Origin: Arthrobacter sp. zg-Y20
GTDB taxonomy: Bacteria; Actinomycetota; Actinomycetes; Actinomycetales; Micrococcaceae
Length of the DNA: 64,000 bases
Direction of reading: 5' to 3'
Assembly (NCBI RefSeq): GCF_030142075.1
Contig: NZ_CP126241.1
Span: forward strand, 806,001-870,000
Shown: positions 1-64,000 of the stretch, in pieces
Layout of the letters: each line of letters begins with the position of its first letter
Numbering within the stretch: the first letter of the stretch is position 1
Program-made: the position numbers and the translations under genes
Notes under the pieces: generated by a model
Told to the model about the DNA's origin: nothing
The model's input: only the letters and a program-made list of their open reading frames with translations
Database searches by the model: none

Positions 1-159
1 CGCTTCGCCCAGCTGCAGGAGCACTTGGCCCTGGGCGCCGCCTACAAACGGGAATACATGTATCTGCAGGGAACGGCGCTCCTCCGCGTGACCGGAAAGC
101 TCGGCGACGAATCGGCCGCCCTTTATGAGCAGGCCTTCTATGCGCTCGGTATCGGCTAA
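1..159 (+). CDS. C-terminal fragment of a hypothetical protein
   Basis: The reading frame is open from the window edge and ends with TAA at 157-159, giving the last 52 residues of a protein whose start lies outside. The visible part is mixed polar and helical, with no motif I recognise; it ends in Ala-Leu-Gly-Ile-Gly. It lies 33 bp before the next gene on the same strand, so the two may be co-transcribed. The function is unknown, and only the coding character and the stop can be supported. Confidence 0.6.
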   Translation, partial: RFAQLQEHLALGAAYKREYMYLQGTALLRVTGKLGDESAALYEQAFYALGIG

Positions 160-192
160 ATCTTAATCCAGGCATCAAAAGGGGGAATTGCC

Positions 193-597
193 ATGGCATT
201 GTTCAGCACCAAACCGATTGTGGAGAAGAAGGAACAGTGGACAGCGCCTCAGCCTCCGCAGGCGGTCCTGGCAACCCTGGCCGCGGCCTTTTCCTTTCAC
301 GGTGAAGATGTCCGGCGGGAAAAGTCCTCGGTGGAGGTGCACCTCGGGTCCAATGCGGAATACCGGATGTGGGGCAACATGACCGAAGAAGGGCGCAAAC
401 ACCTGCCGATCGCCCTGACGTTCACTGCCTCCGGATTCGGCACGGGCACTGCGGTGGAGGTGTATGCCCGAGACACCTTCGGTTTCCGCATGGGAAGCGG
501 CAAGTCCTTCGGGGTGCCGGAAACGTTCAACCGGCGGATAGAGGAATTCCTCAGTTACGCGGCCGGGACGCTCGGCATAACCCGGCCCGTCTCCTGA
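193..597 (+). CDS. Conserved hypothetical protein, 134 aa
   Basis: The ATG at 193 has a GGGGGA Shine-Dalgarno sequence about 7 nt upstream, which supports this start. The product is a small soluble protein with no signal peptide or membrane segment. It alternates beta-like and amphipathic stretches: a Phe-His-Gly-Glu-Asp segment near residue 38, an aromatic Met-Trp-Gly segment near 59 and a Gly-rich Phe-Gly-Phe-Arg-Met-Gly-Ser-Gly stretch near 97. I do not recognise the family. The following minus-strand HAD gene ends 30 bp downstream, so this gene converges on the Ter biosynthetic operon rather than belonging to it. Confidence 0.7.
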   Translation: MALFSTKPIVEKKEQWTAPQPPQAVLATLAAAFSFHGEDVRREKSSVEVHLGSNAEYRMWGNMTEEGRKHLPIALTFTASGFGTGTAVEVYARDTFGFRMGSGKSFGVPETFNRRIEEFLSYAAGTLGITRPVS

Positions 598-626
598 CCC
601 GTCCCTTCCCCGCCACCCATCAGTTT

Positions 627-1433
627 CTAGCCCCGCACCAGCCCGAGCACCCGCCGCAGGATCTCCTCCCCGGCCAGCACTCCACGGGCCGCGGTGACCT
701 GCAGGTGCCGGTCGCGGTAGCCGGCGTCGTCCAGCTCGCCGTGCGCGGGGCGGAAGGCGACGTCGGCGGCCTGGAGCATCGGCCGGTCCAGCAGCGAATC
801 CCCGGCAGTGATGATGCGCTCCGCCCCGGTCCGGCGGGCAACCTCGGCCACGGCATCCTGCTTGGTCACGGGCACCGGCACGCAGTACAGCTTGCGGCCC
901 TGCAGCGAGACAGTCCAGCCGCGCTCCGTACACCAGGTCTCCAGCTCCAGCAGGAACTGCCCCGGCAGTGCCGCCCGGTCCACCACGGCGTAGGCAAACA
1001 GGTCCTCAGCCGTGCGCAGCTTCAGCGTCCAGGCCGCGAACTCCGGGCGGGCCAGATACGCCGACACCTCGGCCAGGGGAGCGCAGCCGCCGGCCACCAG
1101 GGAACGGACCTTGTCCTGCCAGTCGGCGTCGGGCTCCCCGTGGTGCAGGATCACCCCGCCGTTGGTGGTCACCGCGTACTCCGGTGACGGAGCGGGCAAC
1201 TGGATCCGCCGGTACTGGGCCACCGTGCGCGTGGTCACGGGAACAAACACTGCAGCCTCCGCGGCGGCCACCAGCAGGTCCTCGGCCGCACGGGTCATAA
1301 AGGACAGCGGTTTGCCCTCGTACACCTCGGAGACCACCAGGCCCGGCGCGGCGGCATCCTCGGTGTCCAGGAACAGGGCGTTGGCGGAATAGATCAGTGT
1401 CCGGTCCAGGTCCGAGGCGAAGAGGGTCCTCAC
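627..1433 (-). CDS. HAD-superfamily phosphatase of the Ter biosynthetic module
   Basis: The product is predicted to hydrolyse a phosphate ester, probably an intermediate of the metabolite built by the upstream PRTase and lyase enzymes. The start is GTG at 1433; GTG overlaps the TGA of the PRTase gene (GTGA), indicating translational coupling. The longer frame to 1667 would run antisense-free into the upstream gene and is rejected. The 268-residue product starts with the HAD nucleophile motif Asp8-x-Asp10 (SDLDRTL) and has a motif IV Gly-Asp-Ser-Leu-Leu-Asp near residues 209-214. The region between them fits a sucrose-phosphatase/Cof-like cap. The last gene of the minus-strand Ter cluster. Substrate unknown. 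Confidence 0.85.
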   Translation of the reverse strand: MRTLFASDLDRTLIYSANALFLDTEDAAAPGLVVSEVYEGKPLSFMTRAAEDLLVAAAEAAVFVPVTTRTVAQYRRIQLPAPSPEYAVTTNGGVILHHGEPDADWQDKVRSLVAGGCAPLAEVSAYLARPEFAAWTLKLRTAEDLFAYAVVDRAALPGQFLLELETWCTERGWTVSLQGRKLYCVPVPVTKQDAVAEVARRTGAERIITAGDSLLDRPMLQAADVAFRPAHGELDDAGYRDRHLQVTAARGVLAGEEILRRVLGLVRG

Positions 1434-4237
1434 GCGTCGGCCCCCGAGGCGGCTCCGGAACCGGCTGGAGCCCCTGCGCCGGCCGCTGCACCGGCAACAG
1501 CCTTGCCGTCCGCACCCACCGCCCCCGCGGTGAACAGGGGATGGATCAGGCCCACGCAGCTGAACGGCAGGTCCGGGACTTCCTCCACCGGCACGCCGCG
1601 CTGTTCGGCCAGCAGCAGCACATGTGCCACGTCGGTCCGGGCCGCCGGATGCACCAGTACTTTCCACGGCACCCGGCGCAGCAGCACCCGCGTGGTCTCG
1701 CCGACCCCGGGCTTCACCAGGTTCACGTTATGGATGCCGTACTCCTCGCTCAGCCGTTCCACCGCGGCCCAGCCGACCCAGGTGGGTGTCCGGTCGGTGC
1801 CGGCCAGCTCGGCGGCATGCGCGACGGCGGCGGTCCGAACGGCGTCGAAATGCGCGGACACGGCGGTCAGGAAGTCCCGGGAAACGTCCGCTGCGGCCAG
1901 GTGGGAGTAGAACTTCGCGCCGTGGAAATCCTCCGGTCCAATGAGTTCCTTGTTGAACACCGTGCGGGATACCAGGCCCGAAACGGTGGAATTCAAGCAG
2001 GCCGAGGGGATCAGGTAATCCTCCCGGGTGCCGAACAGCTCCACGGAATGCCCGGGATCGGCCAGCACCGCCAGCTGCGCGGAGAACCGTACGCCGTCGG
2101 TTGCCTCGAACTTCTCCAACGCGGCGGTCAGTTCGCGGGTGATGGCGCCCTTACCGGTCCAGCCGTCCACAAACAGGATCCGCGCCGGATCGTACCGGGA
2201 GGCGAGGAAGCGCAGCGCGGTTTCATCCATGCCCACCCCGCGCACAATGCTCATGGTGTAGTGCGGCAGGTCCAGGCCGTGCATCTGCTGCGCCCAGCGG
2301 CGCATCAGGATCCCGATGGGTGTACCGGCCCGGGCCAGGGACACCAGCACCGGCTCGCGGTTACGGGCCGCCAGCGCCAGTTCGGTGACGGTGCCGACGG
2401 CGGCGGCCACCCGGGGTGCGGAGCGGACCAGGGCCTCCTCGTACAGGTCCTGGTACTGGGCCGAGGGCAGGTATTCCATCGGCAGCGACTCGGCATAATT
2501 CGCGCCGCCGGACTGGATGGCCGCTTCCCGCTCGGCCGTGGGTGCCTCCAGCTGCGCATCGCGCAGGTCCTTGAGCAGCCAGGTCACGTCCTCGGCAGCA
2601 TAGGAGCCGAACTCCGGTCCCGTCAGCGGCACCGCGGAAACCGGCACCGCGGAGACCGGCACCGCGGCGGGAGCGGCTGCCGGGTGTCCGGCCCACTCAT
2701 CGGCGGCGGGCAGGTCCGCGGGGGCCAGCAGCACGACGACGGCGGGAGTCACCGTGCGCAGCGCCTCGGTGACGCTGCCCGGGCCGGTGATGGACGCCAG
2801 ATCCGTCCCAGGTTCGGGCACCAGGACAATGCTGCCGAAACCGACCGCGGACCCTCCCGTGCCCTGGACCGTGCCGAGCCGCGGGCCCACGTTGTAGGCG
2901 TGCCGCGGGCCGGGGCCGTCTTCGGTGAGGTCATGGCTGGCGAAGTCCACCGAGTTGTTGATGGCGTAGTCGGGCCGGTCGATGGGCACGATGGGGGAGC
3001 GGGTGGTGGTGGAAAAACGCACCGGCCCGGTTTCGGCCAGGGCGTTGGCCACGGTTAGGGGCACGTGGATGAATTCCTCGCAGCCCAGCACCAGCACCGG
3101 TCCGGTGCTCGAGGGCAGGGCGGCGCGCAGTGCGGCAGCGATGACGGCCAGGTCCTCGCCGGACACGGCGCCCGGCAGGGCCTCGGGCAGGGTGCCCAGG
3201 TACTGAGAGGACATTCCCGCGGGATTGCCGAACCGGTCGCTGCGCAGCGGCCGCTGGCAGTCCTTCGCTGCGTCCAGCACGGTCAGCGTGCCCGGTTTCT
3301 GCGCCGTCGCCTCCACTGCCGCGCGGTCAGCGCCGTCGTTTCCTGCGGCGGCGGGCAGGGCAGTGATGACTTGCTGCGCCCGGGCCAGGATGTCTTCGCC
3401 CAGCTCGATCCGGCCGGTGCCGAGGGCAACTACTTCGATCCGGCAGCCCAGCGCGGCGGCCAGCTCGTCGAACCGCGCCCGGTCGGCGTCGGAACGCAGG
3501 TCAATCAGCGAGGCCACCACGTACACCGGATGCGGGGCCGCGGCGTGCAGTTCGGCGATGGTGTTGATGACCGTGGCACCGGTGCTGAGCTCATCATCCA
3601 CGAGCACCACCGGGACGTTGCCGTTCAGCAGGGCCGGGTCGGTGGGCAGCAGGCGGTGCGAGGTGGCGTGCGAATGGGCTTCCTCGAAGGCGCCGTAGGC
3701 CAGCGCGCCGTCCGGGGCGTGCCGGGTGGAGTGGATGTAGTAGGAGCCCAGTGTGTCCGCGACCAGCCGGCCCAGCCCGGTGGCCGTTTCCGCGTACCCG
3801 ATGGTCAATACTTCGGGGTGGGAAATCGGCAGGTCCCAGAGCTGTTCCCGGGCATGCATGAGCCGGGCGCGCGCCGACCGGCCCGCAGCCGGGCGGGCGC
3901 CGGCGCCGCGGGCGTCGCCGTCGACCGCCGCGCCTTCACCGCGCAGCACCGCCTGCACCTCGGCCGCGACCGAGCACAGGACGGCCTCGTTCACCGTGCT
4001 GCCCAGCGCGGCGCCGGCCAGGGAGCCAAGCAGCTCGCCGGCGGCCAGCACCAGGGCGGGTTCGGTGGGGACGTGCTTGGCCAGCACGCGGGAGACCAAG
4101 AGGTGCGCCCGGCGCGGGTTCCGGCGCAGCGCCAGGCCCACCAGGTCTTCCACGGGCAGCAGCGCGGAGGGGTCGGAGGTGATCCGCACGCCCAGGGCCT
4201 CGTGGACAAACCCGCCGGTCCAGGGGTGCTGGCTCAA
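1430..4237 (-). CDS. Fused PRTase_2-TRSP and PRTase_1(StiP)-PELOTA protein
   Basis: A 935-residue fusion of two predicted phosphoribosyltransferases. The N-terminal PRTase carries a PRPP-binding signature VVLVDDELSTG near residues 207-218 and is followed by a TRSP-like segment (residues about 330-500). The second PRTase (PRTase_1, also called StiP) has ILFVDGWTGKGA near 686-697. A PELOTA-like RNA-binding domain follows (HNVNLVKPGVGETTRVLL), then an Ala/Gly-rich tail. The start is taken as TTG at 4237, which overlaps the TGA of the upstream lyase gene as TTGA; the 30 residues further upstream would overlap that gene. These domains are known from Ter-linked clusters predicted to make a nucleoside-like metabolite. 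In many bacteria the two halves are separate genes. The biochemical reaction has not been shown. Confidence 0.85.
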   Translation of the reverse strand: MSQHPWTGGFVHEALGVRITSDPSALLPVEDLVGLALRRNPRRAHLLVSRVLAKHVPTEPALVLAAGELLGSLAGAALGSTVNEAVLCSVAAEVQAVLRGEGAAVDGDARGAGARPAAGRSARARLMHAREQLWDLPISHPEVLTIGYAETATGLGRLVADTLGSYYIHSTRHAPDGALAYGAFEEAHSHATSHRLLPTDPALLNGNVPVVLVDDELSTGATVINTIAELHAAAPHPVYVVASLIDLRSDADRARFDELAAALGCRIEVVALGTGRIELGEDILARAQQVITALPAAAGNDGADRAAVEATAQKPGTLTVLDAAKDCQRPLRSDRFGNPAGMSSQYLGTLPEALPGAVSGEDLAVIAAALRAALPSSTGPVLVLGCEEFIHVPLTVANALAETGPVRFSTTTRSPIVPIDRPDYAINNSVDFASHDLTEDGPGPRHAYNVGPRLGTVQGTGGSAVGFGSIVLVPEPGTDLASITGPGSVTEALRTVTPAVVVLLAPADLPAADEWAGHPAAAPAAVPVSAVPVSAVPLTGPEFGSYAAEDVTWLLKDLRDAQLEAPTAEREAAIQSGGANYAESLPMEYLPSAQYQDLYEEALVRSAPRVAAAVGTVTELALAARNREPVLVSLARAGTPIGILMRRWAQQMHGLDLPHYTMSIVRGVGMDETALRFLASRYDPARILFVDGWTGKGAITRELTAALEKFEATDGVRFSAQLAVLADPGHSVELFGTREDYLIPSACLNSTVSGLVSRTVFNKELIGPEDFHGAKFYSHLAAADVSRDFLTAVSAHFDAVRTAAVAHAAELAGTDRTPTWVGWAAVERLSEEYGIHNVNLVKPGVGETTRVLLRRVPWKVLVHPAARTDVAHVLLLAEQRGVPVEEVPDLPFSCVGLIHPLFTAGAVGADGKAVAGAAAGAGAPAGSGAASGADA

Positions 4238-5418
4238 TTCATGCTCGCTTCCAGAAGATCTACATAGGTGGTGTCGGGGGCGGTCACACCGAAGGCGGCG
4301 GCCCGGACGAGGGTGGAAGCTGCCCACGCCTGATGCGGTTTCATTTCGTTCATCTTGTTTTTATACGGGGACGCCGCCGCCCCGCCGCCGGCCGCACCGG
4401 AGATGTGCAGGGCGTCCAGGTAGGCCTCGTGGCTGATCACGGACATGGCGTGGACCAGCGGAACGTGCGAGGGATGGATAACGGTTTTGCCGAGCAGGCC
4501 ATTGGCCAGGTCCAGTTCGATCTCGCGGATCAGCCCGTCCAGGTTCGCCGTCAGCAACCGCTGCCGCAGGCCCAGCTCGTCCGCCTCCGCGAACGGGGTG
4601 GAGCGCAGCATGGACCGCAGCACCCGTTCCCCGGAACCGTAGTGTTCCCAGACCGGTCCGCTGATGATGAAGCCGTCCGGCCGGCCCAGGATGTTCACGA
4701 TGTCGCCGATCACCGCGGAGACCACCTTGACGTCATAGATGGTCAGGTCCCGGGACCGGCGCAGCCCGTAGGCGCTGGACATGTCCGTGGCGCCTATCCG
4801 CACCGCGAGGACATCAGCCCGGTTTGCCTGCAGCAGGTCCTGTATCCCGGTGAGGGTGGATGTGCGGGTTTCGGCGTGGATCATCAGCGGCGATTCCAGG
4901 ATCGGCATGATCCGCAGCTGCCGGGTCCCCGGCACGGCAGCTTCACGCGCCGCGTTCACGGTGTGCAGGGCGTCCAGGAAACGCTGCGCGGACCCGGTGG
5001 TGTTCTCGAACTTCGGGATCACGAACCCAGTGAGCACGTCCAGCGCCGTGCCGGCGCGTTCGGCCAGGCTGAGCAGCTGTTCCGGGGTGCGTACCCGGAC
5101 GAAAAGCATCAGGTCCGCTGCGCCGCCGCTCCGGCTTTCCCGCTCCAGCTGGGCCAGGGCGCCCACCACATTGGTTTCCGCCGCCGGAACATCGGCGTCC
5201 GCAATGGAATCCTCCAGGCACAGCACCATGCTCAGCACGCCGCGGGCGGCCTGCTTGCGCACATCCTTGACCAGGTCCGGGCGGGTGCCGGGGCAGTACA
5301 GGGTGGCGCCAAGCGCAGTAGCCAGCAGGCCGGGGTCGGAATCCAGGCCCAGGTCCTGCGGCGGACGGTGGAACAGGCGGGCGGTTTCGGCCTCGCTGAG
5401 GCTGGAGAAGTGGCGCAC
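4234..5418 (-). CDS. HpcH/HpaI aldolase / citrate-lyase-beta-like C-C lyase (Ter module)
   Basis: A 394-residue TIM-barrel carbon-carbon bond lyase of the HpcH/HpaI-CitE superfamily, in the version linked to Ter clusters. It starts with GTG at 5418, 4 bp after the preceding gene. Seen in the sequence: the early strand ATLYCPGTRPDL, a Leu-Glu-Asp (CLEDS) acidic motif, PKFENTTG, the acidic ILESPLM and GATDMSSAYG blocks, and KTVIHPSHVPLVHA near the C-terminus, as expected for metal-dependent CitE relatives. It probably cleaves or forms a C-C bond in the precursor handled by the PRTase and HAD proteins encoded immediately downstream. Substrate unknown. The stop overlaps the TTG start of the PRTase gene. 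Confidence 0.85.
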   Translation of the reverse strand: MRHFSSLSEAETARLFHRPPQDLGLDSDPGLLATALGATLYCPGTRPDLVKDVRKQAARGVLSMVLCLEDSIADADVPAAETNVVGALAQLERESRSGGAADLMLFVRVRTPEQLLSLAERAGTALDVLTGFVIPKFENTTGSAQRFLDALHTVNAAREAAVPGTRQLRIMPILESPLMIHAETRTSTLTGIQDLLQANRADVLAVRIGATDMSSAYGLRRSRDLTIYDVKVVSAVIGDIVNILGRPDGFIISGPVWEHYGSGERVLRSMLRSTPFAEADELGLRQRLLTANLDGLIREIELDLANGLLGKTVIHPSHVPLVHAMSVISHEAYLDALHISGAAGGGAAASPYKNKMNEMKPHQAWAASTLVRAAAFGVTAPDTTYVDLLEASMN

Positions 5419-5422
5419 GGCG

Positions 5423-6391
5423 TCAGTTCCCCCGGAACGGGAAACGTGCGGTCATGCTGAAGCCGAAGGCCTCCCAGATGGATTTGAGTTCCATCCCGTA
5501 GGGCATCACCTCGGCGCGCAGCTCCAGCACATTGCCGATCCGCAGGACCGAGAGCACGTAGAAGCTGCGTTCTCCGGCCGCTTCCGGGATGGTGACCGAT
5601 TCCCCGTTGAACAGGCCCACGTTCATGGGCTGTTTGGGCTTGGGGAAGAACAGTGCCCGGCGCAGCATCCCGGAATGGCGCAGCGCGATCAGGGCCAGGT
5701 CATCTTCGTAACTGACCAGCCGGCGGTTGCCCGGGGTGTCCACGGCCACGCCCTCAAGGGCGTCGGCGGGGATTCCGGGACCGGGTGCGGGCTGGCTGCC
5801 GGTGCTGAAGTCCCGGCCCTCCCAGACGGCGCGGATGGTCCCGGCGACGGCAAGGCTGCCCACTGCCGATTCCATCGGAGTCAGGCGCAGGACCGGGTTG
5901 CCGGTGTCCAGGGTGCGCAGCTCCTTGATGCCCGGGGCGGGGAACAGCCGGGTGTGCAGCGGGGCGGGGGCGGAGGGTGAGGCCGCGGGCGCGGCTGGGG
6001 AAGACGGCGCGGACGACGACGGCGCCCCGGAACCGCGGGACTCGGAACCGCGGGACCCGGAACTGCGGGAGCCGGCGTCGTTGGCGGTGGCCCGGTTGCT
6101 GTGCGCCTCGGCGTTGGGGGAGAGCCCCAGGGACAGCGAAGTGCTGACCGTGGGCGGTGCCGCCTGCTGCCGGGGCGGGGAAAGTGAGAGGGAACCCGGG
6201 GCCGGAGCTGCGGGAGCCGACGTCGTGCGGGGCGGGCTTGCCGGCGTCCCGGACGAGACCGGAGCCGACGGCGAAACCGGCGTCGAGGCAGCCGGTGCGG
6301 CAGCAACCGGGGCTGCCGCGGCGCGCGGCTTGACCCGGCGGCTCAGGTAGGGGAGGTCGGTGCGCACGGCACGCGAACGGTTCACGGCCAT
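5423..6391 (-). CDS. Ter-cluster protein of unknown function with Pro/Ala/Ser-rich N-terminal half
   Basis: Unrecognised 322-residue protein. Residues 1-150 are low-complexity (Ala, Pro, Ser, Thr) with short SLSLSP and SLSLGLSP segments; this part looks disordered. Residues about 155-322 look folded: alternating hydrophobic strands, an ALIALRHSGMLRRALFFP segment, then a beta-rich end with YVLSVLRIGNVLELRAEVM. I see neither the GLGWD nor the DLDAS motif of TerD proteins, so it is not an ordinary TerD paralogue. The ATG at 6391 is 3 bp after the TerD gene stop and the TGA is 4 bp before the lyase gene, so it lies firmly inside the operon, between the Ter and biosynthetic halves. It could be a linker or scaffold, but that is a guess from position. 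Confidence 0.75.
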   Translation of the reverse strand: MAVNRSRAVRTDLPYLSRRVKPRAAAAPVAAAPAASTPVSPSAPVSSGTPASPPRTTSAPAAPAPGSLSLSPPRQQAAPPTVSTSLSLGLSPNAEAHSNRATANDAGSRSSGSRGSESRGSGAPSSSAPSSPAAPAASPSAPAPLHTRLFPAPGIKELRTLDTGNPVLRLTPMESAVGSLAVAGTIRAVWEGRDFSTGSQPAPGPGIPADALEGVAVDTPGNRRLVSYEDDLALIALRHSGMLRRALFFPKPKQPMNVGLFNGESVTIPEAAGERSFYVLSVLRIGNVLELRAEVMPYGMELKSIWEAFGFSMTARFPFRGN

Positions 6392-6394
6392 TGC

Positions 6395-6946
6395 CTAGAG
6401 GTCGAATCCGAAGTCGGCGGCGAGCCCGCGGAGCCCGGTGGTGTATCCCTGGCCCAGGGCACGGAACTTCCAGTCACTGCGGTGCCGGTACAGCTCGCCG
6501 AACATCATGGCGGTGATGCTGTCCCGGTTGGCGGCGGGCAGGTCGAAGCGGACCAGTTCCCCGCCGTCGGCCCGGGCCACCCGGATGTAGGCGCTGCGCA
6601 CCGCGGCGAAGGTGCCCGGGCCGCGCAGCTCGGGGTCCGCGTAGACGGCAAACACAATCTTGGTAACGGACGCGGGCACCCGGGAAAGGTCGACGTCGAT
6701 CTGTTCTTCGTCCTCGTCGCCGGCGAACTGCACCGAAGCCTCGGGGCTGGCGATCTGGTTGAAGAACACCAGATGGTCATCGGAGAGGACCCGGCCGTCG
6801 GGGCCGCAGAGCAGGGTCAGCGGCACCAGCTCGGACTGCGGTCCGCGGCTGGGAATCACATTCCAGCCCAGGCCCACCATTACCGAGGTCAGGCCCGGGT
6901 TTTCCGCGGTCAGGGCGGCGTTGGCGCCGGCCACCAGGGTACCCAT
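6395..6946 (-). CDS. TerD-family protein (divergent, 183 aa)
   Basis: A divergent member of the TerD calcium-binding stress-protein family. It keeps the overall layout: VMVGLGWNV near residue 22, the aromatic FFNQIASPE, the acidic loop GDEDEEQIDVDL that in TerD proteins helps bind Ca2+, a run ending in VRFDLP, and the C-terminal WKFRALGQGY followed by ADFGFDL. The usual FDLDAS stretch is replaced by a non-acidic VPLTLL, so one calcium ligand set appears lost. The ATG at 6946 abuts the stop of the XpaC-like gene directly. TerD proteins are cytoplasmic and are thought to form membrane-associated complexes with TerC. Confidence 0.9.
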   Translation of the reverse strand: MGTLVAGANAALTAENPGLTSVMVGLGWNVIPSRGPQSELVPLTLLCGPDGRVLSDDHLVFFNQIASPEASVQFAGDEDEEQIDVDLSRVPASVTKIVFAVYADPELRGPGTFAAVRSAYIRVARADGGELVRFDLPAANRDSITAMMFGELYRHRSDWKFRALGQGYTTGLRGLAADFGFDL

Positions 6947-7465
6947 TTACTGCTCCCCGAAGGTCAGGGAGGAGGGGGAGAACTTGTCATCCAGGAACCG
7001 GCCGTGCGTGGACAGCTCGGCGATGGCACCGGTGCGGACCTGGTTCTCCAAATCCCGGGCGATGCCCTCGAGGATGGTCAGTTGTTCAACGAGCAATGCG
7101 GTGGCCTCGGAATCGTCGGTCCGCTCCCGGTCATTCAGGGCCACGTAGGCCCGCAGGGGAGTCGGAAGGTAGTTGGTGATGATGGCGTTGAGCAGCACCC
7201 GCTGCTCGGTGGACGCGCCGTTGCTGCCCACGTATTCCAGCAGCGGGGCCAGGATGTCATCGATCTGCCGGACCATGGAAGAGACCATCGGCGGCAGGGC
7301 AGCTCCGGCGCGGCGGACGGCGGTGCGCAGGTTCACCAGTGACCGTACGGTCTCCCGGTGTTCGGCGTCGGGGCCCGACGGCGGCTGGTCGCCTTGCTGC
7401 GCCAGCTCCGCCACCGGTTCCGGCGTGTTGCCGAAAAGGGACCCGAAGAACCTGCCTATCGCCAC
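6947..7465 (-). CDS. XpaC-like helical protein next to TelA
   Basis: A 172-residue, mostly helical soluble protein encoded between telA and a terD gene. The start is GTG at 7465. The N-terminus (MAIGRFFGSLFGN) is amphipathic, and the rest is coiled-coil-like with LPPMVSSMVRQIDDIL and LLVEQLTILEGIARDL helices and a LPTPLRAYVAL segment. This pattern resembles XpaC-type proteins, which commonly accompany TelA, but I cannot confirm the family without a profile search. The gene lies 38 bp after telA and directly abuts the downstream terD gene. A role as a TelA partner in envelope or toxic-compound stress is inferred from context. Confidence 0.75.
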   Translation of the reverse strand: MAIGRFFGSLFGNTPEPVAELAQQGDQPPSGPDAEHRETVRSLVNLRTAVRRAGAALPPMVSSMVRQIDDILAPLLEYVGSNGASTEQRVLLNAIITNYLPTPLRAYVALNDRERTDDSEATALLVEQLTILEGIARDLENQVRTGAIAELSTHGRFLDDKFSPSSLTFGEQ

Positions 7466-7503
7466 GGCCGTGCCTCATGCATGGAAGCTGCCCTGCCCGG
7501 CAT

Positions 7504-8694
7504 TTAGCGGGACTCGCTCTGGCGGGAGCGCTCCAGGTACGGCTTCGCCTGGGTGATGGTGCTCTCCAGGGACTTCACCGTGCCCTCCATGTTGCGGGCA
7601 GCCTCGGAACGGAAGTTGTCGATGGCGTCCATGGTCTGGAACACGTTGTCGAAGGCCCGCTGCAGGGTCTCCACGCTCACGCCGGAGCTGGAGGCCTGCT
7701 GGTGTATGCGCGCCGTCTGGTCCTTGAGCATTTCGCTGGTGCTCAGGATCATGTTGTTCGTGGTGGCGTTCACGGCGTCGATCTGGTCCAGGACCATCTT
7801 CTGGTTCGCCAGTGCCTGGGCCACGATCACGGCGGTGCGCAGTGCCGAAATGGTGGTGGTGCGGGCCCGTTCCACGCCCTTGATCAGTTCCACGTTGTTC
7901 TTGCGGATCAGGTCCATGGCCAGGTAGCCCTGCACGGAGACGGCGAGCTGGGTCAGGATGTCCTGGCGGCGCTGCCGGATGGGGAAGAGCACGTCTGCTT
8001 CCAGGGCGTTGGCCTGTTCAATCTGCCCGGAGTTCTTGAGCTTGTCCACCTTCTCCACGCAGGCGGCGTCCAGGGACTCGGCCAGCACGGAGTATTCGCT
8101 CAGGGTCTGCATGGTCTTCCACAGCTCCACCTTTTCCCCGGCGAGGGAGGCGTTGTCCTTGAGCAGCTCGTCCTGGCCGGCCATCAACGACTTGATGATC
8201 TTGTCCAGCTGGACCTGCGCGGACTCGTACTTCTGGAAGTACTTGGCCAGCTTGTTGCCGCCCGGGATGATGCCCAGGATCTTGCGGCCGGTGCCCAGGT
8301 TCGCCTGGTTCGGGGTCAGGTCCTCCACGGTGCTGCGCAGGTCGCCCAGAGTGGTGGCGACCTTCTTCTGGGCGTCGTTGCCGGAGCGCTTGGCGCCGGC
8401 CACCGAGGTGGAGGAGCGGTCCAGCAGGCGGCTGGAGTAGCCGGCGGACGTGGTCATTTCCTGTCCGGCCAGCTTGTTGATGGAATCCACCTGGGCGGTG
8501 AACTCCGGGCTGCGGGCGTCCAGCTTGGATACTTCCTCCATGAAGGAACGCGCCTGGGCGGCGATTTCCTTGCGGCGTTCTTCCGGAACCGGGACCATTC
8601 CGGGAGCGTCGTTCGGCGCTACCGGGGCGGGCGGTTCGGGTGCCTGAAGCACCAGGGCTTCGGAGGCGTCCGGGGGAGTCAGCGGTGAAGTCAT
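7504..8694 (-). CDS. telA: Toxic anion resistance protein TelA
   Basis: A 396-residue TelA/KlaA-family protein, a helical cytoplasmic protein associated with resistance to tellurite and other toxic agents; the mechanism is not established. The ATG at 8694 is chosen over the frame's earlier start because the protein begins MTSPLTPPDASEAL, followed by a short Pro-rich leader, with AAAGG upstream of the ATG. Diagnostic segments include the helical LGIIPGGNKLAKYFQKYES, LIRKNNVELIKGVERA, the ALRTAVIVAQALANQK helix and NNMILSTSEMLKDQ. It lies between a terD gene and an XpaC-like gene in the Ter cluster. There is a 98-bp gap to the upstream terD gene, the largest inside the cluster. Confidence 0.93.
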   Translation of the reverse strand: MTSPLTPPDASEALVLQAPEPPAPVAPNDAPGMVPVPEERRKEIAAQARSFMEEVSKLDARSPEFTAQVDSINKLAGQEMTTSAGYSSRLLDRSSTSVAGAKRSGNDAQKKVATTLGDLRSTVEDLTPNQANLGTGRKILGIIPGGNKLAKYFQKYESAQVQLDKIIKSLMAGQDELLKDNASLAGEKVELWKTMQTLSEYSVLAESLDAACVEKVDKLKNSGQIEQANALEADVLFPIRQRRQDILTQLAVSVQGYLAMDLIRKNNVELIKGVERARTTTISALRTAVIVAQALANQKMVLDQIDAVNATTNNMILSTSEMLKDQTARIHQQASSSGVSVETLQRAFDNVFQTMDAIDNFRSEAARNMEGTVKSLESTITQAKPYLERSRQSESR

Positions 8695-8792
8695 GGTCCA
8701 GCCTTTTCGTAAGGTGAGCTGCGGTATGGGTGCGGGGAGTGTTCCGGCCCGCGGAAGCACTCCCCGCAGGGGTGTAGCTGAGAAGCTAGAGC

Positions 8793-9374
8793 CTAGCTGA
8801 GCTGGACTCCAAAATCGGTAACAATTCCGGCCAGTCCCGAAGCGTAGCCCTGGCCCACGGCCTTGAACTTCCATTCGCCGTTGTTGCGGTACACCTCGGC
8901 GAAGATCATGGAGGTTTCCGGTGCGGCGTCCTCGCTGAGGTCGAACCGGACAATCTCGGAGTCGTTGTCCTGGTTGATCACGCGGCAGTATGCACCGCGG
9001 ACCTGGCCGAAGTTCTGGTGGCGCACGTCGGCCTGGTCAATGGAGACCACAATGACCACGCGCTCGACGTCGGCGGCCATAGAGGTCAGGTCCAGCAGGA
9101 TCTGCTCATCGTCGCCTTCACCGGCGCCGGAGCGGTTGTCGCCCAGGTGGGTGACGGAGCCGTCCTTGGCTGCGGGCTGGTTGTAGAAGATGAAGTCGTC
9201 GGAGGACCGCACCTTGCCGTTGGCGCCGATCATCAGGGCCGAGGCGTCGAGGTCGAAGGGTTCGCCCGTGGTGGTGCGGGGATCCCAGCCCAGGCCGACA
9301 ACGGCCTTCTGCAGCCCGGGGTCGGTCTTGGTGAGGGAAAGGTTGTTGCCCTTCGCGAGGGTCAGACCTGCCAT
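8793..9374 (-). CDS. TerD-family calcium-binding stress protein
   Basis: A canonical 193-residue TerD protein. Visible family motifs are VGLGWDPR, FDLDASALMIG, FIFYNQ, the GEGDDEQILLDL acidic loop, FGQVRGAYCRV, VRFDLSED and the closing WKFKAVGQGYASGL. The acidic FDLDAS and GDDEQ segments are the Ca2+-binding positions of TerD structures. The start is the ATG at 9374. It is very similar along its whole length to the neighbouring gene at 9405-9986, 30 bp away, so the two look like a tandem duplication. Role: cytoplasmic component of the Ter stress response, working with TerC-type membrane proteins. Confidence 0.95.
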   Translation of the reverse strand: MAGLTLAKGNNLSLTKTDPGLQKAVVGLGWDPRTTTGEPFDLDASALMIGANGKVRSSDDFIFYNQPAAKDGSVTHLGDNRSGAGEGDDEQILLDLTSMAADVERVVIVVSIDQADVRHQNFGQVRGAYCRVINQDNDSEIVRFDLSEDAAPETSMIFAEVYRNNGEWKFKAVGQGYASGLAGIVTDFGVQLS

Positions 9375-9404
9375 GGTATTCAGCTCCTAGTACGGGGGAT
9401 GGGT

Positions 9405-9986
9405 TTAGTCGAGGGCGATGCCGAAGTCGGTGGCGACTCCGTACAGTCCGGAGGCGTAGCCCTGGCCGATGGCGCGGAACTTCCACTCTCCGCGGTTGCG
9501 GTAGATCTCCGCGAAGATCATGCAGGTTTCCGCTGCCGCGTCTTCGCTGAGGTCGTAGCGGACCACTTCCGCGTCCGTGTCCTGGTTGACCACCCGGCAG
9601 TACGCGTCGCGCACCTGGCCGAAGTTCTGGTGGCGGGCTTCGGCCTGGTCGATGGAAACCACAATGACCACGCGGTCGACGTCGTCGGTCAGGATGCTGA
9701 GGTCAATCAGGATCTGCTCGTCGTCGCCGTCGCCCAGGCCGGTGCGGTTGTCGCCCTGGTGGACCACCGAGCCGTCCTTGGCGGACAGCTGGTTGTAGAA
9801 GATGAAGTCGTCCTGGGAGCGCACCTTGCCGTTGGCGCCCAGCAGCAGTGCCGACGCGTCCAGGTCAAAGGGATCCCCGCTGGTGGTGCGCGGGTCCCAG
9901 CCCAGGCCGATCAGGGCCCGTTCCAGCCCCGGATCGGCCTTCGTGAGGGAAAGGTTGCTTCCTTTGGACAATGTCAGGCTGGACAA
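9405..9986 (-). CDS. TerD-family calcium-binding stress protein (TTG start)
   Basis: Another 193-residue TerD protein, close to its downstream neighbour: IGLGWDPR, FDLDASALLLG, FIFYNQ, GDGDDEQILIDL and WKFRAIGQGYASGLYG are all present. The start codon is TTG at 9986; a good AAAGGAG Shine-Dalgarno sequence lies 6 nt upstream, and the alignment with the neighbouring protein also begins there. All acidic calcium-binding positions are kept, so it should be functional. It lies 24 bp after the third TerD gene (10011-10601) and is co-transcribed with the cluster. Confidence 0.95.
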   Translation of the reverse strand: MSSLTLSKGSNLSLTKADPGLERALIGLGWDPRTTSGDPFDLDASALLLGANGKVRSQDDFIFYNQLSAKDGSVVHQGDNRTGLGDGDDEQILIDLSILTDDVDRVVIVVSIDQAEARHQNFGQVRDAYCRVVNQDTDAEVVRYDLSEDAAAETCMIFAEIYRNRGEWKFRAIGQGYASGLYGVATDFGIALD

Positions 9987-10010
9987 GGTGCTCTCCTTTG
10001 AGACGTGCGG

Positions 10011-10601
10011 TTAGAGCGAGCGGGCGGCGGTGGGGATCAGGTCCATGACCGTGCGGCCCTGGGCCCGTTCGCCGAGAGCGGTGAAGCTCCAGCCCGAACC
10101 GTCGCGGGACACCTTCGCCATGACCATGGCCGTGTGGGTGCCCGAGTCGGTCAGCTGGTAGCGGGCAATTTCGGGGCTGCCCGGCGTCGAGTCGTCGATC
10201 AGGCGGCAGAAGGCGTTCTCCACCTGGTCGAAGGTCTGCCGGCTGTAGCTGGAGATCACGAAGACAATCTGCTGCACGGCGGGGGAGACGGCCTGCAGGT
10301 TTACCAGGATGACCTCGTCGTCGCCCTCGCCGGCACCGGTGAGGTTGTCACCGGTGTGCTTGGCGGAGCCGTCCTTGCTGGCCAGCTGGCCGTACCAGAC
10401 CTGGTCAACGGCGTTGCCGTTGGCATCGAAGAAAATGGCTGAGGCATCCAGGTCCACTTCGGCGGCCTTCTTGGTGCCGAAGATTCCACGCTTGACCGGG
10501 GCTGCGGAATCCCAGCCCAGTCCCAGACGCGTCTTGCTCAGTGCGCCGCCGTCCTTCTTCGTCAGTGACAGCGACTGACCTTTCTGCAGGCTCAGGCCCA
10601 T
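10011..10601 (-). CDS. TerD-family protein with a short insertion (TerZ-like)
   Basis: A 196-residue TerD-family protein. It has LGLGWDSA, the VDLDASAIFFD acidic strand, VWYGQLASKDGS, the GEGDDEVILVNL loop and a C-terminal WSFTALGERAQGR. Relative to the tandem pair downstream it carries a Lys-rich insertion (VKRGIFGTKKAAE) before the DLDAS strand and replaces the FIFYNQ motif by VWYGQ, which is a TerZ-like or GRP-like variation. The ATG at 10601 has AGGAG four nucleotides upstream. It is the second gene of the operon, 12 bp after the DUF475/TerC gene. Confidence 0.93.
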   Translation of the reverse strand: MGLSLQKGQSLSLTKKDGGALSKTRLGLGWDSAAPVKRGIFGTKKAAEVDLDASAIFFDANGNAVDQVWYGQLASKDGSAKHTGDNLTGAGEGDDEVILVNLQAVSPAVQQIVFVISSYSRQTFDQVENAFCRLIDDSTPGSPEIARYQLTDSGTHTAMVMAKVSRDGSGWSFTALGERAQGRTVMDLIPTAARSL

Positions 10602-10613
10602 GATTCTCCTTTG

Positions 10614-11723
10614 TTATTTGGTGTACGCGGGTTCATTGGCGGCGTTGGCCGCTGCCACGCGCTTGTTGCGGACAATCGAGGAGGTCAGGGCGGCGAGGAT
10701 GAAGACCACGCCGATCAGACCGGTGATGACCTCGTTGATTTCGAGCTCGATGGTGAGCAGCAGGATGGCGGCCAAGGCGCCGATGGCCCAGTGTGCGCCG
10801 TGGTCCAGGTACACGAACTCGTCCAGGGTGCCCTGGCGGACCAGGAAGACGGTCAGGGACCGGACGAACAGGGCGCCGATGAGGCCGAGGCCGAGGGCAA
10901 TGATGATCGGGTCCGAGGTGATCGCGAAGGCGCCAATGACACCGTCGAAGGAGAAGGACGCGTCAATGACTTCGAGGTAGAGGAAGAGCATGAAGGCGGC
11001 CTTGCCGGTGGCCTTGACCAGCCCGTTGGGGCCCTTCTTCGGCTCGTGCGCCTCGGCGTCGTCGGCGTCGTAATCCTCATCGCCGTCGACGTCGAACATG
11101 TCGCCCAGCCCAGTGACCAGCAGGTAGGTGATCAGGCCGGCGACACCGGCAATGAAGATGTCGGTGGTGTGCTTGTCATCGGCCAGCAGGGCTGCGGCCA
11201 GCAGGGCGGCGAGGCCAACCACGAGGGAGGCGCCGTTGATCTTGCCGATCTTGCCCAGCGGGGCCTCAAGCCAGCGCAGCCAGCGGATGTCGCGTTCCTC
11301 GAACATGAAGTCCAGGAAGATCATCAGCAGGAACAGGCCGCCGAAGGCAGCGATCTGCGGGTGTGCCTCGTGCAGGATGTACCCGTAGGTGCCTTCCTGC
11401 TCCGGGTCGCCCTTTTCCAGGGCCAGCTGCAGCGCATCGATGGGGTTCATGCTGGCACTGATGCCCACAATCAGCAGCGGGAAGATGATGCGCATGCCAA
11501 CGACGGCGATCAGGATGCCGACGGTGAGGAACATCTTCTGCCAGAAGGGGCTCATTTTTTCGAGGATGCGCGCGTTGACCACGGCATTGTCGAAGCTGAG
11601 GCTGATTTCGAGAACACCCAGGATGGCGCAAAGGACAAGTGCCTCTACCCCGCCGTAGAAGAACGCGATGACCAGCGCGACGGCCGTAATGGCGAACGAC
11701 CAACCGAAAGTCTTGAGAAACAC
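10614..11723 (-). CDS. TerC-like integral membrane protein (DUF475 family)
   Basis: A 369-residue polytopic membrane protein of the DUF475/TerC superfamily, the membrane anchor of Ter systems. It has about nine hydrophobic segments and two internally repeated signature motifs, LSFDNAVV near residue 43 and SFSFDGVIGA near residue 257. These correspond to the repeated acidic Asp-bearing helices of TerC proteins, thought to bind or move metal ions. A charged cytoplasmic loop rich in Asp and Glu (VDGDEDYDADDAEAHEP) separates the halves. Translation starts at GTG 11723; AAGGAG lies about 11 nt upstream. First gene of the operon, with a candidate stress-sigma promoter upstream. Confidence 0.9.
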   Translation of the reverse strand: MFLKTFGWSFAITAVALVIAFFYGGVEALVLCAILGVLEISLSFDNAVVNARILEKMSPFWQKMFLTVGILIAVVGMRIIFPLLIVGISASMNPIDALQLALEKGDPEQEGTYGYILHEAHPQIAAFGGLFLLMIFLDFMFEERDIRWLRWLEAPLGKIGKINGASLVVGLAALLAAALLADDKHTTDIFIAGVAGLITYLLVTGLGDMFDVDGDEDYDADDAEAHEPKKGPNGLVKATGKAAFMLFLYLEVIDASFSFDGVIGAFAITSDPIIIALGLGLIGALFVRSLTVFLVRQGTLDEFVYLDHGAHWAIGALAAILLLTIELEINEVITGLIGVVFILAALTSSIVRNKRVAAANAANEPAYTK

Positions 11724-11777
11724 TCTGCTTGCAGCTCCTTCAGTTCCTGCACGCAGCCGGTGGCCGGGGTAGGCAAA

Positions 11778-11803
11778 AACTAGGTAGAGGATGGCTTTGT
11801 TCC
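11778..11803 (-). promoter_or_regulatory. Candidate SigH/SigR-type promoter for the Ter operon
   Basis: On the minus strand the sequence reads GGAAC, 18 nt, GTT. Actinobacterial SigH/SigR thiol-stress promoters have a GGAA(C/T) -35 and a GTT -10 spaced 16-20 nt. It lies about 55 bp upstream of the GTG of the DUF475 gene. Both elements are short, so this is a suggestion only. Confidence 0.3.
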
Positions 11804-11986
11804 AAACGGAATTAGGGGTTCAGTATGTCGCACCTGAAAGGGCGCGGGCAACTACCACCGGTAGCGGCCGCGGGGACGCCGGAGCGGGGCGGTGCCGCGG
11901 CGCGCGGCGCGGCGTCCGTGGGCCGGGGTCCTGGGGTGCTTGCTGAGGCGCTTGATTGGGCAGGGGCGGCCGCCGTCTGGAAGGAT

Positions 11987-12005
11987 AAAGGAAAGCCTAC
12001 TTACC
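11987..12005 (+). promoter_or_regulatory. Possible IdeR/DtxR-like iron box upstream of the LRV gene
   Basis: The sequence AAAGGAAAGCCTACTTACC partly matches the actinobacterial iron-box pattern (AGG..AGCCTA core, then TTACC displaced by one base). It lies 26 bp upstream of the LRV gene start and just before its ribosome binding site. Dyad symmetry is imperfect, so confidence is low. Confidence 0.2.
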
Positions 12006-12030
12006 AAGGCGCCGTTTGAAGGAGGACTGC

Positions 12031-12414
12031 ATGCAGGACCACACTCAGGACCACACTCAGGCTCAGGATCATGTTCAGCCGCAGGACCAGACGCTGCCGC
12101 AGGACCAGGCGCTGCCCCAGGACCAGGCGGGCCGGATCACCAGCCCGGTGATGAACATTCCGGCGGCCGACATTGTTGACGGCGGCGCCTCTGCTGCCCC
12201 GGCTTCGCAGGTGGATCCGGCCGAGGTGGCCATCCTTGCCGAAGCGGAGGATCCGGGCACAAGCCATCTGCGGCTCCAGGAACTGGCGACCGATCATCCC
12301 CTGGCCCGTCCTGCCGTTGCCGCAAACCCCGCGGCAGGCCCGGAACTGCTTGAATGGCTGGCCGCACTGGACGACGCCGGTGTAAACGAGGCCCTCGCGC
12401 GGCGCGGAGCCTAG
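12031..12414 (+). CDS. Small variant leucine-rich-repeat (LRV) domain protein
   Basis: A 127-residue protein starting at ATG 12031, 5 nt after AAGGAGG; an upstream in-frame TTG at 12016 is rejected. Residues 1-35 are a Gln/Asp-rich repeat (QDHTQ, QPQDQ, LPQDQ units). Residues about 62-127 form an LRV-like domain: AILAEAEDPGTSHLRLQELA, then ARPAVAANPAAGPELLEWL and VNEALARRGA. The same domain ends the large zinc-ribbon membrane protein encoded at 15480-17945. LRV repeats are short helical repeats, often in proteins of unknown role. There is no signal peptide or membrane segment, so it is probably cytoplasmic and may interact with the related membrane protein. Confidence 0.8.
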   Translation: MQDHTQDHTQAQDHVQPQDQTLPQDQALPQDQAGRITSPVMNIPAADIVDGGASAAPASQVDPAEVAILAEAEDPGTSHLRLQELATDHPLARPAVAANPAAGPELLEWLAALDDAGVNEALARRGA

Positions 12415-12507
12415 CTGCAGGCCGTTTGTGCTTTGCACGGCCTCGAGCCGAGGCGGGTGCAACTCACTGCATCACTGCAACTAACTGCAACTAACTGCAT
12501 AACTAAG

Positions 12508-12547
12508 GGACATCCCGCTGCACCAGGACCTGGGCGGCGGGATGTCC
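12508..12547 (+). terminator. Stem-loop, likely terminator of the LRV gene
   Basis: Perfect 11-bp inverted repeat GGACATCCCGC / GCGGGATGTCC with an 18-nt loop, about 95 bp after the LRV stop. There is no U-run after it, which is common for actinobacterial terminators. Confidence 0.5.
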
Positions 12548-12555
12548 TGTATCCG

Positions 12556-12627
12556 GGGTCGGGTCGGTCGGCGGAGGGACCGGGGTCGGTCGGCGGGCGG
12601 AGGGACCGGGGTCGGTCGGCGGGCGGG
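12556..12627. repeat. GC-rich tandem repeat
   Basis: Three imperfect copies of a 23-27-bp unit containing GGGTCGGTCGGCGG, the first two followed by AGGGACCG. Copies differ by insertion of GGCG, as expected of slippage. Confidence 0.75.
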
Positions 12628-12663
12628 GAGTGCGGGGCGCTGCTTCTTAGGTGAGCAGTTTTT

Positions 12664-12732
12664 CCCACGCTCTGTTATTGGTGAGGCTGGTGGGTTCCCT
12701 CGAATCACTTCAGTAACAGAGTGTGGGAACCC
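12664..12732. repeat. Overlapping inverted repeats
   Basis: CCCACGCTCTGTTA (12664-12677) pairs with TAACAGAGTGTGGG (12714-12727) with one G-T wobble. GGGTTCCC (12692-12699) pairs with GGGAACCC (12725-12732). The two pairings share bases and are mutually exclusive. Confidence 0.7.
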
Positions 12733-12943
12733 GCGTGCGCCGGGGGAGTCCTGGTCCGGGGAAACCAGCACCTTTCGCCGCTGGCTGCAGGCGGGTTGTA
12801 TCCGCAGATGAATTCCTTGTTCCCACGCCTGTGACCGCCGCAACAGTGGGCCGAACAGCGTGCTAGGGTCTTCTGCGATACGTATCTGTTGGCTCGGGGG
12901 GACCATCACTTACTCCTTCCGGGCGTAACTACCTGGGGGAGAA

Positions 12944-15370
12944 TTGAAAAACTGCACGAGCTGCGGCGCTGCACTACAGCCGCACTGGAAATTCTGTACC
13001 AACTGCCAGGCGCCTCAGCCGGCGCAGCAAGACAGTGGAACCGCAGCTCCTGCCGACCCGGATGCTTCGCGCACAGCCGGTTCCGGGGACCAAAATGAGC
13101 AGCCGACGCAGCGCTTCGAGCAGCCGGCCGCCGGGCCTACGGATCCCCAGCCGACGCAGCGCTTCGAGCAGCCGACCCCCTGGCCTACGGATCCCCAGCC
13201 GACGCAGCGCTTCGAGCAACCCCCGGCCCAAGCGGGTGCGTCCACCCCGACAACCTCGGTATTTGATCCGCCCGTTGTCGCCCCCACCGGCGCCTACGCA
13301 ACGGCCGGAAGCTTCGCCCAGCACGCCCCGAGCCAGGGTGCCGGCGCTTCCGCCAATCCCGGCGGATACGGGCCGGGCAACGGCAATAACTTCAACGGCC
13401 CGGGCAACGGCGCGAACAACAACGGCAACGGCCCCGCCGGACCCGGTGTGCCGCCGTCGGGCTCCGAAACGCCGAAAAAACCCAACCGCAAGGTAATCAT
13501 CCTGGTTGTGGTCCTGGCGATCCTGCTTGCCTTGGGCATCGGAGCGTACTTCTTTGTGCAGAACATCGTCCGCGGCGGCGCCGGCTCCCCGGACGCTGCA
13601 GCAGACAAGCTGTTGGAATCTATCGAATCCAAGGACGTGGTGTCCCTGGTCGGGCTGGTTCCCCCGAACGAGCGTGAGCCGCTTCAGCGGCTGCAGGAAC
13701 ACGTCGAAGAGAAGATGGACGAATTCGGGATCCAAGACGCCATGGACAAGGTTGGCCGCGGCGAGGAAGAAAACGAGGACGAACTGACGTTCGACGGCGT
13801 CGACATCACCTTCACGGACGTTGCGCCGGAAATCACCGAGATTGACGAGAACACGGCCCTGATCAAGTACACCGAGGGTGAAGTCCGGGTGCAGATGGAC
13901 CCGGACGCCACCAACGGACAGCTGCGGTCCCTGTTGGAAGCATCCGGTGACGCGGGCGAGGAAAAGATTGACGAGACCACAAAGCTGTCTGAGCTGGGAC
14001 CGGACGGATCGGCCCTGACACTGGTCGCCACCAAGCGTGACGGCAGCTGGTACATCAGCCCCACGTACAGCGTGGTGGAAATGGTCAACCAGAGCGAAGA
14101 CTTCGGCCACGGCTCCGTGCCGGATTCCGCAGGCGGCAGCAACAGTCCCGCCGAGGCGGCGCAGGCCATGGTGGAGTCGCTGCCCGAGGTGATGGACAAG
14201 GGGAGCGTGGAGCCGCTGGCCGGAACACTGTCCGTCCACGAAGGCGGCCTCCTGTACCTTTACGGCGAAATGTTCGACTCGGTCTTGGAGGGTGTGGCCG
14301 GGGAAGAACTGAACGTGAGCGACGTGCGCTTCTCCGAAGGTGAAACGGACGGAGACCGTGCCAGCGCCGTCGTCGAGAACATCACGCTGGAAAGCGGATA
14401 CGGCGACGAGGTCACAGTGACCAAGGACTGCATCGAGGGTGAAACAGATTCGGACAGCTTCTGCCTGAACGGTTCCGGCTACTCCTCGAACGCGTCGCCG
14501 GAGATGTTCGGCGGGGTGAAGGAGTTCTCCCTGACCACGGTCAAAGAGGACGGCAAATGGCGGGTCAGCATGGAGGACACCGTTGTTGACTGGATGATTC
14601 GGTGGTCGGATTCGCTCACCCGGGAGCAGGCCCTGGCCTTGATGCAGCTCGCCAGCAGTGAGGATCCCAGCGGAGATATCGTGCCCGATGAAGCCACTGA
14701 GGTGGAGTTCAACTCGGCCGGTTACGCGGTGCTCTCCCTGAGCCTGGATGAGGACATGGAACTGACGGCCGAAGACGAATACGAGTTCGGCACCATCACC
14801 GTGTACTCCGAGGACGGCAAGGAAGAGATCGGCACCCTGGGCTACGGCGATGAGATTCCGGCAGGTGACTACAAGCTGGTGGTCTTCGCCGGCTATGAAT
14901 GGGACGGCGAGTTTGCCGAGAACGGCAGCGACACCAACTATTCCAAGGAACTTACGCTGACCGAGGACGACGGCTATTCGTCGTCGACGTCCCCGACGTC
15001 CCCGACGTCGCCGAAGTCGCCATCCACGACGCCGTCACCCTCCGCCTCGCCCTCGACGGCGCCTGACGCCCCGGAGGACTCTGCCTACGGCTTGCTGATG
15101 CCAGCGGAAACCATGAGCCACGACATGGCTGCCAGCGACGGCGAGTCAGAGGCCGTGGTGACTGTGATGGGTTCCTCCACGTCACCGATTGTCATCGGCG
15201 TGACCCTGGACGGCCAGGAACACAAGCTGGACATTGCGCAGGGAGGACGCGGCGAGCTCCCCATCCCGTATCCCAATGACGGCAAGGGCCACACCATGAC
15301 CGTCCGGATGATCGACGGCGGTGACGGCTCCATGATGCTCAGCTACAACATCAGCATCGAACGCAAGTAA
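12944..15370 (+). CDS. Zinc-ribbon, single-TM protein with large extracytoplasmic region
   Basis: An 808-residue protein starting at TTG 12944 (GGGGGAG upstream). Residues 4-21 form a zinc ribbon (Cys4, Cys7, Cys18, Cys21). Residues 53-100 carry three 16-residue repeats built on QPTQRFEQP, followed by a Gly/Asn/Pro-rich linker. One transmembrane helix spans about residues 182-207 and is preceded by KKPNRK, so the zinc ribbon is cytoplasmic and about 600 residues lie outside. The outer part has two related SPAEAA/SPDAAA-started domains resembling DUF4878-type folds, a beta-rich acidic domain, a Ser/Thr/Pro linker near 680-715 and a C-terminal beta domain. It is similar in layout to cell-envelope sensors or lipoprotein-like stress proteins; no function is assigned. 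Confidence 0.85.
13100..13226 (+). repeat. Exact in-frame 48-bp repeats inside the zinc-ribbon gene
   Basis: CAGCCGACGCAGCGCTTCGA begins at 13100, 13148 and 13196, exactly 48 bp apart, encoding QPTQRFEQP plus a variable seven-residue spacer. The third copy is incomplete. Confidence 0.9.
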
Positions 15371-15479
15371 CGTGCACCGGTACCGGGACCGCATGCCCGT
15401 CCCGGTACCGGTGCTCCACTCTTCAAGATTTCCCGGCGACTGCCGGCGCACACGACGTAGAAACCCAAGGGAAGGCACC

Positions 15480-17945
15480 ATGAAATTCTGTCCAGAATGC
15501 GGTAAACCACAAGAACCGGGAGGCCGGTTCTGCCCGGAGTGCGGGCACGCCATGGGCGCCGACACTTCGCCGGAAACCAGCTCCGCCCCGGCGCAGCCCG
15601 TTTCGGGTCCTTCCGGAGAAACTCCTGCGGCCGGTCCTGCCGGCGAAGCCGGAACGGCCGGACCGGAGTCCGCCGGCGCGGGGACCCCTGCAGCCGCCGC
15701 CGAGGTACGTGAGCCGCAGTTTGCCCCCGCCGGTGCCCCCGCCGCAGGCCACCCCCACCAGGGCTTCGCCCAGCCGGGTCAGGGTTACGGTCAGCCGGGC
15801 CAGCCGGGTCATCCGCAGGGCTTCGCGCAGCCGGGTCGGCCGCAGGGTTACGGTCAGCAGCCGCCGCAGGGTTACGGTCAGCCGCAGGGTTATGGCCAGC
15901 CCGGTCAGCAGCCGCCGCAGGGTTACGGTCAGCAGCCGCCGCAGGGTTACGGCCTGCCGGGTCAGCCGCAGGGTTATGGCCAGCAGCAGCCGCCGCAGGG
16001 CTACCCTTACCCGCAGGGTTACCCGCAGCCGCCCGTGCAGCAGGCGCCCAAGCGTCCGTCCGCATTTGCCGGCGTCCCGGTCAGCGACTATGTCCGGGAC
16101 GGCATTGCGTTCCTGGCCCTGTTCTTTTCGCTGTTTATGACCTGGTGCTGGGGACTTGACACCTACGAAGAGAACGAGGCCAAGGCCTGGGGCCGGGTCG
16201 ACGTCCTGCTGATCACCATCCTCAGCATGCTCTCCCTTGGCGTCAGCTACCTCTGGCGTGCCGGAATGCTGGGACAGAAGGTTGGTTACCGGGCCATTCA
16301 GGACATCAGGCTGCTGGCCAATGTCCCGTACGTGGTGCTGGTGCTCGTGTATCTGGTCCTGAGCATGCTGGCCAAGGACGCTTACTCCAACTTCTACGGG
16401 CTGGGTGCAGCGGTGGCCTTCGGCCTGGCCGGAGCGCTGCTTGCCGCACAACCGCGGCGCGCGGAAATTGCCGATGGAGACGCCGACGGCGCCCGGAACC
16501 GGCGTTGGCTGTTCATCGCGTTTGGCGTGGTGGGTCTCGCCGCAGTTGTCGTAGTTGTTGACCTTGTCCAAGCAGCGATCCAGGTTGTGTCGGAGGACAT
16601 CGATGTCGACCACATGGGGGTCAGTCTGGTCCTGGCCATCCTGGGTTCGGGCCTTGCCGTATTCATCCTGGCCTTCATCACACTGCGGGTCCGGCGTGGG
16701 GAAGACCCCTGGCGCTTCCTGGGTGTCGTCCTGGGCGTGGGCACCGCATTCCTGGCCCTTATCTCGCTGACCCGAACCCAAGCATTCGATATCTCAGTCA
16801 CCCCGGGCTGGATCGGCTTCCCTCAGATGTTCTGGATGGCGTTCGGCGTTGTGATGTCAGCACCGTCTGTTGCCCGTCTCACGGAACGTACTGTCGCGGC
16901 CCCCGGCGACCGCAAGGCTGCACTTAAGCCGTTCCTGTTCCTGGCGTTGCTCCTGTCCTGCGCCGTCGTGGTCTTTTCGTTGGTGGGCCTGACCGTGGCC
17001 TTGGTGAACGAGTACGACGTTATTGCCCCCTGGGTAGTCACGCTGATCCTGGGCCTCGTTGCGGCCGTCGGCACCGTGCTGGCGCCGCGGCTGCTTTACC
17101 GCGACGGACGGTCCACGTTCGTGATGGGCAGTGCCTACGCCGTCGGGCTGTTCGTTATTGCCCTGATCCTGATGATTGTCTGGGCGGTCGCGGGATCCGA
17201 TGGCTCACCGTTCAGTGAGGGTATTCCCAGCTCGCCAGTCGAGTCCATGGTCCTGGTGCTTGGCTGGATCCTGGCCTTCGGCGTGCTTGCCGTGCTGTGG
17301 CTGAACCGTGCGGTCCGCGCACACTTCACCTCGCTGCCTGCTGCCGGCAGCCGTACCGGGTTCAACTTTGCAGGAGCTCCGGGCCAGCAGGCGCCGTCGC
17401 ACACTCCGGGCATTCCGACGCCGGCAGCCCTCTACGGTGCGCAGCAGGTTCCGTTCCAGCAGCCGGCACAGCCCGGGCAGTTCGCTGGTCCGCAGGGTCA
17501 GCAGCCGCCGCAGTTTGGCGGACAACCGGGCCAGCAGTTCCCCGGGCAGCAGTCCGCTCCGGGAACCCAGCCGGCACCTGGGCAGCCGCAGCACCAGCAG
17601 GCCCCGGCTCAGGAGCAGGCACCCGTTCAGGAGCAGGCTCCTCAGGGGCACACCCCGCGGGAGCAGCAAGCGCACCTGGCGCCGGCTGATGTTCAGCCGC
17701 CCGCCGAAGAGGAAGCGGCCGAAGAAACCGTCCGCCGCGTCCCCGCAGACGATCCCGATGCCGCCCTCCTGGCAGAAGCAGCCGATCCGGCAACGCCTCT
17801 GGCCCGGCTGCAGGAGCTGGCCACCCATCCGCGGGCGCGGGTAGCGGTGGCGGCGAACCCGTCCACGTACCCGGATCTGCTCAACTGGCTTGGCCAGCTG
17901 GGCGATCCGGCTGTGAATGAGGCATTGAACCGCCGCCAGCAGTAG
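15480..17945 (+). CDS. Zinc-ribbon, multi-TM protein with C-terminal LRV domain
   Basis: An 821-residue protein starting at ATG 15480 (AAGGGAAGG upstream); an earlier in-frame start is rejected. Residues 4-21 form a zinc ribbon (Cys4, Cys7, Cys18, Cys21) matching that of the preceding protein. Residues about 95-190 are a [14 protein letters not shown] low-complexity repeat. Roughly a dozen hydrophobic segments lie between residues 200 and 620. A second Gln/Pro-rich stretch (640-755) follows, and residues about 757-821 form an LRV domain ([20 protein letters not shown], then NEALNRRQQ) closely related to the small protein at 12031. The gene is 109 bp downstream of the other zinc-ribbon gene. 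Both tails appear cytoplasmic. Function unknown; a membrane-stress or assembly role is only a guess. Confidence 0.85.
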
Positions 17946-17968
17946 GTACCGCACCGCACCGCACTGCG

Positions 17969-18012
17969 GCAGCCGGCGTCGTCGCACCAGCGACGGCGCC
18001 GGCTGCCTTTTC
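17969..18012 (+). terminator. Strong intrinsic terminator after the zinc-ribbon/LRV gene
   Basis: A 17-bp stem with one wobble pair, GCAGCCGGCGTCGTCGC / GCGACGGCGCCGGCTGC, and a 4-nt loop ACCA, followed by CTTTT. It begins about 25 bp after the stop codon. Confidence 0.85.
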
Positions 18013-18036
18013 ATCCGACACCACCTGAGGGGCATT

Positions 18037-19146
18037 ATGAGGACACCGAAACTGCTGTTCTCCGGGCGGTCCCGCAGGAACATCAGGGTGCGGCGCAGGA
18101 CGGCGGCCGCCGCGGGCATGGCCGTGTTCCTGGTTGCCTGTTCGGGCACCACACCGGAGCACCGGCCCGCCCCATCCGCCCCAACGCCAGCCGCCCCCAG
18201 CTCGGCAGCGCCACCCCCGGCCCCGTCCTCGACGCCGGCGCCGTCCTCCACCCCCGACCCGAACGTGGCGGCCCTCCCGGTGCCCTCCGGCTGGCTGGCC
18301 GGCAGAAGCGGCGACGCCGGCCGCCTGGTGCTGCTGGGTGACTCCTTCGCTGCGGGTGAAGGCGCCGGAGATTATCGGCCGGCTGTTCCGGGCTACCGCG
18401 ATTCCTGCCACCGCAGCCTGCACCCGGTGGGAACGGACCTGTTTGCGCCCGAGAACATTACAAATATCGCCTGTTCCCGTGCCACCACCGGCCACCTTGA
18501 AGAGCTGCAGCAACTGGTGACCGGCGATTCCGGCCGGGACGCCGAATCTGTGCCCGCCCAGCTCGCACAGCTCCAGGCCGCAGACCCCACGCTTGTACTG
18601 CTTTCAGTAGGCGGCAATGACCTGGACTTCGCCGGCCTCCTGCAGGCGTGCCTGCTCGAGGCGCAGTCCTGCAGCGAGAACCCGCAGCTGCGGGAGGACG
18701 CGACAGAGCAGCTCGCGGGCCTGCAGCCGGCCCTGGCCGAGGCCTATGCCCGCACGGCGGCCGCCGTCACCGTACCGGTGCTGGTGCTCCCGTATCCGCA
18801 GCTGTTCGACGCTCCGCAGGACGGCTGCGGACGCTTGGACCCCGGCGAACAGGCCTTCGCCCGCCAGCTGATCACCGACCTGAACGCGACCATCCGCTCC
18901 GCCGTGGTTGCTTCCCCTGCCGCCAACATCTTCTACGTGGATGAGGTGGAGGGCGCCCTGACCGGACACGGCGCCTGCAGTCGGGACCCCTATGTCCATT
19001 CCGCCAACGTTTCCGGCCTGCTGGAGGCAGCCGGCTCACGGGCCGCGGACCAGGAGCTGCTGCATCCCACCCGGGACGGTTACCGGGCCATGACCCGTGA
19101 GCTGATCCGCTGGGCGGATCAGAACCCGGCACCGGGAACCCAGTGA
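18037..19146 (+). CDS. SGNH/GDSL-type esterase lipoprotein
   Basis: A 369-residue secreted hydrolase. A basic N-terminus leads to a hydrophobic helix and a lipobox FLVAC with Cys35, so it should be lipid-anchored at the cell surface. A Pro/Ser/Thr-rich linker spans about 36-85. The SGNH motifs are clear: block I LLGDSFAAGEG with catalytic Ser103, block III VGGND, and block V LLHPTRDGY with His343. Such enzymes hydrolyse esters of lipids or acylated polysaccharides; the substrate here is not identifiable. The ATG at 18037 follows TGAGGGG. The gene lies behind a strong terminator and so forms its own unit. Confidence 0.88.
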   Translation: MRTPKLLFSGRSRRNIRVRRRTAAAAGMAVFLVACSGTTPEHRPAPSAPTPAAPSSAAPPPAPSSTPAPSSTPDPNVAALPVPSGWLAGRSGDAGRLVLLGDSFAAGEGAGDYRPAVPGYRDSCHRSLHPVGTDLFAPENITNIACSRATTGHLEELQQLVTGDSGRDAESVPAQLAQLQAADPTLVLLSVGGNDLDFAGLLQACLLEAQSCSENPQLREDATEQLAGLQPALAEAYARTAAAVTVPVLVLPYPQLFDAPQDGCGRLDPGEQAFARQLITDLNATIRSAVVASPAANIFYVDEVEGALTGHGACSRDPYVHSANVSGLLEAAGSRAADQELLHPTRDGYRAMTRELIRWADQNPAPGTQ

Positions 19147-19234
19147 GCCGTGTCATATCGGACGGGCATGCTGGGTAATACTGGACCGGGACAGCCTGCA
19201 AGGACGCGGGCGGGGAACGAAAGGACGTGCCGCC

Positions 19235-20032
19235 GTGACAAACCGCCCGCCAGGCGCTGCAGCGCTGGACGGATTTTCGACGCTGCTGGTCACCGAGGGA
19301 GATGACCGGATCCACGTCCGGCTGAACCGGCCCGAGGTCCGCAATGCCATCGACCAGCTCATGGTGGATGAACTCCACGCAGTATGCGCCGAGCTTGAAC
19401 GCCGGCCGCGCACGCTGATCCTCTCCGGCACCGAGGTGTCGGGGAAGGGAGTCTTTGCCTCCGGAGCCGACATTGCCCAGCTGCGCGAACGGCGCCGCGA
19501 CGACGCGCTGGCAGGCATCAACTCCGGGATCTTCGCCCGCCTTGCCGCCTTGCCGCTGCCCGTGATTGCCGCGCTGGACGGGTACGCGCTGGGCGGAGGA
19601 GCTGAACTGGCCTATGCTGCCGATTTCCGGCTGGGCACTCCGCGGCTGAAGATCGGCCAGCCGGAAGCAGGCTTGGGCATCATGGCCGCCGCCGGTGCCA
19701 CCTGGCGGTTGAAGGAACTGGTGGGGGAACCGTTGGCGAAGGAAATGCTGCTGGCAGGCCGGATCCTGGACGCTGATGAAGCACTCGCCGCACGGCTGGT
19801 TACCGCACTGCACGAACCGGCCGAGCTGCTGCCGGCCGCCCACGCGCTCGCAGACCGGATCGGTGCCGCGGATCCGCTGGCCCTCCGCCTGACCAAAAGC
19901 GCGTTTTCCGCTCCGCGGGAGGCCCACCCGCTGATCGACAACCTGGCCCAGGGCATCTTGTTTGAGTCCGCCGCCAAGTTTGAACGCATGCAGGCGTTCC
20001 TGGACCGCAAGGAGACCGGCCGTGACCGATGA
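19235..20032 (+). CDS. Enoyl-CoA hydratase/isomerase family protein
   Basis: A 265-residue crotonase-family protein, expected to hydrate trans-2-enoyl-CoA in fatty-acid or phenylacetate breakdown. Oxyanion-hole segments FASGADIAQL and ALDGYALGGGAEL are present, and the two catalytic glutamates fit GGGAE and GQPEAG. The start is GTG at 19235 with AAAGGA upstream. It overlaps by 11 bp the 3-hydroxyacyl-CoA dehydrogenase gene that follows, so the pair should catalyse consecutive beta-oxidation steps. The remaining pathway genes are not in this window. The specific substrate is unknown. Confidence 0.9.
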   Translation: MTNRPPGAAALDGFSTLLVTEGDDRIHVRLNRPEVRNAIDQLMVDELHAVCAELERRPRTLILSGTEVSGKGVFASGADIAQLRERRRDDALAGINSGIFARLAALPLPVIAALDGYALGGGAELAYAADFRLGTPRLKIGQPEAGLGIMAAAGATWRLKELVGEPLAKEMLLAGRILDADEALAARLVTALHEPAELLPAAHALADRIGAADPLALRLTKSAFSAPREAHPLIDNLAQGILFESAAKFERMQAFLDRKETGRDR

Positions 20033-20894
20033 AAACGAGAACACCGCCGTCGTTCCGGACCGGGTGGGTGTACTGGGCGGCGGACGGATGGGCGCCGGCA
20101 TAGCCCATGCCTTCCTGCTCGCGGGAGCGGAGGTGGTGGTGGTGGAACGCGACAGGGACGCCGCCGACGCCGCCCGCGCCCGTGTCACCGGGTCCCTCGC
20201 CAAAAGCGTGGAACGAGGCGATACCGATGAAAGCGCCGACGAGCTGGCCGAACGTGCCGTGTTTGCCGTGGACTATGCCGAGTTTGCCCGCTGCGGGCTG
20301 GTGGTGGAAGCGGTGCCGGAGGACTTCGCGCTAAAGGCTGCCGCGCTGCGGGCTGTGGAGGAACAGCTCGACGACGGCGCCTGGCTGGCCACCAACACCT
20401 CCTCCCTGTCCGTGGACAAGCTGGCCGCCGAACTGTCCCGCCCCGAACGCTTCTGCGGCCTGCACTTCTTCAACCCGGTGCCTGCTTCCAAGCTGGTGGA
20501 ACTGGTCCTGGGGGCCGCCACCTCCGACGTACTGGCCCGCACCGCCCGGGACTGGATCAGCGCCCTGGGCAAAACCGCCGTCGTGGTCCATGACGCCCCC
20601 GGCTTCGCCTCCTCCCGCCTGGGTGTTGCGATTGCCCTGGAAGCCATGCGCATGGTGGAGGAAGGCGTGGCCTCCGCCGAGGACATCGACGCTGCCATGA
20701 CGCTGGGCTACCGGCACCCCACCGGACCGCTGCGCACCACGGACCTGGTGGGGCTGGATGTGCGGCTTGGCATTGCCGAGTACCTGCACTCCACGCTGGG
20801 GGACCGGTTCGCCCCGCCGCAGATCCTGCGCGACAAGGTGGCCCGCGGCGAGCTGGGCCGCAAGACCGGGCAGGGGTTCTTCAGCTACGAATAG
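20022..20894 (+). CDS. 3-hydroxyacyl-CoA dehydrogenase
   Basis: A 290-residue NAD-dependent dehydrogenase oxidising 3-hydroxyacyl-CoA to 3-oxoacyl-CoA, of the short PaaH/Hbd type without a fused hydratase. Residues about 14-45 form the Rossmann motif VGVLGGGRMGAGIAHAFLLA. The catalytic His-Glu region fits LHFFNPVP with a Glu a little further on (KLVELV), and the substrate domain includes DAPGFASSRL and GYRHPTGPL, ending in GRKTGQGFFSYE. The start GTG at 20022 has AAGGAG 8 nt upstream inside the hydratase gene; earlier starts would overlap that gene deeply. Translationally coupled to the enoyl-CoA hydratase. Confidence 0.93.
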   Translation: MTDENENTAVVPDRVGVLGGGRMGAGIAHAFLLAGAEVVVVERDRDAADAARARVTGSLAKSVERGDTDESADELAERAVFAVDYAEFARCGLVVEAVPEDFALKAAALRAVEEQLDDGAWLATNTSSLSVDKLAAELSRPERFCGLHFFNPVPASKLVELVLGAATSDVLARTARDWISALGKTAVVVHDAPGFASSRLGVAIALEAMRMVEEGVASAEDIDAAMTLGYRHPTGPLRTTDLVGLDVRLGIAEYLHSTLGDRFAPPQILRDKVARGELGRKTGQGFFSYE

Positions 20895-20917
20895 CCCTTG
20901 GGCCGCACGGGTGAATG

Positions 20918-21664
20918 CTAGAGCTCGGCGACGGCGAGGATCGGCAGCGTAGGTGCTTCCGAGCCGCCCTCCGGTTCCACGGTCATGGCCACTGCCCCGG
21001 CAGCGGACACATCGCCGTCGACCCAGATCCGGACATCACCGCCGGTGAAGCGCACATTGGGGATGGGTGTATCGTCCTCAAGCAGCCACAGCTGGTATTC
21101 CTCACCCTCGCCCGCATCCGGCAGGCCGCCGGCCACGAATAACGCCGCGTCCTGGTCCTGCGAGATGACCAGTGTGGCCGGCGAACCGTTCACGTCCAGC
21201 CGGTGGGTCGTGACATCGGGTGCGGACAACAAAGAATTCTCACGGACCTGTTCGGCTGCTGCGGACTGCTCCTGCTGCCGTTGCTCCCACTGGACGCCCA
21301 GTCCCCAACCGCCCAGGGCAATGCCCGGAATCAGGACGGCGGCTGCCGCCGTGGCCAGCAGGGAACGACGGCGGCTCCGTCGCCGCTCGTCCAGGGAAGC
21401 GACCTCGGCCATCTGCCCCGGCTTGGTGCCGTGGATGGCCGCGAGCACCGAACTGCGCAGCTCCGCAGGAGGCTCTTCCTGTGTTTGGGCTGCCAGATAG
21501 GCGCCGACCTCGGCATACTCCGCCACCTCGGTCCGGCACTGCGGGCACTTTGCCAGGTGCTGCTCGAAGCCGATGCGTTCCTGCGGCTCAAGGGCGTCCA
21601 CGGCATACAGCGGCGCCAGCTCATGGAGGGTGCCGGCGCCAACATGGCGGTCTGAGCTGTTCAC
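20918..21664 (-). CDS. rskA: Anti-sigma-K factor RskA
   Basis: A 248-residue membrane anti-sigma factor. The cytoplasmic anti-sigma domain carries a zinc-binding His36-x3-Cys40-x2-Cys43 (HLAKCPQC). One transmembrane helix lies at about residues 101-122, after an Arg-rich stretch. The extracellular RskA domain follows (PDVTTHRLDVNGSPATLVI, GEEYQLWLLEDD and PTLPILAVAEL). GTG at 21664 overlaps the sigK stop as GTGA, so the two are coupled. In mycobacteria RskA releases SigK after regulated proteolysis under redox stress; the same arrangement is inferred here. Confidence 0.93.
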   Translation of the reverse strand: MNSSDRHVGAGTLHELAPLYAVDALEPQERIGFEQHLAKCPQCRTEVAEYAEVGAYLAAQTQEEPPAELRSSVLAAIHGTKPGQMAEVASLDERRRSRRRSLLATAAAAVLIPGIALGGWGLGVQWEQRQQEQSAAAEQVRENSLLSAPDVTTHRLDVNGSPATLVISQDQDAALFVAGGLPDAGEGEEYQLWLLEDDTPIPNVRFTGGDVRIWVDGDVSAAGAVAMTVEPEGGSEAPTLPILAVAEL

Positions 21665-22287
21665 CGTTCTCCCCCCAGCACTGATTTGAGACTCTTCAAC
21701 CCGTCACGGATCCGGGCTTTGGCCGTGCCCAGTGGAATGCCGAGGTGCTCGGCCACCTGACGGTGCGTGCATCCCTGATAGTAGGCCAATGCCACCGCCT
21801 CGCGCTGGAGGGGGCTGAGGGTATCCAGCCCGTCGCGGACCTGGTGGGCGTCCATACTCTGTTCCACTTCCTGCCAGGTTTGGTCAGCTGGCGGTTCGGT
21901 CCGCTCTTCTTCATAGGTTTGTTCCCGCTCACGCTCACGGACCAACTGGCGGATCCGGTCCACGGCCCGGCGGTGGGCGAGGGTACACAACCAAGCCGGC
22001 ACCGAGCCCAGCGCCGAATCGAACCGCTCCGACTGCTGCCAGGCCATCAAATAAACCTCCTGGACAACTTCAGCGGCGATCTCCGGGGACCTGACCACGC
22101 GTAACGCCAAGCCGTAGACCTTCGAGGAGGTGGCGTCATAGAGCGCCGCGAAGCTCGCTTCATCTCCGTTTCCGCTGCGCCGCACCAGGTCCGCGAGGTC
22201 CGGCCCGTGGTTTTCGCCGCCTTCGGGGGACGTATCCGCGGAAGCCGGTTGACCGGGATCCCTCCGGTCTATGCGCGGGTCATTCAT
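21661..22287 (-). CDS. sigK: ECF sigma factor SigK
   Basis: A 208-residue extracytoplasmic-function sigma factor. Region 2 (about residues 38-110) includes FAALYDATSSKVYGLALRVV and the promoter-melting segment VYLMAWQQSERFD. Region 4 (about 145-205) includes LSPLQREAVALAYYQG and the helix-turn-helix HRQVAEHLGIPLGTAKARI. The start is set at ATG 22287 (MNDPRIDRRD); the upstream frame to 22584 would cross the divergent promoter region and encodes Arg/Pro-rich sequence without family similarity. The downstream rskA gene encodes its anti-sigma factor. A matching promoter lies 320 bp away, upstream of the divergent CHRD gene. Confidence 0.92.
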   Translation of the reverse strand: MNDPRIDRRDPGQPASADTSPEGGENHGPDLADLVRRSGNGDEASFAALYDATSSKVYGLALRVVRSPEIAAEVVQEVYLMAWQQSERFDSALGSVPAWLCTLAHRRAVDRIRQLVREREREQTYEEERTEPPADQTWQEVEQSMDAHQVRDGLDTLSPLQREAVALAYYQGCTHRQVAEHLGIPLGTAKARIRDGLKSLKSVLGGER

Positions 22288-22607
22288 TCGCTTCCACGGA
22301 TTGTCCCTTCGACTACCCCGCCCCAACCGCGGTGCGGTGGCGGGCGTTCCCGCCGAGAAGACTGTCACATCACCACTCCGCGGCGCCACCCGCACCGGGA
22401 TCCACGTCCGCTGTCCGGCCCATGTGCGCCGTTTATCCGCTGTCTGTCCATATGTACTGTTCGCCGCCGGACGCCGAACGGACGGGTCCGGCGGGAACGG
22501 GCGGTCCGGGAAGCTTCTGCAGGTTTTTCTTCCCGCGACCCATCCGCTCGCGGCTCGGCTCCGAACCTGTGCTGTTACACACACCCGACCTCACGAAGGA
22601 CACGATC
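22288..22607. other. Divergent promoter region between sigK and the CHRD gene
   Basis: 320 bp without a gene. Close to the right gene is a SigK-like promoter at 22540-22566. On the sigK side I see no matching element. The frames that cross the region are Arg/Pro-rich and lack ribosome binding sites. Confidence 0.6.
22540..22566 (+). promoter_or_regulatory. SigK-type promoter of the CHRD-sortase unit
   Basis: CCATCC, 15 nt, CCGAAC. Mycobacterial SigK promoters carry CCATCC and CCGAAT elements at nearly this distance. It lies 42 bp upstream of the ATG at 22608 and its cognate sigma gene is the divergent neighbour. Confidence 0.6.
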
Positions 22608-23381
22608 ATGAATAAGAAGATGCGTCTGCTTGCTGTTCCTACCCTGGCCCTGGGTGCCGTGGCGCTGTCCACCGGTCCGGCGATGGCCCACGGCGAGGAC
22701 TCCTGGTCCAGCCAGGCCACACTGAACACGATGAACAATTCCGGCACCACGGGACAAGCCATGGTGGAGGTCCACGGAACCGAAGCCCAGGTCACCGTCA
22801 ACGTGTCCGGTGCTGCCGAGACCTTTATGGACGGACCCTTCCCGCATGCCCAGCACATCCACATCGCGGCCCAGGGTGTTTGCCCCGGGCCGGATGCCGA
22901 TACAGACGGCGACGGCGTGGTGAACACCACCGAAGGCCACCCGTTCTACGGACACATCGGGACCTCACTCACCACTGAGGGCGACAGCAGCCCCGATTCC
23001 GCGCTGGCTGTGGAACGCTTCCCGGGCGGATCGTCCTACACCTACGAGCGGACCCTGGAACTGAGCCCGGAGACGGCCGCTTCGCTCAAGGACGGCAGTG
23101 CGGTGGTTGTGGTGCACGGTGTGGACCCGTCACGGATGCCTGAGGCCGCGGCCGCGAAGATGTCCGACCTGGACCCGTCCCTGCCTGCAGCGGCAACCCT
23201 GCCCGCCGCCTGCGGCACGCTGGTCGGCTCGCAGATGGCCGACATGCCCGCCGGCGGTGCTGATACCGGAGTGGAGAGTGACAACGGTGCTGCCGGCACC
23301 GCCGTCGCCGGCGCCGGATTTGGCTTCCTGGCGCTGGCCGGTGCAGCGGTAGCTGTCCTCCGCCGCCGCGCGCGCGCCTAG
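22608..23381 (+). CDS. Secreted CHRD-domain surface protein
   Basis: A 257-residue exported protein. The signal peptide ends near residue 27 (GPAMA before HGEDS). The mature part matches the CHRD-type layout: QAMVEVHGTEAQVTVNVSGA, HAQHIHIAAQGVCPG, an acidic Asp-rich loop DADTDGDGVVNTTEGHPFYG that could bind calcium, and VVVVHGVDPSRMP. The C-terminus is a Gly/Ala hydrophobic helix and RRRARA, like a sortase sorting signal, but without LPXTG; the best candidate is the GGADTG stretch before it. The ATG at 22608 has GAAGGA upstream. It lies 8 bp before the sortase gene, which likely anchors it. Confidence 0.8.
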   Translation: MNKKMRLLAVPTLALGAVALSTGPAMAHGEDSWSSQATLNTMNNSGTTGQAMVEVHGTEAQVTVNVSGAAETFMDGPFPHAQHIHIAAQGVCPGPDADTDGDGVVNTTEGHPFYGHIGTSLTTEGDSSPDSALAVERFPGGSSYTYERTLELSPETAASLKDGSAVVVVHGVDPSRMPEAAAAKMSDLDPSLPAAATLPAACGTLVGSQMADMPAGGADTGVESDNGAAGTAVAGAGFGFLALAGAAVAVLRRRARA

Positions 23382-23389
23382 CGGATGCC

Positions 23390-24049
23390 ATGAAGGCATC
23401 TGCACACGGCCGCCGCGTGCTGACCGGCGCGGCGGCCGCCCTCCTCCTGCTGGGCGGCTGTGCGGGAAACACCATGCCGGAGGGCAGTAGTCCGGCTGCG
23501 TCCACGGCGTCCACGGCCCTTCCGGCACCGGCTGCTGAATCCGCTGCGCCGGCGGCCCCGCCCACTGCGACGGCGGCCCCGTCCGCTGCGCAGCCTGCGG
23601 CTGCCGCCCCTGTTTCCTTGTCCATTCCGGCCATCGGAACAAACTCGCAGCTGCTGCCATTGGGGCTGCGCGATGACGGCACACTTGAGGTTCCCCCGGA
23701 ACCACCGGGCTCACCGGCGGGTTGGTACACAGGCTCGCCGGCGCCCGGCGACCGCGGCCCGGCAGTCCTGCTGGGACATGTCAATGCCACCGGCGGCGGC
23801 CCGGGCGTCTTTGCCGGCCTGCGCGACCTCCGCCCGGGGGACCGCATCAACGTTGCCCGCGAGGACGGTTCCACGGCGGTTTTCACCGTGGACCGCGGAG
23901 AGCAGTACGGGAAGGCCGACTTTCCGACCCTGGAGGTGTACGGCAACACCGAGGCGGCGGAGCTGAGGCTGATCACCTGCGACGGATTTGACGCAGCCAG
24001 CGGCGAATTTGACGACAACTACGTGGTGTACGCGACGCTGGTGCCCTGA
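23390..24049 (+). CDS. Class F sortase
   Basis: A 219-residue sortase of class F. A signal/lipobox-like N-terminus (LLLLGGC, Cys24-25 region) precedes an Ala/Pro linker (residues about 28-72). The catalytic domain follows: SLSIPAIGTNSQLLPLGL, AVLLGHVNATG with catalytic His130, and LRLITCDGF with catalytic Cys197. Other class F sortases have an Arg in the strand after the Cys; here the segment DAASGEFDDNYVVYATLVP contains none. Either the arginine role is filled elsewhere or the enzyme is altered. It is the second gene behind the SigK-like promoter, and its substrate is presumably the preceding CHRD protein. Confidence 0.85.
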   Translation: MKASAHGRRVLTGAAAALLLLGGCAGNTMPEGSSPAASTASTALPAPAAESAAPAAPPTATAAPSAAQPAAAAPVSLSIPAIGTNSQLLPLGLRDDGTLEVPPEPPGSPAGWYTGSPAPGDRGPAVLLGHVNATGGGPGVFAGLRDLRPGDRINVAREDGSTAVFTVDRGEQYGKADFPTLEVYGNTEAAELRLITCDGFDAASGEFDDNYVVYATLVP

Positions 24050-24078
24050 GCGCGGCATCCCGGGCGTCCGCTAGGAAG

Positions 24079-25134
24079 TCAAAGCGCCGGCGATGACACA
24101 GCCTGCAGGAAGGTTTCCGTTATGGCGGCGTGGTCCAGGGCAGTGGCCACCGAGATCACGGGCGCCGGGGCCAGGAGTCCGTGCACCGTGTCCTCGCCGG
24201 CAATCACGCGGCGGTCCACCAGGGTCTGTCCCCGGCTGTGCCCGGCCAGTTCCACCCGGACCGGATAGTCCTGCAGCACCACGGTCTCGGGTGCGGCGAT
24301 CAGGCAGGCTGCCCCGGCGTCGCCCATGGTCACCGGCGGCAGCCCGCCGTCGTCGGCCTGCGCCAGCGTTTGTGCCGCCGCCGGAACCGCCGCCGGTGCC
24401 GCCGCCTGCACCGCCGCGCGCGCCCCGGAGGCGAGCAGCGTCCCCACCAGCCGTGCACCCGGATCGCCGGACCCCTCCAAGGCCAGGTACTGCTGCGCGT
24501 CCACGGTGGCGAGGGTAAAAACGTCCAGCCCGTACATGGTCACGGGCAGGCCGGAATCCAGCACCACGGCCAGTGCCTCCGGGTCCTGCCAGGCGTTGAA
24601 CTCGGCATGCGACGTGGCGTTGCCGATCCCGGCCGACCCGCCCATAAACACAATCCGGGCCAGCTTCCGTGCCGTGCGCGGATAGGCACGCAGGAACACG
24701 GCAATGTTGGTCAGCGGTCCGATGCCCAGAAGCGTCACGGGTTCGGGGGAGTCCTCGATGGTGCGGTGCAGCAGCTCGACGGCGGCCAGCGGCGAGGGAG
24801 CCGCCGGACTGACCGGCAGGGTCAGCCCGCCCAATCCGTTGGCTCCATGGAAGGCGTGCGCATTGCGCGGTTCGTTGATCAGCGGCCGTTCGGCTCCGCG
24901 GGCCACCGGGATGTCCGGCCTCCCGGCCACCGCCAGCACATCGAGGGTGTTGCGCAGCACCTGGTCGACGTCGGTGTTCCCGGAAACGCAGGTGACGGCC
25001 CGCAGGTCGATTCGCGGGCTGCGGGCCAGGAACGTCAGGGCCAGGGCATCGTCCATACCGGTGTCGACGTCGGCAATGACGGGAACCGGCGGCTGTGGCC
25101 GGGACGTGGGAGGGGAAGGAGGAGAGGAAGGCAC
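24079..25134 (-). CDS. Nucleoside hydrolase
   Basis: A 351-residue inosine-uridine-type nucleoside hydrolase, which cleaves the N-glycosidic bond of nucleosides to base and ribose. The Ca2+-binding motif DVDTGMDDAL is at residues 22-31 (Asp22, Asp24, Asp28, Asp29), followed by VSGNTDVDQVLRNTL, HGANGLGG, LLGIGPLTNIA, MGGSAGIGNAT with AEFNAWQDPEA, and near the end a His-containing HGLLAPAP. Start GTG at 25134. An Ala-rich, probably flexible loop (ARAAVQAAAPAAVPAAAQ) is unusual. The gene is divergent from an FAD oxidoreductase gene 86 bp away. Substrate preference cannot be read from the sequence. Confidence 0.9.
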   Translation of the reverse strand: MPSSPPSPPTSRPQPPVPVIADVDTGMDDALALTFLARSPRIDLRAVTCVSGNTDVDQVLRNTLDVLAVAGRPDIPVARGAERPLINEPRNAHAFHGANGLGGLTLPVSPAAPSPLAAVELLHRTIEDSPEPVTLLGIGPLTNIAVFLRAYPRTARKLARIVFMGGSAGIGNATSHAEFNAWQDPEALAVVLDSGLPVTMYGLDVFTLATVDAQQYLALEGSGDPGARLVGTLLASGARAAVQAAAPAAVPAAAQTLAQADDGGLPPVTMGDAGAACLIAAPETVVLQDYPVRVELAGHSRGQTLVDRRVIAGEDTVHGLLAPAPVISVATALDHAAITETFLQAVSSPAL

Positions 25135-25220
25135 ACGCCGGCTTTCGTTTGATCTGCTGCCCGCGGGCAGGGAAGGTATCTAGAGAATAGGACACTTCGG
25201 GCAGGGACAAGGGGATGGCC

Positions 25221-26354
25221 ATGACGGACACCAACGGGACCCGGCGCGTTGCCGTGCTGGGCGGCGGCATCATGGGTGTTTCGACGGCGGTGCAGCTGCT
25301 GCGCGGCGGGGCCGCGGTGGTGTTGGTGACTGAGGCAGGCATTGCCAGCGGGGCGTCCGGCCGGTCCCTGGCCTGGCTGAATTCCGCGGGCCCAAAGTCT
25401 GGGGCCTACCACCGGCTGCGGCTGGCCGGCATTGACCGCTACCGCACGCTGCTGGCGCAGAACCCGGGGATTGGCTGGCTGGGTTTCGGCGGCGGACTGT
25501 ACTGGGCGTCAGCCGCTGATGAGGCGGACACGCGGGAGCGGCACGACACCGAGGCGGCGCACGGCTACGACTCCCGGCTGCTGCCGCAGGACACCGCGGT
25601 GAACGTGCTGCCGGGCATCGACCCCGCGGTGGCCCCGGAAGCCGTCACCGGTCCGGTGTTGCACAACCCGGGCGAAGGCTGGGTGAGCCTGCCGCACCTG
25701 GTGCAGCACCTGATGCAGGAGTTCACCGCCCGCGGCGGTGAACTGGTAACCGGGGCCGGGAAGGCCGCCGTCGTCCTGGCGGACGGGCGGGCAGCAGGAC
25801 TGAGGCTCGCGGACGGACGCGGGATTGCCGCTGATGCGGTGCTGGTGGCGGCCGGTGCCGATACTCCTGCCGTGGTGCGGCCGCTGGGGGTGGACCTTCC
25901 GGATGCCTCGGACCTGGCCCTGCTGGTCATCACCGAGCCGGTGGAAACATCTCTGGCCGCGGTGCTGAACACGCCGCGCGTCTCGGTCCGTCCGCATCCG
26001 GGCAACCGGCTGGCGATGGATTCCTCCTGGTACCTGGACCGGATCACGCGGAACGCGGACGGCAGCTACGCCATTGATCCGGCCGTGGTGCAGGAGCTGA
26101 TTGGAGAGGCGTCCAAGGTGCTGGCCGGGCAGCCGGAGCTGCGCGCGGCGGAGCATCTGGCCGGCCGCAAACCGATTCCCGGCGACGGCGAGCCGGTGCT
26201 GGGGGAACTCCCCACCGTGCCCGGCTGTTTTGTGGCCTTTACCCACTCCGGTGCAACGCTGGGCCTGATTGCCGGCGAGCTGCTGGCCGGTGAAATCCTC
26301 ACTGGCCGCCGGCATCCGCTGCTGGCCGGGTTCCGGGCGGAACGCTTCAGCTAG
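25221..26354 (+). CDS. FAD-dependent amino-acid-oxidase-like oxidoreductase
   Basis: A 377-residue DAO-family flavoenzyme. The N-terminal FAD-binding motif is VAVLGGGIMGVSTAVQLLRGG, followed by SGASGRSLAWLN; the C-terminus has GRKPIPGDGEPVLGELP and FTHSGATLGLIAGELLA, typical of sarcosine/D-amino-acid oxidase relatives. The start is set at ATG 25221 because AAGGGG lies 6 nt before it; the ATG at 25215 lies right against the ribosome binding site. Substrate unknown, probably an amine or amino acid. It ends overlapping by 8 bp with the convergent ROK regulator gene. Confidence 0.87.
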   Translation: MTDTNGTRRVAVLGGGIMGVSTAVQLLRGGAAVVLVTEAGIASGASGRSLAWLNSAGPKSGAYHRLRLAGIDRYRTLLAQNPGIGWLGFGGGLYWASAADEADTRERHDTEAAHGYDSRLLPQDTAVNVLPGIDPAVAPEAVTGPVLHNPGEGWVSLPHLVQHLMQEFTARGGELVTGAGKAAVVLADGRAAGLRLADGRGIAADAVLVAAGADTPAVVRPLGVDLPDASDLALLVITEPVETSLAAVLNTPRVSVRPHPGNRLAMDSSWYLDRITRNADGSYAIDPAVVQELIGEASKVLAGQPELRAAEHLAGRKPIPGDGEPVLGELPTVPGCFVAFTHSGATLGLIAGELLAGEILTGRRHPLLAGFRAERFS

Positions 26355-27576
26355 CCTCGACGTCGGAGAGTGCGGCGGCGCCGTTCGCCGGGTCCGCCGA
26401 CGGCGCGGCCAACAGCGGTGCGAACACCAGTTCGGCGGCACCCACCAGCAGCAGCTCCGAGCGCAGGGCCGCTCGGCGCAGCTGCACCCGCCCGCCCAGG
26501 CCGGCGATGGCGTCGCCGGCCACGGAGCCCTGCAGCCGCTCCGGGTTGCAGGCAAACAGCGTGCCCAGGAAACCGCCGAGCACTATGGTCTCCGGGTTGA
26601 AGATGTTCACGAAGTTGGTCAGCGCCACGGCGAGGTGGTCCAGCTGCCGGTCCGCTTCGGCCCGAACCGCGGCGGAACGGGGTTCGGCCATGGCGGCATC
26701 CAACGTGTCCTGGTCCGCGCGTTCCAGACCCAGTGCCGCCAGCAGGCGGGGCAGGTTCACTTCCGTTTCCAGGCAGCCGCGCCGGCCGCAGTGGCACAGT
26801 GCCCCGTTGCTGCGGACCATGGTGTGGCCCAGTTCGCCGGCGTATCCGTCGGCTCCGCGCAGGGGTTCGCCGGCCGCGATGATTCCGCCGCCGATGCCGC
26901 TGGCGCTGCCGTTGAGGTACACGGCGTTACCGGCGTCGACGGCGGCGCCGAATAGGCTTTCGGCCACGGAGGCCAGCGTGGCGTCGTTGCCGGCGAAGAC
27001 CGGCAGGTCCAGGGCTTCCGCCAGCGGTGCGGCCAGCGGTTCGTTCCGCCAGCCCAGGTGCGGAGCCAGCAGTACCAGGCCGTCGGTGGTGCGGGTGAGC
27101 CCGGGAACGGCTACGCCCACTCCCACAATCCGGTCCAGGGTTTCCAGCTCGCCGGACATTGCGGCAAGGGCGGCACGGGTGAGCTCCACGGTGTCCGGGA
27201 CGCCGGGGGCGGCGGGTGTTTCGCAGCGGATTCGCCGGTGCACGCGCCCGCCCAGGCCCACCAACCCCACGGTGACGGCGTCGACGTCGGGATGGACCGC
27301 CACGGCTGCCACCTGCTCATTGGGGTGCACCAGGGGGCTGGGCCGCCCCACCCGTCCGGCGGGCGGATTGGTTTCATACGCCAAACCCATGGCGGCCAGT
27401 TCCCCGGCCAGGGCGCCCACGGTGGAGCGGTTGAAACCGGTCCGGCGGGTCAGCTCGGCCCGGGACAGCGGTCCGTGCCGGTGCAGCAGGGTCAGCACCC
27501 GGGACAGGTTAGTTGCCCGCAGGCTGTCGGTCCCGCCTCCGGCCGGGCCCGTGGTCTTGCTGTTCCTGCCGGCCAT
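26347..27576 (-). CDS. xylR: ROK-family transcriptional repressor, likely XylR
   Basis: A ROK-type regulator of 409 residues counted from ATG 27576. The N-terminal winged helix-turn-helix is LSRAELTRRTGFNRSTVGAL; the ROK sugar-binding part has VGVGVAVPGL, FAGNDATLASVAE, and the zinc motif CHCGRRGCLE. The frame is open to 27723, but that extension includes the xylA promoter and a GSFTGSFTG repeat, so the later start is preferred. It is divergent from xylA-xylB, which by analogy it represses in the absence of xylose. Identity as XylR rests on position and family. Confidence 0.85.
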   Translation of the reverse strand: MAGRNSKTTGPAGGGTDSLRATNLSRVLTLLHRHGPLSRAELTRRTGFNRSTVGALAGELAAMGLAYETNPPAGRVGRPSPLVHPNEQVAAVAVHPDVDAVTVGLVGLGGRVHRRIRCETPAAPGVPDTVELTRAALAAMSGELETLDRIVGVGVAVPGLTRTTDGLVLLAPHLGWRNEPLAAPLAEALDLPVFAGNDATLASVAESLFGAAVDAGNAVYLNGSASGIGGGIIAAGEPLRGADGYAGELGHTMVRSNGALCHCGRRGCLETEVNLPRLLAALGLERADQDTLDAAMAEPRSAAVRAEADRQLDHLAVALTNFVNIFNPETIVLGGFLGTLFACNPERLQGSVAGDAIAGLGGRVQLRRAALRSELLLVGAAELVFAPLLAAPSADPANGAAALSDVEAS

Positions 27577-27660
27577 GCCGCCGATCCCCCTGCCCGTGAA
27601 ACTGCCCGTGAAGCTGCCCGTGTACCAGCCTGCCAGCCCCTGCTTGGGCCCGGCTGCCGC

Positions 27661-27680
27661 TTTCAGCGTACCCGCTGAAA
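27661..27680. promoter_or_regulatory. Palindromic operator upstream of xylA
   Basis: Perfect 8-bp inverted repeat TTTCAGCG-TACC-CGCTGAAA ending 3 bp before the xylA -35 box, between xylR and xylA. Likely binding site of the divergently encoded ROK regulator. Confidence 0.6.
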
Positions 27681-27683
27681 CCG

Positions 27684-27712
27684 TTGACACCCCCGCTTCG
27701 CCGGAATATGTT
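27684..27712 (+). promoter_or_regulatory. Sigma-70-type promoter of xylA
   Basis: TTGACA, 17 nt, TATGTT. The -35 is a perfect consensus match and the spacing is ideal. It lies about 36 bp upstream of the GTG start. Confidence 0.8.
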
Positions 27713-27748
27713 GTGGCTACCAACTAATTCTTGCGACCTGGAGCTAAC

Positions 27749-28936
27749 GTGACAATGACGCCATCGCCTTCTGACCGTTTTACCTTCGGCCTGTGGACCA
27801 TCGGCTGGACCGGAACGGACCCCTTCGGCACTCCCACCCGCGCCAACCTGGATCCCATCGAAGGCATGCATAAGCTCGCCGAACTGGGCGCCTACGGGGT
27901 GACCTTCCACGACAATGACCTGGTGCCGTTCGATGCCTCTGCGCAGGAACGGGACCTGATCCTGAAGAACTTCACCAACGCCCTGGCCGAAACCGGCCTA
28001 AAGGCGCCCATGGTGACCACCAACCTGTTCACCCATCCGGTCTTCAAGGACGGCGGCTTCACCTCCAATGACCGGTCCGTGCGCCGCTTCGCGCTGCGCA
28101 AGGTGCTGCGCAACATTGACCTGGCCGCCGAACTCGGTGCGGAGACCTTCGTGATGTGGGGCGGCCGGGAAGGCAGCGAATATGACGGGTCCAAGGACTT
28201 CGCCGCGGCGTTTGAGCGGATGAAGGAAGGCGTGGACACGGTAGCCGGCTACGTGAAGGAAAAGGGCTACGGCCTGCGCCTGGCCATTGAGCCCAAACCC
28301 AACGAACCGCGCGGCGACATTTTCCTGCCGACCATCGGTCACGCGCTGGCGTTCATTGCCCAGCTGGAGAACGGCGACATTGTTGGCCTGAACCCGGAGA
28401 CGGGGCACGAGCAGATGGCCGGGCTGAACTTCACCCACGGCATCGCCCAGGCCCTGTGGTCCGGCAAGCTGTTCCACATTGACCTCAACGGGCAGAAGTC
28501 CATCAAGTTCGACCAGGACCTGGTCTTCGGCCACGGCGACCTCACCAGCGCCTTCTTCACCGTGGACCTGCTGGAAAACGGTTTCCCCAACGGCGGTCCG
28601 CGCTACGAGGGCCCGCGCCACTTCGACTACAAGCCCTCCCGCACCGAGGGCTACCCCGGAGTCTGGGAATCAGCCAAGGCCAATATGGACATGTACCTGC
28701 TGCTCAAGGAACGCGCCACCGCTTTCCGGGCCGACCCCGAGGTGCAGGAAGCCCTGCAGTACGCCGGGATCGGCGAACTGGCGCAGCCCACGCTGGCCGC
28801 CGGGGAAACCGTCACGGACCTGCTGCAGGATGCCTCCGCTTTCGAGGACTTCGACGCTGCTGCGGCCGCGGAGCGCGACTTCGGGTTCGTGAAGCTGAAC
28901 CAGCTGGCACTGGAACACCTGATGGGTGCCCGCTAG
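27749..28936 (+). CDS. xylA: Xylose isomerase
   Basis: A 395-residue class I xylose isomerase of the actinobacterial type, converting D-xylose to D-xylulose. The core is unmistakable: [14 protein letters not shown], the catalytic His and Asp in [19 protein letters not shown], the metal-binding [35 protein letters not shown] with DLVFGHGDL, and FDYKPSRTE. Translation may begin at GTG 27749, with GGAG 5 nt upstream, or at ATG 27755, two codons later; the mature core is unaffected. First gene of xylA-xylB-galM. Confidence 0.97.
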
Positions 28937-28982
28937 GCTCTCGGACCTAACCGGAATCACACGCGGAAAAGTACTTCCATCC

Positions 28983-29022
28983 GTGCTGCCGCCGGCCCTC
29001 TGGGGGGAGCCGGCGGCAGCAC
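28983..29022 (+). terminator. Perfect 14-bp hairpin between xylA and xylB
   Basis: GTGCTGCCGCCGGC and GCCGGCGGCAGCAC are exact complements with a 12-nt loop. There is no U-run, and it ends just 18 bp before the xylB ATG, so it may act as partial terminator, mRNA stabiliser or processing site rather than a full stop. Confidence 0.6.
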
Positions 29023-29039
29023 CTGTTGAAAGGCCGGGC

Positions 29040-30461
29040 ATGCCCCTCGTCGCCGGAGTCGACAGCTCCACCCAGTCCTGCAAGGTAGTCATCCGCGATG
29101 CGCAGAGCGGCGCCCTGCTGCGCGAGGGCACTGCACGCCATCCCGCCGGCACCGAGGTGGACCCCGAAGCATGGTGGACCGCTCTGCAGGAGGCGCTTGC
29201 CGCTGCCGGAGGTCTGGCGGACGTGGCCGCGGTGTCCGTGGGCGGGCAGCAGCACGGCATGGTCTGCCTGGACGAGACCGGGGCCGTGGTCCGCCCGGCC
29301 CTGCTCTGGAACGACGTCCGTTCTGCGGGAGCGGCTGAACAAATGGTGGCCGACGCCGGCCCGGACGGCGCGCGCTACTGGGCGGACAGCACCGGATCGG
29401 TTCCTGTGGCCGCCTTTACCGCCGCGAAACTGCGCTGGCTGGCGGAGAACGAACCGGACAACGCCGCCCGCACCGCCGCGGTGTGCCTGCCGCACGACTG
29501 GCTGAGCTGGCGGCTGGCCGGATACGGGCCGGGCAGCGGCGCCGAGGGCCTGGCCGCCCTCACCACCGACCGGTCGGACGCCTCCGGCACCGGTTACTGG
29601 TCCCCGGCGAACGGCGAGTACCTGCCGGAGGTCCTGAAGCAGGTCCTGGGCCATGTGCCGCTGCTGCCGCGTTTGCTCGGGCCGCTGGAAGCTGCCGGGC
29701 GCACGCCGTCCGGAGCCCTGATCGGGCCCGGCGCGGGGGATAACGCGGCCGCCGGGCTGGGCGTTGCCGCCGGGGTGGGGGACGTAGTGGTCTCCATCGG
29801 CACTTCCGGTACTGTGTTCGCCGTCGCCGACGCGCCGACGTCGGACGCCACCGGCCTGGTGGCAGGATTCGCTGACGCCACCGGGCACTACCTGCCGCTG
29901 GCCTGCACGCTGAACGCCTCCCGGGTCCTCGACGCCACCGCGGCGATGCTCGGCGTCGACTTGCATGAACTGACCCGCCTGGCGCTCTCCGCCCCGACCG
30001 GAGCGCAGGGCCTGGTGCTGGTGCCGTACTTCGAGGGCGAGCGGACACCCAACCTGCCGGATGCAACCGGTTCCCTGCACGGGGTAACGCTGGCCAATTT
30101 CACCCCCGCGAACCTGGCCCGCGCCGCAGTCGAGGGCATTGCCTGTTCGCTGGCGGACGGGTTCGCCGCGCTGAAGGACACCGGCGTGGACGCGCAGCGG
30201 GTGATCCTGGTGGGCGGCGCCGCCCGGTCCGAGGCGGTGCAGCAGTCCATCGCCGCGGTGTTTGGCCTGCCCGTCACCGTGCCCCGGCCGGGGGAATACG
30301 TGGCCGACGGCGCCGCGCGGCAGGCGGCCGCTGTCCTCACCGGGGACTGGCCGGCCTGGAACGACGGCACGTCCACCGTGGTGACGGCCGATCCGGCGCC
30401 GGAAGTGTTGGCCCGCTACCGGCAGGCCGCTGTCACTCCTACGCTTCCGGCCTCGCGGTAG
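29040..30461 (+). CDS. xylB: Xylulokinase
   Basis: A 473-residue FGGY-family kinase phosphorylating D-xylulose to xylulose 5-phosphate. Motifs: N-terminal [15 protein letters not shown] (ATPase phosphate loop 1), [46 protein letters not shown] with IGTSGTVF, and the adenosine-binding [14 protein letters not shown]. The ATG at 29040 (AAAGG upstream) is selected; the frame extends to 28926 but would cross the intergenic hairpin. It lies 103 bp downstream of xylA in the same unit. Confidence 0.95.
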
Positions 30462-30471
30462 GCTCGTGCCC

Positions 30472-31401
30472 ATGACGAACACCGGTTTCCACGGCACAGG
30501 TCCCAACGGCAGCCCCATCGAACTGGCGGCCGGTTCCTACCGCGCCACCATCTACCCGGTTGGCGCCACACTGGCCGCGCTGACCCGGGACGGCCGGCAT
30601 CTGGTGTTGCCGCTGCCCGAGGACACCGTGCCGCACGCCTACACCGGCAAGGTGCTTATGCCCTGGCCCAACCGAATCGTTGGCGGACGCTACTCCTTTG
30701 AGGGCTCTGACTACCAGGTGCCCGTCAACGAACCTGAAACCGGAATGGCCCTGCACGGGCTGGTGTGCTGGGACGAATGGCAGGTAGCCGAGGCCGCTGC
30801 CGACCGCGTGGTGCTGCGGCACCGGCTGATGGGCCAGCCGGGCTATCCCTTCACCCTGGAGCTCGAGGCGGTGTACGCGCTCGACGCCGAGGCCGGCCTG
30901 AGCGTGGAACTGGCCGCCCGCAATGCCGGGGCTTCCGCGGCACCGTACGGTGTCTCCGCCCATCCCTACCTCACCGCGGATCTGGTGCCGGTGGACCGGT
31001 GTGTGCTGGAGGTACCTGCCGCGCAGGTGCTTGGCACCTTGGAGCAGCCGGGCCGTCCGCTGGATCTGGCCGAGCTGCAGGATGTGAAAGGCACTGCGCT
31101 GGCCTTTACGGCCGACGGACCCATCGGCGCCCGCACTGCGGACCATGCGTATGCGGGCCTGCCCGACGGCGAATGGCAGGTCCGCCTCACGGACCCCGAA
31201 ACCGGCGTCGGCTCGGTGCTGTCCGCGGTTGGCAAGGACGCGCCGTGGCTGCAGATCTATTCCGGGGAGCAGATGGGCCGCCTGGGTGTGGCTGCCGAGC
31301 CGATGACCTGCCCGCCGGATGCCTTCAATTCCGGGGAGGGCTTGATTGTGCTGGCTCCGGGAGAGGAGCATCGGCTGGGCTTCGGCATCGCTGCTGCCTG
31401 A
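30472..31401 (+). CDS. galM: Aldose 1-epimerase (mutarotase)
   Basis: A 309-residue mutarotase of the GalM family, expected to interconvert the anomers of xylose or glucose entering the pathway. Features: GSYRATIYPVGATLAALTRD, LMPWPNRIVGGRY, ALHGLVCWDEW, the catalytic His region SAHPYLTA and a C-terminal Glu in FNSGEGLIVLAPGEEH. ATG 30472 is used; an in-frame GTG at 30466 is also possible. It follows xylB by only 10 bp, so it belongs to the xyl operon. Substrate preference is inferred from context. Confidence 0.88.
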   Translation: MTNTGFHGTGPNGSPIELAAGSYRATIYPVGATLAALTRDGRHLVLPLPEDTVPHAYTGKVLMPWPNRIVGGRYSFEGSDYQVPVNEPETGMALHGLVCWDEWQVAEAAADRVVLRHRLMGQPGYPFTLELEAVYALDAEAGLSVELAARNAGASAAPYGVSAHPYLTADLVPVDRCVLEVPAAQVLGTLEQPGRPLDLAELQDVKGTALAFTADGPIGARTADHAYAGLPDGEWQVRLTDPETGVGSVLSAVGKDAPWLQIYSGEQMGRLGVAAEPMTCPPDAFNSGEGLIVLAPGEEHRLGFGIAAA

Positions 31402-31448
31402 CCCGCAGCCCCTGTTACGGGGGAGGGCACGGCTCTAGCATTGCGCCT

Positions 31449-31805
31449 ATGACCCAGGATCCAGTGGAGTCCAATCCAGACCACTACGCCGTGGTGTTTG
31501 AAAATGAGCGTGTGCGCGTGCTGGAGTACCGGGACACCCCGGGGCACATAAGCGTTGCGCACCGGCATCCCGACAGCGTCATGATTACGGCCAGCTCCTT
31601 TCAGCGGCGGTTGCACTCGAGTGCCGGTCCGGCGGGATCCCATATGGATGTGGAACTGCCTGCTGGTGCCGTGCGCTGGCTTCCGGCCCAAGAGCATTAC
31701 GGCGAAAACACGGGTGAGACGGAAACCCACGTTTTTTTCGTGGAGCTCAAGGAACCGAACCCGGCGGGGGAGACACCTGACGTCTTGGGACCCGCGGTCC
31801 CCTGA
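31449..31805 (+). CDS. Cupin-domain protein
   Basis: A 118-residue single-domain cupin-like protein. It has the short beta strand pattern NERVRVLEYRDTPGHISVAHRHPDSV, with the two histidines of the cupin metal motif (HRH), then VELPAGAVRWLPAQEHYGENTG with a third His and Glu. Such small cupins may bind a metal or a small ligand. No ribosome binding site stands out before ATG 31449. It lies 47 bp after galM but probably is not part of the xyl pathway. Function unknown. Confidence 0.75.
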   Translation: MTQDPVESNPDHYAVVFENERVRVLEYRDTPGHISVAHRHPDSVMITASSFQRRLHSSAGPAGSHMDVELPAGAVRWLPAQEHYGENTGETETHVFFVELKEPNPAGETPDVLGPAVP

Positions 31806-31871
31806 CCTCTTCTTTCAGCCGGCGCCGGCGCCAGCCTTGCCGTGCATCCGCAGCGACCATAGACTGCCCGA

Positions 31872-32444
31872 ATGCGCGCCCTCGAGACCGACCGGCTGAC
31901 CCTCCGCCTGTTCACCGCCGACAACGCCGACTTTGTCCTCGACCTGTACTCCCGGATGGACGTGCAGCGCTATATCAGCGGCCACCCCCCGAAGCTGATG
32001 AAGGACCGGACCGAGGCAGTTGCGCTCATCGAGGCGTGGACCCGCCGGGACGACGGAACCTGCGGCATTTGGGCCGTGCAGGAGAAGGCGGCGGAGGACA
32101 ACGTCGCCGGGCAGCTCACCGGGACGCTCCTGCTGAAGCCCATACCGGCGTCGGGCCCGGAACTGCAGGAGTCCGGCGACATTGAAATCGGCTGGCACTT
32201 CCACCCGGACTTCTGGGGGCGGGGCTATGCGCCGGAGGCTGCAGCCGCCGTCCTGCAGCATGGGTTCGACGCCGGCCTTCCCCGCATTGTGGCAGTAACC
32301 AATCCCGCCAACACGGCGTCGATGCGGGTCTGCGGGAAAATCGGGCTCCAGGCGCAGGGCACCACCGACCGGTACTACAACAAGACCTGCCAGCTCTTCA
32401 CCGCTGACAATCCCGCCGGGAACAACGCCGGTGCGGAGAGCTAG
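31872..32444 (+). CDS. GNAT-family N-acetyltransferase
   Basis: A 190-residue acetyltransferase of the RimJ/RimL-like group. It opens with MRALETDRLTLRLFTADNADFVLDLYS. The acetyl-CoA-binding segment is IGWHFHPDFWGRGYAPEAAAAVL, followed by RIVAVTNPANTASMRVCGKIGL, the usual N-x-x-S/A-xx-V-x-K-G pattern. The substrate is unknown. Its TAG stop at 32442-32444 overlaps, in the CTAG sequence, the stop of the convergent esterase gene. Confidence 0.88.
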   Translation: MRALETDRLTLRLFTADNADFVLDLYSRMDVQRYISGHPPKLMKDRTEAVALIEAWTRRDDGTCGIWAVQEKAAEDNVAGQLTGTLLLKPIPASGPELQESGDIEIGWHFHPDFWGRGYAPEAAAAVLQHGFDAGLPRIVAVTNPANTASMRVCGKIGLQAQGTTDRYYNKTCQLFTADNPAGNNAGAES

Positions 32445-33436
32445 CCCTCCCCGAACTGCTTGCGCAGGAACGCCAGCGCGGCGAGTTCATCCTCGCTGCC
32501 CCCGGCCTCGTGCTGGTTGAAGGGCCAGACGGAGAGTTCCTTTGGGCCGGCATAGGAGTTGTAGGCGGCGTACACCGTGGACGGGGGAGTGGTGGTATCC
32601 ATCAGGCCCACCGCGAACAGCGCCGGTGCGGAGGCGCGCGGCACCAGGTTCACGACGTCGAAATAGCGCAGCGTCTGCATCACCTGCTGCGCCGTCCCGC
32701 GCTGCATGGACAGGAAATCGGTGATTTCCCGGTACGGGTAGGCATCGGTAACGGTCAGCGCCCGCGGAAAGTCCGAAAGGAACGGGACCAGGGCGACGAC
32801 GGCGGCCACCTCCGGATACAGGGCGGCAGCCGCCAGAGCCAGCCCGCCGCCCTGGCTCATCCCCAGCACCGCCACCCGATCCGGATCCACCGGCGCCAAA
32901 CCCCTGCCCGCAAGTGAACGCATGGCCTCCACCGCCCGGACGGCATCGGTGATCAGCCGGCGGTAGTAATACGTCTGCGGATCGAGCACCCCGCGGGTCA
33001 TCACCCCCGGAACCTGGGGACCGGCACTGCCGGCGGCATCCGGCGTTGTGCCCGTGCTCCAGCCGGCACCCTGCCCGCGGGTGTCCATCTGCAGGTGCGC
33101 GAAGCCGGCCGAAGCCCAGAACAGGCTCTCGTGTGCGTCGCCCCGGCCGCCGCCGTAGCCCACAAACTGCACCACGCCCGGCAGCGGGCCGTCGCCGCGG
33201 ATGCTCCGGGCGGGCAGCCGCAGCCAGGCCCGGATCGGGTCACCGGCGAAGCCCGGGAACACCACGTCGTAGACCTCAACCGTCCGCAATCCGCTGGGGA
33301 AGGGGGTGACCTCCACCTCCAGAGGATGCACGCGCGCCTGGTCCAGGGTGTCCGCCCAGAACCGGTCCAGGTCCTCCGGAGCGCTGGTGCTGCCGCGGTA
33401 GGTGGCAAGTTCTTCGGCCGGCAGATCGTAATACAT
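32441..33436 (-). CDS. Acetylxylan-esterase-like enzyme (CE7, AXE1)
   Basis: A 331-residue alpha/beta hydrolase of the AXE1/CE7 family, which removes acetyl groups from xylo-oligosaccharides or cephalosporins. The start is ATG 33436 (MYYDLPAEELATYRGSTSAP). Seen: the oxyanion region FVGYGGGRGDAHE, QMDTRGQGAGWS, the nucleophile motif GMSQGGG with Ser194, the Asp in FAVGLMDTTTPPS and the catalytic His in NQHEAGG. It lies just downstream of the GH3 glycosidase gene on the same strand and ends the sugar ABC-GH3 unit, so xylan side-chain deacetylation is a good guess. Confidence 0.9.
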   Translation of the reverse strand: MYYDLPAEELATYRGSTSAPEDLDRFWADTLDQARVHPLEVEVTPFPSGLRTVEVYDVVFPGFAGDPIRAWLRLPARSIRGDGPLPGVVQFVGYGGGRGDAHESLFWASAGFAHLQMDTRGQGAGWSTGTTPDAAGSAGPQVPGVMTRGVLDPQTYYYRRLITDAVRAVEAMRSLAGRGLAPVDPDRVAVLGMSQGGGLALAAAALYPEVAAVVALVPFLSDFPRALTVTDAYPYREITDFLSMQRGTAQQVMQTLRYFDVVNLVPRASAPALFAVGLMDTTTPPSTVYAAYNSYAGPKELSVWPFNQHEAGGSEDELAALAFLRKQFGEG

Positions 33437-33476
33437 GCGGCTCCCGGGTGTCGTAGGGGTGCAGGCGGTGCGGACC

Positions 33477-33518
33477 GGTGCGGCTCAATCGGTGCGGCTC
33501 AATCCATGCTGCTCAATC
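33477..33518. repeat. 14-bp tandem repeat overlapping the GH3 stop codon
   Basis: GGTGCGGCTCAATC twice, then CATGCTGCTCAATC, directly in tandem; the last copy holds the GH3 TGA stop (33513-33515). It lies between the GH3 and esterase genes. Confidence 0.85.
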
Positions 33519-35918
33519 CAGCGGGCTCACCTCCGCCGGGCAGTGCAGCCGCCTGGTGTGGTCCACTTCCCGCACGGTACCGGTCAGGGTAACACCGGCC
33601 GTTGCACGGATATCAGTGCTGGAGGCGCCCAGCCGCAACTGCAACTCACCGGGTTCCACAATCCGCACCCCGTTCCGGCCGGTGAAGGACGCAACGTCCG
33701 CCGGCACGCCAAAGCTCACCCGCGCGGAAGCCCCGGCGGCCAGCGGCACCCGGGCGAACCCCGCCAGGCGGTGCTCCGGACGGACCACCGAGGCCACCGG
33801 ATCGTGCAGGTACAGCTGGACTATCTCCGTACCGTCGCGCCCGGAGGTATTGGTGACGGTCACGGAGACCGCTGTTTCGCCGTCGACGCCGAACTCCGCA
33901 GGACCGTCCAGTGCAGCATCGGCCCAGGCGAAGGTGCTGTACCCGATCCCGTGCCCGAACGGGAAAGCAGGGGTGGGGTCGATGCTGGACACGTCGCTGG
34001 ACCGGGCCAGGGGAGCGGCCAGATAGGTGGAGGGCTGCGCGCCGGGGGAGGCAGGCACACTGACCGGCAGCCGTCCGCTGGGATTAATCCGTCCGCTGAG
34101 CACGCCTGCCACCGCCGGTCCGCCCTCTTCGCCGGGGAAGAAGGCCTGCACAATGGCAGCCGCATCGGTGGCCGCCCGGCCCAGGGCGTAGGGCCGTCCG
34201 GTGAGCAGCACCAAGACCACGGGGGTGCCGGTGTCGAGCAGGGCCTCGAGCAGCTGCTGCTGCACCCCGGGCAGCACCAGCGATTCCGTGTCGCAGCCCT
34301 CGCCGCTGGTGCCGCGGCCAAACAGGCCGGACCGGTCGCCCAGCACCGCCACCACCACGTCCGCATCCCCGGCCGCGGCCACGGCGGCGTCGAATCCGTC
34401 CGTGGCGCGTCCGTCCACGCTGCAGCCTTCGGCGACGGTGATCGTGCTGTCCGGGAATTCGGTGCGCAGTGCGGCGGCCACCGTGGGCAGTTCGATGCCG
34501 GCGGCCACCTCCGGATGCTGCACCCCCACATGTGCGGGGAAGGAGTAGCAGCCCAGGAACGCCATCGGATTATCTCCATTGGGCCCGACGACGGCGATCC
34601 GTCCCGGTGCGGCCAGCGGCAGAATGCCGTTGTTCGCGGTCAGCACCAGGGCCTGTTCGGCCACTTCGGCGGCCAGGGCACGGTTTCCCGGTCCGTCCAG
34701 GTTTACGGATCCCGCTACGCTGACCGCTGGGGCGCCGTCCGAGGCCCTGTCCACCGGGCCGCCGTCCAGATCCAGGCGGGCTATGCCGGCCAGGGCGGGC
34801 GGAACCGGCGACCAGTCCGCGTCCAGCAGCCCGAGCTGGATCTTCTGCTCCAGCACCCGCTGCACGGCGGTATCGATCACGGACTCATCCAACCGGCCGG
34901 CCTCCAGTTCCGCCAGCAGCGGCTCGCCGAAGGCGTCCACGGTGGGCAGTTCGACGTCGACCCCTGCGGTCAGTGCCGCCGCGGCGGCCTCGCCCATGGT
35001 GCCGGCCACCCGGTGCAGCTCCTTGAGGAAACCCACTCCGAAGTAGTCGGCCACCACGGTGCCTTCAAATCCCCAGGTCTCGCGCAGGAGGCCGGTGAGC
35101 AGGTCCCGGTCCGCAGCGGAGGGGACGCCGTCGACGTCGGTATAGGCGTGCATTACCGAACGCACGCCGGATTCCCGGACCGCCATTTCAAAAGGTGGCA
35201 GCAGCACGTCGGCGCGCTCGCGGACACCTACCGAGACGGGCGCCAGGTTGCGGCCGGCCTTGGAAGCCGAGTAGCCCACAAAGTGTTTCAGCGTGGCCAC
35301 CACGCCTGCGCCTTCCAAGCCGCGGATGTAGGCGGAGGCGATGCTCCCCACCAGGTACGGGTCCTCGCCGATGGTTTCCTCGACCCGTCCCCAGCGGGCG
35401 TCGCGGACGACGTCGAGCACCGGAGCCAACCCCTGGTGCACCCCGACGGAACGCATGTCCGCGCCGATGGCTGCGCCCACCCGGGCAATCAGCTCAGGGT
35501 TGAAGGTGGCCCCCCAGGACAGCGGAACCGGGTAGGCCGTAGCGCCCCAGGCCGCGAATCCGGCCAGGCACTCCTCATGCGCCATGGCAGGGATGCCGAA
35601 CCGGTTGGCTCCGGCGATCCGCTGCTGGGTGCGCATCAGGGACAGGGCACCCATCCCCGCATCCACCGGGTGCGTACCGAAGGGGCGGGTGAGCTGGCCC
35701 AGCCCGGAAGGGAGCAGGTTCTCGAGGGGGACCGGTTCCTTCATGTCGTGCTGATGCGGGGCGACCTGGCCGCCCTCGCTGGAGGCACCCACCCAGACGC
35801 CAAAGAGTTGGGCCACTTTTTCCTGCCTGGTCATCTGTGCTGCCAGCAGGGCGGCGCGCTCGCGGGCGGTCCGGGAGGTGTCACGCCAGGGCAGGTAATC
35901 AACTGTTGTATCTGTCAT
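33513..35918 (-). CDS. Glycoside hydrolase family 3 beta-glycosidase
   Basis: An 801-residue GH3 enzyme, beta-glucosidase or beta-xylosidase in type. N-terminal TIM-barrel domain with the GH3 blocks RFGIPAMAHEECLAGF, VLDVVRDARWGRVEETIGEDP, ATLKHFVGY, and the nucleophile Asp291 in VVADYFGV. The second alpha/beta domain has LTANNGILPL and DVVVAVLGDRSGLFGRGTSGEG, and the C-terminal fibronectin-like domain includes PAFPFGHGIGYSTF. The start ATG 35918 comes 2 bp after the permease stop. No signal peptide, so it acts in the cytoplasm on oligosaccharides imported by the ABC transporter. Confidence 0.93.
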   Translation of the reverse strand: MTDTTVDYLPWRDTSRTARERAALLAAQMTRQEKVAQLFGVWVGASSEGGQVAPHQHDMKEPVPLENLLPSGLGQLTRPFGTHPVDAGMGALSLMRTQQRIAGANRFGIPAMAHEECLAGFAAWGATAYPVPLSWGATFNPELIARVGAAIGADMRSVGVHQGLAPVLDVVRDARWGRVEETIGEDPYLVGSIASAYIRGLEGAGVVATLKHFVGYSASKAGRNLAPVSVGVRERADVLLPPFEMAVRESGVRSVMHAYTDVDGVPSAADRDLLTGLLRETWGFEGTVVADYFGVGFLKELHRVAGTMGEAAAAALTAGVDVELPTVDAFGEPLLAELEAGRLDESVIDTAVQRVLEQKIQLGLLDADWSPVPPALAGIARLDLDGGPVDRASDGAPAVSVAGSVNLDGPGNRALAAEVAEQALVLTANNGILPLAAPGRIAVVGPNGDNPMAFLGCYSFPAHVGVQHPEVAAGIELPTVAAALRTEFPDSTITVAEGCSVDGRATDGFDAAVAAAGDADVVVAVLGDRSGLFGRGTSGEGCDTESLVLPGVQQQLLEALLDTGTPVVLVLLTGRPYALGRAATDAAAIVQAFFPGEEGGPAVAGVLSGRINPSGRLPVSVPASPGAQPSTYLAAPLARSSDVSSIDPTPAFPFGHGIGYSTFAWADAALDGPAEFGVDGETAVSVTVTNTSGRDGTEIVQLYLHDPVASVVRPEHRLAGFARVPLAAGASARVSFGVPADVASFTGRNGVRIVEPGELQLRLGASSTDIRATAGVTLTGTVREVDHTRRLHCPAEVSPLD

Positions 35919-35920
35919 GT

Positions 35921-36739
35921 CTACTTTCCGCCCACGCCCATAAGGCCCTGGACCAGCGCGCGACGCGCAAAGAGGTACACCAGCAGCACCGGAATCATGG
36001 AGAGCATCACTGCGGCGAGGATGCCCGGCACGTTGATGCCGTACTGGGTTTGGAAGTTGAACAGGCCCAGGGTGACCACCTTGGTGGAGTCGGACTGGGT
36101 AAGGATCAGGGGCAGGAGGAACCCGTTCCAGCCCTGCAGGGCGGCGAACACGGCGATGGTGGACAGTCCGCCCTTGGACAGCGGCAGCACCAGGCGCAGG
36201 AACGTGCGCGCCGTGGAGGCGCCGTCCACGGACATGGCCTCGTAGAGGTCGGGGGTGATGTCCCGCATGGTCCCGGAGAGGATCAGGGTGCAAATCGGCA
36301 GGGCGAACGCCGCCGTGGGCAGGATGATGCCCAGCAGAGTGTCATACAGCCCTACGGAATTGATCAGGTAGAACATCGGCACAATCACCGCCTGCACCGG
36401 AATGGCCAGCCCCAGCAGGAAGAACCTGAAGATCAGCGTGGTGGACCGGGACTGGCTGCGCACAATGGCGTAGGCCAGCGGCGGAACCACGAGCAGGACT
36501 ATGCCCACCACCCCGGCGGTGACCACAAAGGTGTTCAGGAAGTACTTGCCGAAGCCGCTGCGGAACACCTCCAGGAAGTTGTCCAGCGTGAAACCGGTGG
36601 GCAGGGCAACCGGGCCGTTGGCGCTGAATTCGGTGCGGCTCTGCACGCTGGCGGCCACCATTACGTACAGCGGCAGGGCCACGATCAGCAGCCAGAGGGT
36701 GACGGCGGCGCCGGCAATGTAATTGGGACGGGTACGCAT
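35921..36739 (-). CDS. Sugar ABC transporter permease (MalG type)
   Basis: A 272-residue inner-membrane permease with about six transmembrane segments and the EAA loop EAMSVDGASTARTFLRLVLPLS. The ATG at 36739 overlaps the TGA of the first permease gene by one base (TGATG), so the two are translated together. It ends 2 bp before the GH3 gene. Together with the other permease and the binding protein it forms a carbohydrate uptake-1 type importer. No ATPase gene occurs in the window, so a shared MsiK-like ATPase is likely. Confidence 0.93.
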   Translation of the reverse strand: MRTRPNYIAGAAVTLWLLIVALPLYVMVAASVQSRTEFSANGPVALPTGFTLDNFLEVFRSGFGKYFLNTFVVTAGVVGIVLLVVPPLAYAIVRSQSRSTTLIFRFFLLGLAIPVQAVIVPMFYLINSVGLYDTLLGIILPTAAFALPICTLILSGTMRDITPDLYEAMSVDGASTARTFLRLVLPLSKGGLSTIAVFAALQGWNGFLLPLILTQSDSTKVVTLGLFNFQTQYGINVPGILAAVMLSMIPVLLVYLFARRALVQGLMGVGGK

Positions 36740-37689
36740 CAGACTCCCTCCATGGTGCTGCGCATTTTGTCGTAGCCGGAGAGCTTCACCATGACCAGGG
36801 AAATGGCGGTGGCCACCACCACCAGCACCACGGCAATGGCCGAACCCATGCCGAAGTTGTAGCGGCGGAAGGCTTCCTCGAACATGTAGAAGGCGGTGAT
36901 GGTGGTGTCTGTTCCGGGTCCGCCGTTGGTCAGGATCAGCACCGTTTCGAAGGTGGTCAGGCCGCCCACCACCATGAGGATCACCGAGGTGATGATGCTG
37001 TTGCGCAGCTGCGGCAGGGTGATGGAAAAGAACTGCCGGGCCCGTCCGGCTCCGTCCACTTCCGCGGCCTGGTAGAGCACCGGCGGAACGGATTTGGCGG
37101 CCCCTTGGTAGATCAGGGTGTGGAAGGGGGTGAACTGCCACATGCCCACAAAGATGATGACACCTATCGCGGTGGGCTGGTGGCCGAAGAGGTTGCCGTC
37201 TCCGAACAGCCAGCGGAACTGCGCCGGGACGCCGAAGTTTGGATCAAGCAGCGCCCGCCACAGCACGGAGATGGCTGCCGAGGACAGCAGCAGCGGCAGG
37301 AAGAAGATGGCGCTGAGCACGGCACGGTTGCGTTGCGGCCCGGCCGCCCATACACCGAGGAGGATGCTCACCGGAGTTTGGGTCGCCACCCCGAGCACAA
37401 TGAACAGCAGGCTCAGCCACAGGCTCTTGAGCATTACCGGATCTCCGGCCAGCTCCTGCCAGTTTTCCATGCCGACAAACTTCGGATCGCCGAGGCCCGT
37501 CCAGGTCATAAAGGACAGGACCACGACGGCGATCAGCGGGATCACGGCGAAGAGCAGGAAAAACACGGTGGCGGGCAGGGTCCATGCCACGCCGGGACGG
37601 TTGAGGCGGGCCCGGCCCGGCCGCACCGGATGCCCCTTGGCGGGGTGGTCCGATGCGGCCGGCGGCCGCGGGGGAAGCAGAGTGGTCAT
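36739..37689 (-). CDS. Sugar ABC transporter permease (MalF type)
   Basis: A 316-residue permease with six transmembrane segments. The N-terminal 35 residues are Pro/Arg-rich and cytoplasmic. The EAA motif is EVDGAGRARQFFSITLPQL, followed by ILTNGGPGTDTTI. The gene begins with ATG 37689, 20 bp after the binding-protein gene. It partners with the downstream permease. The substrate is inferred from context to be an oligosaccharide used by the GH3 enzyme. Confidence 0.93.
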   Translation of the reverse strand: MTTLLPPRPPAASDHPAKGHPVRPGRARLNRPGVAWTLPATVFFLLFAVIPLIAVVVLSFMTWTGLGDPKFVGMENWQELAGDPVMLKSLWLSLLFIVLGVATQTPVSILLGVWAAGPQRNRAVLSAIFFLPLLLSSAAISVLWRALLDPNFGVPAQFRWLFGDGNLFGHQPTAIGVIIFVGMWQFTPFHTLIYQGAAKSVPPVLYQAAEVDGAGRARQFFSITLPQLRNSIITSVILMVVGGLTTFETVLILTNGGPGTDTTITAFYMFEEAFRRYNFGMGSAIAVVLVVVATAISLVMVKLSGYDKMRSTMEGV

Positions 37690-37709
37690 GGTCTGGCCTT
37701 TGCCCCGGT

Positions 37710-39020
37710 TTACTTCTTCAGGGACTGCATGGCCGAAATGAAACCGTCTTCGTCGATGCTTCCGGCGAAGAAATCGGCCACGGCGCTGTGGATGGTGGGG
37801 GTGGCAGCCGGCGGATAGGCCTGGTCCCAGGAGAGCTGGAAGTTCGGGGCGTCCTGCACCAGCTCGAACTGGTAGCGGGCATACTCCGGGTTGGTCGCCT
37901 GGTCCAGGAACTGCTCGGTGCTGGTGGTAGTGGGCAGGTTGCCGGTGGCCATCTGCGCCTCGACGAATTCATCCGAGTACATCAGTTTCAGGAAGTCCCG
38001 CACGGTGTCCGGGTACCGGGTGTCCTTGAGGACGGAATAGTAGTTATTGGTGTTGCCCACCAGGTTGGCGGCGTCACCCTTCCCGCCCTCAATCTCGGGG
38101 AACGTGCTCCAGCCCAAGTTGGTGGCCACGAAGTCAGGGTTGGTGTCCCGGATGGTGGAGTACTCCCAGGAGCCCATCAGTTCGAAGCCGGCCTGTCCGC
38201 CCGCCAGCAGCGCGGGGGAGCCGCCGTCGGTGAACTTCACGGACTGGAAGTTGGTGCCGAAGGCGCCGGAATCCACCAGGTCGCGGAGCTTGCCCAGGGC
38301 TTCCCGGCTCTCTTCGGAGTCCCACACGCTGGTGTCGCCGTCGAGTGCGGTCTGGAAGAGTTCCGGACCTGCCACCCGGTCATAAACGTAGGAGAACCAC
38401 ATCTGGGTGGGCCATTCATCGCCTCCGCCCAGGGCAATGGGCGTCTTGCCGGCTGCCTTGAGCTTGTCGACGGCGGCGAGCAGGTCATCCCACGTCTTCG
38501 GGGATTCGGTGATGCCCACAGAGGCGAGGACTTCCTTGTTGTTGAACAGCATGACCGGCTGGGTGCCGCGCATCGGGATCCCGTAGGGAGTGCCGTCCAC
38601 CGTGGCGACGTCGAACACCGAGGGCAGGAAGGCGTCCTTGAGCTGCGGGTCCTCTTCGATGAAGTCATCCAGCGGCATCAGCAGGTCAGCGTCCACGAAG
38701 TTGGAGATGCTGCCTCCGCCCCAGTTGAAGAAGATGTCCGGTGCGGCGTCGGTGCTCATCACCGTCTGGAGCTTCTGCTGGTAGTCGGCGCCGGGGATGG
38801 TGTCCAGGACAACCTTTACATCGGAGGTTTCGTTGAAGCGGTCCACCATGGCGGTTTCGACGTCGTTGCTCGCGTCTCCGTAAACGAGGACGTGAACCTC
38901 GTTCTCGGGACGGTCTGAGGATGCGGATTCGCCGCCTCCTCCGCAGCCGGCCAGCGTGAGGCCGAGGGCCAGCGTGCTGGCTGCGGCCAGGACCGGGGTC
39001 CGTAGCGAGGGCTTGTTCAT
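37710..39020 (-). CDS. Sugar ABC transporter substrate-binding lipoprotein
   Basis: A 436-residue extracellular solute-binding protein family 1 lipoprotein. Signal peptide ends with lipobox LAGC near residue 26 and a Gly/Ser linker (GGGGESASSD). Core motifs include NEVHVLVYGDASNDVE, APDIFFNWGGGSIS, GIPMRGTQPVMLFNNKEVL and GQAGFELMGSWE. It delivers oligosaccharides to the two permeases encoded downstream. The first gene of a unit reading SBP-permease-permease-GH3-esterase, divergent from its likely LacI repressor. Confidence 0.93.
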   Translation of the reverse strand: MNKPSLRTPVLAAASTLALGLTLAGCGGGGESASSDRPENEVHVLVYGDASNDVETAMVDRFNETSDVKVVLDTIPGADYQQKLQTVMSTDAAPDIFFNWGGGSISNFVDADLLMPLDDFIEEDPQLKDAFLPSVFDVATVDGTPYGIPMRGTQPVMLFNNKEVLASVGITESPKTWDDLLAAVDKLKAAGKTPIALGGGDEWPTQMWFSYVYDRVAGPELFQTALDGDTSVWDSEESREALGKLRDLVDSGAFGTNFQSVKFTDGGSPALLAGGQAGFELMGSWEYSTIRDTNPDFVATNLGWSTFPEIEGGKGDAANLVGNTNNYYSVLKDTRYPDTVRDFLKLMYSDEFVEAQMATGNLPTTTSTEQFLDQATNPEYARYQFELVQDAPNFQLSWDQAYPPAATPTIHSAVADFFAGSIDEDGFISAMQSLKK

Positions 39021-39033
39021 CTTTGAACACCTT

Positions 39034-39046
39034 CCGAAAGTTTCGG
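39034..39046. promoter_or_regulatory. LacI-type operator in the sugar transporter leader
   Basis: CCGAAAGTTTCGG is a perfect palindrome around one central base, 14-26 bp upstream of the SBP start codon. Half-sites ATCGAAAGT (39054-39062) and ACTTTTCGAT (39108-39117) face each other further up, suggesting several LacI-dimer sites. Confidence 0.6.
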
Positions 39047-39076
39047 TATATTGATCGAAAGTTACTTGACGCGGTC

Positions 39077-39106
39077 AGCATAAGTTGGGCGTAATGTGAT
39101 GCGCAA
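39077..39106 (-). promoter_or_regulatory. Promoter of the sugar ABC-GH3 operon
   Basis: On the minus strand: TTGCGC, 18 nt, TATGCT. It is flanked by CGAAA-type LacI half-sites and lies about 57 bp upstream of the SBP start. Confidence 0.5.
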
Positions 39107-39160
39107 CACTTTTCGATAAACTGGTTTCCGTTTTTGTATCGCCTCACCGAAGGGCACTTC

Positions 39161-40201
39161 ATGCCGTCATCCGTCCCGCAGAGCCCGGTCACCCTGGCTG
39201 ATCTGGCTGCGGAAGCCGATGTTTCCCTCTCCACAGTTTCGAAAGTATTGAACGGCAGGTCCGATGTTTCACGGGCCACCCGGGCGAAAGTGGAGGCGCT
39301 GCTGGAGGATCACGGCTACCGGCGGAAGGGAGGAGCGAAGTCGCGGCTGCTCGAGCTGGTGTTCCACGAACTCGAAAGTGCGTGGGCGCTGGAGATCATC
39401 CGCGGGGTGGAGAATGTGGCCCGTGAAAAGGGACTGAGCGTGGTCCTGACCGAAAGCGGTACCCGGCACGCGCCGTCGCCCGAGTGGGTGGAAGGCGTGA
39501 TTGCCCGCCGGCCGGTCGGCGTCGTGCTGGTGTTCTCCGACCTGGCCCAGGACTCGCGCCGCCAACTCGAAGCACGGTCCATTCCTTTTGTCATCATCGA
39601 TCCGGCGGGTGACCCGGCGCCGGATGTGCCCTCTGTGGGTTCGGCGAACTGGTCCGGCGGCATGATGGCCACCCGGCACCTGATCGATTTGGGGCACACG
39701 CGCATTGCCGCCATTACCGGGCCGGAGGACATGATGTGTTCCCTGGCCCGGATTGACGGCTACAGTTCCGCGCTCAATGCTGCAGCCCTGCCCCTGGACC
39801 GGGAGCTGATCCGGTACGGGAACTTCCATGTGGACGGCGGACGCGACCACGCCTTGGAACTGCTCTCCCTGCCGGACCGGCCCACCGCCATTTTTGCGGG
39901 CAGCGACCTGCAGGCGCTCGGGGTGCTCGACGCCGCCCGGCAGCTGGGCATCAGCGTTCCGGAGGAGCTGTCCATTGTTGGGTACGACGACCTGCAGGTG
40001 GCGCAGTGGTCCAGCCCGGCGCTGACCACGGTGCACCAGCCGCTGATCGAGATGGCCGAAGAAGCAGCTCGGATGGCGGTGCGGTTGTTCGAAGGGGAGC
40101 GGCCCAACAACCTGCGACTGGATTTGGCCACGTCACTGGTGGTGCGGCAGAGCACGGCGCCGGTGGCGGCACCGGTCGGGTCGCGGGGATCGGGGAACTG
40201 A
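39161..40201 (+). CDS. LacI-family transcriptional repressor
   Basis: A 346-residue LacI regulator. The N-terminal helix-turn-helix is VTLADLAAEADVSLSTVSKVL followed by the hinge helix region; the sugar-binding core contains PVGVVLVFSDLAQDS, GHTRIAAITGPEDM, PTAIFAGSDLQALGVL and ELSIVGYDDLQVAQWSSPALTTV. ATG 39161 is preferred over the upstream frame start at 39134 because GAAGGG lies at the right distance. It is divergent from the sugar ABC operon, whose leader has a matching palindrome. The inducer is probably a xylo- or gluco-oligosaccharide. Confidence 0.93.
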   Translation: MPSSVPQSPVTLADLAAEADVSLSTVSKVLNGRSDVSRATRAKVEALLEDHGYRRKGGAKSRLLELVFHELESAWALEIIRGVENVAREKGLSVVLTESGTRHAPSPEWVEGVIARRPVGVVLVFSDLAQDSRRQLEARSIPFVIIDPAGDPAPDVPSVGSANWSGGMMATRHLIDLGHTRIAAITGPEDMMCSLARIDGYSSALNAAALPLDRELIRYGNFHVDGGRDHALELLSLPDRPTAIFAGSDLQALGVLDAARQLGISVPEELSIVGYDDLQVAQWSSPALTTVHQPLIEMAEEAARMAVRLFEGERPNNLRLDLATSLVVRQSTAPVAAPVGSRGSGN

Positions 40202-40246
40202 GGTTGGGAGGCGAAGGTTGATCCCCGGCTGCTGGGGCACAGGCGT

Positions 40247-41980
40247 TCAGAAGGGTGCGGGTTCCAACACGTCGCCGGGCTCACGCGTTGAGGGTGCAGA
40301 TCCGCATTCCAGGAAAGGATCAGTGCGGTAAACCCGTCCCGTGGGCGAGGTCCACTCGATCACACCTGGTGTTGGCTGGCGGGCCTTCCAATAACCCAGG
40401 GTCTTGAACCGGTGGTGCCGGCGGCACAGGTGTTCAAGGTTGCCGTGCTCGGTGGGACCGCCTGCCGCCCAGTCGATGGTGTGGTCGATTTCCGTGACGG
40501 CGGTGCTGACCCTGCAACCCGGGAACCGGCAGGTCCCGTCCCGGGCGCGTAGCCAGCGGGCCAGTCCGGCGGGGACTTTCCGACGCCTGCCCACGCCGAG
40601 GATTTCACCGGTCTTCGGATCCTGGGCCAGACCCGTCCACCCCGCAGCGTTGCGGGCCAGTCGGCGGGCTTCTTCGGCGCTGATCGGACCGTAGCCGTGG
40701 AGCTCAGCCGGCTCCTCGTTGGCGCCGAAGAGGGTTTCAGCGTTGATCAGGACCATGATTTCGGCCCGCGGCAGGACTGCTGAGGCGTCGGGATCGGCCT
40801 CGGCAGGTCCACTGCCCGCTCCGCCGGCTGCTCGACCGCCTGCACGGTCGGCTGCACGGTCGGCTGCTCGACCGCCTGCACGGTCGGCTGCTCCGCCGGC
40901 TGCTCGACCGCCTGCTCCGCCGGCTGCTCGACCGCCTGCTCCGCCGGCTGCTCGACCGCCTGCTTCGGCGCCCGCTCCACTTCGTGCACCTGACGGGGCT
41001 GAGCCGAGGCCGCCCATCAGCAGCTGGGCCAGGACATCGGCGCGCAGCTGGTCCGCAGTCCGGGAGTCACCGGCGGCCTGTTCACCGCGGGCAGCAGTGC
41101 TCAAGGCCGTGTAGATCTGCTGGGCTTCCGCGGCCCGCAAATGCGCCGACAGCCACGACATGCCGTCCTCGTCCCGGTCCAGGACAACCCGCCGCTTATC
41201 AAAGGCAGTCAGATGCCGTTCGGGCACGGTCTCCGGGTATTTGCGCTCCCTTAGCCGCCTGGCCTTGGCACAGAACTGGCTCCTCGTTACGCCTTCTGCC
41301 TTGGCCAGCAGTTCGGACTCGAACCCGGGAAGCTCCGACGCCGGAATGTTCTCACACTGGTCGAGCACCACTTGAGCGTGCCCGTAGCTGAACCGTCCGT
41401 CTTCCAATCCGGCCAGGGTGGCGGTATGGACGCCGCAGAGCCTGTCCGCTTCGAACATCATCCCCTGCGCGGTGGTCTGCGGGACGTTCAAAATAGCTGC
41501 GCATTCCGAAGCTGCGAGGCTGAACGCGAGCCCGGCTTCTTCCCGGCCCAAATCCTTGCAGAGACCGGACCGAAAGAGTTCCTCCATATGGTGGATCAGG
41601 CGGGCCTCCTGTGCCTGCGTCCACCGAACCAGATGGACCACGCGGGCCAAAACATCGCAGGTGGTCTGTTCGTCAAAGGATTCAAGGTTCTGCAGGGCCA
41701 GCACCCCGCTGAAGCCGTCCGGAAAACCGGCGTCAAAACCTGGATCTCCGGCAGCGCCTGGATTTCCGGCAGCGCCGGCATAGGCGGTGGTGGAGGCCGC
41801 GGCGTCGAAGCCACCGCCGACTTGTCCGGCGTCGTTAACCGCTACATGCAAATCAGCCCGGAAAACTGCGAGTGTGCGCTCCGAGTCGGAGGCACCCGCC
41901 TTACCAGCCTGGCCTTTAGCCGACTGGTGTTTTGTCTCTGATTCTTCAGTTATCCGTTCGGTGTTCCCGAGCTGATCCAT
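40247..41980 (-). CDS. DUF222/HNH endonuclease-domain protein
   Basis: A 577-residue DUF222-type HNH protein, a family with many copies in Arthrobacter genomes and no settled role. The helical DUF222 part runs from about residue 85 to 330 (FDEQTTCDVLARVVHLVRWT, GRFSYGHAQVVLDQCENIP). An Ala/Gly/Arg-rich linker built of GGRAAGGAG and ADRAG units covers about 335-390. The HNH nuclease part near 495-540 contains CRFPGC, TEIDHTIDWAAGG, and LEHLCRRHHRFKT. Start ATG 41980. These genes sit alone and may be mobile or involved in DNA processing. Confidence 0.85.
   Translation of the reverse strand: MDQLGNTERITEESETKHQSAKGQAGKAGASDSERTLAVFRADLHVAVNDAGQVGGGFDAAASTTAYAGAAGNPGAAGDPGFDAGFPDGFSGVLALQNLESFDEQTTCDVLARVVHLVRWTQAQEARLIHHMEELFRSGLCKDLGREEAGLAFSLAASECAAILNVPQTTAQGMMFEADRLCGVHTATLAGLEDGRFSYGHAQVVLDQCENIPASELPGFESELLAKAEGVTRSQFCAKARRLRERKYPETVPERHLTAFDKRRVVLDRDEDGMSWLSAHLRAAEAQQIYTALSTAARGEQAAGDSRTADQLRADVLAQLLMGGLGSAPSGARSGAGAEAGGRAAGGAGGRAAGGAGGRAAGGAADRAGGRAADRAADRAGGRAAGGAGSGPAEADPDASAVLPRAEIMVLINAETLFGANEEPAELHGYGPISAEEARRLARNAAGWTGLAQDPKTGEILGVGRRRKVPAGLARWLRARDGTCRFPGCRVSTAVTEIDHTIDWAAGGPTEHGNLEHLCRRHHRFKTLGYWKARQPTPGVIEWTSPTGRVYRTDPFLECGSAPSTREPGDVLEPAPF
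40815..40985. repeat. Minisatellite in the HNH gene coding an Ala/Gly-rich linker
   Basis: On the plus strand short units of GCTCGACCGCCTGCTCCGCC-type sequence recur many times with small variations. It keeps the reading frame and encodes the flexible linker between DUF222 and HNH parts; copy number is likely variable between strains. Confidence 0.8.
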
Positions 41981-42186
41981 GCCTCAAGGATTTCATCCGG
42001 CACTGACAATTCCGGCCCCAAAAGAGGGTCAAAACGACCTTGTAGGAAACTCCAAATACCCGTCTTTTTGACACCGCTACCTACCCTCCAAAAACTGACC
42101 ATGTTTCTCCCCGGAGGGCCGCGCTGGAAGGCACACATCGCCGGTTGCCCGGCAACGTTGGCGGCGGGGGTAGGCTCGCCATGGGG

Positions 42187-42214
42187 GCGACCCGCGACCC
42201 GCGACCCGCGGCCC
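42187..42214. repeat. Heptamer repeat GCGACCC
   Basis: Three exact GCGACCC units followed by GCGGCCC in the 292-bp gap between the HNH gene and the next plus-strand gene. Nothing else recognisable was seen in that gap besides this and the ribosome binding site of the next gene. Confidence 0.6.
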
Positions 42215-42272
42215 GCAGGTGGCAGGGGACGGCTGATTGCTCCGGCTGGTGAGGTCATACAGAAGGAGCATC

Positions 42273-42830
42273 TTGAGGTATTCAAACCCCCGTTTCGAGC
42301 TAGGGGACGGAACGTGGGCCTTGGTCCAGCATTCGTATCCGCGCCCGTTGTGGGAATACCGGGTTTTTGAAGAAAACGGCGACTTTATCCGCCGGAGCCC
42401 GCAGTTCGCCAGCAGATCGGAAGCGGTCCAAGGAATGGAACGGCTCCGCGACGAGCCGGCGCCAATTACCGCTGCCTCCTTCGAGGTCCGGCAACTCACT
42501 TCTGCTCACCGGACTGAGGACGGAACACCGCCCACCGGGCAGGAAGCCGTGGCAGAAGTGCGTGACGGCGTTCTTTCGGCAGCCAGGGGGCTTCGCCACG
42601 CAGCACTCACCGACGACGATGAACAGCGGGAGAACGTGGCTGATTGGGTGGAAGCCATGTTCAACGCAATTACAGATGAGCAGTCGCTGTGTCGATCTGC
42701 TGCCAAGGCGCTGGAACTGTACCGCGGGGGAGCGGGCGGCTTTGCGGACTACGGCAGCGCTGTCATGGCAGAAGCGGGCCACAACCTCGGGCTGGCCTTG
42801 ATTCGCGGACGGGACTTTCCGGAAACGTGA
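42273..42830 (+). CDS. Hypothetical protein with a domain shared with the VOC remnant at 43694
   Basis: A 185-residue protein. TTG 42273 (with AAGGAG upstream) gives LRYSNPRFELGDGTW; the frame is open further to 42237. Residues about 1-60 are a small beta-rich part (WALVQHSY, LWEYRVFEENGDFIRRSPQF). Residues about 93-183 align with the C-terminal domain encoded at 43694: EVRDGVLSAARGLRHAAL, ENVADWVEAMFNAI, KALELYRGGAGGF and NLGLALIRGRDF. No family name is certain. It is convergent with the ZIP transporter gene, which separates the two copies of the domain. Confidence 0.7.
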   Translation: MRYSNPRFELGDGTWALVQHSYPRPLWEYRVFEENGDFIRRSPQFASRSEAVQGMERLRDEPAPITAASFEVRQLTSAHRTEDGTPPTGQEAVAEVRDGVLSAARGLRHAALTDDDEQRENVADWVEAMFNAITDEQSLCRSAAKALELYRGGAGGFADYGSAVMAEAGHNLGLALIRGRDFPET

Positions 42831-42866
42831 AACCCGCCCGGCCCTGACGCCACCCCTGCCCGGTAC

Positions 42867-43619
42867 TCAGCCCAAACGGTGAATGGAAAAGGCGACCAGG
42901 AACCCGAAGGAAGCAATCAGACCGGTCAGCACGTGGCTCTCTTCGAAAGCCTCGGGAATCATCGTGTCCGCGAGCATGGCCAGGATGGCCCCGGCAGCAA
43001 TGGCAGTAATGAAGGCGATCAGCTCCACGGGTGCGCCTTGCAAGGCAACAAAGCCGAGCAACGACGCCAGTCCGCACAAGATCGCGATACCGCCCCACAC
43101 ACCGAAAACGTACTTGGCGCTGCGCCCGGAACGCTTCATACCCGCAGTGCTGGAAAGCCCCTCGGGCACGTTGGAAATGAAGACAGCAGCAAGCATGGCC
43201 GGGCTGACCGCTGACGCCGTTACCAGCCCCAAACCCAGCACTACGGATTCCGGAATGCCGTCCAGCAGTGCACCCACGGCAATGGCGCCGCCGCTGCCCG
43301 GACTGTCCTCCTCGCGGGGGTGCTTGTCCCCGGAACGCTTCCGGTGCCGGGCACCGGCCCGGGCCAGCAGGGTATTGGCCCCGACATACGCCACCGAGCC
43401 GGCGAGGAAACCCCAAACGGTGGCCGCGAGGCCGCCGGATTCCACGGCCTCGTCCACCAGCTCAAAGGCCAGGGCGGAAATCAAAACACCGGCGCCGAAA
43501 GCCATCACCGAAGAGACGATCTTCGGCGGGATATGCCATTTCCATGCAATGGCGGACCCGATCACCAGCGCCGATCCGGCCACCGTTCCCCACAGCAACG
43601 CGTCATACCACGAGCCCAA
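42867..43619 (-). CDS. ZIP-family metal transporter
   Basis: A 250-residue membrane protein of the ZIP (ZupT-like) family, importing Zn2+ or related divalent metals. It has about eight transmembrane segments. The metal-path motifs are GALLDGIPESVVLGLGL and VFISNVPEGLSST in the middle, where ZIP proteins have HxxxE. In this protein the first His of the motif is replaced (LDGIPES), as in many bacterial members. TTG start at 43619 with GAGGA about 8 nt upstream. A Lys/Arg/His-rich cytoplasmic loop (ARHRKRSGDKHPREED) could sense metal. Confidence 0.88.
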   Translation of the reverse strand: MGSWYDALLWGTVAGSALVIGSAIAWKWHIPPKIVSSVMAFGAGVLISALAFELVDEAVESGGLAATVWGFLAGSVAYVGANTLLARAGARHRKRSGDKHPREEDSPGSGGAIAVGALLDGIPESVVLGLGLVTASAVSPAMLAAVFISNVPEGLSSTAGMKRSGRSAKYVFGVWGGIAILCGLASLLGFVALQGAPVELIAFITAIAAGAILAMLADTMIPEAFEESHVLTGLIASFGFLVAFSIHRLG

Positions 43620-43693
43620 AGACGTTCCTCTCTCCGTTTACCGAAGATCAGCATACTGATACTTGGGCCAGCAGGTTCCATCACGCCTCCGGT

Positions 43694-44172
43694 CTATTCG
43701 GCCTCGAAGGCCCGCGCGCGGACCAGGGGAACGCGCAGCTTGGACACGGCATCAGACATGAGTTCGGTTCCAACGTCTGAGAAGGAGCCCATTCCGCCAT
43801 AGAGGCCAAGGCAGTCAGCAGCGCGCTCCCGCAGGTCGCCCGCTTCGGTCACGCCCGCAAACAACTCTTCGATCCGTGCGGCCACCCCGGATCGCCACTC
43901 GTCGTTCTCCAGGCGGGCTGCGGCCCGGACAGCGGCAGCGGCTGAAAGGATCTCGTCCCGGATCTCTTCCACCGGCTGCTGGATATTCAACGCCGAGACC
44001 TCTGCCGCAGGGGAGAGGATCTCCACCCGGTTCCCGAACGGGTCCTTGCAGTGGAACCGGCCAACGACGGCGGCTTGGGCACCTCCGTCATGCCCAGCGC
44101 CTCGCCGTAGAAGTGCCGGGCGGAGTTTTCGCCGTCGGCCGGCATTGAAACCTGGACATGGTGTAACCGCAT
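43694..44172 (-). pseudogene. Decayed VOC-family (glyoxalase-like) gene with a C-terminal shared domain
   Basis: Begins in frame at ATG 44172 (GGGGGA upstream) as MRLHHVQVSMPADGENSARH, HFYGEALGMTEVPKPPSLAG, a standard VOC start. At about 44056-44065 the frame switches: the VOC C-terminal end RFHCKDPFGNRVEILS continues only in another frame. About 55 residues of the domain appear missing, so the gene has an internal deletion that also shifts the frame. The later frame continues into an 85-residue helical domain (EIRDEILSAAAAVRAAARLE, GLYGGMGSFSDVGTEL) shared with the protein at 42273. Without a frameshift no start codon suits the downstream part. Confidence 0.75.
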
Positions 44173-44192
44173 ATTTCCCCCAAACATTGCTC

Positions 44193-44215
44193 GAACACCC
44201 CCAAGCGGGGTGTTC
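44193..44215. promoter_or_regulatory. 9-bp inverted repeat upstream of the decayed VOC gene
   Basis: GAACACCCC and GGGGTGTTC are exact complements with a 5-nt spacer, 21 bp upstream of ATG 44172. It could be an operator or a leader hairpin. The gene it would control is broken. Confidence 0.5.
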
Positions 44216-44401
44216 ATGCACCGTTAGCCTAGCGTTCGCGACCCCGTAAATCCGGGCAGTTAGCGTGGCACACATACAGCCGTGGCGTTCGGCACGAAGT
44301 TCGGCGCCAGGCCCGCGGGAGGCCTAACGTCGAAGTGGACGAGCCACCGTCCGGCGGCGGCTGCAACATCAATGTGCGAAGTGTGACGAGGTACCCCGCA
44401 G

Positions 44402-45226
44402 GTGGCATACAGGACAGGACAGACGGCACTTCAAGGGCACCCTCCGCTGGTGGTGGGGCACCGCGGGAACAGCGGTTCGGCACCCGAAAACACAGCGGCT
44501 TCCTTCGCCCGGGCGCGTGCAGCTGGCGCCGACATGATCGAAACCGATGTCCGCCTCACGGCCGACGGCGAGTTGTTCCTTTTCCACGACGAAACCGGCT
44601 TCCGCACTACCAACGTGGCGCAGGTCTACCCGTTACGGGCCGGCGACCCCATCACCTCCTTTACCGCAGGAGAGCTCCGCCAGCTGGATTGCGGAGCGTA
44701 TTTCGACGCGCAGTACACCGGAGAGCCGGTGCTCTTCCTCGCCGACCTTCCCGAGGCGGTTGGTTTTGACCTGGGCATCAACCTGGAGATCAAGGCGCCG
44801 GCCAGCTCGCCGGGCGTTGAACAGGCCCTTGCCTCAATGCTGGCCGACCATGATGACTGGATGCGGCTGCGTGAAACCCGGCCGGTGACGGTCAGTTCCT
44901 TTGACCCCGCCGCCGTGGGCAAGGCGGCTGACTGCAACCTGCAGGCATGGCAGCTGGTCGACGCCGATCCGGACGCCCTGCTCCTGGACGGGTTGGATCC
45001 GCGGACAGCCGGGGTGGTGGCTAATCACCTGTGCCTTACCGACGACGGCGCCGCAGCGGTCCGCGCTGCCGGACTGGGCCTGTGGGTCTACACGGTCAAT
45101 GCTCCGGCACACAGCGCGAAGGTCCTGGCGCTGGGGGTGGACGCTGTGATTACGGATTACCCGGAAAACCTGCGGACAGTTGTCGGCGGCAGCAGGGAGC
45201 AGTCCCTCCTTCCCCTCGCGGGCTAG
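44402..45226 (+). CDS. Glycerophosphodiester phosphodiesterase family protein
   Basis: A 274-residue GDPD enzyme, cleaving glycerophosphodiesters to glycerol 3-phosphate and an alcohol. The start is GTG 44402. Catalytic motifs: VVGHRGNSGSAPENT with His20, Arg21 and Glu29; MIETDVRLTADGELFLFHDE with acidic metal ligands and the second His; LGINLEIKAP later; and LWVYTVNAP near the C-terminus with the usual Trp. No signal peptide, so probably cytoplasmic. Its stop overlaps the convergent DeoR-type gene within a shared CTAG. Substrate and partner genes unclear. Confidence 0.9.
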   Translation: MAYRTGQTALQGHPPLVVGHRGNSGSAPENTAASFARARAAGADMIETDVRLTADGELFLFHDETGFRTTNVAQVYPLRAGDPITSFTAGELRQLDCGAYFDAQYTGEPVLFLADLPEAVGFDLGINLEIKAPASSPGVEQALASMLADHDDWMRLRETRPVTVSSFDPAAVGKAADCNLQAWQLVDADPDALLLDGLDPRTAGVVANHLCLTDDGAAAVRAAGLGLWVYTVNAPAHSAKVLALGVDAVITDYPENLRTVVGGSREQSLLPLAG

Positions 45227-46041
45227 CGGGCGCGGGCCACAACGTGGACCCTTACACCCGCCCGGGATATCTTCTCCAACGCCGTCGGGTCTGCGGTTTC
45301 ATCTGTCAGGAAATCGTCGATCTGACGTAGGTCCGCCATTTTCGCCAGGGTCATTTTGCCGACCTTTGATCCGTCGGAAACGACAATAACGCGCTGGGCC
45401 GCCTCGACCATCGCCCGGTTGGTCCGGGCTTCCGTGGCGTCATGGGTAGTCACTCCGCCCTCGACGCTGATCCCGTCAGTGCCAAGGACAGCAGTGCCAA
45501 TGTTCATTGACGCGAAGGCCGATTCGGATAGCGGCCCCACCGCCTCGAGCGAGCTGGCGCGGACGGTACCCCCGGTGATGATGACGTTCAGCCTCGGATT
45601 CGCGGCGCAGTCCACGGCAATGGTCAATGCGTTCGTAATGATGGTCAGGTTCGTTCGATAGTGGAGAGCGCGTACGACTTCCTGCGTCGTGGTGCCGCCG
45701 CTGACTGCAAGGGCGTGGGGCCCTGATGGGATCATGAGCGCCGCCTGCCGTGCAATAAGGCTTTTGGCCCCCGGCGCCTGGGCGTCCCGCAGCCGCACTG
45801 GAATCTCCCTGCTCGAGCCCCTGGCCCTTGCGCCGCCGTGTGTCCTGATCAAGAGCCCCTGTTCATCCAGGGCGGCCAGGTCGCGTCGAAGGGTCGCTTT
45901 GGATAGCCCTAATTGCTGGGCGAGACCGTCCAGGGAGGCGTAGCGCTCGTTGTGAAGCACGGACAATATCCGGTGCATACGGTTGAGGCGTTTCCTGCTG
46001 ATGGCATGGGGGCGGAGTTCCTCTGTTCCCAGGTCTGACAT
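45223..46041 (-). CDS. DeoR-family transcriptional regulator
   Basis: A 272-residue DeoR/GlpR-type sugar repressor. The helix-turn-helix is LDGLAQQLGLSKATLRRDLAAL with the RTHGGA turn typical of the family; the C-terminal effector domain contains ALAVSGGTTTQEVVRAL, TIITNALTIAVDC, VIITGGTVRASS and VVSDGSKVGKMTLAKM. ATG 46041 is taken as start (GGGAGG upstream). Divergent from a BadF-type kinase and permease pair, which it probably regulates in response to a phosphorylated sugar. Confidence 0.9.
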   Translation of the reverse strand: MSDLGTEELRPHAISRKRLNRMHRILSVLHNERYASLDGLAQQLGLSKATLRRDLAALDEQGLLIRTHGGARARGSSREIPVRLRDAQAPGAKSLIARQAALMIPSGPHALAVSGGTTTQEVVRALHYRTNLTIITNALTIAVDCAANPRLNVIITGGTVRASSLEAVGPLSESAFASMNIGTAVLGTDGISVEGGVTTHDATEARTNRAMVEAAQRVIVVSDGSKVGKMTLAKMADLRQIDDFLTDETADPTALEKISRAGVRVHVVARAR

Positions 46042-46062
46042 GGCGGCCCGCCTCCCATGCGC

Positions 46063-46126
46063 GCGCAAAATTTCTGCTCACTTTAGCACCGGGTATTGAT
46101 ATTTATTGCGCAAAGCGAACACTTTA
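46063..46126. promoter_or_regulatory. Repeated GCGCAAA/CACTTTA elements between DeoR and kinase genes
   Basis: GCGCAAA...CACTTTA occurs twice in direct orientation (46063-46085 and 46108-46126) with spacers of 9 and 5 nt, in the short divergent gap. DeoR proteins often use direct repeats, so this is a candidate operator. Confidence 0.4.
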
Positions 46127-46173
46127 CTCATCGCAGGTACGACGCGGGACGCAAACGCCAAAAGGAGCGGGCC

Positions 46174-47184
46174 ATGCCTGGATTTACTGCGCCTACAGCC
46201 ACCGGAATGCGTACATATTTAGGTGTTGACGGAGGAGGAACGAAAACAGCGTTTGTCCTGATTGACGCAACCGGCCGAGTACTGGCCGAAGTGGAGCAGC
46301 CAAGCTGCTACTACGTGGACGAAGGCATTGAGCTTGTAGCAACAGTTCTGCGCAAAGGCATAGAAGAAATATCCCTGCAATCAGGCATAGCCCCCGCAGA
46401 CATCACACAGTCATTTTTCGGGCTCCCGGGTTACGGAGAGGTCAGCGGGGATGTGGCGGAACTCCGTGCCATGCCGGAGGGCATTCTGGGATCGTCCCGC
46501 TACTCGTGCGACAACGACATGATTTGCGGATGGTCCGGCTCGCTCGCTGCAGCGGACGGCATCAACGTCATCAGCGGGACCGGTTCCATGACCTACGGCG
46601 AGCGCGCAGGCCGTACCTATAGGGCAGGAGGGTGGGGCGAGCTGTTCGGGGACGAAGGATCCGCATATTGGATTGCCGTGCGCGGATTGAACGCCTTTTC
46701 ACGGATGAGCGACGGGCGGAAGCAGCGAAGCGAGCTCTACGACGTGATGCGGGCACGCATGAATATCTCCAACGACCTGGACCTGGTCGGCATTGTCCAA
46801 AACGAGTGGCACGGCCGGCGGATGGCAATCGCGGACCTGTCAAAGACGGTGGTCCAGGCCGCGGAATTGGGCGACGGACTTGCCGCGGAAATCATCCGTG
46901 ACGCGTGCCGTGAACTTGTGCAGATTGTCGACGTCACCGCTATGAACCTCAGCTATTGCGCAGATGAAGCGGTTCCGCTTTCCTATTCCGGCGGAATGTT
47001 CGGTTCCGCTTACATGCGGAACATGTTCAGCGATGCGATCGGATTCCGCGCGTTCCGCTACGAACTTCGCACGCCTCTCCTCGGGCCGGGAATTGGGGCT
47101 GCCCTGTATGCCGCACGGACTGCGGGCCAACCGTTGTCCGATCCGGCGCTCGAGAACCTCCAGCAATTGCAACCCACGACCTAA
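46174..47184 (+). CDS. BadF/BcrA-type ATPase, N-acetylglucosamine-kinase-like
   Basis: A 336-residue ASKHA-fold kinase. ATG 46174 is preceded by AAGGAG. The phosphate-binding motif is YLGVDGGGTKTAFVLIDATG; the second motif DNDMICGWSGSLAAADGINV and the ISGTGSMTYGERAGRTYRAG block are typical of N-acetylglucosamine/N-acetylmuramic-type kinases; GWGELFGDEGSAYWIAVRGL follows. It probably phosphorylates an amino sugar or related sugar after uptake. It shares an operon with the EamA permease 10 bp downstream and is divergent from a DeoR repressor. Exact sugar unknown. Confidence 0.85.
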   Translation: MPGFTAPTATGMRTYLGVDGGGTKTAFVLIDATGRVLAEVEQPSCYYVDEGIELVATVLRKGIEEISLQSGIAPADITQSFFGLPGYGEVSGDVAELRAMPEGILGSSRYSCDNDMICGWSGSLAAADGINVISGTGSMTYGERAGRTYRAGGWGELFGDEGSAYWIAVRGLNAFSRMSDGRKQRSELYDVMRARMNISNDLDLVGIVQNEWHGRRMAIADLSKTVVQAAELGDGLAAEIIRDACRELVQIVDVTAMNLSYCADEAVPLSYSGGMFGSAYMRNMFSDAIGFRAFRYELRTPLLGPGIGAALYAARTAGQPLSDPALENLQQLQPTT

Positions 47185-47194
47185 GGACACCACC

Positions 47195-48133
47195 ATGAGG
47201 AAAACCCAGTCCTGGATTGTCTACGCTTCGCTCCTGATTCTTTTCTGGGGCGTTTGGGGCGCCTTTTCCGCCTCTCCCACCACGCTCTACGGATATCCGA
47301 ACGAAATGGTGTACGTGATCTGGTCACTAACCATGATCATTCCGGCGGCGTTTGCCCTCCGCCGGCAGAAATTCGACCGGCGTTCCATGGCGGCTGTATA
47401 CGGCGTACTTGTGGGGCTGACCGGCGCAGGCGGCCAGCTGCTTCTTTTCGAGGCACTGTCCCGCGGACCGGCATACCTCATCTTTCCGATCATCTCGATC
47501 TCCCCGGCCATCACTGTTGTGATGGCGATCGTCTTCCTCCGGGAGAGACTCACCAAGATTGCAGTACTCGGGCTGGTGGCCGTCCTTGCCGCACTGGTCC
47601 TCTTCAGTATCTCCAGCGGCGATGATGATGCCAGTGCGGGGACCTGGCTGCTCCTTTCAATCCTGATTTGCGTAGCCTGGGGCGTGCAGGCGTTCTTTAT
47701 GCGCAAAGCGGCAACCATCGGCGTGAATGACGCGACTACCTTCGCCTGGATGGCGATCACCGGCCTGCTGCTCGCACCTGTTGCACTCGTAGCCGGCGGC
47801 GGAATCCCGCTTGATGCCCCGTGGCAGGCACCGGCCCTGACCGCCGCAACCCAGCTGCTCAATGCCGTAGGTGCCCTGTTCCTCGTGATGGCGCTCAGCC
47901 GGGGGAAGGCGTCCGTCGTTTCACCGGTCACGAATGCGCTGGCGCCGGCACTGACCATTGTTGTATCCCTTGCGGTGTACCAGACGCTGCCTTCCACCTA
48001 CGGGCTGATTGCCATTGTCCTTGCCTTGGTGGGATCAACGCTTATGGTCTACAGCGACGAGCGCCGCGGCGAGGCCCTCAGCGAGGCGGTCCTGGCAGAC
48101 GACGCCGAACGCCGGACACCCCTGTCCACGTAA
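47195..48133 (+). CDS. EamA/DMT-family transporter
   Basis: A 312-residue membrane protein with about ten transmembrane segments in two EamA repeats, of the drug/metabolite superfamily. It starts at ATG 47195 (TAAGGA upstream) with MRKTQSWIVYASLLILFWGV. Typical elements: FFWGVWG-like Trp/Gly region, GPAYLIFPIISISPAITVVM at the end of repeat 1, and KASVVSPVTNALAPALTIVV in repeat 2. It lies 10 bp after the kinase gene and presumably moves the sugar or product of that kinase. The direction and substrate are not readable from sequence. Confidence 0.87.
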   Translation: MRKTQSWIVYASLLILFWGVWGAFSASPTTLYGYPNEMVYVIWSLTMIIPAAFALRRQKFDRRSMAAVYGVLVGLTGAGGQLLLFEALSRGPAYLIFPIISISPAITVVMAIVFLRERLTKIAVLGLVAVLAALVLFSISSGDDDASAGTWLLLSILICVAWGVQAFFMRKAATIGVNDATTFAWMAITGLLLAPVALVAGGGIPLDAPWQAPALTAATQLLNAVGALFLVMALSRGKASVVSPVTNALAPALTIVVSLAVYQTLPSTYGLIAIVLALVGSTLMVYSDERRGEALSEAVLADDAERRTPLST

Positions 48134-48217
48134 TCGCGGCCGTTGACCGTGTCCGGGGGCGGGTTTCACACTAAGAGCAGCAGGTGCGAGGTCCGTCCCC
48201 GAGCAGAGGTGCTTCCC

Positions 48218-49132
48218 ATGGACAAGAACTTCCTGAACTATCCCGACTGGCAGGCCACCGCGGATACCCTGCACCTGTTCCTGCAGATGGCCGGCAAGGT
48301 GAAAGTGGAACGAAGCTGTCCGGAACCGGAGTGGGCGCATGTACGGATGCCGCTGACGGTGCAGGGTATCGGCACCGGCGTGATCCCCGGTCCGGACACC
48401 AACTTCGAGATCTATTTCAACCTGCGTGAGCACCACGTCGATGTGCAGAACACCAATTACATCCGCACCCGGCTGGACCTCACCGACGGGCTCAGCGTGG
48501 CCGGCTTCTACCAGCAGCTAATGGATGCCCTTGAGTTCATCGAAGCTCCCACGCCCATCAACACGGAGCCGCAGGAATTCTATGATCCAGTGCCTTTTGA
48601 TGCCGACACCAAGCATCACAGCTACGACAGGCATGCCGTGGAACTGTTCCTGGACAACCTGCACTTCGCCCAGCGGAGCCTGTCACAGTTCCTGGCACCG
48701 GTGCGCGGCAAGGTGCATCTGCCGGCGTACTGGTTCGGCACCATGGACATCTCCGGAGCGATTTACAGCGGCCAGTCCGCTCCCTATCCGGGCAAGGGAG
48801 CCATTGCCGCAAACAGCTTCGATGAGCGGTTCTGCGAGTTCGGTTTCTGGCCCGGCGACCCGTCCTCCATCGAACCGGCGTTTTACGTGATGCCCTATCC
48901 GTTCCTGTCCAACATCGGCAGCTACGGCAGCATGCTGGCGCCGCCCCAGGCAGAGTTCCTCACCAAGTCCAGCGAATTCATCCTCACCCTCAAGGACGCT
49001 TTCTCCACCCCCGATCCCCAGCGTGCGGTGGTGGACTTCTGCCGCACCAGCTTCGACATCCTGCAGCGGATGGATCCGTGGAGCGACATTGAGTGGATCA
49101 CGGAACCGCTGACCTACGCCCCGCAGCACTAG
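48218..49132 (+). CDS. DUF5996-family protein
   Basis: A 304-residue protein of the DUF5996 family, without an assigned function. Residues include YPDWQATADTLHLFLQMAGKV, NFEIYFNLREHHVDVQNTN, DTKHHSYDRHAVELFLDNLH and LPAYWFGTMDISG, with several conserved Trp and His. ATG 48218 follows a purine-rich stretch (GAGCAGAGG). No signal peptide or membrane segment. Its TAG overlaps in a CTAG with the stop of the convergent GntR gene. Confidence 0.8.
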   Translation: MDKNFLNYPDWQATADTLHLFLQMAGKVKVERSCPEPEWAHVRMPLTVQGIGTGVIPGPDTNFEIYFNLREHHVDVQNTNYIRTRLDLTDGLSVAGFYQQLMDALEFIEAPTPINTEPQEFYDPVPFDADTKHHSYDRHAVELFLDNLHFAQRSLSQFLAPVRGKVHLPAYWFGTMDISGAIYSGQSAPYPGKGAIAANSFDERFCEFGFWPGDPSSIEPAFYVMPYPFLSNIGSYGSMLAPPQAEFLTKSSEFILTLKDAFSTPDPQRAVVDFCRTSFDILQRMDPWSDIEWITEPLTYAPQH

Positions 49133-49812
49133 CGCGTGAACGGCCGGAGCGGCTGACGCAGCGCCCCTTCGCGCAGGAGCTTCAGACGGATCTGGCGGGC
49201 TGTTTCCATGTGTGCACGGGCAATGCGGCGTGCCTCATCCACGTCCTGCCGCTCAATGGCCTCGATCAGGGCCGCATGCTCGGCCAGTGCGGTATCCCAG
49301 CGGGTCTCCACGGACAGCGTGGACTGCGGGGCGTGCACCAGGTGCGTGCTGAGCCGCTCCAGCAGATCCGTCAGGACTGGATTGTGCGCACAAGCCCACA
49401 CCGCCGCGTGGAATTCCAGATTGGTGGTGATCCGCGTGGTGTCATCAGGCTCCGTCAGCTGCCGGTCGCGTTCCAGCAGGGCCTCCAGCCGCATCAGGTC
49501 GGTGAACTGCCGCGCGCGGGCTGCCTGTCCGGCCGCTTCTTCTTCGAGCATGATCCGCATGTCATAGATTTGGATGACCTGCGCCGGATCGATTTCGGGC
49601 ACCTGCAGCCCTCGTGCCACCCGCTCCAACAGGCGTTCCTGCTGCAGGCGGGAGAGCGCCTCCCGGACCGGAGTCCGGGAGACGCCGAAGCGTTCGGCCA
49701 GGGTTACTTCCCGCATGGGCGTACCGGGGCTGTGCACGCCGGAGAGGATCTCACTGCGCAGCGTTGCGAAGATCGCCTCACCGTCAATACGTGCTGATGC
49801 TGCTTGGGCCAC
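49129..49812 (-). CDS. GntR/FadR-family transcriptional regulator
   Basis: A 227-residue FCD-type GntR regulator. The winged helix contains VTLAERFGVSRTPVREALSRLQQERLLE; the FCD effector domain has helices with the Asp/Arg and His metal-binding residues (RIMLEEEAAGQAARA, NLEFHAAVWACAHNP, HAALIEAIERQDVDEA). Start GTG 49812 with GAGGA upstream. It is separated from the dehydrogenase gene by a 135-bp repeat-bearing gap, but likely regulates the TcuA and TctCBA genes, whose shared promoter region holds TGTRTACA sites. Confidence 0.9.
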   Translation of the reverse strand: MAQAASARIDGEAIFATLRSEILSGVHSPGTPMREVTLAERFGVSRTPVREALSRLQQERLLERVARGLQVPEIDPAQVIQIYDMRIMLEEEAAGQAARARQFTDLMRLEALLERDRQLTEPDDTTRITTNLEFHAAVWACAHNPVLTDLLERLSTHLVHAPQSTLSVETRWDTALAEHAALIEAIERQDVDEARRIARAHMETARQIRLKLLREGALRQPLRPFTR

Positions 49813-49867
49813 TGAACGTCCTCGAAGAGATACGGAATATAACCGAAACTGTCGGTCCCAACATTAC

Positions 49868-49951
49868 GCGGTCACACCGGCCCTGCGCGGTCGCACCGGC
49901 CCTACGCGGTGACGCCAGCGCGGCGCAGTCAGGCCAGCGCGGCGCAGTCAG
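49868..49951. repeat. Two tandem repeats at the 3' end of the dehydrogenase gene
   Basis: A CGCGGTC-CACCGGCCCT unit of 19 bp occurs twice (from 49868), followed by GCCAGCGCGGCGCAGTCAG twice (49914-49951). The second pair reaches into the TGA stop of the TcuA-like gene (49948-49950). Confidence 0.75.
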
Positions 49952-51426
49952 GCCAGCGCGCCGGCCCGGCGGCCGAAGACGCAGCCGGCGGCCAGGCCGG
50001 ACCCGCCGGGGTAGTTGATGCTGAAGAGTCCGCCCAGCATCTCGCCCGCGGCGAAGAGCCCCGGGATGGCGTTGCCCTCGGTGTCCAGCACTCGACCGGA
50101 GGTATCGCCCCGGACCCCGCCGAACGTAAAGGTGATGCCGCAGGTGACACCGAACGCGTAGAACGGCCCGGTTTCCAGCGGATTCGCCCAGTTGCTCTTC
50201 ACCGGAGCGGTTTGGGCACCCCGGCCATCGAGCACGTTGGGATCGAACTCCACGCTGCGGTCAATGGAGGAGTTGTAGTCCGCGACGGTTTTCTCCAGCG
50301 CTTCGGGGCTGATGCCGGTCTTGGCGGCCAGCTCCGCGATGGTGTCCGCTGTTTCCACGGAGACACCGGGCATGTCGTATTCCTCGGTGCGCAGCATCGG
50401 GCGCAGCGCGGCGTCGAATATCTGCCAGGCGACGGACCCGGGCTGGCGGAGGATTTCCTTGCCGTACTTGGCGTAGGTGTAGTTGCGGAAGTCTGCACCT
50501 TCATCCAGGAACCGCTCGCCGTCGCGGTTCACAATGATGCCCAGGGGGTAGCTCTGCCGGGTGAGCCGGTTGGTCAGCTCACGGTTGCTTTCGTTCTCCG
50601 GCGTAAAGGCATCCCATTGCACGCTGTGGCAGGTGTTCCAGTCCCCGCCGCGGCCCGCGCCGGCGTCGAGCGCAGCCAGGATCATGTCGCCGGTGTTGTA
50701 CGGGGTGCCGCGCACCTTCGCGTTCTCCCACCCTTCGCCCAGGTGTTCCCGGCGCAGCTGCGGATCGGATTCAAAGCCGCCGGCGGTGAGGATTACGGAC
50801 TCGGCTTCGATCCGGTACTCACCAACGGGTCCGCTAACGACGACGCCGGTGACGCGGCCGCCGTCGACCACAAGGCGGGTCGCGGGGCTGGCGTAACGGA
50901 TGTCAGTGCCCAGCTCCCGGGCCACCCGGACGTGGTCCGCCATCATGCCGTCGCCGCCGCCCACGTTTCCCACGTGCAGCCCGCCCCAGAACAGGTAGCT
51001 GCCGTCCGGACGCTCGTAGGCCTGGCGCTCGTACATCAGCCGGTACTTCAGTCCCAGGCCGTTAAGCCAGCGCAGGGTGGACTGGCTTTCGGCGATCAGG
51101 ACCTCGGTCAGCTCCGGGTCGTTGCGCCCTTCAGTCACCTTGGCCAGGTCCGAGGCGTAGTTTTCTGCGGTGTAAGGCGGCACCACGGTGGAGGCGTGCC
51201 GGTCATCGGGTTCCACCAGTCCGGCCAGGTCCTCCAGCCCGCCGTGGACAATCCGCGTGGCGCCGGCGGTGTAGAAACTGTTGCCGCCGGAAAGTTCCTC
51301 GGCACCCTTCTCCAGGAGGATCACCTTTCGTCCGCGTTCGGCTGCGGCGTGTGCGGCGGTAAACCCGGCGTTGCCGCCGCCCACCACCACTACTTCGGTC
51401 CTGACGGTCTCCGGAACTTCTGTCAT
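49948..51426 (-). CDS. tcuA: FAD-dependent tricarballylate-dehydrogenase-like protein (TcuA)
   Basis: A 492-residue flavoprotein of the succinate-dehydrogenase/fumarate-reductase/TcuA type. ATG 51426 (AGGAG upstream) is preferred to the frame start at 51465. The FAD motif is VVVVGGGNAGFTAAHAAAER with EKGAEELSGGNSFYTAGATR after it; the substrate-binding region includes GDMILAALDAGAG and GVTCGITFTFGGVRGDTSGR, ending in NYPGGSGLAAGCVFGRRAG. In Salmonella TcuA oxidises tricarballylate to cis-aconitate; here the neighbouring tripartite tricarboxylate transporter agrees with such a substrate, but it could be another polycarboxylate. No tcuB gene is in the window. Confidence 0.8.
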   Translation of the reverse strand: MTEVPETVRTEVVVVGGGNAGFTAAHAAAERGRKVILLEKGAEELSGGNSFYTAGATRIVHGGLEDLAGLVEPDDRHASTVVPPYTAENYASDLAKVTEGRNDPELTEVLIAESQSTLRWLNGLGLKYRLMYERQAYERPDGSYLFWGGLHVGNVGGGDGMMADHVRVARELGTDIRYASPATRLVVDGGRVTGVVVSGPVGEYRIEAESVILTAGGFESDPQLRREHLGEGWENAKVRGTPYNTGDMILAALDAGAGRGGDWNTCHSVQWDAFTPENESNRELTNRLTRQSYPLGIIVNRDGERFLDEGADFRNYTYAKYGKEILRQPGSVAWQIFDAALRPMLRTEEYDMPGVSVETADTIAELAAKTGISPEALEKTVADYNSSIDRSVEFDPNVLDGRGAQTAPVKSNWANPLETGPFYAFGVTCGITFTFGGVRGDTSGRVLDTEGNAIPGLFAAGEMLGGLFSINYPGGSGLAAGCVFGRRAGALA

Positions 51427-51446
51427 GATGCACTCCTGGTTGCTGT

Positions 51447-51464
51447 TGCATACAACTGTATACA
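51447..51464. promoter_or_regulatory. GntR-type operator near the tcuA start
   Basis: TGCATACA and TGTATACA are two half-palindromic elements, side by side, 21-38 bp upstream of tcuA. The second is an exact palindrome. GntR/FCD regulators commonly bind TGT-ACA-type sequences. Confidence 0.5.
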
Positions 51465-51607
51465 TTCAATCTGCGAACGGGGAAGAGTCTACGCAGTTTC
51501 CCTACCCGATCCAACGGCGGCGAAATATTGGGGGACATCTTCCTTTTGTTACCGGAGTCGCGTTTGGGACTAGAGTGATGCGGGTCACTTCGGGTATAGC
51601 TGTATTG

Positions 51608-51620
51608 CATTGTGTACAAC
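51608..51620. promoter_or_regulatory. Second TGT-ACA-type operator before tctC
   Basis: TTGTGTACAAC with TGTGTACA inside, 45-55 bp upstream of the tctC ATG on the opposite side of the divergent gap. Similar to the TGTATACA site near tcuA, so one regulator may control both directions. Confidence 0.45.
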
Positions 51621-51662
51621 GCGCCCCACCCCCTCCGACAACGAAGTAATGGAACGGGAAAC

Positions 51663-52643
51663 ATGAAAAAGACCATTCGCACCGGGCTTTTCGCCCTGGT
51701 CGTAGCCGTGGTCACGGTGCTGGCGTTCGTCAACGCAGCAGCATCCGGCGGCACGGCAACCGCACGCAGCAAACTCACGCTCATCGCTCCGGCCGCCCCC
51801 GGAGGCGGCTGGGACGGGTTTGCCCGCGAGGCGCAGCAGGCGCTCCGCAGCAACGGCGTGGTGAACAATCCGCAGGTAGTCAACGTGCCCGGCGCCGGCG
51901 GCACCATCGGCCTGAGCCAGTTTGTCCAGACCCCGGGGCGCGAAGACGCGCTGCTGGTCACCGGAGGCGTGATGGTGGGGGCCATCGAACTGGCAGACAA
52001 TCCAGAGTCCATGGCCGACGTCGTGCCCATCGCCCGCCTCGCGGACGATTACGCCGTGCTGGTGGTCCCGGCCGACTCCGAAATCCAGACCCTGGCCGAC
52101 TTCCTCGACGCGTGGAAGGCGAACCCGGGCGCCAACTCGATAGGCGGCGGGTCCCTGGGATCCATCGACCACCTGCTCAGCGGACTGCTGGCCCAAAAGA
52201 GCGGCATTGATCCCCGGGACGTGAACTATGTGGCGTACTCCGGCGGCGGCGAAGCCCTGACCTCCCTGCTGTCCCACACCACCGTGGCCGGCATGTCCGG
52301 CTACAACGAGGTGGCGGACCAGATCGAAGCCGGCACCCTCCGGGCACTGGCCATCTCCTCGGAGGAACGGCTCGACGGCGTTGATGTGCCCACCTTCATG
52401 GAGCAGGGAGTGGACGTGTCCATGTCCAACTGGCGCGGCGTCGTCGCAGCCCCCGGCATCTCGGACGAGGCGAAGGCCGAATTCATCGCCATCATCACCG
52501 AAATGCGCGACTCCGAGGAATGGAAGGACACGCTGGAACGCAACAGCTGGACGGACAGCTTTGCCACCGGCGAGGAATTCGAAGCCTTCATCGAAGAAGA
52601 AGTTTCCACGGCACAGTCAATCGTGAAGGAGCTGGGACTATGA
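51663..52643 (+). CDS. tctC: Tripartite tricarboxylate transporter substrate-binding protein TctC
   Basis: A 326-residue periplasmic-type (surface) binding protein of the TTT system. The N-terminus is a signal anchor (KKTIRTGLFALVVAVVTVLA) with no lipobox Cys. Core motifs: LIAPAAPGGGWDGFAREAQQ, VNVPGAGGTIGLSQF, GGGSLGSIDHLLSGLLAQ and MSNWRGVVAAPGI. It binds a polycarboxylate such as citrate or tricarballylate. Divergent from tcuA. Its ATGA stop/start overlaps the tctB gene. Confidence 0.92.
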   Translation: MKKTIRTGLFALVVAVVTVLAFVNAAASGGTATARSKLTLIAPAAPGGGWDGFAREAQQALRSNGVVNNPQVVNVPGAGGTIGLSQFVQTPGREDALLVTGGVMVGAIELADNPESMADVVPIARLADDYAVLVVPADSEIQTLADFLDAWKANPGANSIGGGSLGSIDHLLSGLLAQKSGIDPRDVNYVAYSGGGEALTSLLSHTTVAGMSGYNEVADQIEAGTLRALAISSEERLDGVDVPTFMEQGVDVSMSNWRGVVAAPGISDEAKAEFIAIITEMRDSEEWKDTLERNSWTDSFATGEEFEAFIEEEVSTAQSIVKELGL

Positions 52644-53269
52644 GCCTCGCCCAGGACAAACCGGCACCCGTGCAGCAGTCCACCAACCGGCGCGGGGGCG
52701 CACTGGAAGGCCGCAGCGAACTGATTGTCGTAGCGGTCCTCTACGCCATAGCCGTCTTCCTGGCGGTCGGCACCGCCACCATGAACGTGCAGGGCAGTGC
52801 AACACCCGGGCCGCAGTTCTTCCCCATCCTGGTCTGCGTGGCCCTGTTCGCCGTCGCCACCGCCCTGGCGATCTCGATAATCCGCCGTCCCGTCATCCCC
52901 GACACCCGGATCCACCCCGGCCGCGGCAACTTCTCCGGCGCCATGCTGGACGACCTTTCCGGCGAACACGAATTCGCCGCCGAACACCCCGCAGCAGGGG
53001 AGGGGCAGCGGAACTGGAAAACCTACTCCGACTGGCGCACCGTGGGCCTGGTGGTGGGCGGCGTGGTGGTCTTTACCGCCGCGCTGAACATCCTGGGCTG
53101 GATCCTCAGCGCCGCGTTCCTGTTCTGGGTGATCTGCTACGCCATGGGCAGCAAGCGCCCCGGCTTTGACGTGGGGGTATCCCTGCTCTTCGCCTCTGCC
53201 GTGCAGCTGGCCTTCAGCGCCGGCCTCGGCCTCAACCTGCCCTCCGGCTTCCTGGGAGGGATGCTCTGA
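52640..53269 (+). CDS. tctB: Tripartite tricarboxylate transporter small permease TctB
   Basis: A 209-residue membrane protein with four predicted transmembrane segments, the small subunit of the TTT importer. TM1 is LIVVAVLYAIAVFLAVGTA; TM2 FPILVCVALFAVATALAISI; a cytoplasmic polar loop with DDLSGEHEFAAEHPAAGEG; then VGLVVGGVVVFTAALNILG and the Gly-rich final helix. ATG 52640 overlaps the tctC stop by four bases, and the stop overlaps the tctA ATG by one base (TGATG), so the three genes are translationally coupled. Confidence 0.9.
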   Translation: MSLAQDKPAPVQQSTNRRGGALEGRSELIVVAVLYAIAVFLAVGTATMNVQGSATPGPQFFPILVCVALFAVATALAISIIRRPVIPDTRIHPGRGNFSGAMLDDLSGEHEFAAEHPAAGEGQRNWKTYSDWRTVGLVVGGVVVFTAALNILGWILSAAFLFWVICYAMGSKRPGFDVGVSLLFASAVQLAFSAGLGLNLPSGFLGGML

Positions 53270-54810
53270 TGGATCAGCTCGCACTGCTTTTTGAAGGGTT
53301 CGCCCACGCGCTGACCCCCGTAAACCTGCTCTGGGTGCTTATCGGCGCGGTGCTGGGCACCGCCGTCGGCGTCCTGCCCGGCCTCGGCTCCGCCATGGCG
53401 GTGGCCCTGCTGCTGCCGGTGACCTTCTCACTGGAACCCACCGCGGCGTTCATTATGTTCGCCGGCATCTACTTCGGCGGACTGTTTGGCGATTCCACGG
53501 CAGGCATCCTGCTGAACACGCCGGGCAACTCCTCAGCCATTGCCTCCACCTTCGAGGGCCACCGAATGGCTAAGAACGGACACGCCGCCAAGGCGCTGGC
53601 CACCGCGGCCATCGGCGCCTTCATCGGCGGCCTGATCGCCACCACCCTGGTGGTGTTCTTCGCCCCCACGCTGGTGAAGCTGGCCACCGTGTTCGGGCCG
53701 GCCGAATACTTCGCGCTGGCCGTCTTCGCGTTCCTGGCCATCTCCGCGGTGGTCTCCGAATCCGTGATCCGCGGTGTGGCTGCCCTGGGCATCGGCCTGG
53801 CCCTGGCGCTGGTGGGCATCGACGGCCCCAGCGGCACCGCCCGGTTCACCCTCGGCATGCCGCAGCTGTTTGACGGGATCTCTGTCATTGTCATCACCGT
53901 GGGCCTGCTCGCGCTGGGTGAAGTCTTCCATGTGGCCTCGCGGATCCACCGCGACCCCGTCGCCACCCGGATCGAGTCCGGCGGCAACGCCCGGATCAAC
54001 TTCAAGGACTTCCGCAAGGCACTGCCGTCCTGGCTGCGCGGCACCGCTTTCGGAGCCCCCTTCGGGCTGATCCCGGCCGGCGGCGCCGAAGTCCCCACCT
54101 TCCTGGCGTACGGCACCGAAAAGCAGCTCGCCAAGCGCCGGAAGGACCCGGAGTTCGGCACCACCGGCTCCATCAAGGGGCTGGCCGCACCGGAAGCGGC
54201 ATCCAACGCCACCGCGGGTACCGCGATGGGCGCGCTGCTGGCCCTGGGCCTGCCGACGTCGGCCACCGCCGCCATCATGCTGGCCGCCTTCCAGCAGTAC
54301 GGCATGCAGCCCGGCCCGCTGCTGTTCGAACGCAGCGGAGACCTGGTCTGGGCGCTGCTGGCTTCGCTGTTCATCGGCCTGGTGATGCTGCTGATCATCA
54401 ACCTGCCGTTCGCCAGCGTGTGGGCCAAGCTGCTGAGCATTCCCCGGCACTACCTCTACGCCGGCATCACCGTGTTCTCGGTGCTGGGCGTCTACGCGGT
54501 GAGTTCCTCCCTGATCGACCTGTGGCTGCTCATCGGCATCGGCCTGGTCGGCTTCATGATGCGCCGCTACGGCATTCCGTTGGCACCGTTGCTAATCGCC
54601 GTCATCCTGGGTCCGATGGCGGAAACGGAACTGCGGCGCGCCCTGGCTGTATCCGAGGGGGACCTCGGCATCCTGGTGGGCAGTCCCATCACCGTCACGC
54701 TCTACCTGGTGCTGGTCGCGGCACTGGTAGTCAGTGCCCTGCAGCACCTGCGCCACCGCCGCAATGACCGTCGGGTTCCCGACGCCGAGCCGGAGCACGA
54801 AACGGTGTAG
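53269..54810 (+). CDS. tctA: Tripartite tricarboxylate transporter large permease TctA
   Basis: A 513-residue membrane protein with about 11-12 transmembrane segments. TctA signatures: VLPGLGSAMAVALLLPVTF, GIYFGGLFGDSTAGILLNTPG, PFGLIPAGGAEVPTFLAYG, and AAPEAASNATAGTAMGALL, LGLPTSATAAIMLAAF. It forms the translocation pore with TctB. Together with TctC and the TcuA-like enzyme it makes an uptake-and-oxidation unit for a tricarboxylate. A strong terminator follows 44 bp later. Confidence 0.94.
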   Translation: MDQLALLFEGFAHALTPVNLLWVLIGAVLGTAVGVLPGLGSAMAVALLLPVTFSLEPTAAFIMFAGIYFGGLFGDSTAGILLNTPGNSSAIASTFEGHRMAKNGHAAKALATAAIGAFIGGLIATTLVVFFAPTLVKLATVFGPAEYFALAVFAFLAISAVVSESVIRGVAALGIGLALALVGIDGPSGTARFTLGMPQLFDGISVIVITVGLLALGEVFHVASRIHRDPVATRIESGGNARINFKDFRKALPSWLRGTAFGAPFGLIPAGGAEVPTFLAYGTEKQLAKRRKDPEFGTTGSIKGLAAPEAASNATAGTAMGALLALGLPTSATAAIMLAAFQQYGMQPGPLLFERSGDLVWALLASLFIGLVMLLIINLPFASVWAKLLSIPRHYLYAGITVFSVLGVYAVSSSLIDLWLLIGIGLVGFMMRRYGIPLAPLLIAVILGPMAETELRRALAVSEGDLGILVGSPITVTLYLVLVAALVVSALQHLRHRRNDRRVPDAEPEHETV

Positions 54811-54853
54811 CGCCGGCACGAAAAGACGTCATCCGACCAGCCGGTTTCACCGG

Positions 54854-54891
54854 ACAGGGCCGGCCGCGGAATCCGCCGCGGCCGGCCCTGT
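54854..54891 (+). terminator. Strong hairpin after tctA
   Basis: Perfect 16-bp stem ACAGGGCCGGCCGCGG / CCGCGGCCGGCCCTGT with a 6-nt loop, followed by TGTGT. Separates the tct genes from the deo regulator. Confidence 0.85.
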
Positions 54892-54965
54892 TGTGTGACT
54901 GGCGTCGCAAGATGGAACAATCACCTATGCGACTCATGGGGAGAAGCGACAAGGGGGTCACTTTG

Positions 54966-55919
54966 ATGGACGCACGCGAGAACCAGGCGCTGGACGCGGT
55001 CAAGCTCTACTACGAAGCGGGGCTGTCCCAGAGCGAGGTGGCCGAGCGCCTGGGCCTGTCCAGGCCCACGGTGTCCAAGCTCATCCAGTACGGCAAGGAC
55101 CGCGGATACGTCAGCATCCGCATCCACGACCCGCGGGAAGCGGAGTCCTCCCTCGCCGCAGAGCTGCGCGAGGTGTTCGGGCTCCGGGACGTCCGCCTCG
55201 CCGTCGTGCCCGAAAACGGAACGGACCTGGTGGGCCAGCTCGGGAAGGTGGGCGCCGCCGTGCTGGCCGAAAACGTGAACGACGGCGACACGGTGGGCGT
55301 GACTTGGGGGCAGACCATGTATTCGGTGGCCCGGAACCTCAGCCGGCAGGAGCGCAGCGGCGTGGAAATCATCCAGCTCAAGGGCGGGGTGTCCTACACC
55401 ACCCGGGTGACCAACGACTTTGAAACCATCACGCTCTTCTGCAATGCCTTCGGTGCTTTTGCCCGTACCCTGCCGCTGCCGGTGATTTTCGACAGCGTGG
55501 AGGTCAAACGGCTGGTGGAGGCGGAGAAACACATTCAACGCGTCATCGAAATGGGCCGGGATGCCGACGTCGCCGTCTTCACCGTGGGCGCCATCCGCGC
55601 CGACGCCATGCTGTTCAACCTGGGCTACCTCAGCGAGACCGAGAAGGCCGGCATCGCAGCCCGCGCCGTTGGGGATATCTGCTCCCGGTTTATCGACGAC
55701 GACGGCAACGCCTGCGTGCCGCAACTGGACGAGCGGACGGTCGGGATCACGCTGGGGGACCTGCGCGGAATCCGCACCCGGCTGCTGGTGGCCGGGGGAG
55801 AGGACAAGGTGGCCGCCATCGAGGCCGCGCTGCGGTCCGGCTACGCCACGCACCTGGTGATCGACGCCGCAACGGCAGGGCAGGTGCTGCGCGCCACCCG
55901 GCAGCGGGCGGCTTCCTAG
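54966..55919 (+). CDS. deoR: SorC/DeoR-type sugar-binding transcriptional regulator of the deo operon
   Basis: A 317-residue SorC-family regulator, the type of Bacillus DeoR. The helix-turn-helix is LSQSEVAERLGLSRPTVSKL; the effector domain has VGVTWGQTMYSVARNL, EIIQLKGGVSYTTRV and the DLRGIRTRLLVAGGEDKVAA end, as in deoxyribonucleoside regulators. ATG 54966 gives MDARENQALDAVKLYYEAG; earlier ATGs at 54927 and 54939 are possible. It lies 99 bp before deoC; the intervening gap holds a perfect inverted repeat over a promoter. Probably a repressor released by deoxyribose 5-phosphate. Confidence 0.9.
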   Translation: MDARENQALDAVKLYYEAGLSQSEVAERLGLSRPTVSKLIQYGKDRGYVSIRIHDPREAESSLAAELREVFGLRDVRLAVVPENGTDLVGQLGKVGAAVLAENVNDGDTVGVTWGQTMYSVARNLSRQERSGVEIIQLKGGVSYTTRVTNDFETITLFCNAFGAFARTLPLPVIFDSVEVKRLVEAEKHIQRVIEMGRDADVAVFTVGAIRADAMLFNLGYLSETEKAGIAARAVGDICSRFIDDDGNACVPQLDERTVGITLGDLRGIRTRLLVAGGEDKVAAIEAALRSGYATHLVIDAATAGQVLRATRQRAAS

Positions 55920-55938
55920 CGGACCGTTTCGACAGTCT

Positions 55939-55972
55939 GAACACATGTAAAACAGCAATTTGACATGTGTTC
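55939..55972. promoter_or_regulatory. Deo operator: perfect 10-bp inverted repeat
   Basis: GAACACATGT (55939-55948) and ACATGTGTTC (55963-55972) are exact complements with a 14-bp spacer, just after the deoR gene. The right arm overlaps the -35 box of the deoC promoter, ideal for repression. Confidence 0.7.
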
Positions 55973-55989
55973 CGAGCCACTTCTACAGT
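55960..55989 (+). promoter_or_regulatory. Sigma-70-type promoter of the deoC operon
   Basis: TTGACA, 18 nt, TACAGT. The -35 box is a perfect match and overlaps an operator arm. The deoC start lies 30 bp further on. Confidence 0.7.
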
Positions 55990-56018
55990 GAGTGAACACC
56001 CTCAATGAGGAGGCTCAC

Positions 56019-56675
56019 ATGTCGAAGATTTCGCAGCTCATCGATCACACCCTGCTTGCCCCGACGGCAACCGCAACGCAGATCGAAACCCTTGTCCAGG
56101 AAGCCGTTGAACACGAGTTCAAGACGGTGTGCGTCAACCCGGCATGGGTTGGCCTGGCCAGCCGCGCCGCCCAAGGCACACCGGTAGGCATCTGCACCGT
56201 GGTCGGTTTCCCGCTGGGGGCATCCACCACCGCCGTCAAGGTTTTCGAAACCACCGACGCCATCGCCAACGGCGCGGACGAAGTGGACATGGTCATCAAC
56301 ATCGGCTGGGCACTCGCCGGTGCCTGGGACGACGTCGAAGCGGAGATCCGCGCCGTCGTCGAGGCCGCACGGGGCAAGGCCCTGGTCAAGGTCATCCTGG
56401 AAACCTGCCTGCTCGACGCCGAGCAGACCGAGGAAGCATCCCGCTGCAGCGTTGCCGCGGGTGCAGACTTCGTGAAGACTTCCACCGGCTTCTCCAAGCA
56501 CGGCGCCACCGTGGAAGCGGTCCGCATCATGCGCGAAACGGTTGGCCCGGACCTTGGCGTGAAGGCTTCCGGCGGCGTCCGCACCGCCGAGGACCTGGCC
56601 CGCATGGTGGAGGCTGGCGCCACCCGCATCGGTGCTTCCGCCGGCGCAAGCATCCTCGCAGGCAGCACCATCTGA
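56019..56675 (+). CDS. deoC: Deoxyribose-phosphate aldolase
   Basis: A 218-residue DERA enzyme cleaving 2-deoxyribose 5-phosphate into glyceraldehyde 3-phosphate and acetaldehyde. ATG 56019 with GAGGAGG upstream gives [19 protein letters not shown]. The Schiff-base Lys153 lies in DFVKTSTGF, the second conserved Lys182 in VKASGGVRT, and the Asp of [13 protein letters not shown] is present. It opens the deo operon; its stop overlaps the permease start by one base (TGATG). Deoxyribokinase at the end of the operon would supply its substrate. Confidence 0.97.
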
Positions 56676-58030
56676 TGCTCTTCAAGACCTCCGCCGTCCA
56701 GCAGCCGGACGGCTACCTCAGCCGTATCCCGTGGTTCCAGTTCCTGCTCATTTCGCTCTGCTTTCCGATGTGGGGCGCCGCTGCCAGCCTGAACGACATC
56801 CTCATCACGCAGTTCAAGTCCGTGTTCACCCTCTCGGACCTGGCCACCGCGTTTGTCCAGTCGGCGTTCTACGGCGGCTACTTCATCATCGCCATTCCGG
56901 CCTCACGGATCATCCGCCGTTTCACCTACAAGACCGGCATCCTGATCGGCCTGGGCGTTTACATCCTGGGCTGCGCGGCGTTTTTCCCGGCCTCGCACAT
57001 GGCCACCTACAGCATGTTCCTGGTGGCGCTGTTCGCCATTGCCATTGGCCTCAGCTTCCTGGAGACGGCCTGCAACACGTACTCCACCCTGCTTGGTCCC
57101 AAGCCCACCTCCACATGGCGCCTGAACGTCTCCCAGACCTTCACCCCCATCGGCTCCATCCTGGGCATCCTGCTGGGCAAGTACCTGGTCTTCACCGACG
57201 GGGACAAGCTGGAAAGCCAGATGGCCACCATGTCGGCGGACGAGAAGGTTGCCTTCAGCGCGGACATGCTGCAGCGCACCCTGATGCCGTACAAATACAT
57301 CATCATGATCCTCGTGGTCGTGTTCATTGTGGTGGCCCTGACTAAGTTCCCGCACTGCAAGCCGCTGCGCGACAAGACCCATGAAGCAACCGCGCGGATC
57401 GGCGAGACGCTGGCCTACCTGGCCCGGAACAAGGAATTCCTGCGTGGCATCTTCGCCCAGTTCATGTACGTGGGCATGCAGACCGCCGTTTGGTCCTTCA
57501 CCATCCGGCTGGCCCTGAACCTGGACGATTCGCTCAACGAACGCAGCGCGACCAACTACATGTTCTTCGCCTTCATCGCGTTCTTCCTGGGCAAGGTTGT
57601 TGCCAACTTCCTGATTACCCGCTTCGACGTCAATGCGGTCCTGATGGGCTTCGCCGTCCTCGGCAGCCTGGCCCTCGTCTACGTGATCCTGGTTCCGAAC
57701 ATCACCGCCGTCTGGGCCGCCATCCTGGTCTCCGGCCTCTTCGGACCCTGCTGGGCCACCATCTTCGGCCGCACCCTGGACACCATCACGGACAAACGGC
57801 ACACCGAAACCGGCGGCGCCGTGCTGGTCATGGCCATTGTCGGCGGCGCGGTCATCCCCGTCGTCCAGGGCCTGGCCTCGGACCTGGCCGACTCGCTGCA
57901 GATCTCCTTCGTGGTCTCCCTGGTCTGCTTCCTGGTGGTCTTTATGCACTTCCGCCACCTGCGCCGCAGCGAAGCCCGCGCCGGCGTCGCCGGCACCCCG
58001 GAAAGGAATCCCGAGCATGTATCGCATTAA
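56675..58030 (+). CDS. deoP: FucP-like MFS permease, probable deoxyribose transporter
   Basis: A 451-residue MFS protein of the FucP family with about 12 transmembrane segments. It starts at ATG 56675 within TGATG. Family features: FPMWGAAASLNDILITQFKS, FYGGYFIIAIPASRIIRRF, LSFLETACNTYSTLLGP and FGPCWATIFGRTLDTITDK. FucP-type proteins move L-fucose by H+ symport; homologues in the enterobacterial deoQKPX cluster (DeoP) transport 2-deoxy-D-ribose. The gene order deoC-deoP-deoX-deoK supports the same role. Confidence 0.88.
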   Translation: MLFKTSAVQQPDGYLSRIPWFQFLLISLCFPMWGAAASLNDILITQFKSVFTLSDLATAFVQSAFYGGYFIIAIPASRIIRRFTYKTGILIGLGVYILGCAAFFPASHMATYSMFLVALFAIAIGLSFLETACNTYSTLLGPKPTSTWRLNVSQTFTPIGSILGILLGKYLVFTDGDKLESQMATMSADEKVAFSADMLQRTLMPYKYIIMILVVVFIVVALTKFPHCKPLRDKTHEATARIGETLAYLARNKEFLRGIFAQFMYVGMQTAVWSFTIRLALNLDDSLNERSATNYMFFAFIAFFLGKVVANFLITRFDVNAVLMGFAVLGSLALVYVILVPNITAVWAAILVSGLFGPCWATIFGRTLDTITDKRHTETGGAVLVMAIVGGAVIPVVQGLASDLADSLQISFVVSLVCFLVVFMHFRHLRRSEARAGVAGTPERNPEHVSH

Positions 58031-59036
58031 CCTGGACCGGAGTTCCTTCTCCGCCGTCAAGGCAACCCTGGTGGAGTCCGCGGAGTTCACGGTCACCGCG
58101 TTCCGCTATCCCAGCGGCGTCGAATCCGTCACCGTGGCAAACTCCCGCGGCCGGGTCGAGGTCCTGCCGTTCCTGGGCCAGATGGTCTGGGATGCGGAGT
58201 TCGACGGCGTGAGCCTGCGGATGGACTCGCCCTTCCGGCAGCCCTATCCCGCCACGCTCGTCGAGGACACCTACGGCTGCTTCGCCTTCCACTCCGGACT
58301 GCTTGCCGCCGGCTGCCCCGCACCCGAAGACACCCACCCGCTGCACGGGGAGTTCCCATGCGCGGATTTTGACGAAGCGTGGCTGGAAATCACCGGCGAT
58401 TCCGTGGCCGTCTCCGGACGCTACGAATACGTCAAGGGATTCGGGAACCATTACGAGGCCGTTCCCGCTGTCCGGCTGACCGCCGGTTCGGCCATGTTCG
58501 ACATCGACCTGTCCGTGACCAACCTGTCCGCGGCCCGCACCATGCCGCTGCAGTACATGTGCCACATGAACTACGCCTACTCGGACGGGGCCCGCATGAC
58601 GCAGTCCCTGCCCGACGGCGCGTTCCGGCTGCGGGAAACCGTCCCGGCACACGTATTCCCGACGCCGGAATGGACGGTCCTGAATGAGGCCATCCGCACC
58701 GGGAAGGTTCCCGCCGACGTGGTGGACGCTTCACAGGGCTACGACCCGGAAATCGTGTTCCTCGCGGATAACCTGCCCGGAGGGGATGAGCTGGAATTCC
58801 GGCTGGAGCGCACCGACGGCGTCACGTTCTGCACCCGGTTCTCCGGCGCCGAGTTCCCGGTGGCTACCCGCTGGCTGCTGCACAACCCGGACCAGAAAGT
58901 GGCCTCGTTTGTCCTGCCCGGCACCTCGCGGCCAGAAGGCTTCCTGGCAGCCAAGGCCGCAGGGACACTAATTGAACTGGCGCCCGGAGCCACCCGCTCC
59001 TTCCACGTCAGCACCGGCATCAAAGAGAAGGCATAG
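58017..59036 (+). CDS. deoX: DUF4432/aldose-1-epimerase-like protein (DeoX-like)
   Basis: A 339-residue mutarotase-superfamily protein of DUF4432. ATG 58017 (AAAGGA upstream) overlaps the permease gene by 14 bp. Elements: VTVANSRGRVEVLPFLGQMVWDAEFDG, FRQPYPATLVEDTYGCFAFHSG, HPLHGEFPCADFDEAW with the conserved His-Gly-Glu, and QYMCHMNYAYSDGARM with His. In enterobacteria a gene of this type (deoX) accompanies deoxyribose uptake and kinase genes; a sugar-ring epimerisation role is inferred, not shown. Confidence 0.85.
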   Translation: MYRINLDRSSFSAVKATLVESAEFTVTAFRYPSGVESVTVANSRGRVEVLPFLGQMVWDAEFDGVSLRMDSPFRQPYPATLVEDTYGCFAFHSGLLAAGCPAPEDTHPLHGEFPCADFDEAWLEITGDSVAVSGRYEYVKGFGNHYEAVPAVRLTAGSAMFDIDLSVTNLSAARTMPLQYMCHMNYAYSDGARMTQSLPDGAFRLRETVPAHVFPTPEWTVLNEAIRTGKVPADVVDASQGYDPEIVFLADNLPGGDELEFRLERTDGVTFCTRFSGAEFPVATRWLLHNPDQKVASFVLPGTSRPEGFLAAKAAGTLIELAPGATRSFHVSTGIKEKA

Positions 59037-59040
59037 CCCC

Positions 59041-59973
59041 ATGGATATTGCAGTAATCGGTTCCAACATGGTGGACCTGGTGTCCTACCTCAGCCGGATG
59101 CCGGACGAAGGGGAAACCGTTGAGGCCCGGGACTTTGCCATGGGCTGCGGCGGCAAGGGAGCCAACCAGGCGATGGCCGCCGCCCGCATGGGTTCCTCGG
59201 TGCTGATGCTGACCCGGGTGGGCAACGACGCCTTCGCCGAAACCACCCGGCGCAACTTCGAGGCCAACGGGATTGACACCACCTACGTGCTGGACACGGA
59301 CGCCACCAGCGGCGTCGCGCCCATCTTCGTGGATGACAACTCCCGCAACTCGATTGTCATTGCCAAGGGCGCCAACGCCTTCCTGACGGCGGCGGACATT
59401 GAGGACGCCGCCGAGGCCATTGCGCAGTGCAAACTGATGGTGCTGCAGCTGGAAGTGAACCTGGAGACCGTCTACGCCGCCATCGACTTCGGGAACCGGC
59501 ACGGCATCCCCGTGCTGCTCAACCCGGCACCGGCCAGCCCGGACCTGGACTTCGCCCAGGTAGCCCGGTGTGACTACTTCGTGCCGAATGAAACCGAACT
59601 GGCGCTGCTCACCGGCATGCCGGTGCAGACGCTGGAAGAAGTGCAGGCTGCAGCGCAGACCATCCTGGACCGCGGGGTGAAGAACGTTATTGTCACCATG
59701 GGCTCGCGCGGAGTGCTGTGGCTCTCCGCCGCCGGTTCCACCTTGGTGGAAGGCCGCACCGTGGCCGCGTTGGACACCACGGGGGCAGGGGATGCGTTCA
59801 TCGGCTGCTTCAGCCACTGCCTGGTGGAAACGGGAGACGTTCCGGGTTCCCTGTCCACAGCGAATGCCTACGCTGCGGATTCGGTCACCCGCCGCGGGAC
59901 GCAGACTTCCTACGCCACGCGCGAGCAGTTCGAGCAGGGCCTGAAGCAGGGCCGGGCGGACACCGCGGCCTGA
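59041..59973 (+). CDS. deoK: PfkB-family kinase, probable deoxyribokinase
   Basis: A 310-residue ribokinase-family enzyme. ATG 59041. The N-terminal GlyGly motif MGCGGKGANQAMAAARMG is as in ribokinase; the C-terminal PfkB signature ALDTTGAGDAFIGCFSH contains the catalytic base Asp251, with the ATP anion hole GAGD. The position after deoP and deoX and the presence of deoC make 2-deoxyribose the likely substrate, to give 2-deoxyribose 5-phosphate. Ribose remains a possible second substrate. The operon ends with a strong hairpin. Confidence 0.92.
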   Translation: MDIAVIGSNMVDLVSYLSRMPDEGETVEARDFAMGCGGKGANQAMAAARMGSSVLMLTRVGNDAFAETTRRNFEANGIDTTYVLDTDATSGVAPIFVDDNSRNSIVIAKGANAFLTAADIEDAAEAIAQCKLMVLQLEVNLETVYAAIDFGNRHGIPVLLNPAPASPDLDFAQVARCDYFVPNETELALLTGMPVQTLEEVQAAAQTILDRGVKNVIVTMGSRGVLWLSAAGSTLVEGRTVAALDTTGAGDAFIGCFSHCLVETGDVPGSLSTANAYAADSVTRRGTQTSYATREQFEQGLKQGRADTAA

Positions 59974-60024
59974 GCCGACCCAACAGCTTGGCCGCAGCGG
60001 TCCCCCACCGCAGCGGTCCGGAAG

Positions 60025-60078
60025 AGGCTGCTGCGGGCCGGAACCGATCCCCTTCGGTGCCGGCCGCGGCAGCCTTTT
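60025..60078 (+). terminator. Terminator of the deo operon
   Basis: AGGCTGCTGCGGGCCGG pairs with CCGGCCGCGGCAGCCT with one bulge, ending in TTTT, about 52 bp after the deoK stop. Confidence 0.8.
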
Positions 60079-60115
60079 GCGTAGGGGCTAAGAGCCTCAG
60101 GGGCGCCGGACGGTT

Positions 60116-60201
60116 CGAGAAGGCAAAAATTACCGCCGTGGCCCGCGAAAAGGCAAAATTTACCAATTTCCCGCCCAAAACCCGTAAATCTTGCCTTCTC
60201 G
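60116..60201. repeat. Three AGGCAAAATTTACC-type elements
   Basis: CGAGAAGGCAAAAATTACC (60116-60134), CGAAAAGGCAAAATTTACC (60146-60164) and, inverted, CCCGTAAATCTTGCCTTCTCG (60181-60201). A repeated AT-rich core in GC-rich surroundings; likely a dispersed intergenic element or binding sites. Confidence 0.7.
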
Positions 60202-60291
60202 TTTGAGCCCGGGCGGGGCCGCTGCCGCTCACCGCGACAAGCAGCGGCAGGCCGGGGAGCCGCGGCCACCAGTTCCGCCCTGACCGATGCT

Positions 60292-60339
60292 GAAGACTAA
60301 CGGCGCCGAAGAGTAAGGGTGCCGGAGACTAAGGTCGAG
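60292..60339. repeat. 16-bp tandem repeat upstream of the WYL regulator
   Basis: GAAGACTAACGGCGCC, GAAGAGTAAGGGTGCC and GGAGACTAAGGTCGAG follow each other exactly. The last copy supplies AAGG of the ribosome binding site. Confidence 0.75.
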
Positions 60340-60341
60340 GT

Positions 60342-61061
60342 GTGAACCGCACCGACCGTCTTTACGCCCTTGTCGAGGAACTGCGGGCCGTGGCGCCGCG
60401 GCCGAGAAGCGCGCGCTGGCTGGCAGAGAAATTCAGTGTCAGTTCCCGGACCATCGAACGGGACCTCTCGGCGCTGCAGCAAAGCGGGGTGCCCATCTGG
60501 GCTGCACCGGGCCGCACCGGAGGCTACTGCCTGGACCCGGTACACACTCTGGCGCCCCTGGGCCTCAACGTGGACGAGGCCCTGGCCGTGATGATTTCAC
60601 TGGGAATGCTGGCCACCAGTCCGTTCCACGCTGCAGCGACGTCGGCCCTTCGCAAGGTGGTTGCCGTTATGGACGGCGGCACGCTGAGGGAATCTACGGA
60701 CCTCGCCACCCGGATCCACCTGCTGGACGAGCGCCCCGTCGCCGGCCCGCCCAACAAGGCACCGGAATCGATTGCCGGCGTGCTGCGGACCGGAGAGGTC
60801 CTGCAGATTACCTACGTTGACCGCAACGGGACACCCACTGAGCGCGAGGTGGAACCCATGGAATGTGTCGGCAAAGGCAGCCACTGGTACCTGATCGGAT
60901 GGTGCCGGCTACGCGACGGCCTTCGCGCCTTCCGCGGCGACCGCATCAGCGCAGCGGAGCCCACCGGGGAGCGGCCCCCGCGCCGGATTTTGCGTCCGGA
61001 GGACCTGGGCATTGTCTACGGGGAGCTCCGGACGGTGGGCCCGGACGGAAAACAGCCGTAA
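60342..61061 (+). CDS. WYL-domain (YafY-type) transcriptional regulator
   Basis: A 239-residue HTH-11/WYL regulator. The N-terminal winged helix includes SARWLAEKFSVSSRTIERDLS; the WYL domain near residues 145-200 has LQITYVDRNGTPTEREVEP and HWYLIGWCRLRDGLRAFRGD, with the WYL-like Trp-Tyr-Leu triad intact. The start is GTG 60342. WYL regulators bind nucleic-acid-related ligands and control stress, DNA repair or defence genes. Just downstream is a small VOC gene, which could be its target. Confidence 0.9.
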   Translation: MNRTDRLYALVEELRAVAPRPRSARWLAEKFSVSSRTIERDLSALQQSGVPIWAAPGRTGGYCLDPVHTLAPLGLNVDEALAVMISLGMLATSPFHAAATSALRKVVAVMDGGTLRESTDLATRIHLLDERPVAGPPNKAPESIAGVLRTGEVLQITYVDRNGTPTEREVEPMECVGKGSHWYLIGWCRLRDGLRAFRGDRISAAEPTGERPPRRILRPEDLGIVYGELRTVGPDGKQP

Positions 61062-61136
61062 AAACCGACAGGACGGTGTCGCAAGGGAAGGGGATGCTGG
61101 ATGCTTCGGGCCGGACGGCCCGGCTGAAAGGAAACC

Positions 61137-61511
61137 ATGGACCTCGCATCAATCCGCATCATCACGCACGACGTCGACCGGCTCACCCGCTTCTACGAGA
61201 ACGTGACGGGAACCTCCGCTGTCCGGCCGGCACCGGTCTTCGCCGAGCTCCGAACCGCCACAGGCACGCTGGCGATCGCAGGCACGGCCACCGTCGCCAT
61301 GCTGGGCGGCAGCGCCCCGGTGCCGCGCAGCAACAACACCGCAATCATCGAGTTCCTCGTCACGGACGTGGATGCCGAGTTCGCCCGGCTCCGGAGCATG
61401 CTGGAGGACGTTGTGCTTGAACCGGCCACTATGCCATGGGGGAACAGATCCACGCTGTTTCGCGACCCGGACGGGAATCTCGTCAACCTCTTCTCCCGCC
61501 CCGCCCGCTAA
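61137..61511 (+). CDS. VOC-family protein (glyoxalase/bleomycin-resistance-like)
   Basis: A 124-residue VOC protein with the paired beta-alpha-beta-beta-beta modules. It starts at ATG 61137 with GAAAGGAAAC upstream. First module IRIITHDVDRLTRFYENVTG, with His; later AIIEFLVTDVDAEFARL, and FRDPDGNLVNLF with the metal-binding or substrate-binding Asp/Asn. Probably a dioxygenase-like or resistance protein. Located 75 bp after the WYL regulator gene, probably co-transcribed. Substrate unknown. Confidence 0.87.
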   Translation: MDLASIRIITHDVDRLTRFYENVTGTSAVRPAPVFAELRTATGTLAIAGTATVAMLGGSAPVPRSNNTAIIEFLVTDVDAEFARLRSMLEDVVLEPATMPWGNRSTLFRDPDGNLVNLFSRPAR

Positions 61512-61614
61512 CCGGCGTCGTCGTGATTGCTGTCCCAAAGCCGGCAGGGGATTCGCCGCGCGCAGGGCCATGCTGACATACTGTTGGTAAATCCCAGCAG
61601 AAGGTGGATCCCGC

Positions 61615-62070
61615 ATGACCCCCCGCAAACTTTTCCGGACCGTGGCGCTGGCCGAGGCCGTGACCTGGACACTGCTCCTGATCGGCATGTTCGCCAAATA
61701 CGTCTTGGACTTTGAAGCCCTCACGCCCATCTTCGGTGGCCTGCACGGCTTCGTGTTCCTGTCCTACGGTGTGGTCACCCTGTTTGTGTGGGCCAACCAG
61801 AAGTGGCCGGTCCGCACCGGCATCGTCGGCCTGGTGACCACCGTGATTCCGTGGGCCACCATTCCGTTCGAGAAGTCGGTGGACCGGCGCGGCCTGCTGG
61901 ACGGCGGCTGGCGGATGGCCCCGGGCGGCGAAGACCCCACCAACGCCGTGGACAAGGTCGCAGCCCTGGTGCTGCGCCGCCCGGTGGTGGCCGGCGTCGT
62001 TGCCTTGGTGGCAGTGGCCGCGGTCTTCACCGTGCTGCTCTACCTGGGCCCGCCCGTTCCCATGGGCTGA
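61615..62070 (+). CDS. DUF3817 membrane protein
   Basis: A 151-residue membrane protein with three to four transmembrane segments of the DUF3817 family. The N-terminal segment LFRTVALAEAVTWTLLLIGMFAKYV is diagnostic, followed by IFGGLHGFVFLSYGVVTLFVW and IVGLVTTVIPWATIPFEKSV; a final helix (VVAGVVALVAVAAVFTVLL) ends near the C-terminus. It has no known function and is common in Actinobacteria. ATG 61615. Confidence 0.85.
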   Translation: MTPRKLFRTVALAEAVTWTLLLIGMFAKYVLDFEALTPIFGGLHGFVFLSYGVVTLFVWANQKWPVRTGIVGLVTTVIPWATIPFEKSVDRRGLLDGGWRMAPGGEDPTNAVDKVAALVLRRPVVAGVVALVAVAAVFTVLLYLGPPVPMG

Positions 62071-62118
62071 TCCAGTCGCACCGCTGCCGTGCCGCGACCT
62101 AGGCGTTCATCCGGGCCG

Positions 62119-63447
62119 CTAGGATGCGGGCGGGATGGAAGCGCCCGCACTCGCGGCAGCTCCGGGACGCAGCCGGCGCCGGTTCGGCCGGTTCGAGCCG
62201 CCCCCGCGGTAGGCCGTCGTCGCCGTGGCCAAGATGAGCACAATCAGCACGGCGCAGCCAATGATCACCGACACCATGGCCAGGGCGCTGCCGCCCAGGA
62301 TGCCGACCAGCGGGCTGACAATGCCGGCCAGGCCCACCTGCAGGGCGCCGATCATGGCTGCGGCGCTGCCGGCCATGTGCCCGTAGTCGCTGAGGGCAAG
62401 GATCGAAGAGTTCGAAGCGATGAAGCCGTTCATGGCGAGCACCAGCCACAACCCTGCGGTAAGGCCCGCAGCCCCGCCGAGTCCGGTCAGCACGATCACC
62501 GGCAGCAGCGCGGCCAGTCCCAGCAGCAGGATTACGGCCGCCCGCAGGATGCCCATGGGGGAGTAGCGGGTGACCAGCCAGGCATTAAGCTGCGCGGAAA
62601 TGACCATACCCACGCCGTTGATGGCGAACACCAGGGCGTACTGGCCCGGGCTCAGTCCGTAGCCCTCCTGGAAAACGAACGGTGAGCCCACCACGTAGCT
62701 CATGATCACGGCCATGCCCAGGCCGGGGATTGCGGCCAGGGCCAGGAACTGCCGGTCGCGCAGCAGGACCCGGAAACCGCTGAAGGTACTGGCGCCGCCT
62801 TTGGCCCGGCGGCGTGCCGGCGGCAGCGTCTCGGGCATCCAGCGCAGCACAATGACACCGAGCACCACGCCGATCAGCGCCAGGGCCAGGAACACTGCCC
62901 GCCAGTTGAACAGCCCGGAAACGGCACCTCCGATGGAGGGTGCCAGCAGCGGGGCCAGACCGATGATCAGCATCAGCCGGGACAGCATGGCCGCTGCGGT
63001 GGAACCGGTGAACCGGTCCCGCACCACGGCAAGGGACACCACGCCTGCGGCGGCGTTAAAGAAGCCCTGCAGGAGGCGGAGCACAATCAGGGCGCCGATG
63101 TTCGGGGCCACAAAGCACAGCAGTGAAACCACCACGTGCATGCTGATGCCGATGATCAGCGGCAGCCGCCGTCCGAAACGGTCCGAGAAGGGGCCGATAA
63201 CGAGCTGGCCCACCGCTGCGCCGAGCAGTGTGCCGGAGAGGGTGAACTGGGCGGCCGCTGCGCTGGTGTGCAGGTCTTCGGCGACCTGAGGCAGCGCCGG
63301 CAGGTACATGTCCGTGGTCACTGCGGGCAGGGCGGCCAGGGCGCCGAGCATCAGGATGTATTTGATGCTGGTTCGGGTACTGACGCGGGAACTGTTTCCG
63401 GAAACAGCGGGTGCCGGGCTTCCGGTTTCGGGCGGGGTATCGCTCAT
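62119..63447 (-). CDS. Bcr/CflA-type multidrug MFS transporter
   Basis: A 442-residue MFS drug:H+ antiporter of the Bcr/CflA family with 12 transmembrane segments. ATG 63447 is preferred to the GTG 63453 because AGGAG lies 5 nt before it. The family motif is LPAVTTDMYLPALPQVAEDL followed by SGTLLGAAVGQLVIGPFSDRFGRRLPL. Then RLLQGFFNAAAGVVSLAVVRD and APSIGGAVSGLFNWRAVF. The C-terminal tail is Arg/Pro-rich. Could export bicyclomycin, sulfonamide or other drugs; not tested. 37 bp downstream of the SDR gene in transcription order. Confidence 0.9.
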   Translation of the reverse strand: MSDTPPETGSPAPAVSGNSSRVSTRTSIKYILMLGALAALPAVTTDMYLPALPQVAEDLHTSAAAAQFTLSGTLLGAAVGQLVIGPFSDRFGRRLPLIIGISMHVVVSLLCFVAPNIGALIVLRLLQGFFNAAAGVVSLAVVRDRFTGSTAAAMLSRLMLIIGLAPLLAPSIGGAVSGLFNWRAVFLALALIGVVLGVIVLRWMPETLPPARRRAKGGASTFSGFRVLLRDRQFLALAAIPGLGMAVIMSYVVGSPFVFQEGYGLSPGQYALVFAINGVGMVISAQLNAWLVTRYSPMGILRAAVILLLGLAALLPVIVLTGLGGAAGLTAGLWLVLAMNGFIASNSSILALSDYGHMAGSAAAMIGALQVGLAGIVSPLVGILGGSALAMVSVIIGCAVLIVLILATATTAYRGGGSNRPNRRRLRPGAAASAGASIPPAS

Positions 63448-63483
63448 AGACACTCCTGGTGCGGTTGCGGTGGAACGAAAGAA

Positions 63484-64000
63484 CTACGGGTGCCGGGTGC
63501 CTTCGCCTGCCAGGACCGCGCGGTATCCGTCCCGGAAGGTCGGGTAGGCGAAGTCGAATCCGGTGCTGCTCAGCCGCTCGCTGCTCAGCCTGCGGTTGCC
63601 CCCGCGGCTGCTGGAAGCCGGTGCCGCGGCGGGCAGGTCGTGGCCCAGCTCGCCGGCGAGGAAGTGCAGCACGTCGGACATTTCGACGGGCTCCTTATCC
63701 ACTCCAACATAAATGGGTGCCGGATGTGAAACCCGGGTGGTGAGGTGCACTATGGCCGCTGCCGCATCGTCCCGGTGGATGCGGTTGGTCAGCTGGCTGC
63801 CGGCGGGTATGACGGCGGTGCCGGCGGTGACGGCGTCGATCAGCCGCGTGCGTCCCGGCCCGTAGATCCCGGCGAGGCGCAGCACCACGGCATCCGGACG
63901 CCGGTCATGCAGCAGCTGCTCGGCTTCGAGGATCACGGCTCCGGTGGCCGAGGCGGGTGCGGGCGGGGTGTCCTCGTCCACCTGGCCGCCGTCGGCGTCG
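63484..64000 (-). CDS. SDR/NAD-dependent epimerase-type protein, truncated at the window edge
   Basis: The frame is open to the window end, so the N-terminal Rossmann part lies outside. At least 171 residues are present: GQVDEDTPPAPASATGAVIL, LEAEQLLHDRRPDAVVLRLAGIYGPGRTRL, and the RIHRDDAAAAIVHL segment near residue 95, typical of extended SDR nucleotide-sugar epimerases such as YeeZ-like proteins. The stop at 63484 is 36 bp before the exporter gene start, so the two may be co-transcribed. Function not known. Confidence 0.8.
   Translation of the reverse strand, partial: DADGGQVDEDTPPAPASATGAVILEAEQLLHDRRPDAVVLRLAGIYGPGRTRLIDAVTAGTAVIPAGSQLTNRIHRDDAAAAIVHLTTRVSHPAPIYVGVDKEPVEMSDVLHFLAGELGHDLPAAAPASSSRGGNRRLSSERLSSTGFDFAYPTFRDGYRAVLAGEGTRHP

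Follow-up and report, generated by a model that had tools for sequence, protein, structure and literature searches.

A Ter-dependent stress response with a biosynthetic module was reportedly described by Anantharaman, Iyer and Aravind in 2012 (Mol BioSyst 8:3142). Later papers credit the description of the Ter module to work of that year (PMC5571608, PMC7824862, PMC8115787, PMC6790187, PMC9933665, PMC12054061), and the nucleoside-like product predicted for it is likewise credited to the 2012 paper in their accessible text. According to the available part of PMC8115787, terZ-F by itself confers resistance to tellurite on E. coli and brings it back in Klebsiella. This resistance therefore does not require the biosynthetic half, which must serve some other end. 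In a literature search confined for the most part to papers outside subscription, no report was found of a product made by the Ter biosynthetic half, and no paper linking ribofuranosyltransferase with tellurite resistance, or StiP with both cysteine protease and tellurite.

Two further systems are relevant here. PyrR, a regulator of pyrimidine genes, combines a PRTase-like fold with RNA binding and is not known to have a PELOTA domain, lyase or HAD partner. The enzyme CriT of Hib Bcs3, as described in the accessible text of PMC10299916, transfers ribose-5-phosphate from PRPP to a hydroxyl, after which the HAD phosphatase CrpP removes the phosphate, and Cj1432 of Campylobacter jejuni is described as doing the same (PMC12096443). 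The main text of PMC10299916 mentions neither StiP nor the Ter operon.

The window analysed here is a stretch of 64,000 nucleotides (bases 806001-870000) of the 3.53-Mb single-contig genome of Arthrobacter sp. zg-Y20. Eleven consecutive genes occupy positions 627-11723 (window coordinates) of its minus strand and are listed below in the order of transcription, with the domains of the fusion protein after its gene.

10614..11723, minus strand: DUF475/TerC membrane protein of 369 aa, at the head of the run (DUF475 1.9e-125, TerC 1.9e-18)
10011..10601, minus strand: TerD-family protein, 196 aa (1.3e-46)
9405..9986, minus strand: TerD-family protein, 193 aa (5.1e-78, whole-genome search)
8793..9374, minus strand: TerD-family protein, 193 aa (8.7e-79)
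7504..8694, minus strand: TelA, 396 aa (7.8e-85)
6947..7465, minus strand: 172-aa protein of no recognised family (no Pfam match; homologue in 12/12 genus loci)
6395..6946, minus strand: fourth TerD-family protein, 183 aa (8e-51)
5423..6391, minus strand: 322-aa protein with a low-complexity N-terminus and a cryptic TerD-like C-terminal domain (predicted fold)
4234..5418, minus strand: C-C bond lyase, HpcH/CitE-type, 394 aa (C-C_Bond_Lyase 3.6e-112)
1430..4237, minus strand: PRTase_2-TRSP-StiP-PELOTA_1 fusion, 935 aa, TTG start (Pfam)
3413..4144, minus strand: PRTase_2 domain, fusion residues 32-275 (3.2e-59; PRPP loop VDDELSTGAT)
2879..3151, minus strand: TRSP domain, fusion residues 363-453 (2.9e-22)
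1859..2608, minus strand: StiP domain, fusion residues 544-793 (Pfam 1.3e-101; PRTase-like predicted fold)
1997-1999, minus strand: codon of StiP Cys747
1916-1918, minus strand: codon of StiP residue 774, the position of Cys774
1541..1780, minus strand: PELOTA_1 (L7Ae-like) domain, fusion residues 820-899 (1.7e-35)
627..1433, minus strand: HAD-type phosphatase, 268 aa, GTG start (S6PP 22.0 bits vs cut-off 20.3)

The coordinates, together with a Pfam search of 10 of the 11 proteins (all four TerD proteins were counted in a whole-genome profile search, and three of them also in the Pfam search), bear out the preliminary description of a single minus-strand run in which DUF475/TerC, four TerD genes and TelA are joined to biosynthetic genes. 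The overlaps of one to four bases that it reported hold for two junctions, lyase/fusion (4234-4237) and fusion/HAD (1430-1433), each of 4 bases; the remaining junctions are gaps of 0-98 bases, of which those between 5418 and 6947 measure 0, 3 and 4 bases and the largest, 98 bases, separates TerD from TelA (8695-8792). Its lyase, PRTase fusion and HAD phosphatase were all found by Pfam, StiP and PELOTA in the fusion having been overlooked, and its XpaC-like label for 6947-7465 finds no Pfam match at E<=10. Likely start codons are TTG at 4237 (fusion), GTG at 1433 (HAD) and ATG at 8694 (telA). A scan for promoter-like sites (0 vs 1.0 expected) and terminator-like sites (6 vs 6.4 expected) was uninformative on a single transcript, and the sole match in a defence library search, TelA to JetC at 0.0087, is not credible.

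In its TerD, TerC-type, TelA, PRTase and HAD genes, the locus resembles the 2012 module as the accessible text of citing papers presents it; beside the Ter genes stands a linked biosynthetic set (lyase, PRTase_2/TRSP, StiP/PELOTA, HAD). It differs from the module as so described in having no ATP-grasp enzyme and in uniting the two PRTase-like domains with TRSP and PELOTA in a single chain of 935 aa. The lyase, PRTase_2, TRSP and PELOTA families take their Pfam names from the Ter-module context. The proposal that this is an undescribed system was given up: the parts carry Pfam family names, the module is described in papers that cite the 2012 work, and the same genes lie beside ter on E. coli, Klebsiella and Pseudomonas plasmids. 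What is new here is the fold-based test of StiP, the analogy with CriT and the pairing with a HAD enzyme.

The C-terminal domain of the unannotated 322-aa protein is TerD-like in its predicted fold, and comparison with a TerD sequence profile gave no Pfam match at E<=10 and an hhalign P of 0.11. We note that three of the 13 genus genomes carrying the locus (G016, G027 and G028) hold an extra diverged TerD domain (E ~1e-26) far from it, inside long open frames. Upstream of the operon and divergent from it, two large proteins with weak zinc-ribbon matches are encoded at 12944-17945 (plus strand), the second of which also matches DUF7937 and LRV_2. At the other end, a 134-aa ORF (193-597, plus strand) lies tail to tail with the HAD gene and has no Pfam match at E<=0.001.

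A profile of the lyase finds chains of CitE and of malyl-CoA lyase (best 3e-9), and E69, D70, R108, R110, K136, E175 and D212 are kept in all 113 detected rows; by analogy with CitE, E175 and D212 are presumably metal ligands. At the other end of the biosynthetic half, the HAD protein also matches the HAD-IIB model, below that model's cut-off, and its DxDxT, Lys191 and GDxxxD positions are kept in 115/115 detected rows. These conservation counts refer to rows found by tblastn, with L103, L162, L177, L178 and L090-L094 left out and with L176 and L182, which are probably the same phage (both records have 234,900 bases), counted twice.

For the 935-aa fusion, an AlphaFold model was obtained with a mean pLDDT of 80.8 and a pTM of 0.58. 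Its PRTase_2 domain combines a predicted PRTase fold with a PRPP loop containing two acids, as in type I phosphoribosyltransferases. The StiP domain, too, is predicted to adopt a PRTase-like fold, and its best match among solved structures is CriT (8a0c), the Hib capsule enzyme that transfers ribose from PRPP (rmsd 3.8 A at 7% identity; one of the 50 structural matches listed, in a listing filled by the other domain). Invariant Ser and Arg residues of StiP, candidates for the PRPP-contacting Ser/Arg of CriT's loops 1, 2 and 6, follow the matching strands, a correspondence at the level of strands. The model has a strand at 659-662, a helix at 672-681 and a strand at 687-690, and CriT's HB-2 helical insert, located between the second and third strand, is absent from it. 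The StiP loop DGWTGKG places Asp then Gly in 121/121 rows, so that a single acid stands at the site of the two found in PRTases, and the first loop showed no acid.

These departures, like the sequence comparisons, count against the transferase reading of StiP. No match of the StiP sequence to any PRTase or to CriT was found in the PDB, and hhalign of StiP against a profile built from six PRTases of this genome and against the PRTase_2 set from actinobacteria gave no signal (P 0.28 and 0.37); the other controls (lyase, HAD, PELOTA and reversed sets) gave P 0.14 to 0.78. Against one PRTase_2 set, a faint profile signal appeared after trimming (P 0.0012; reversed 0.14, untrimmed 0.017). CriT/CrpP and Cj1432 resemble the Ter locus in that a PRTase-like protein, in their case a PRPP transferase, has a HAD phosphatase as its partner, StiP having a HAD-type gene adjacent to it; according to the accessible text on these systems, they differ in acting on capsule sugars and, for CriT, in having helical inserts.

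One rival reading, which we consider improbable, is that StiP-PELOTA is a non-enzymatic, PRPP-sensing RNA-binding regulator resembling PyrR, with PRTase_2 as the only catalytic domain. The PRTase-like predicted fold with an acid missing from the PRPP loop would suit such a role, as would the L7Ae-like PELOTA_1 domain, whose Glu847, Thr849 and Arg850 (ExTR motif) are kept in 120/120 ungapped rows. Glu and Arg are, we assume, residues of the L7Ae motif that have been retained, the Asn of that motif being absent; matches of the domain to L7Ae-type chains are weak (best E 0.1 and 0.032). PyrR itself appears in the search of the PRTase_2 profile against PDB sequences, in which all nine matches at E<=1 are PyrR (best 0.0018) and cover the PRPP loop only. 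Against a purely regulatory role, the pocket-like residues of StiP are near-absolutely conserved down to 28% identity, which is more typical of catalysis, and a HAD gene usually accompanies StiP.

The eleven-gene order is identical in all 12 other genus loci fetched, so the arrangement is not due to chance. Of the 29 genus genomes, the 13 in which StiP was found are also those that carry TerD. In a sample of the class (n=197), StiP was found in 43 genomes (E<=1e-10) and PRTase_2 in the same 43 (E<=1e-8); the lyase at E<=1e-100 was found in 42 of them, the exception, G097, lacking it because its contig begins inside PRTase_2. Weaker matches to the lyase profile in class genomes (best 9.6e-14), which are presumably ordinary CitE-like proteins, were not counted. 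TerD (E<=1e-40) is present in 45 of the 197 genomes, including all 43 with StiP. In the sampled genomes, lyase, PRTase_2 and StiP accordingly showed no occurrence apart from Ter genes. Lyase, PRTase and HAD homologues regularly lying away from Ter genes were one of two observations that the preliminary description had named as counting against it; lyase, PRTase_2 and StiP were sought in the 197 class genomes, and for these three the result leaves the link between the two halves standing.

Gene order extends this result. The order lyase-PRTase_2-TRSP-StiP-PELOTA-HAD is complete in 12/12 genus loci, 19/22 class loci (fetched around StiP for 22 of the 42 other StiP genomes) and 75/80 public loci (L095-L174, the best 80 of at least 588, mostly Streptomyces), and no other order was found among these loci. 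In eight loci some part escaped detection: seven of these lie at contig ends, and in the eighth, L086, no HAD was detected though the contig continues. TerD lies inside the fetched stretch in 12/12 genus, 20/22 class and 74/80 public loci. Recent acquisition of the locus is disfavoured: StiP lies at 0.66-0.83 Mb in 8/8 genus genomes with a match on contig C1 (among the 13 StiP-positive genus genomes; G021 consists of two contigs and the other seven of one, and positions only were compared), and this similar position speaks for inheritance within the clade.

Co-occurrence in genomes shows linkage, not one pathway. The two halves could be co-inherited neighbours that work separately, the Ter genes in metal or envelope stress and the rest in unrelated metabolism, as the sufficiency of terZ-F for tellurite resistance (PMC8115787, accessible part) and the two of the 45 TerD genomes without StiP would allow. 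We regard this as unlikely, somewhat more so than the regulatory role above, given that TerD accompanies StiP in 43/43 genomes, that the genes have stayed together on plasmids and in a jumbo phage, and that here they follow one another on a single strand with no gap longer than 98 bases.

The absence of an ATP-grasp enzyme, observed in the preliminary description for the stretch, extends to the genome, where no ATPgrasp_Ter match exceeds the curated cut-off (best 25.8 bits vs 29.1). A partner encoded elsewhere in the genome was considered and rejected: the sole ATPgrasp_Ter match below the cut-off (E<=10) lies in a 1104-aa frame, which is probably CarB. Among the 197 class genomes, 29 have an ATPgrasp_Ter match at E<=1e-10; of the 43 StiP genomes, 14 have one and 29 do not. 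An ATP-grasp gene was seen less than 10 kb from StiP in one of the 43, G102, the contigs of G097 and G218 being too short to decide; in G097, it is on the same contig as TerD. On E. coli, Klebsiella and Pseudomonas plasmids, ATP-grasp lies within the Ter module. The version of the module found here thus seems normally to do without ATP-grasp, which we take as an accessory partner of the Ter module.

In wider collections, a StiP relative is present in 2567 of 72,556 plasmid records, and the phage collection has one in 3 of its 50,697 records. Two plasmids, an IncHI2A one from E. coli (L179) and one from Klebsiella (L184), resemble the locus in having all biosynthetic domains beside ter genes. 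Their arrangement is different: ATP-grasp stands first and the lyase at the end, the HAD-like gene comes before StiP, StiP-PELOTA forms a gene of its own, and each half has its own strand, opposite to that of the other. In the Acinetobacter jumbo phage vB_AbaM_ME3, whose Ter genes are termed a relatively complete Ter system in the accessible text of PMC7824862, PRTase_2, HAD, StiP, TerD-type and membrane genes lie together, and the phage differs in that no lyase homologue was detected in the fetched stretch (L176). StiP has a HAD-type neighbour in this locus as well as in L179-L182 and L184. The neighbour lies downstream of StiP here and in Prescottella, and upstream of it in E. coli, Klebsiella, Pseudomonas and phage ME3. 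In E. coli and in Klebsiella it is annotated as hypothetical and was assigned as HAD by alignment, the E. coli protein scoring 20.1 bits against S6PP, just below the cut-off; the Pseudomonas protein, annotated as Trehalose-6-phosphatase, matches nothing in Pfam at E<=10, and the HAD query used detected none in the viral contig L175.

Two proteins of these plasmids are recorded as side observations. On the Pseudomonas plasmid, a TerD-trypsin fusion (L180:5885-7024; TerD 4.6e-8, Trypsin_2 1.9e-27) sits between the ATP-grasp and PRTase genes of the Ter module. On the Prescottella plasmid, a 396-aa protein without a credible family match (L181:6275-7465) overlaps the lyase gene and occupies the position that the TerD-like 322-aa protein has here.

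The Pfam name of StiP, "Tellurite-like stress resistance cysteine protease StiP", implies a different activity, in which StiP would process a Ter protein or the fused enzyme itself; RefSeq, too, names it a cysteine protease, and a name of this kind stands on 35 of the 40 plasmid matches listed. A cysteine is indeed prominent: residue 747 is Cys in 115/121 rows and is invariant among actinobacterial rows (26/26), as a protease would need. In the six rows with Ile747, and exactly in these, Cys774 is present two residues after the invariant His772, and a migrated nucleophile is conceivable. Across the 121 rows, no single conserved catalytic-cysteine position was found, and no Cys column is common to all 10 rows of the cross-lineage alignment, whereas the SxxRAG, SIxR and DGWTGKG stretches are kept in every one. 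The predicted fold matches a PRPP enzyme; the matches listed (50 each) in two structure searches bear no papain-like or other protease title, an absence that does not exclude such a fold. The accessible text of PMC5571608 names PRTase_1 together with PELOTA_1 and credits to the 2012 work a Ter PRTase with a PELOTA C-terminus. With PRTase_1 taken as the earlier Pfam name of StiP, the PRTase idea for StiP is old, and the phage ME3 copy is annotated as a phosphoribosyl transferase. We therefore think a protease quite unlikely; StiP, named a cysteine protease in the database, looks, on its predicted structure, like a ribose-attaching enzyme.

How the two PRTase-like domains are joined was compared across loci. 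StiP and PRTase_2 share one open frame in 12/12 genus loci, 13/22 class loci and 70 of the 78 public and viral loci holding both, two of the eight exceptions looking like frame breaks. In the set used for a tree, 99/114 rows are fused. A tree of 29 rows, thinned from these 114 (L103 and L162, with broken frames, and L178 were left out, as were rows with StiP below 60 bits, of less than 250 aa, or with no PRTase_2/TRSP match), needs five changes between fused and split, three of them forced by starred branches. A single fusion event was rejected on these five changes, the estimate being rough given the long branches. The alternation on this rough tree suggests that the two transferases may act together.

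Our preferred reading is that the locus is a Ter stress-response operon of actinobacterial type, in which a pair of transferases using PRPP would work with a lyase and a phosphatase to produce a ribosylated signal for the Ter half to read; we give this a probability of roughly 0.55. Gene content and order, co-occurrence, predicted folds and conserved residues are what the analysis shows, while PRPP use by StiP, the sequence of steps, the nature and sensing of the product and the coupling to RNA are inferred. The HpcH/CitE-type lyase would make or trim a carbon skeleton, supplying or trimming an acceptor. The APRT-like PRTase_2 and the PRTase-like StiP would each attach phosphoribose from PRPP, and the HAD enzyme encoded beside StiP may strip the 5-phosphate, as CrpP does after CriT. 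The putative ribosylated product would be sensed by the five TerD-type domains at a TelA/TerC membrane assembly, and PELOTA may couple StiP to RNA, as a substrate guide or a regulator. A more radical version, in which StiP-PELOTA is an RNA-directed O-ribosyltransferase (PELOTA binding structured RNA, StiP moving phosphoribose to a ribose hydroxyl, the HAD enzyme dephosphorylating, and the nucleoside-like metabolite being, or deriving from, the ribosylated RNA or its breakdown product, which TerD proteins would sense as a sign of stress or of phage), strikes us as very improbable.

Clinical plasmids commonly carry Ter genes. If StiP acts as a transferase on PRPP and has a phosphatase as its partner, its cysteine-protease label misleads, and the single-chain 935-aa fusion of this locus is a convenient protein for a PRPP test. 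Should the transferase reading of StiP be true, a simple PRPP assay could reveal the product of the pathway.
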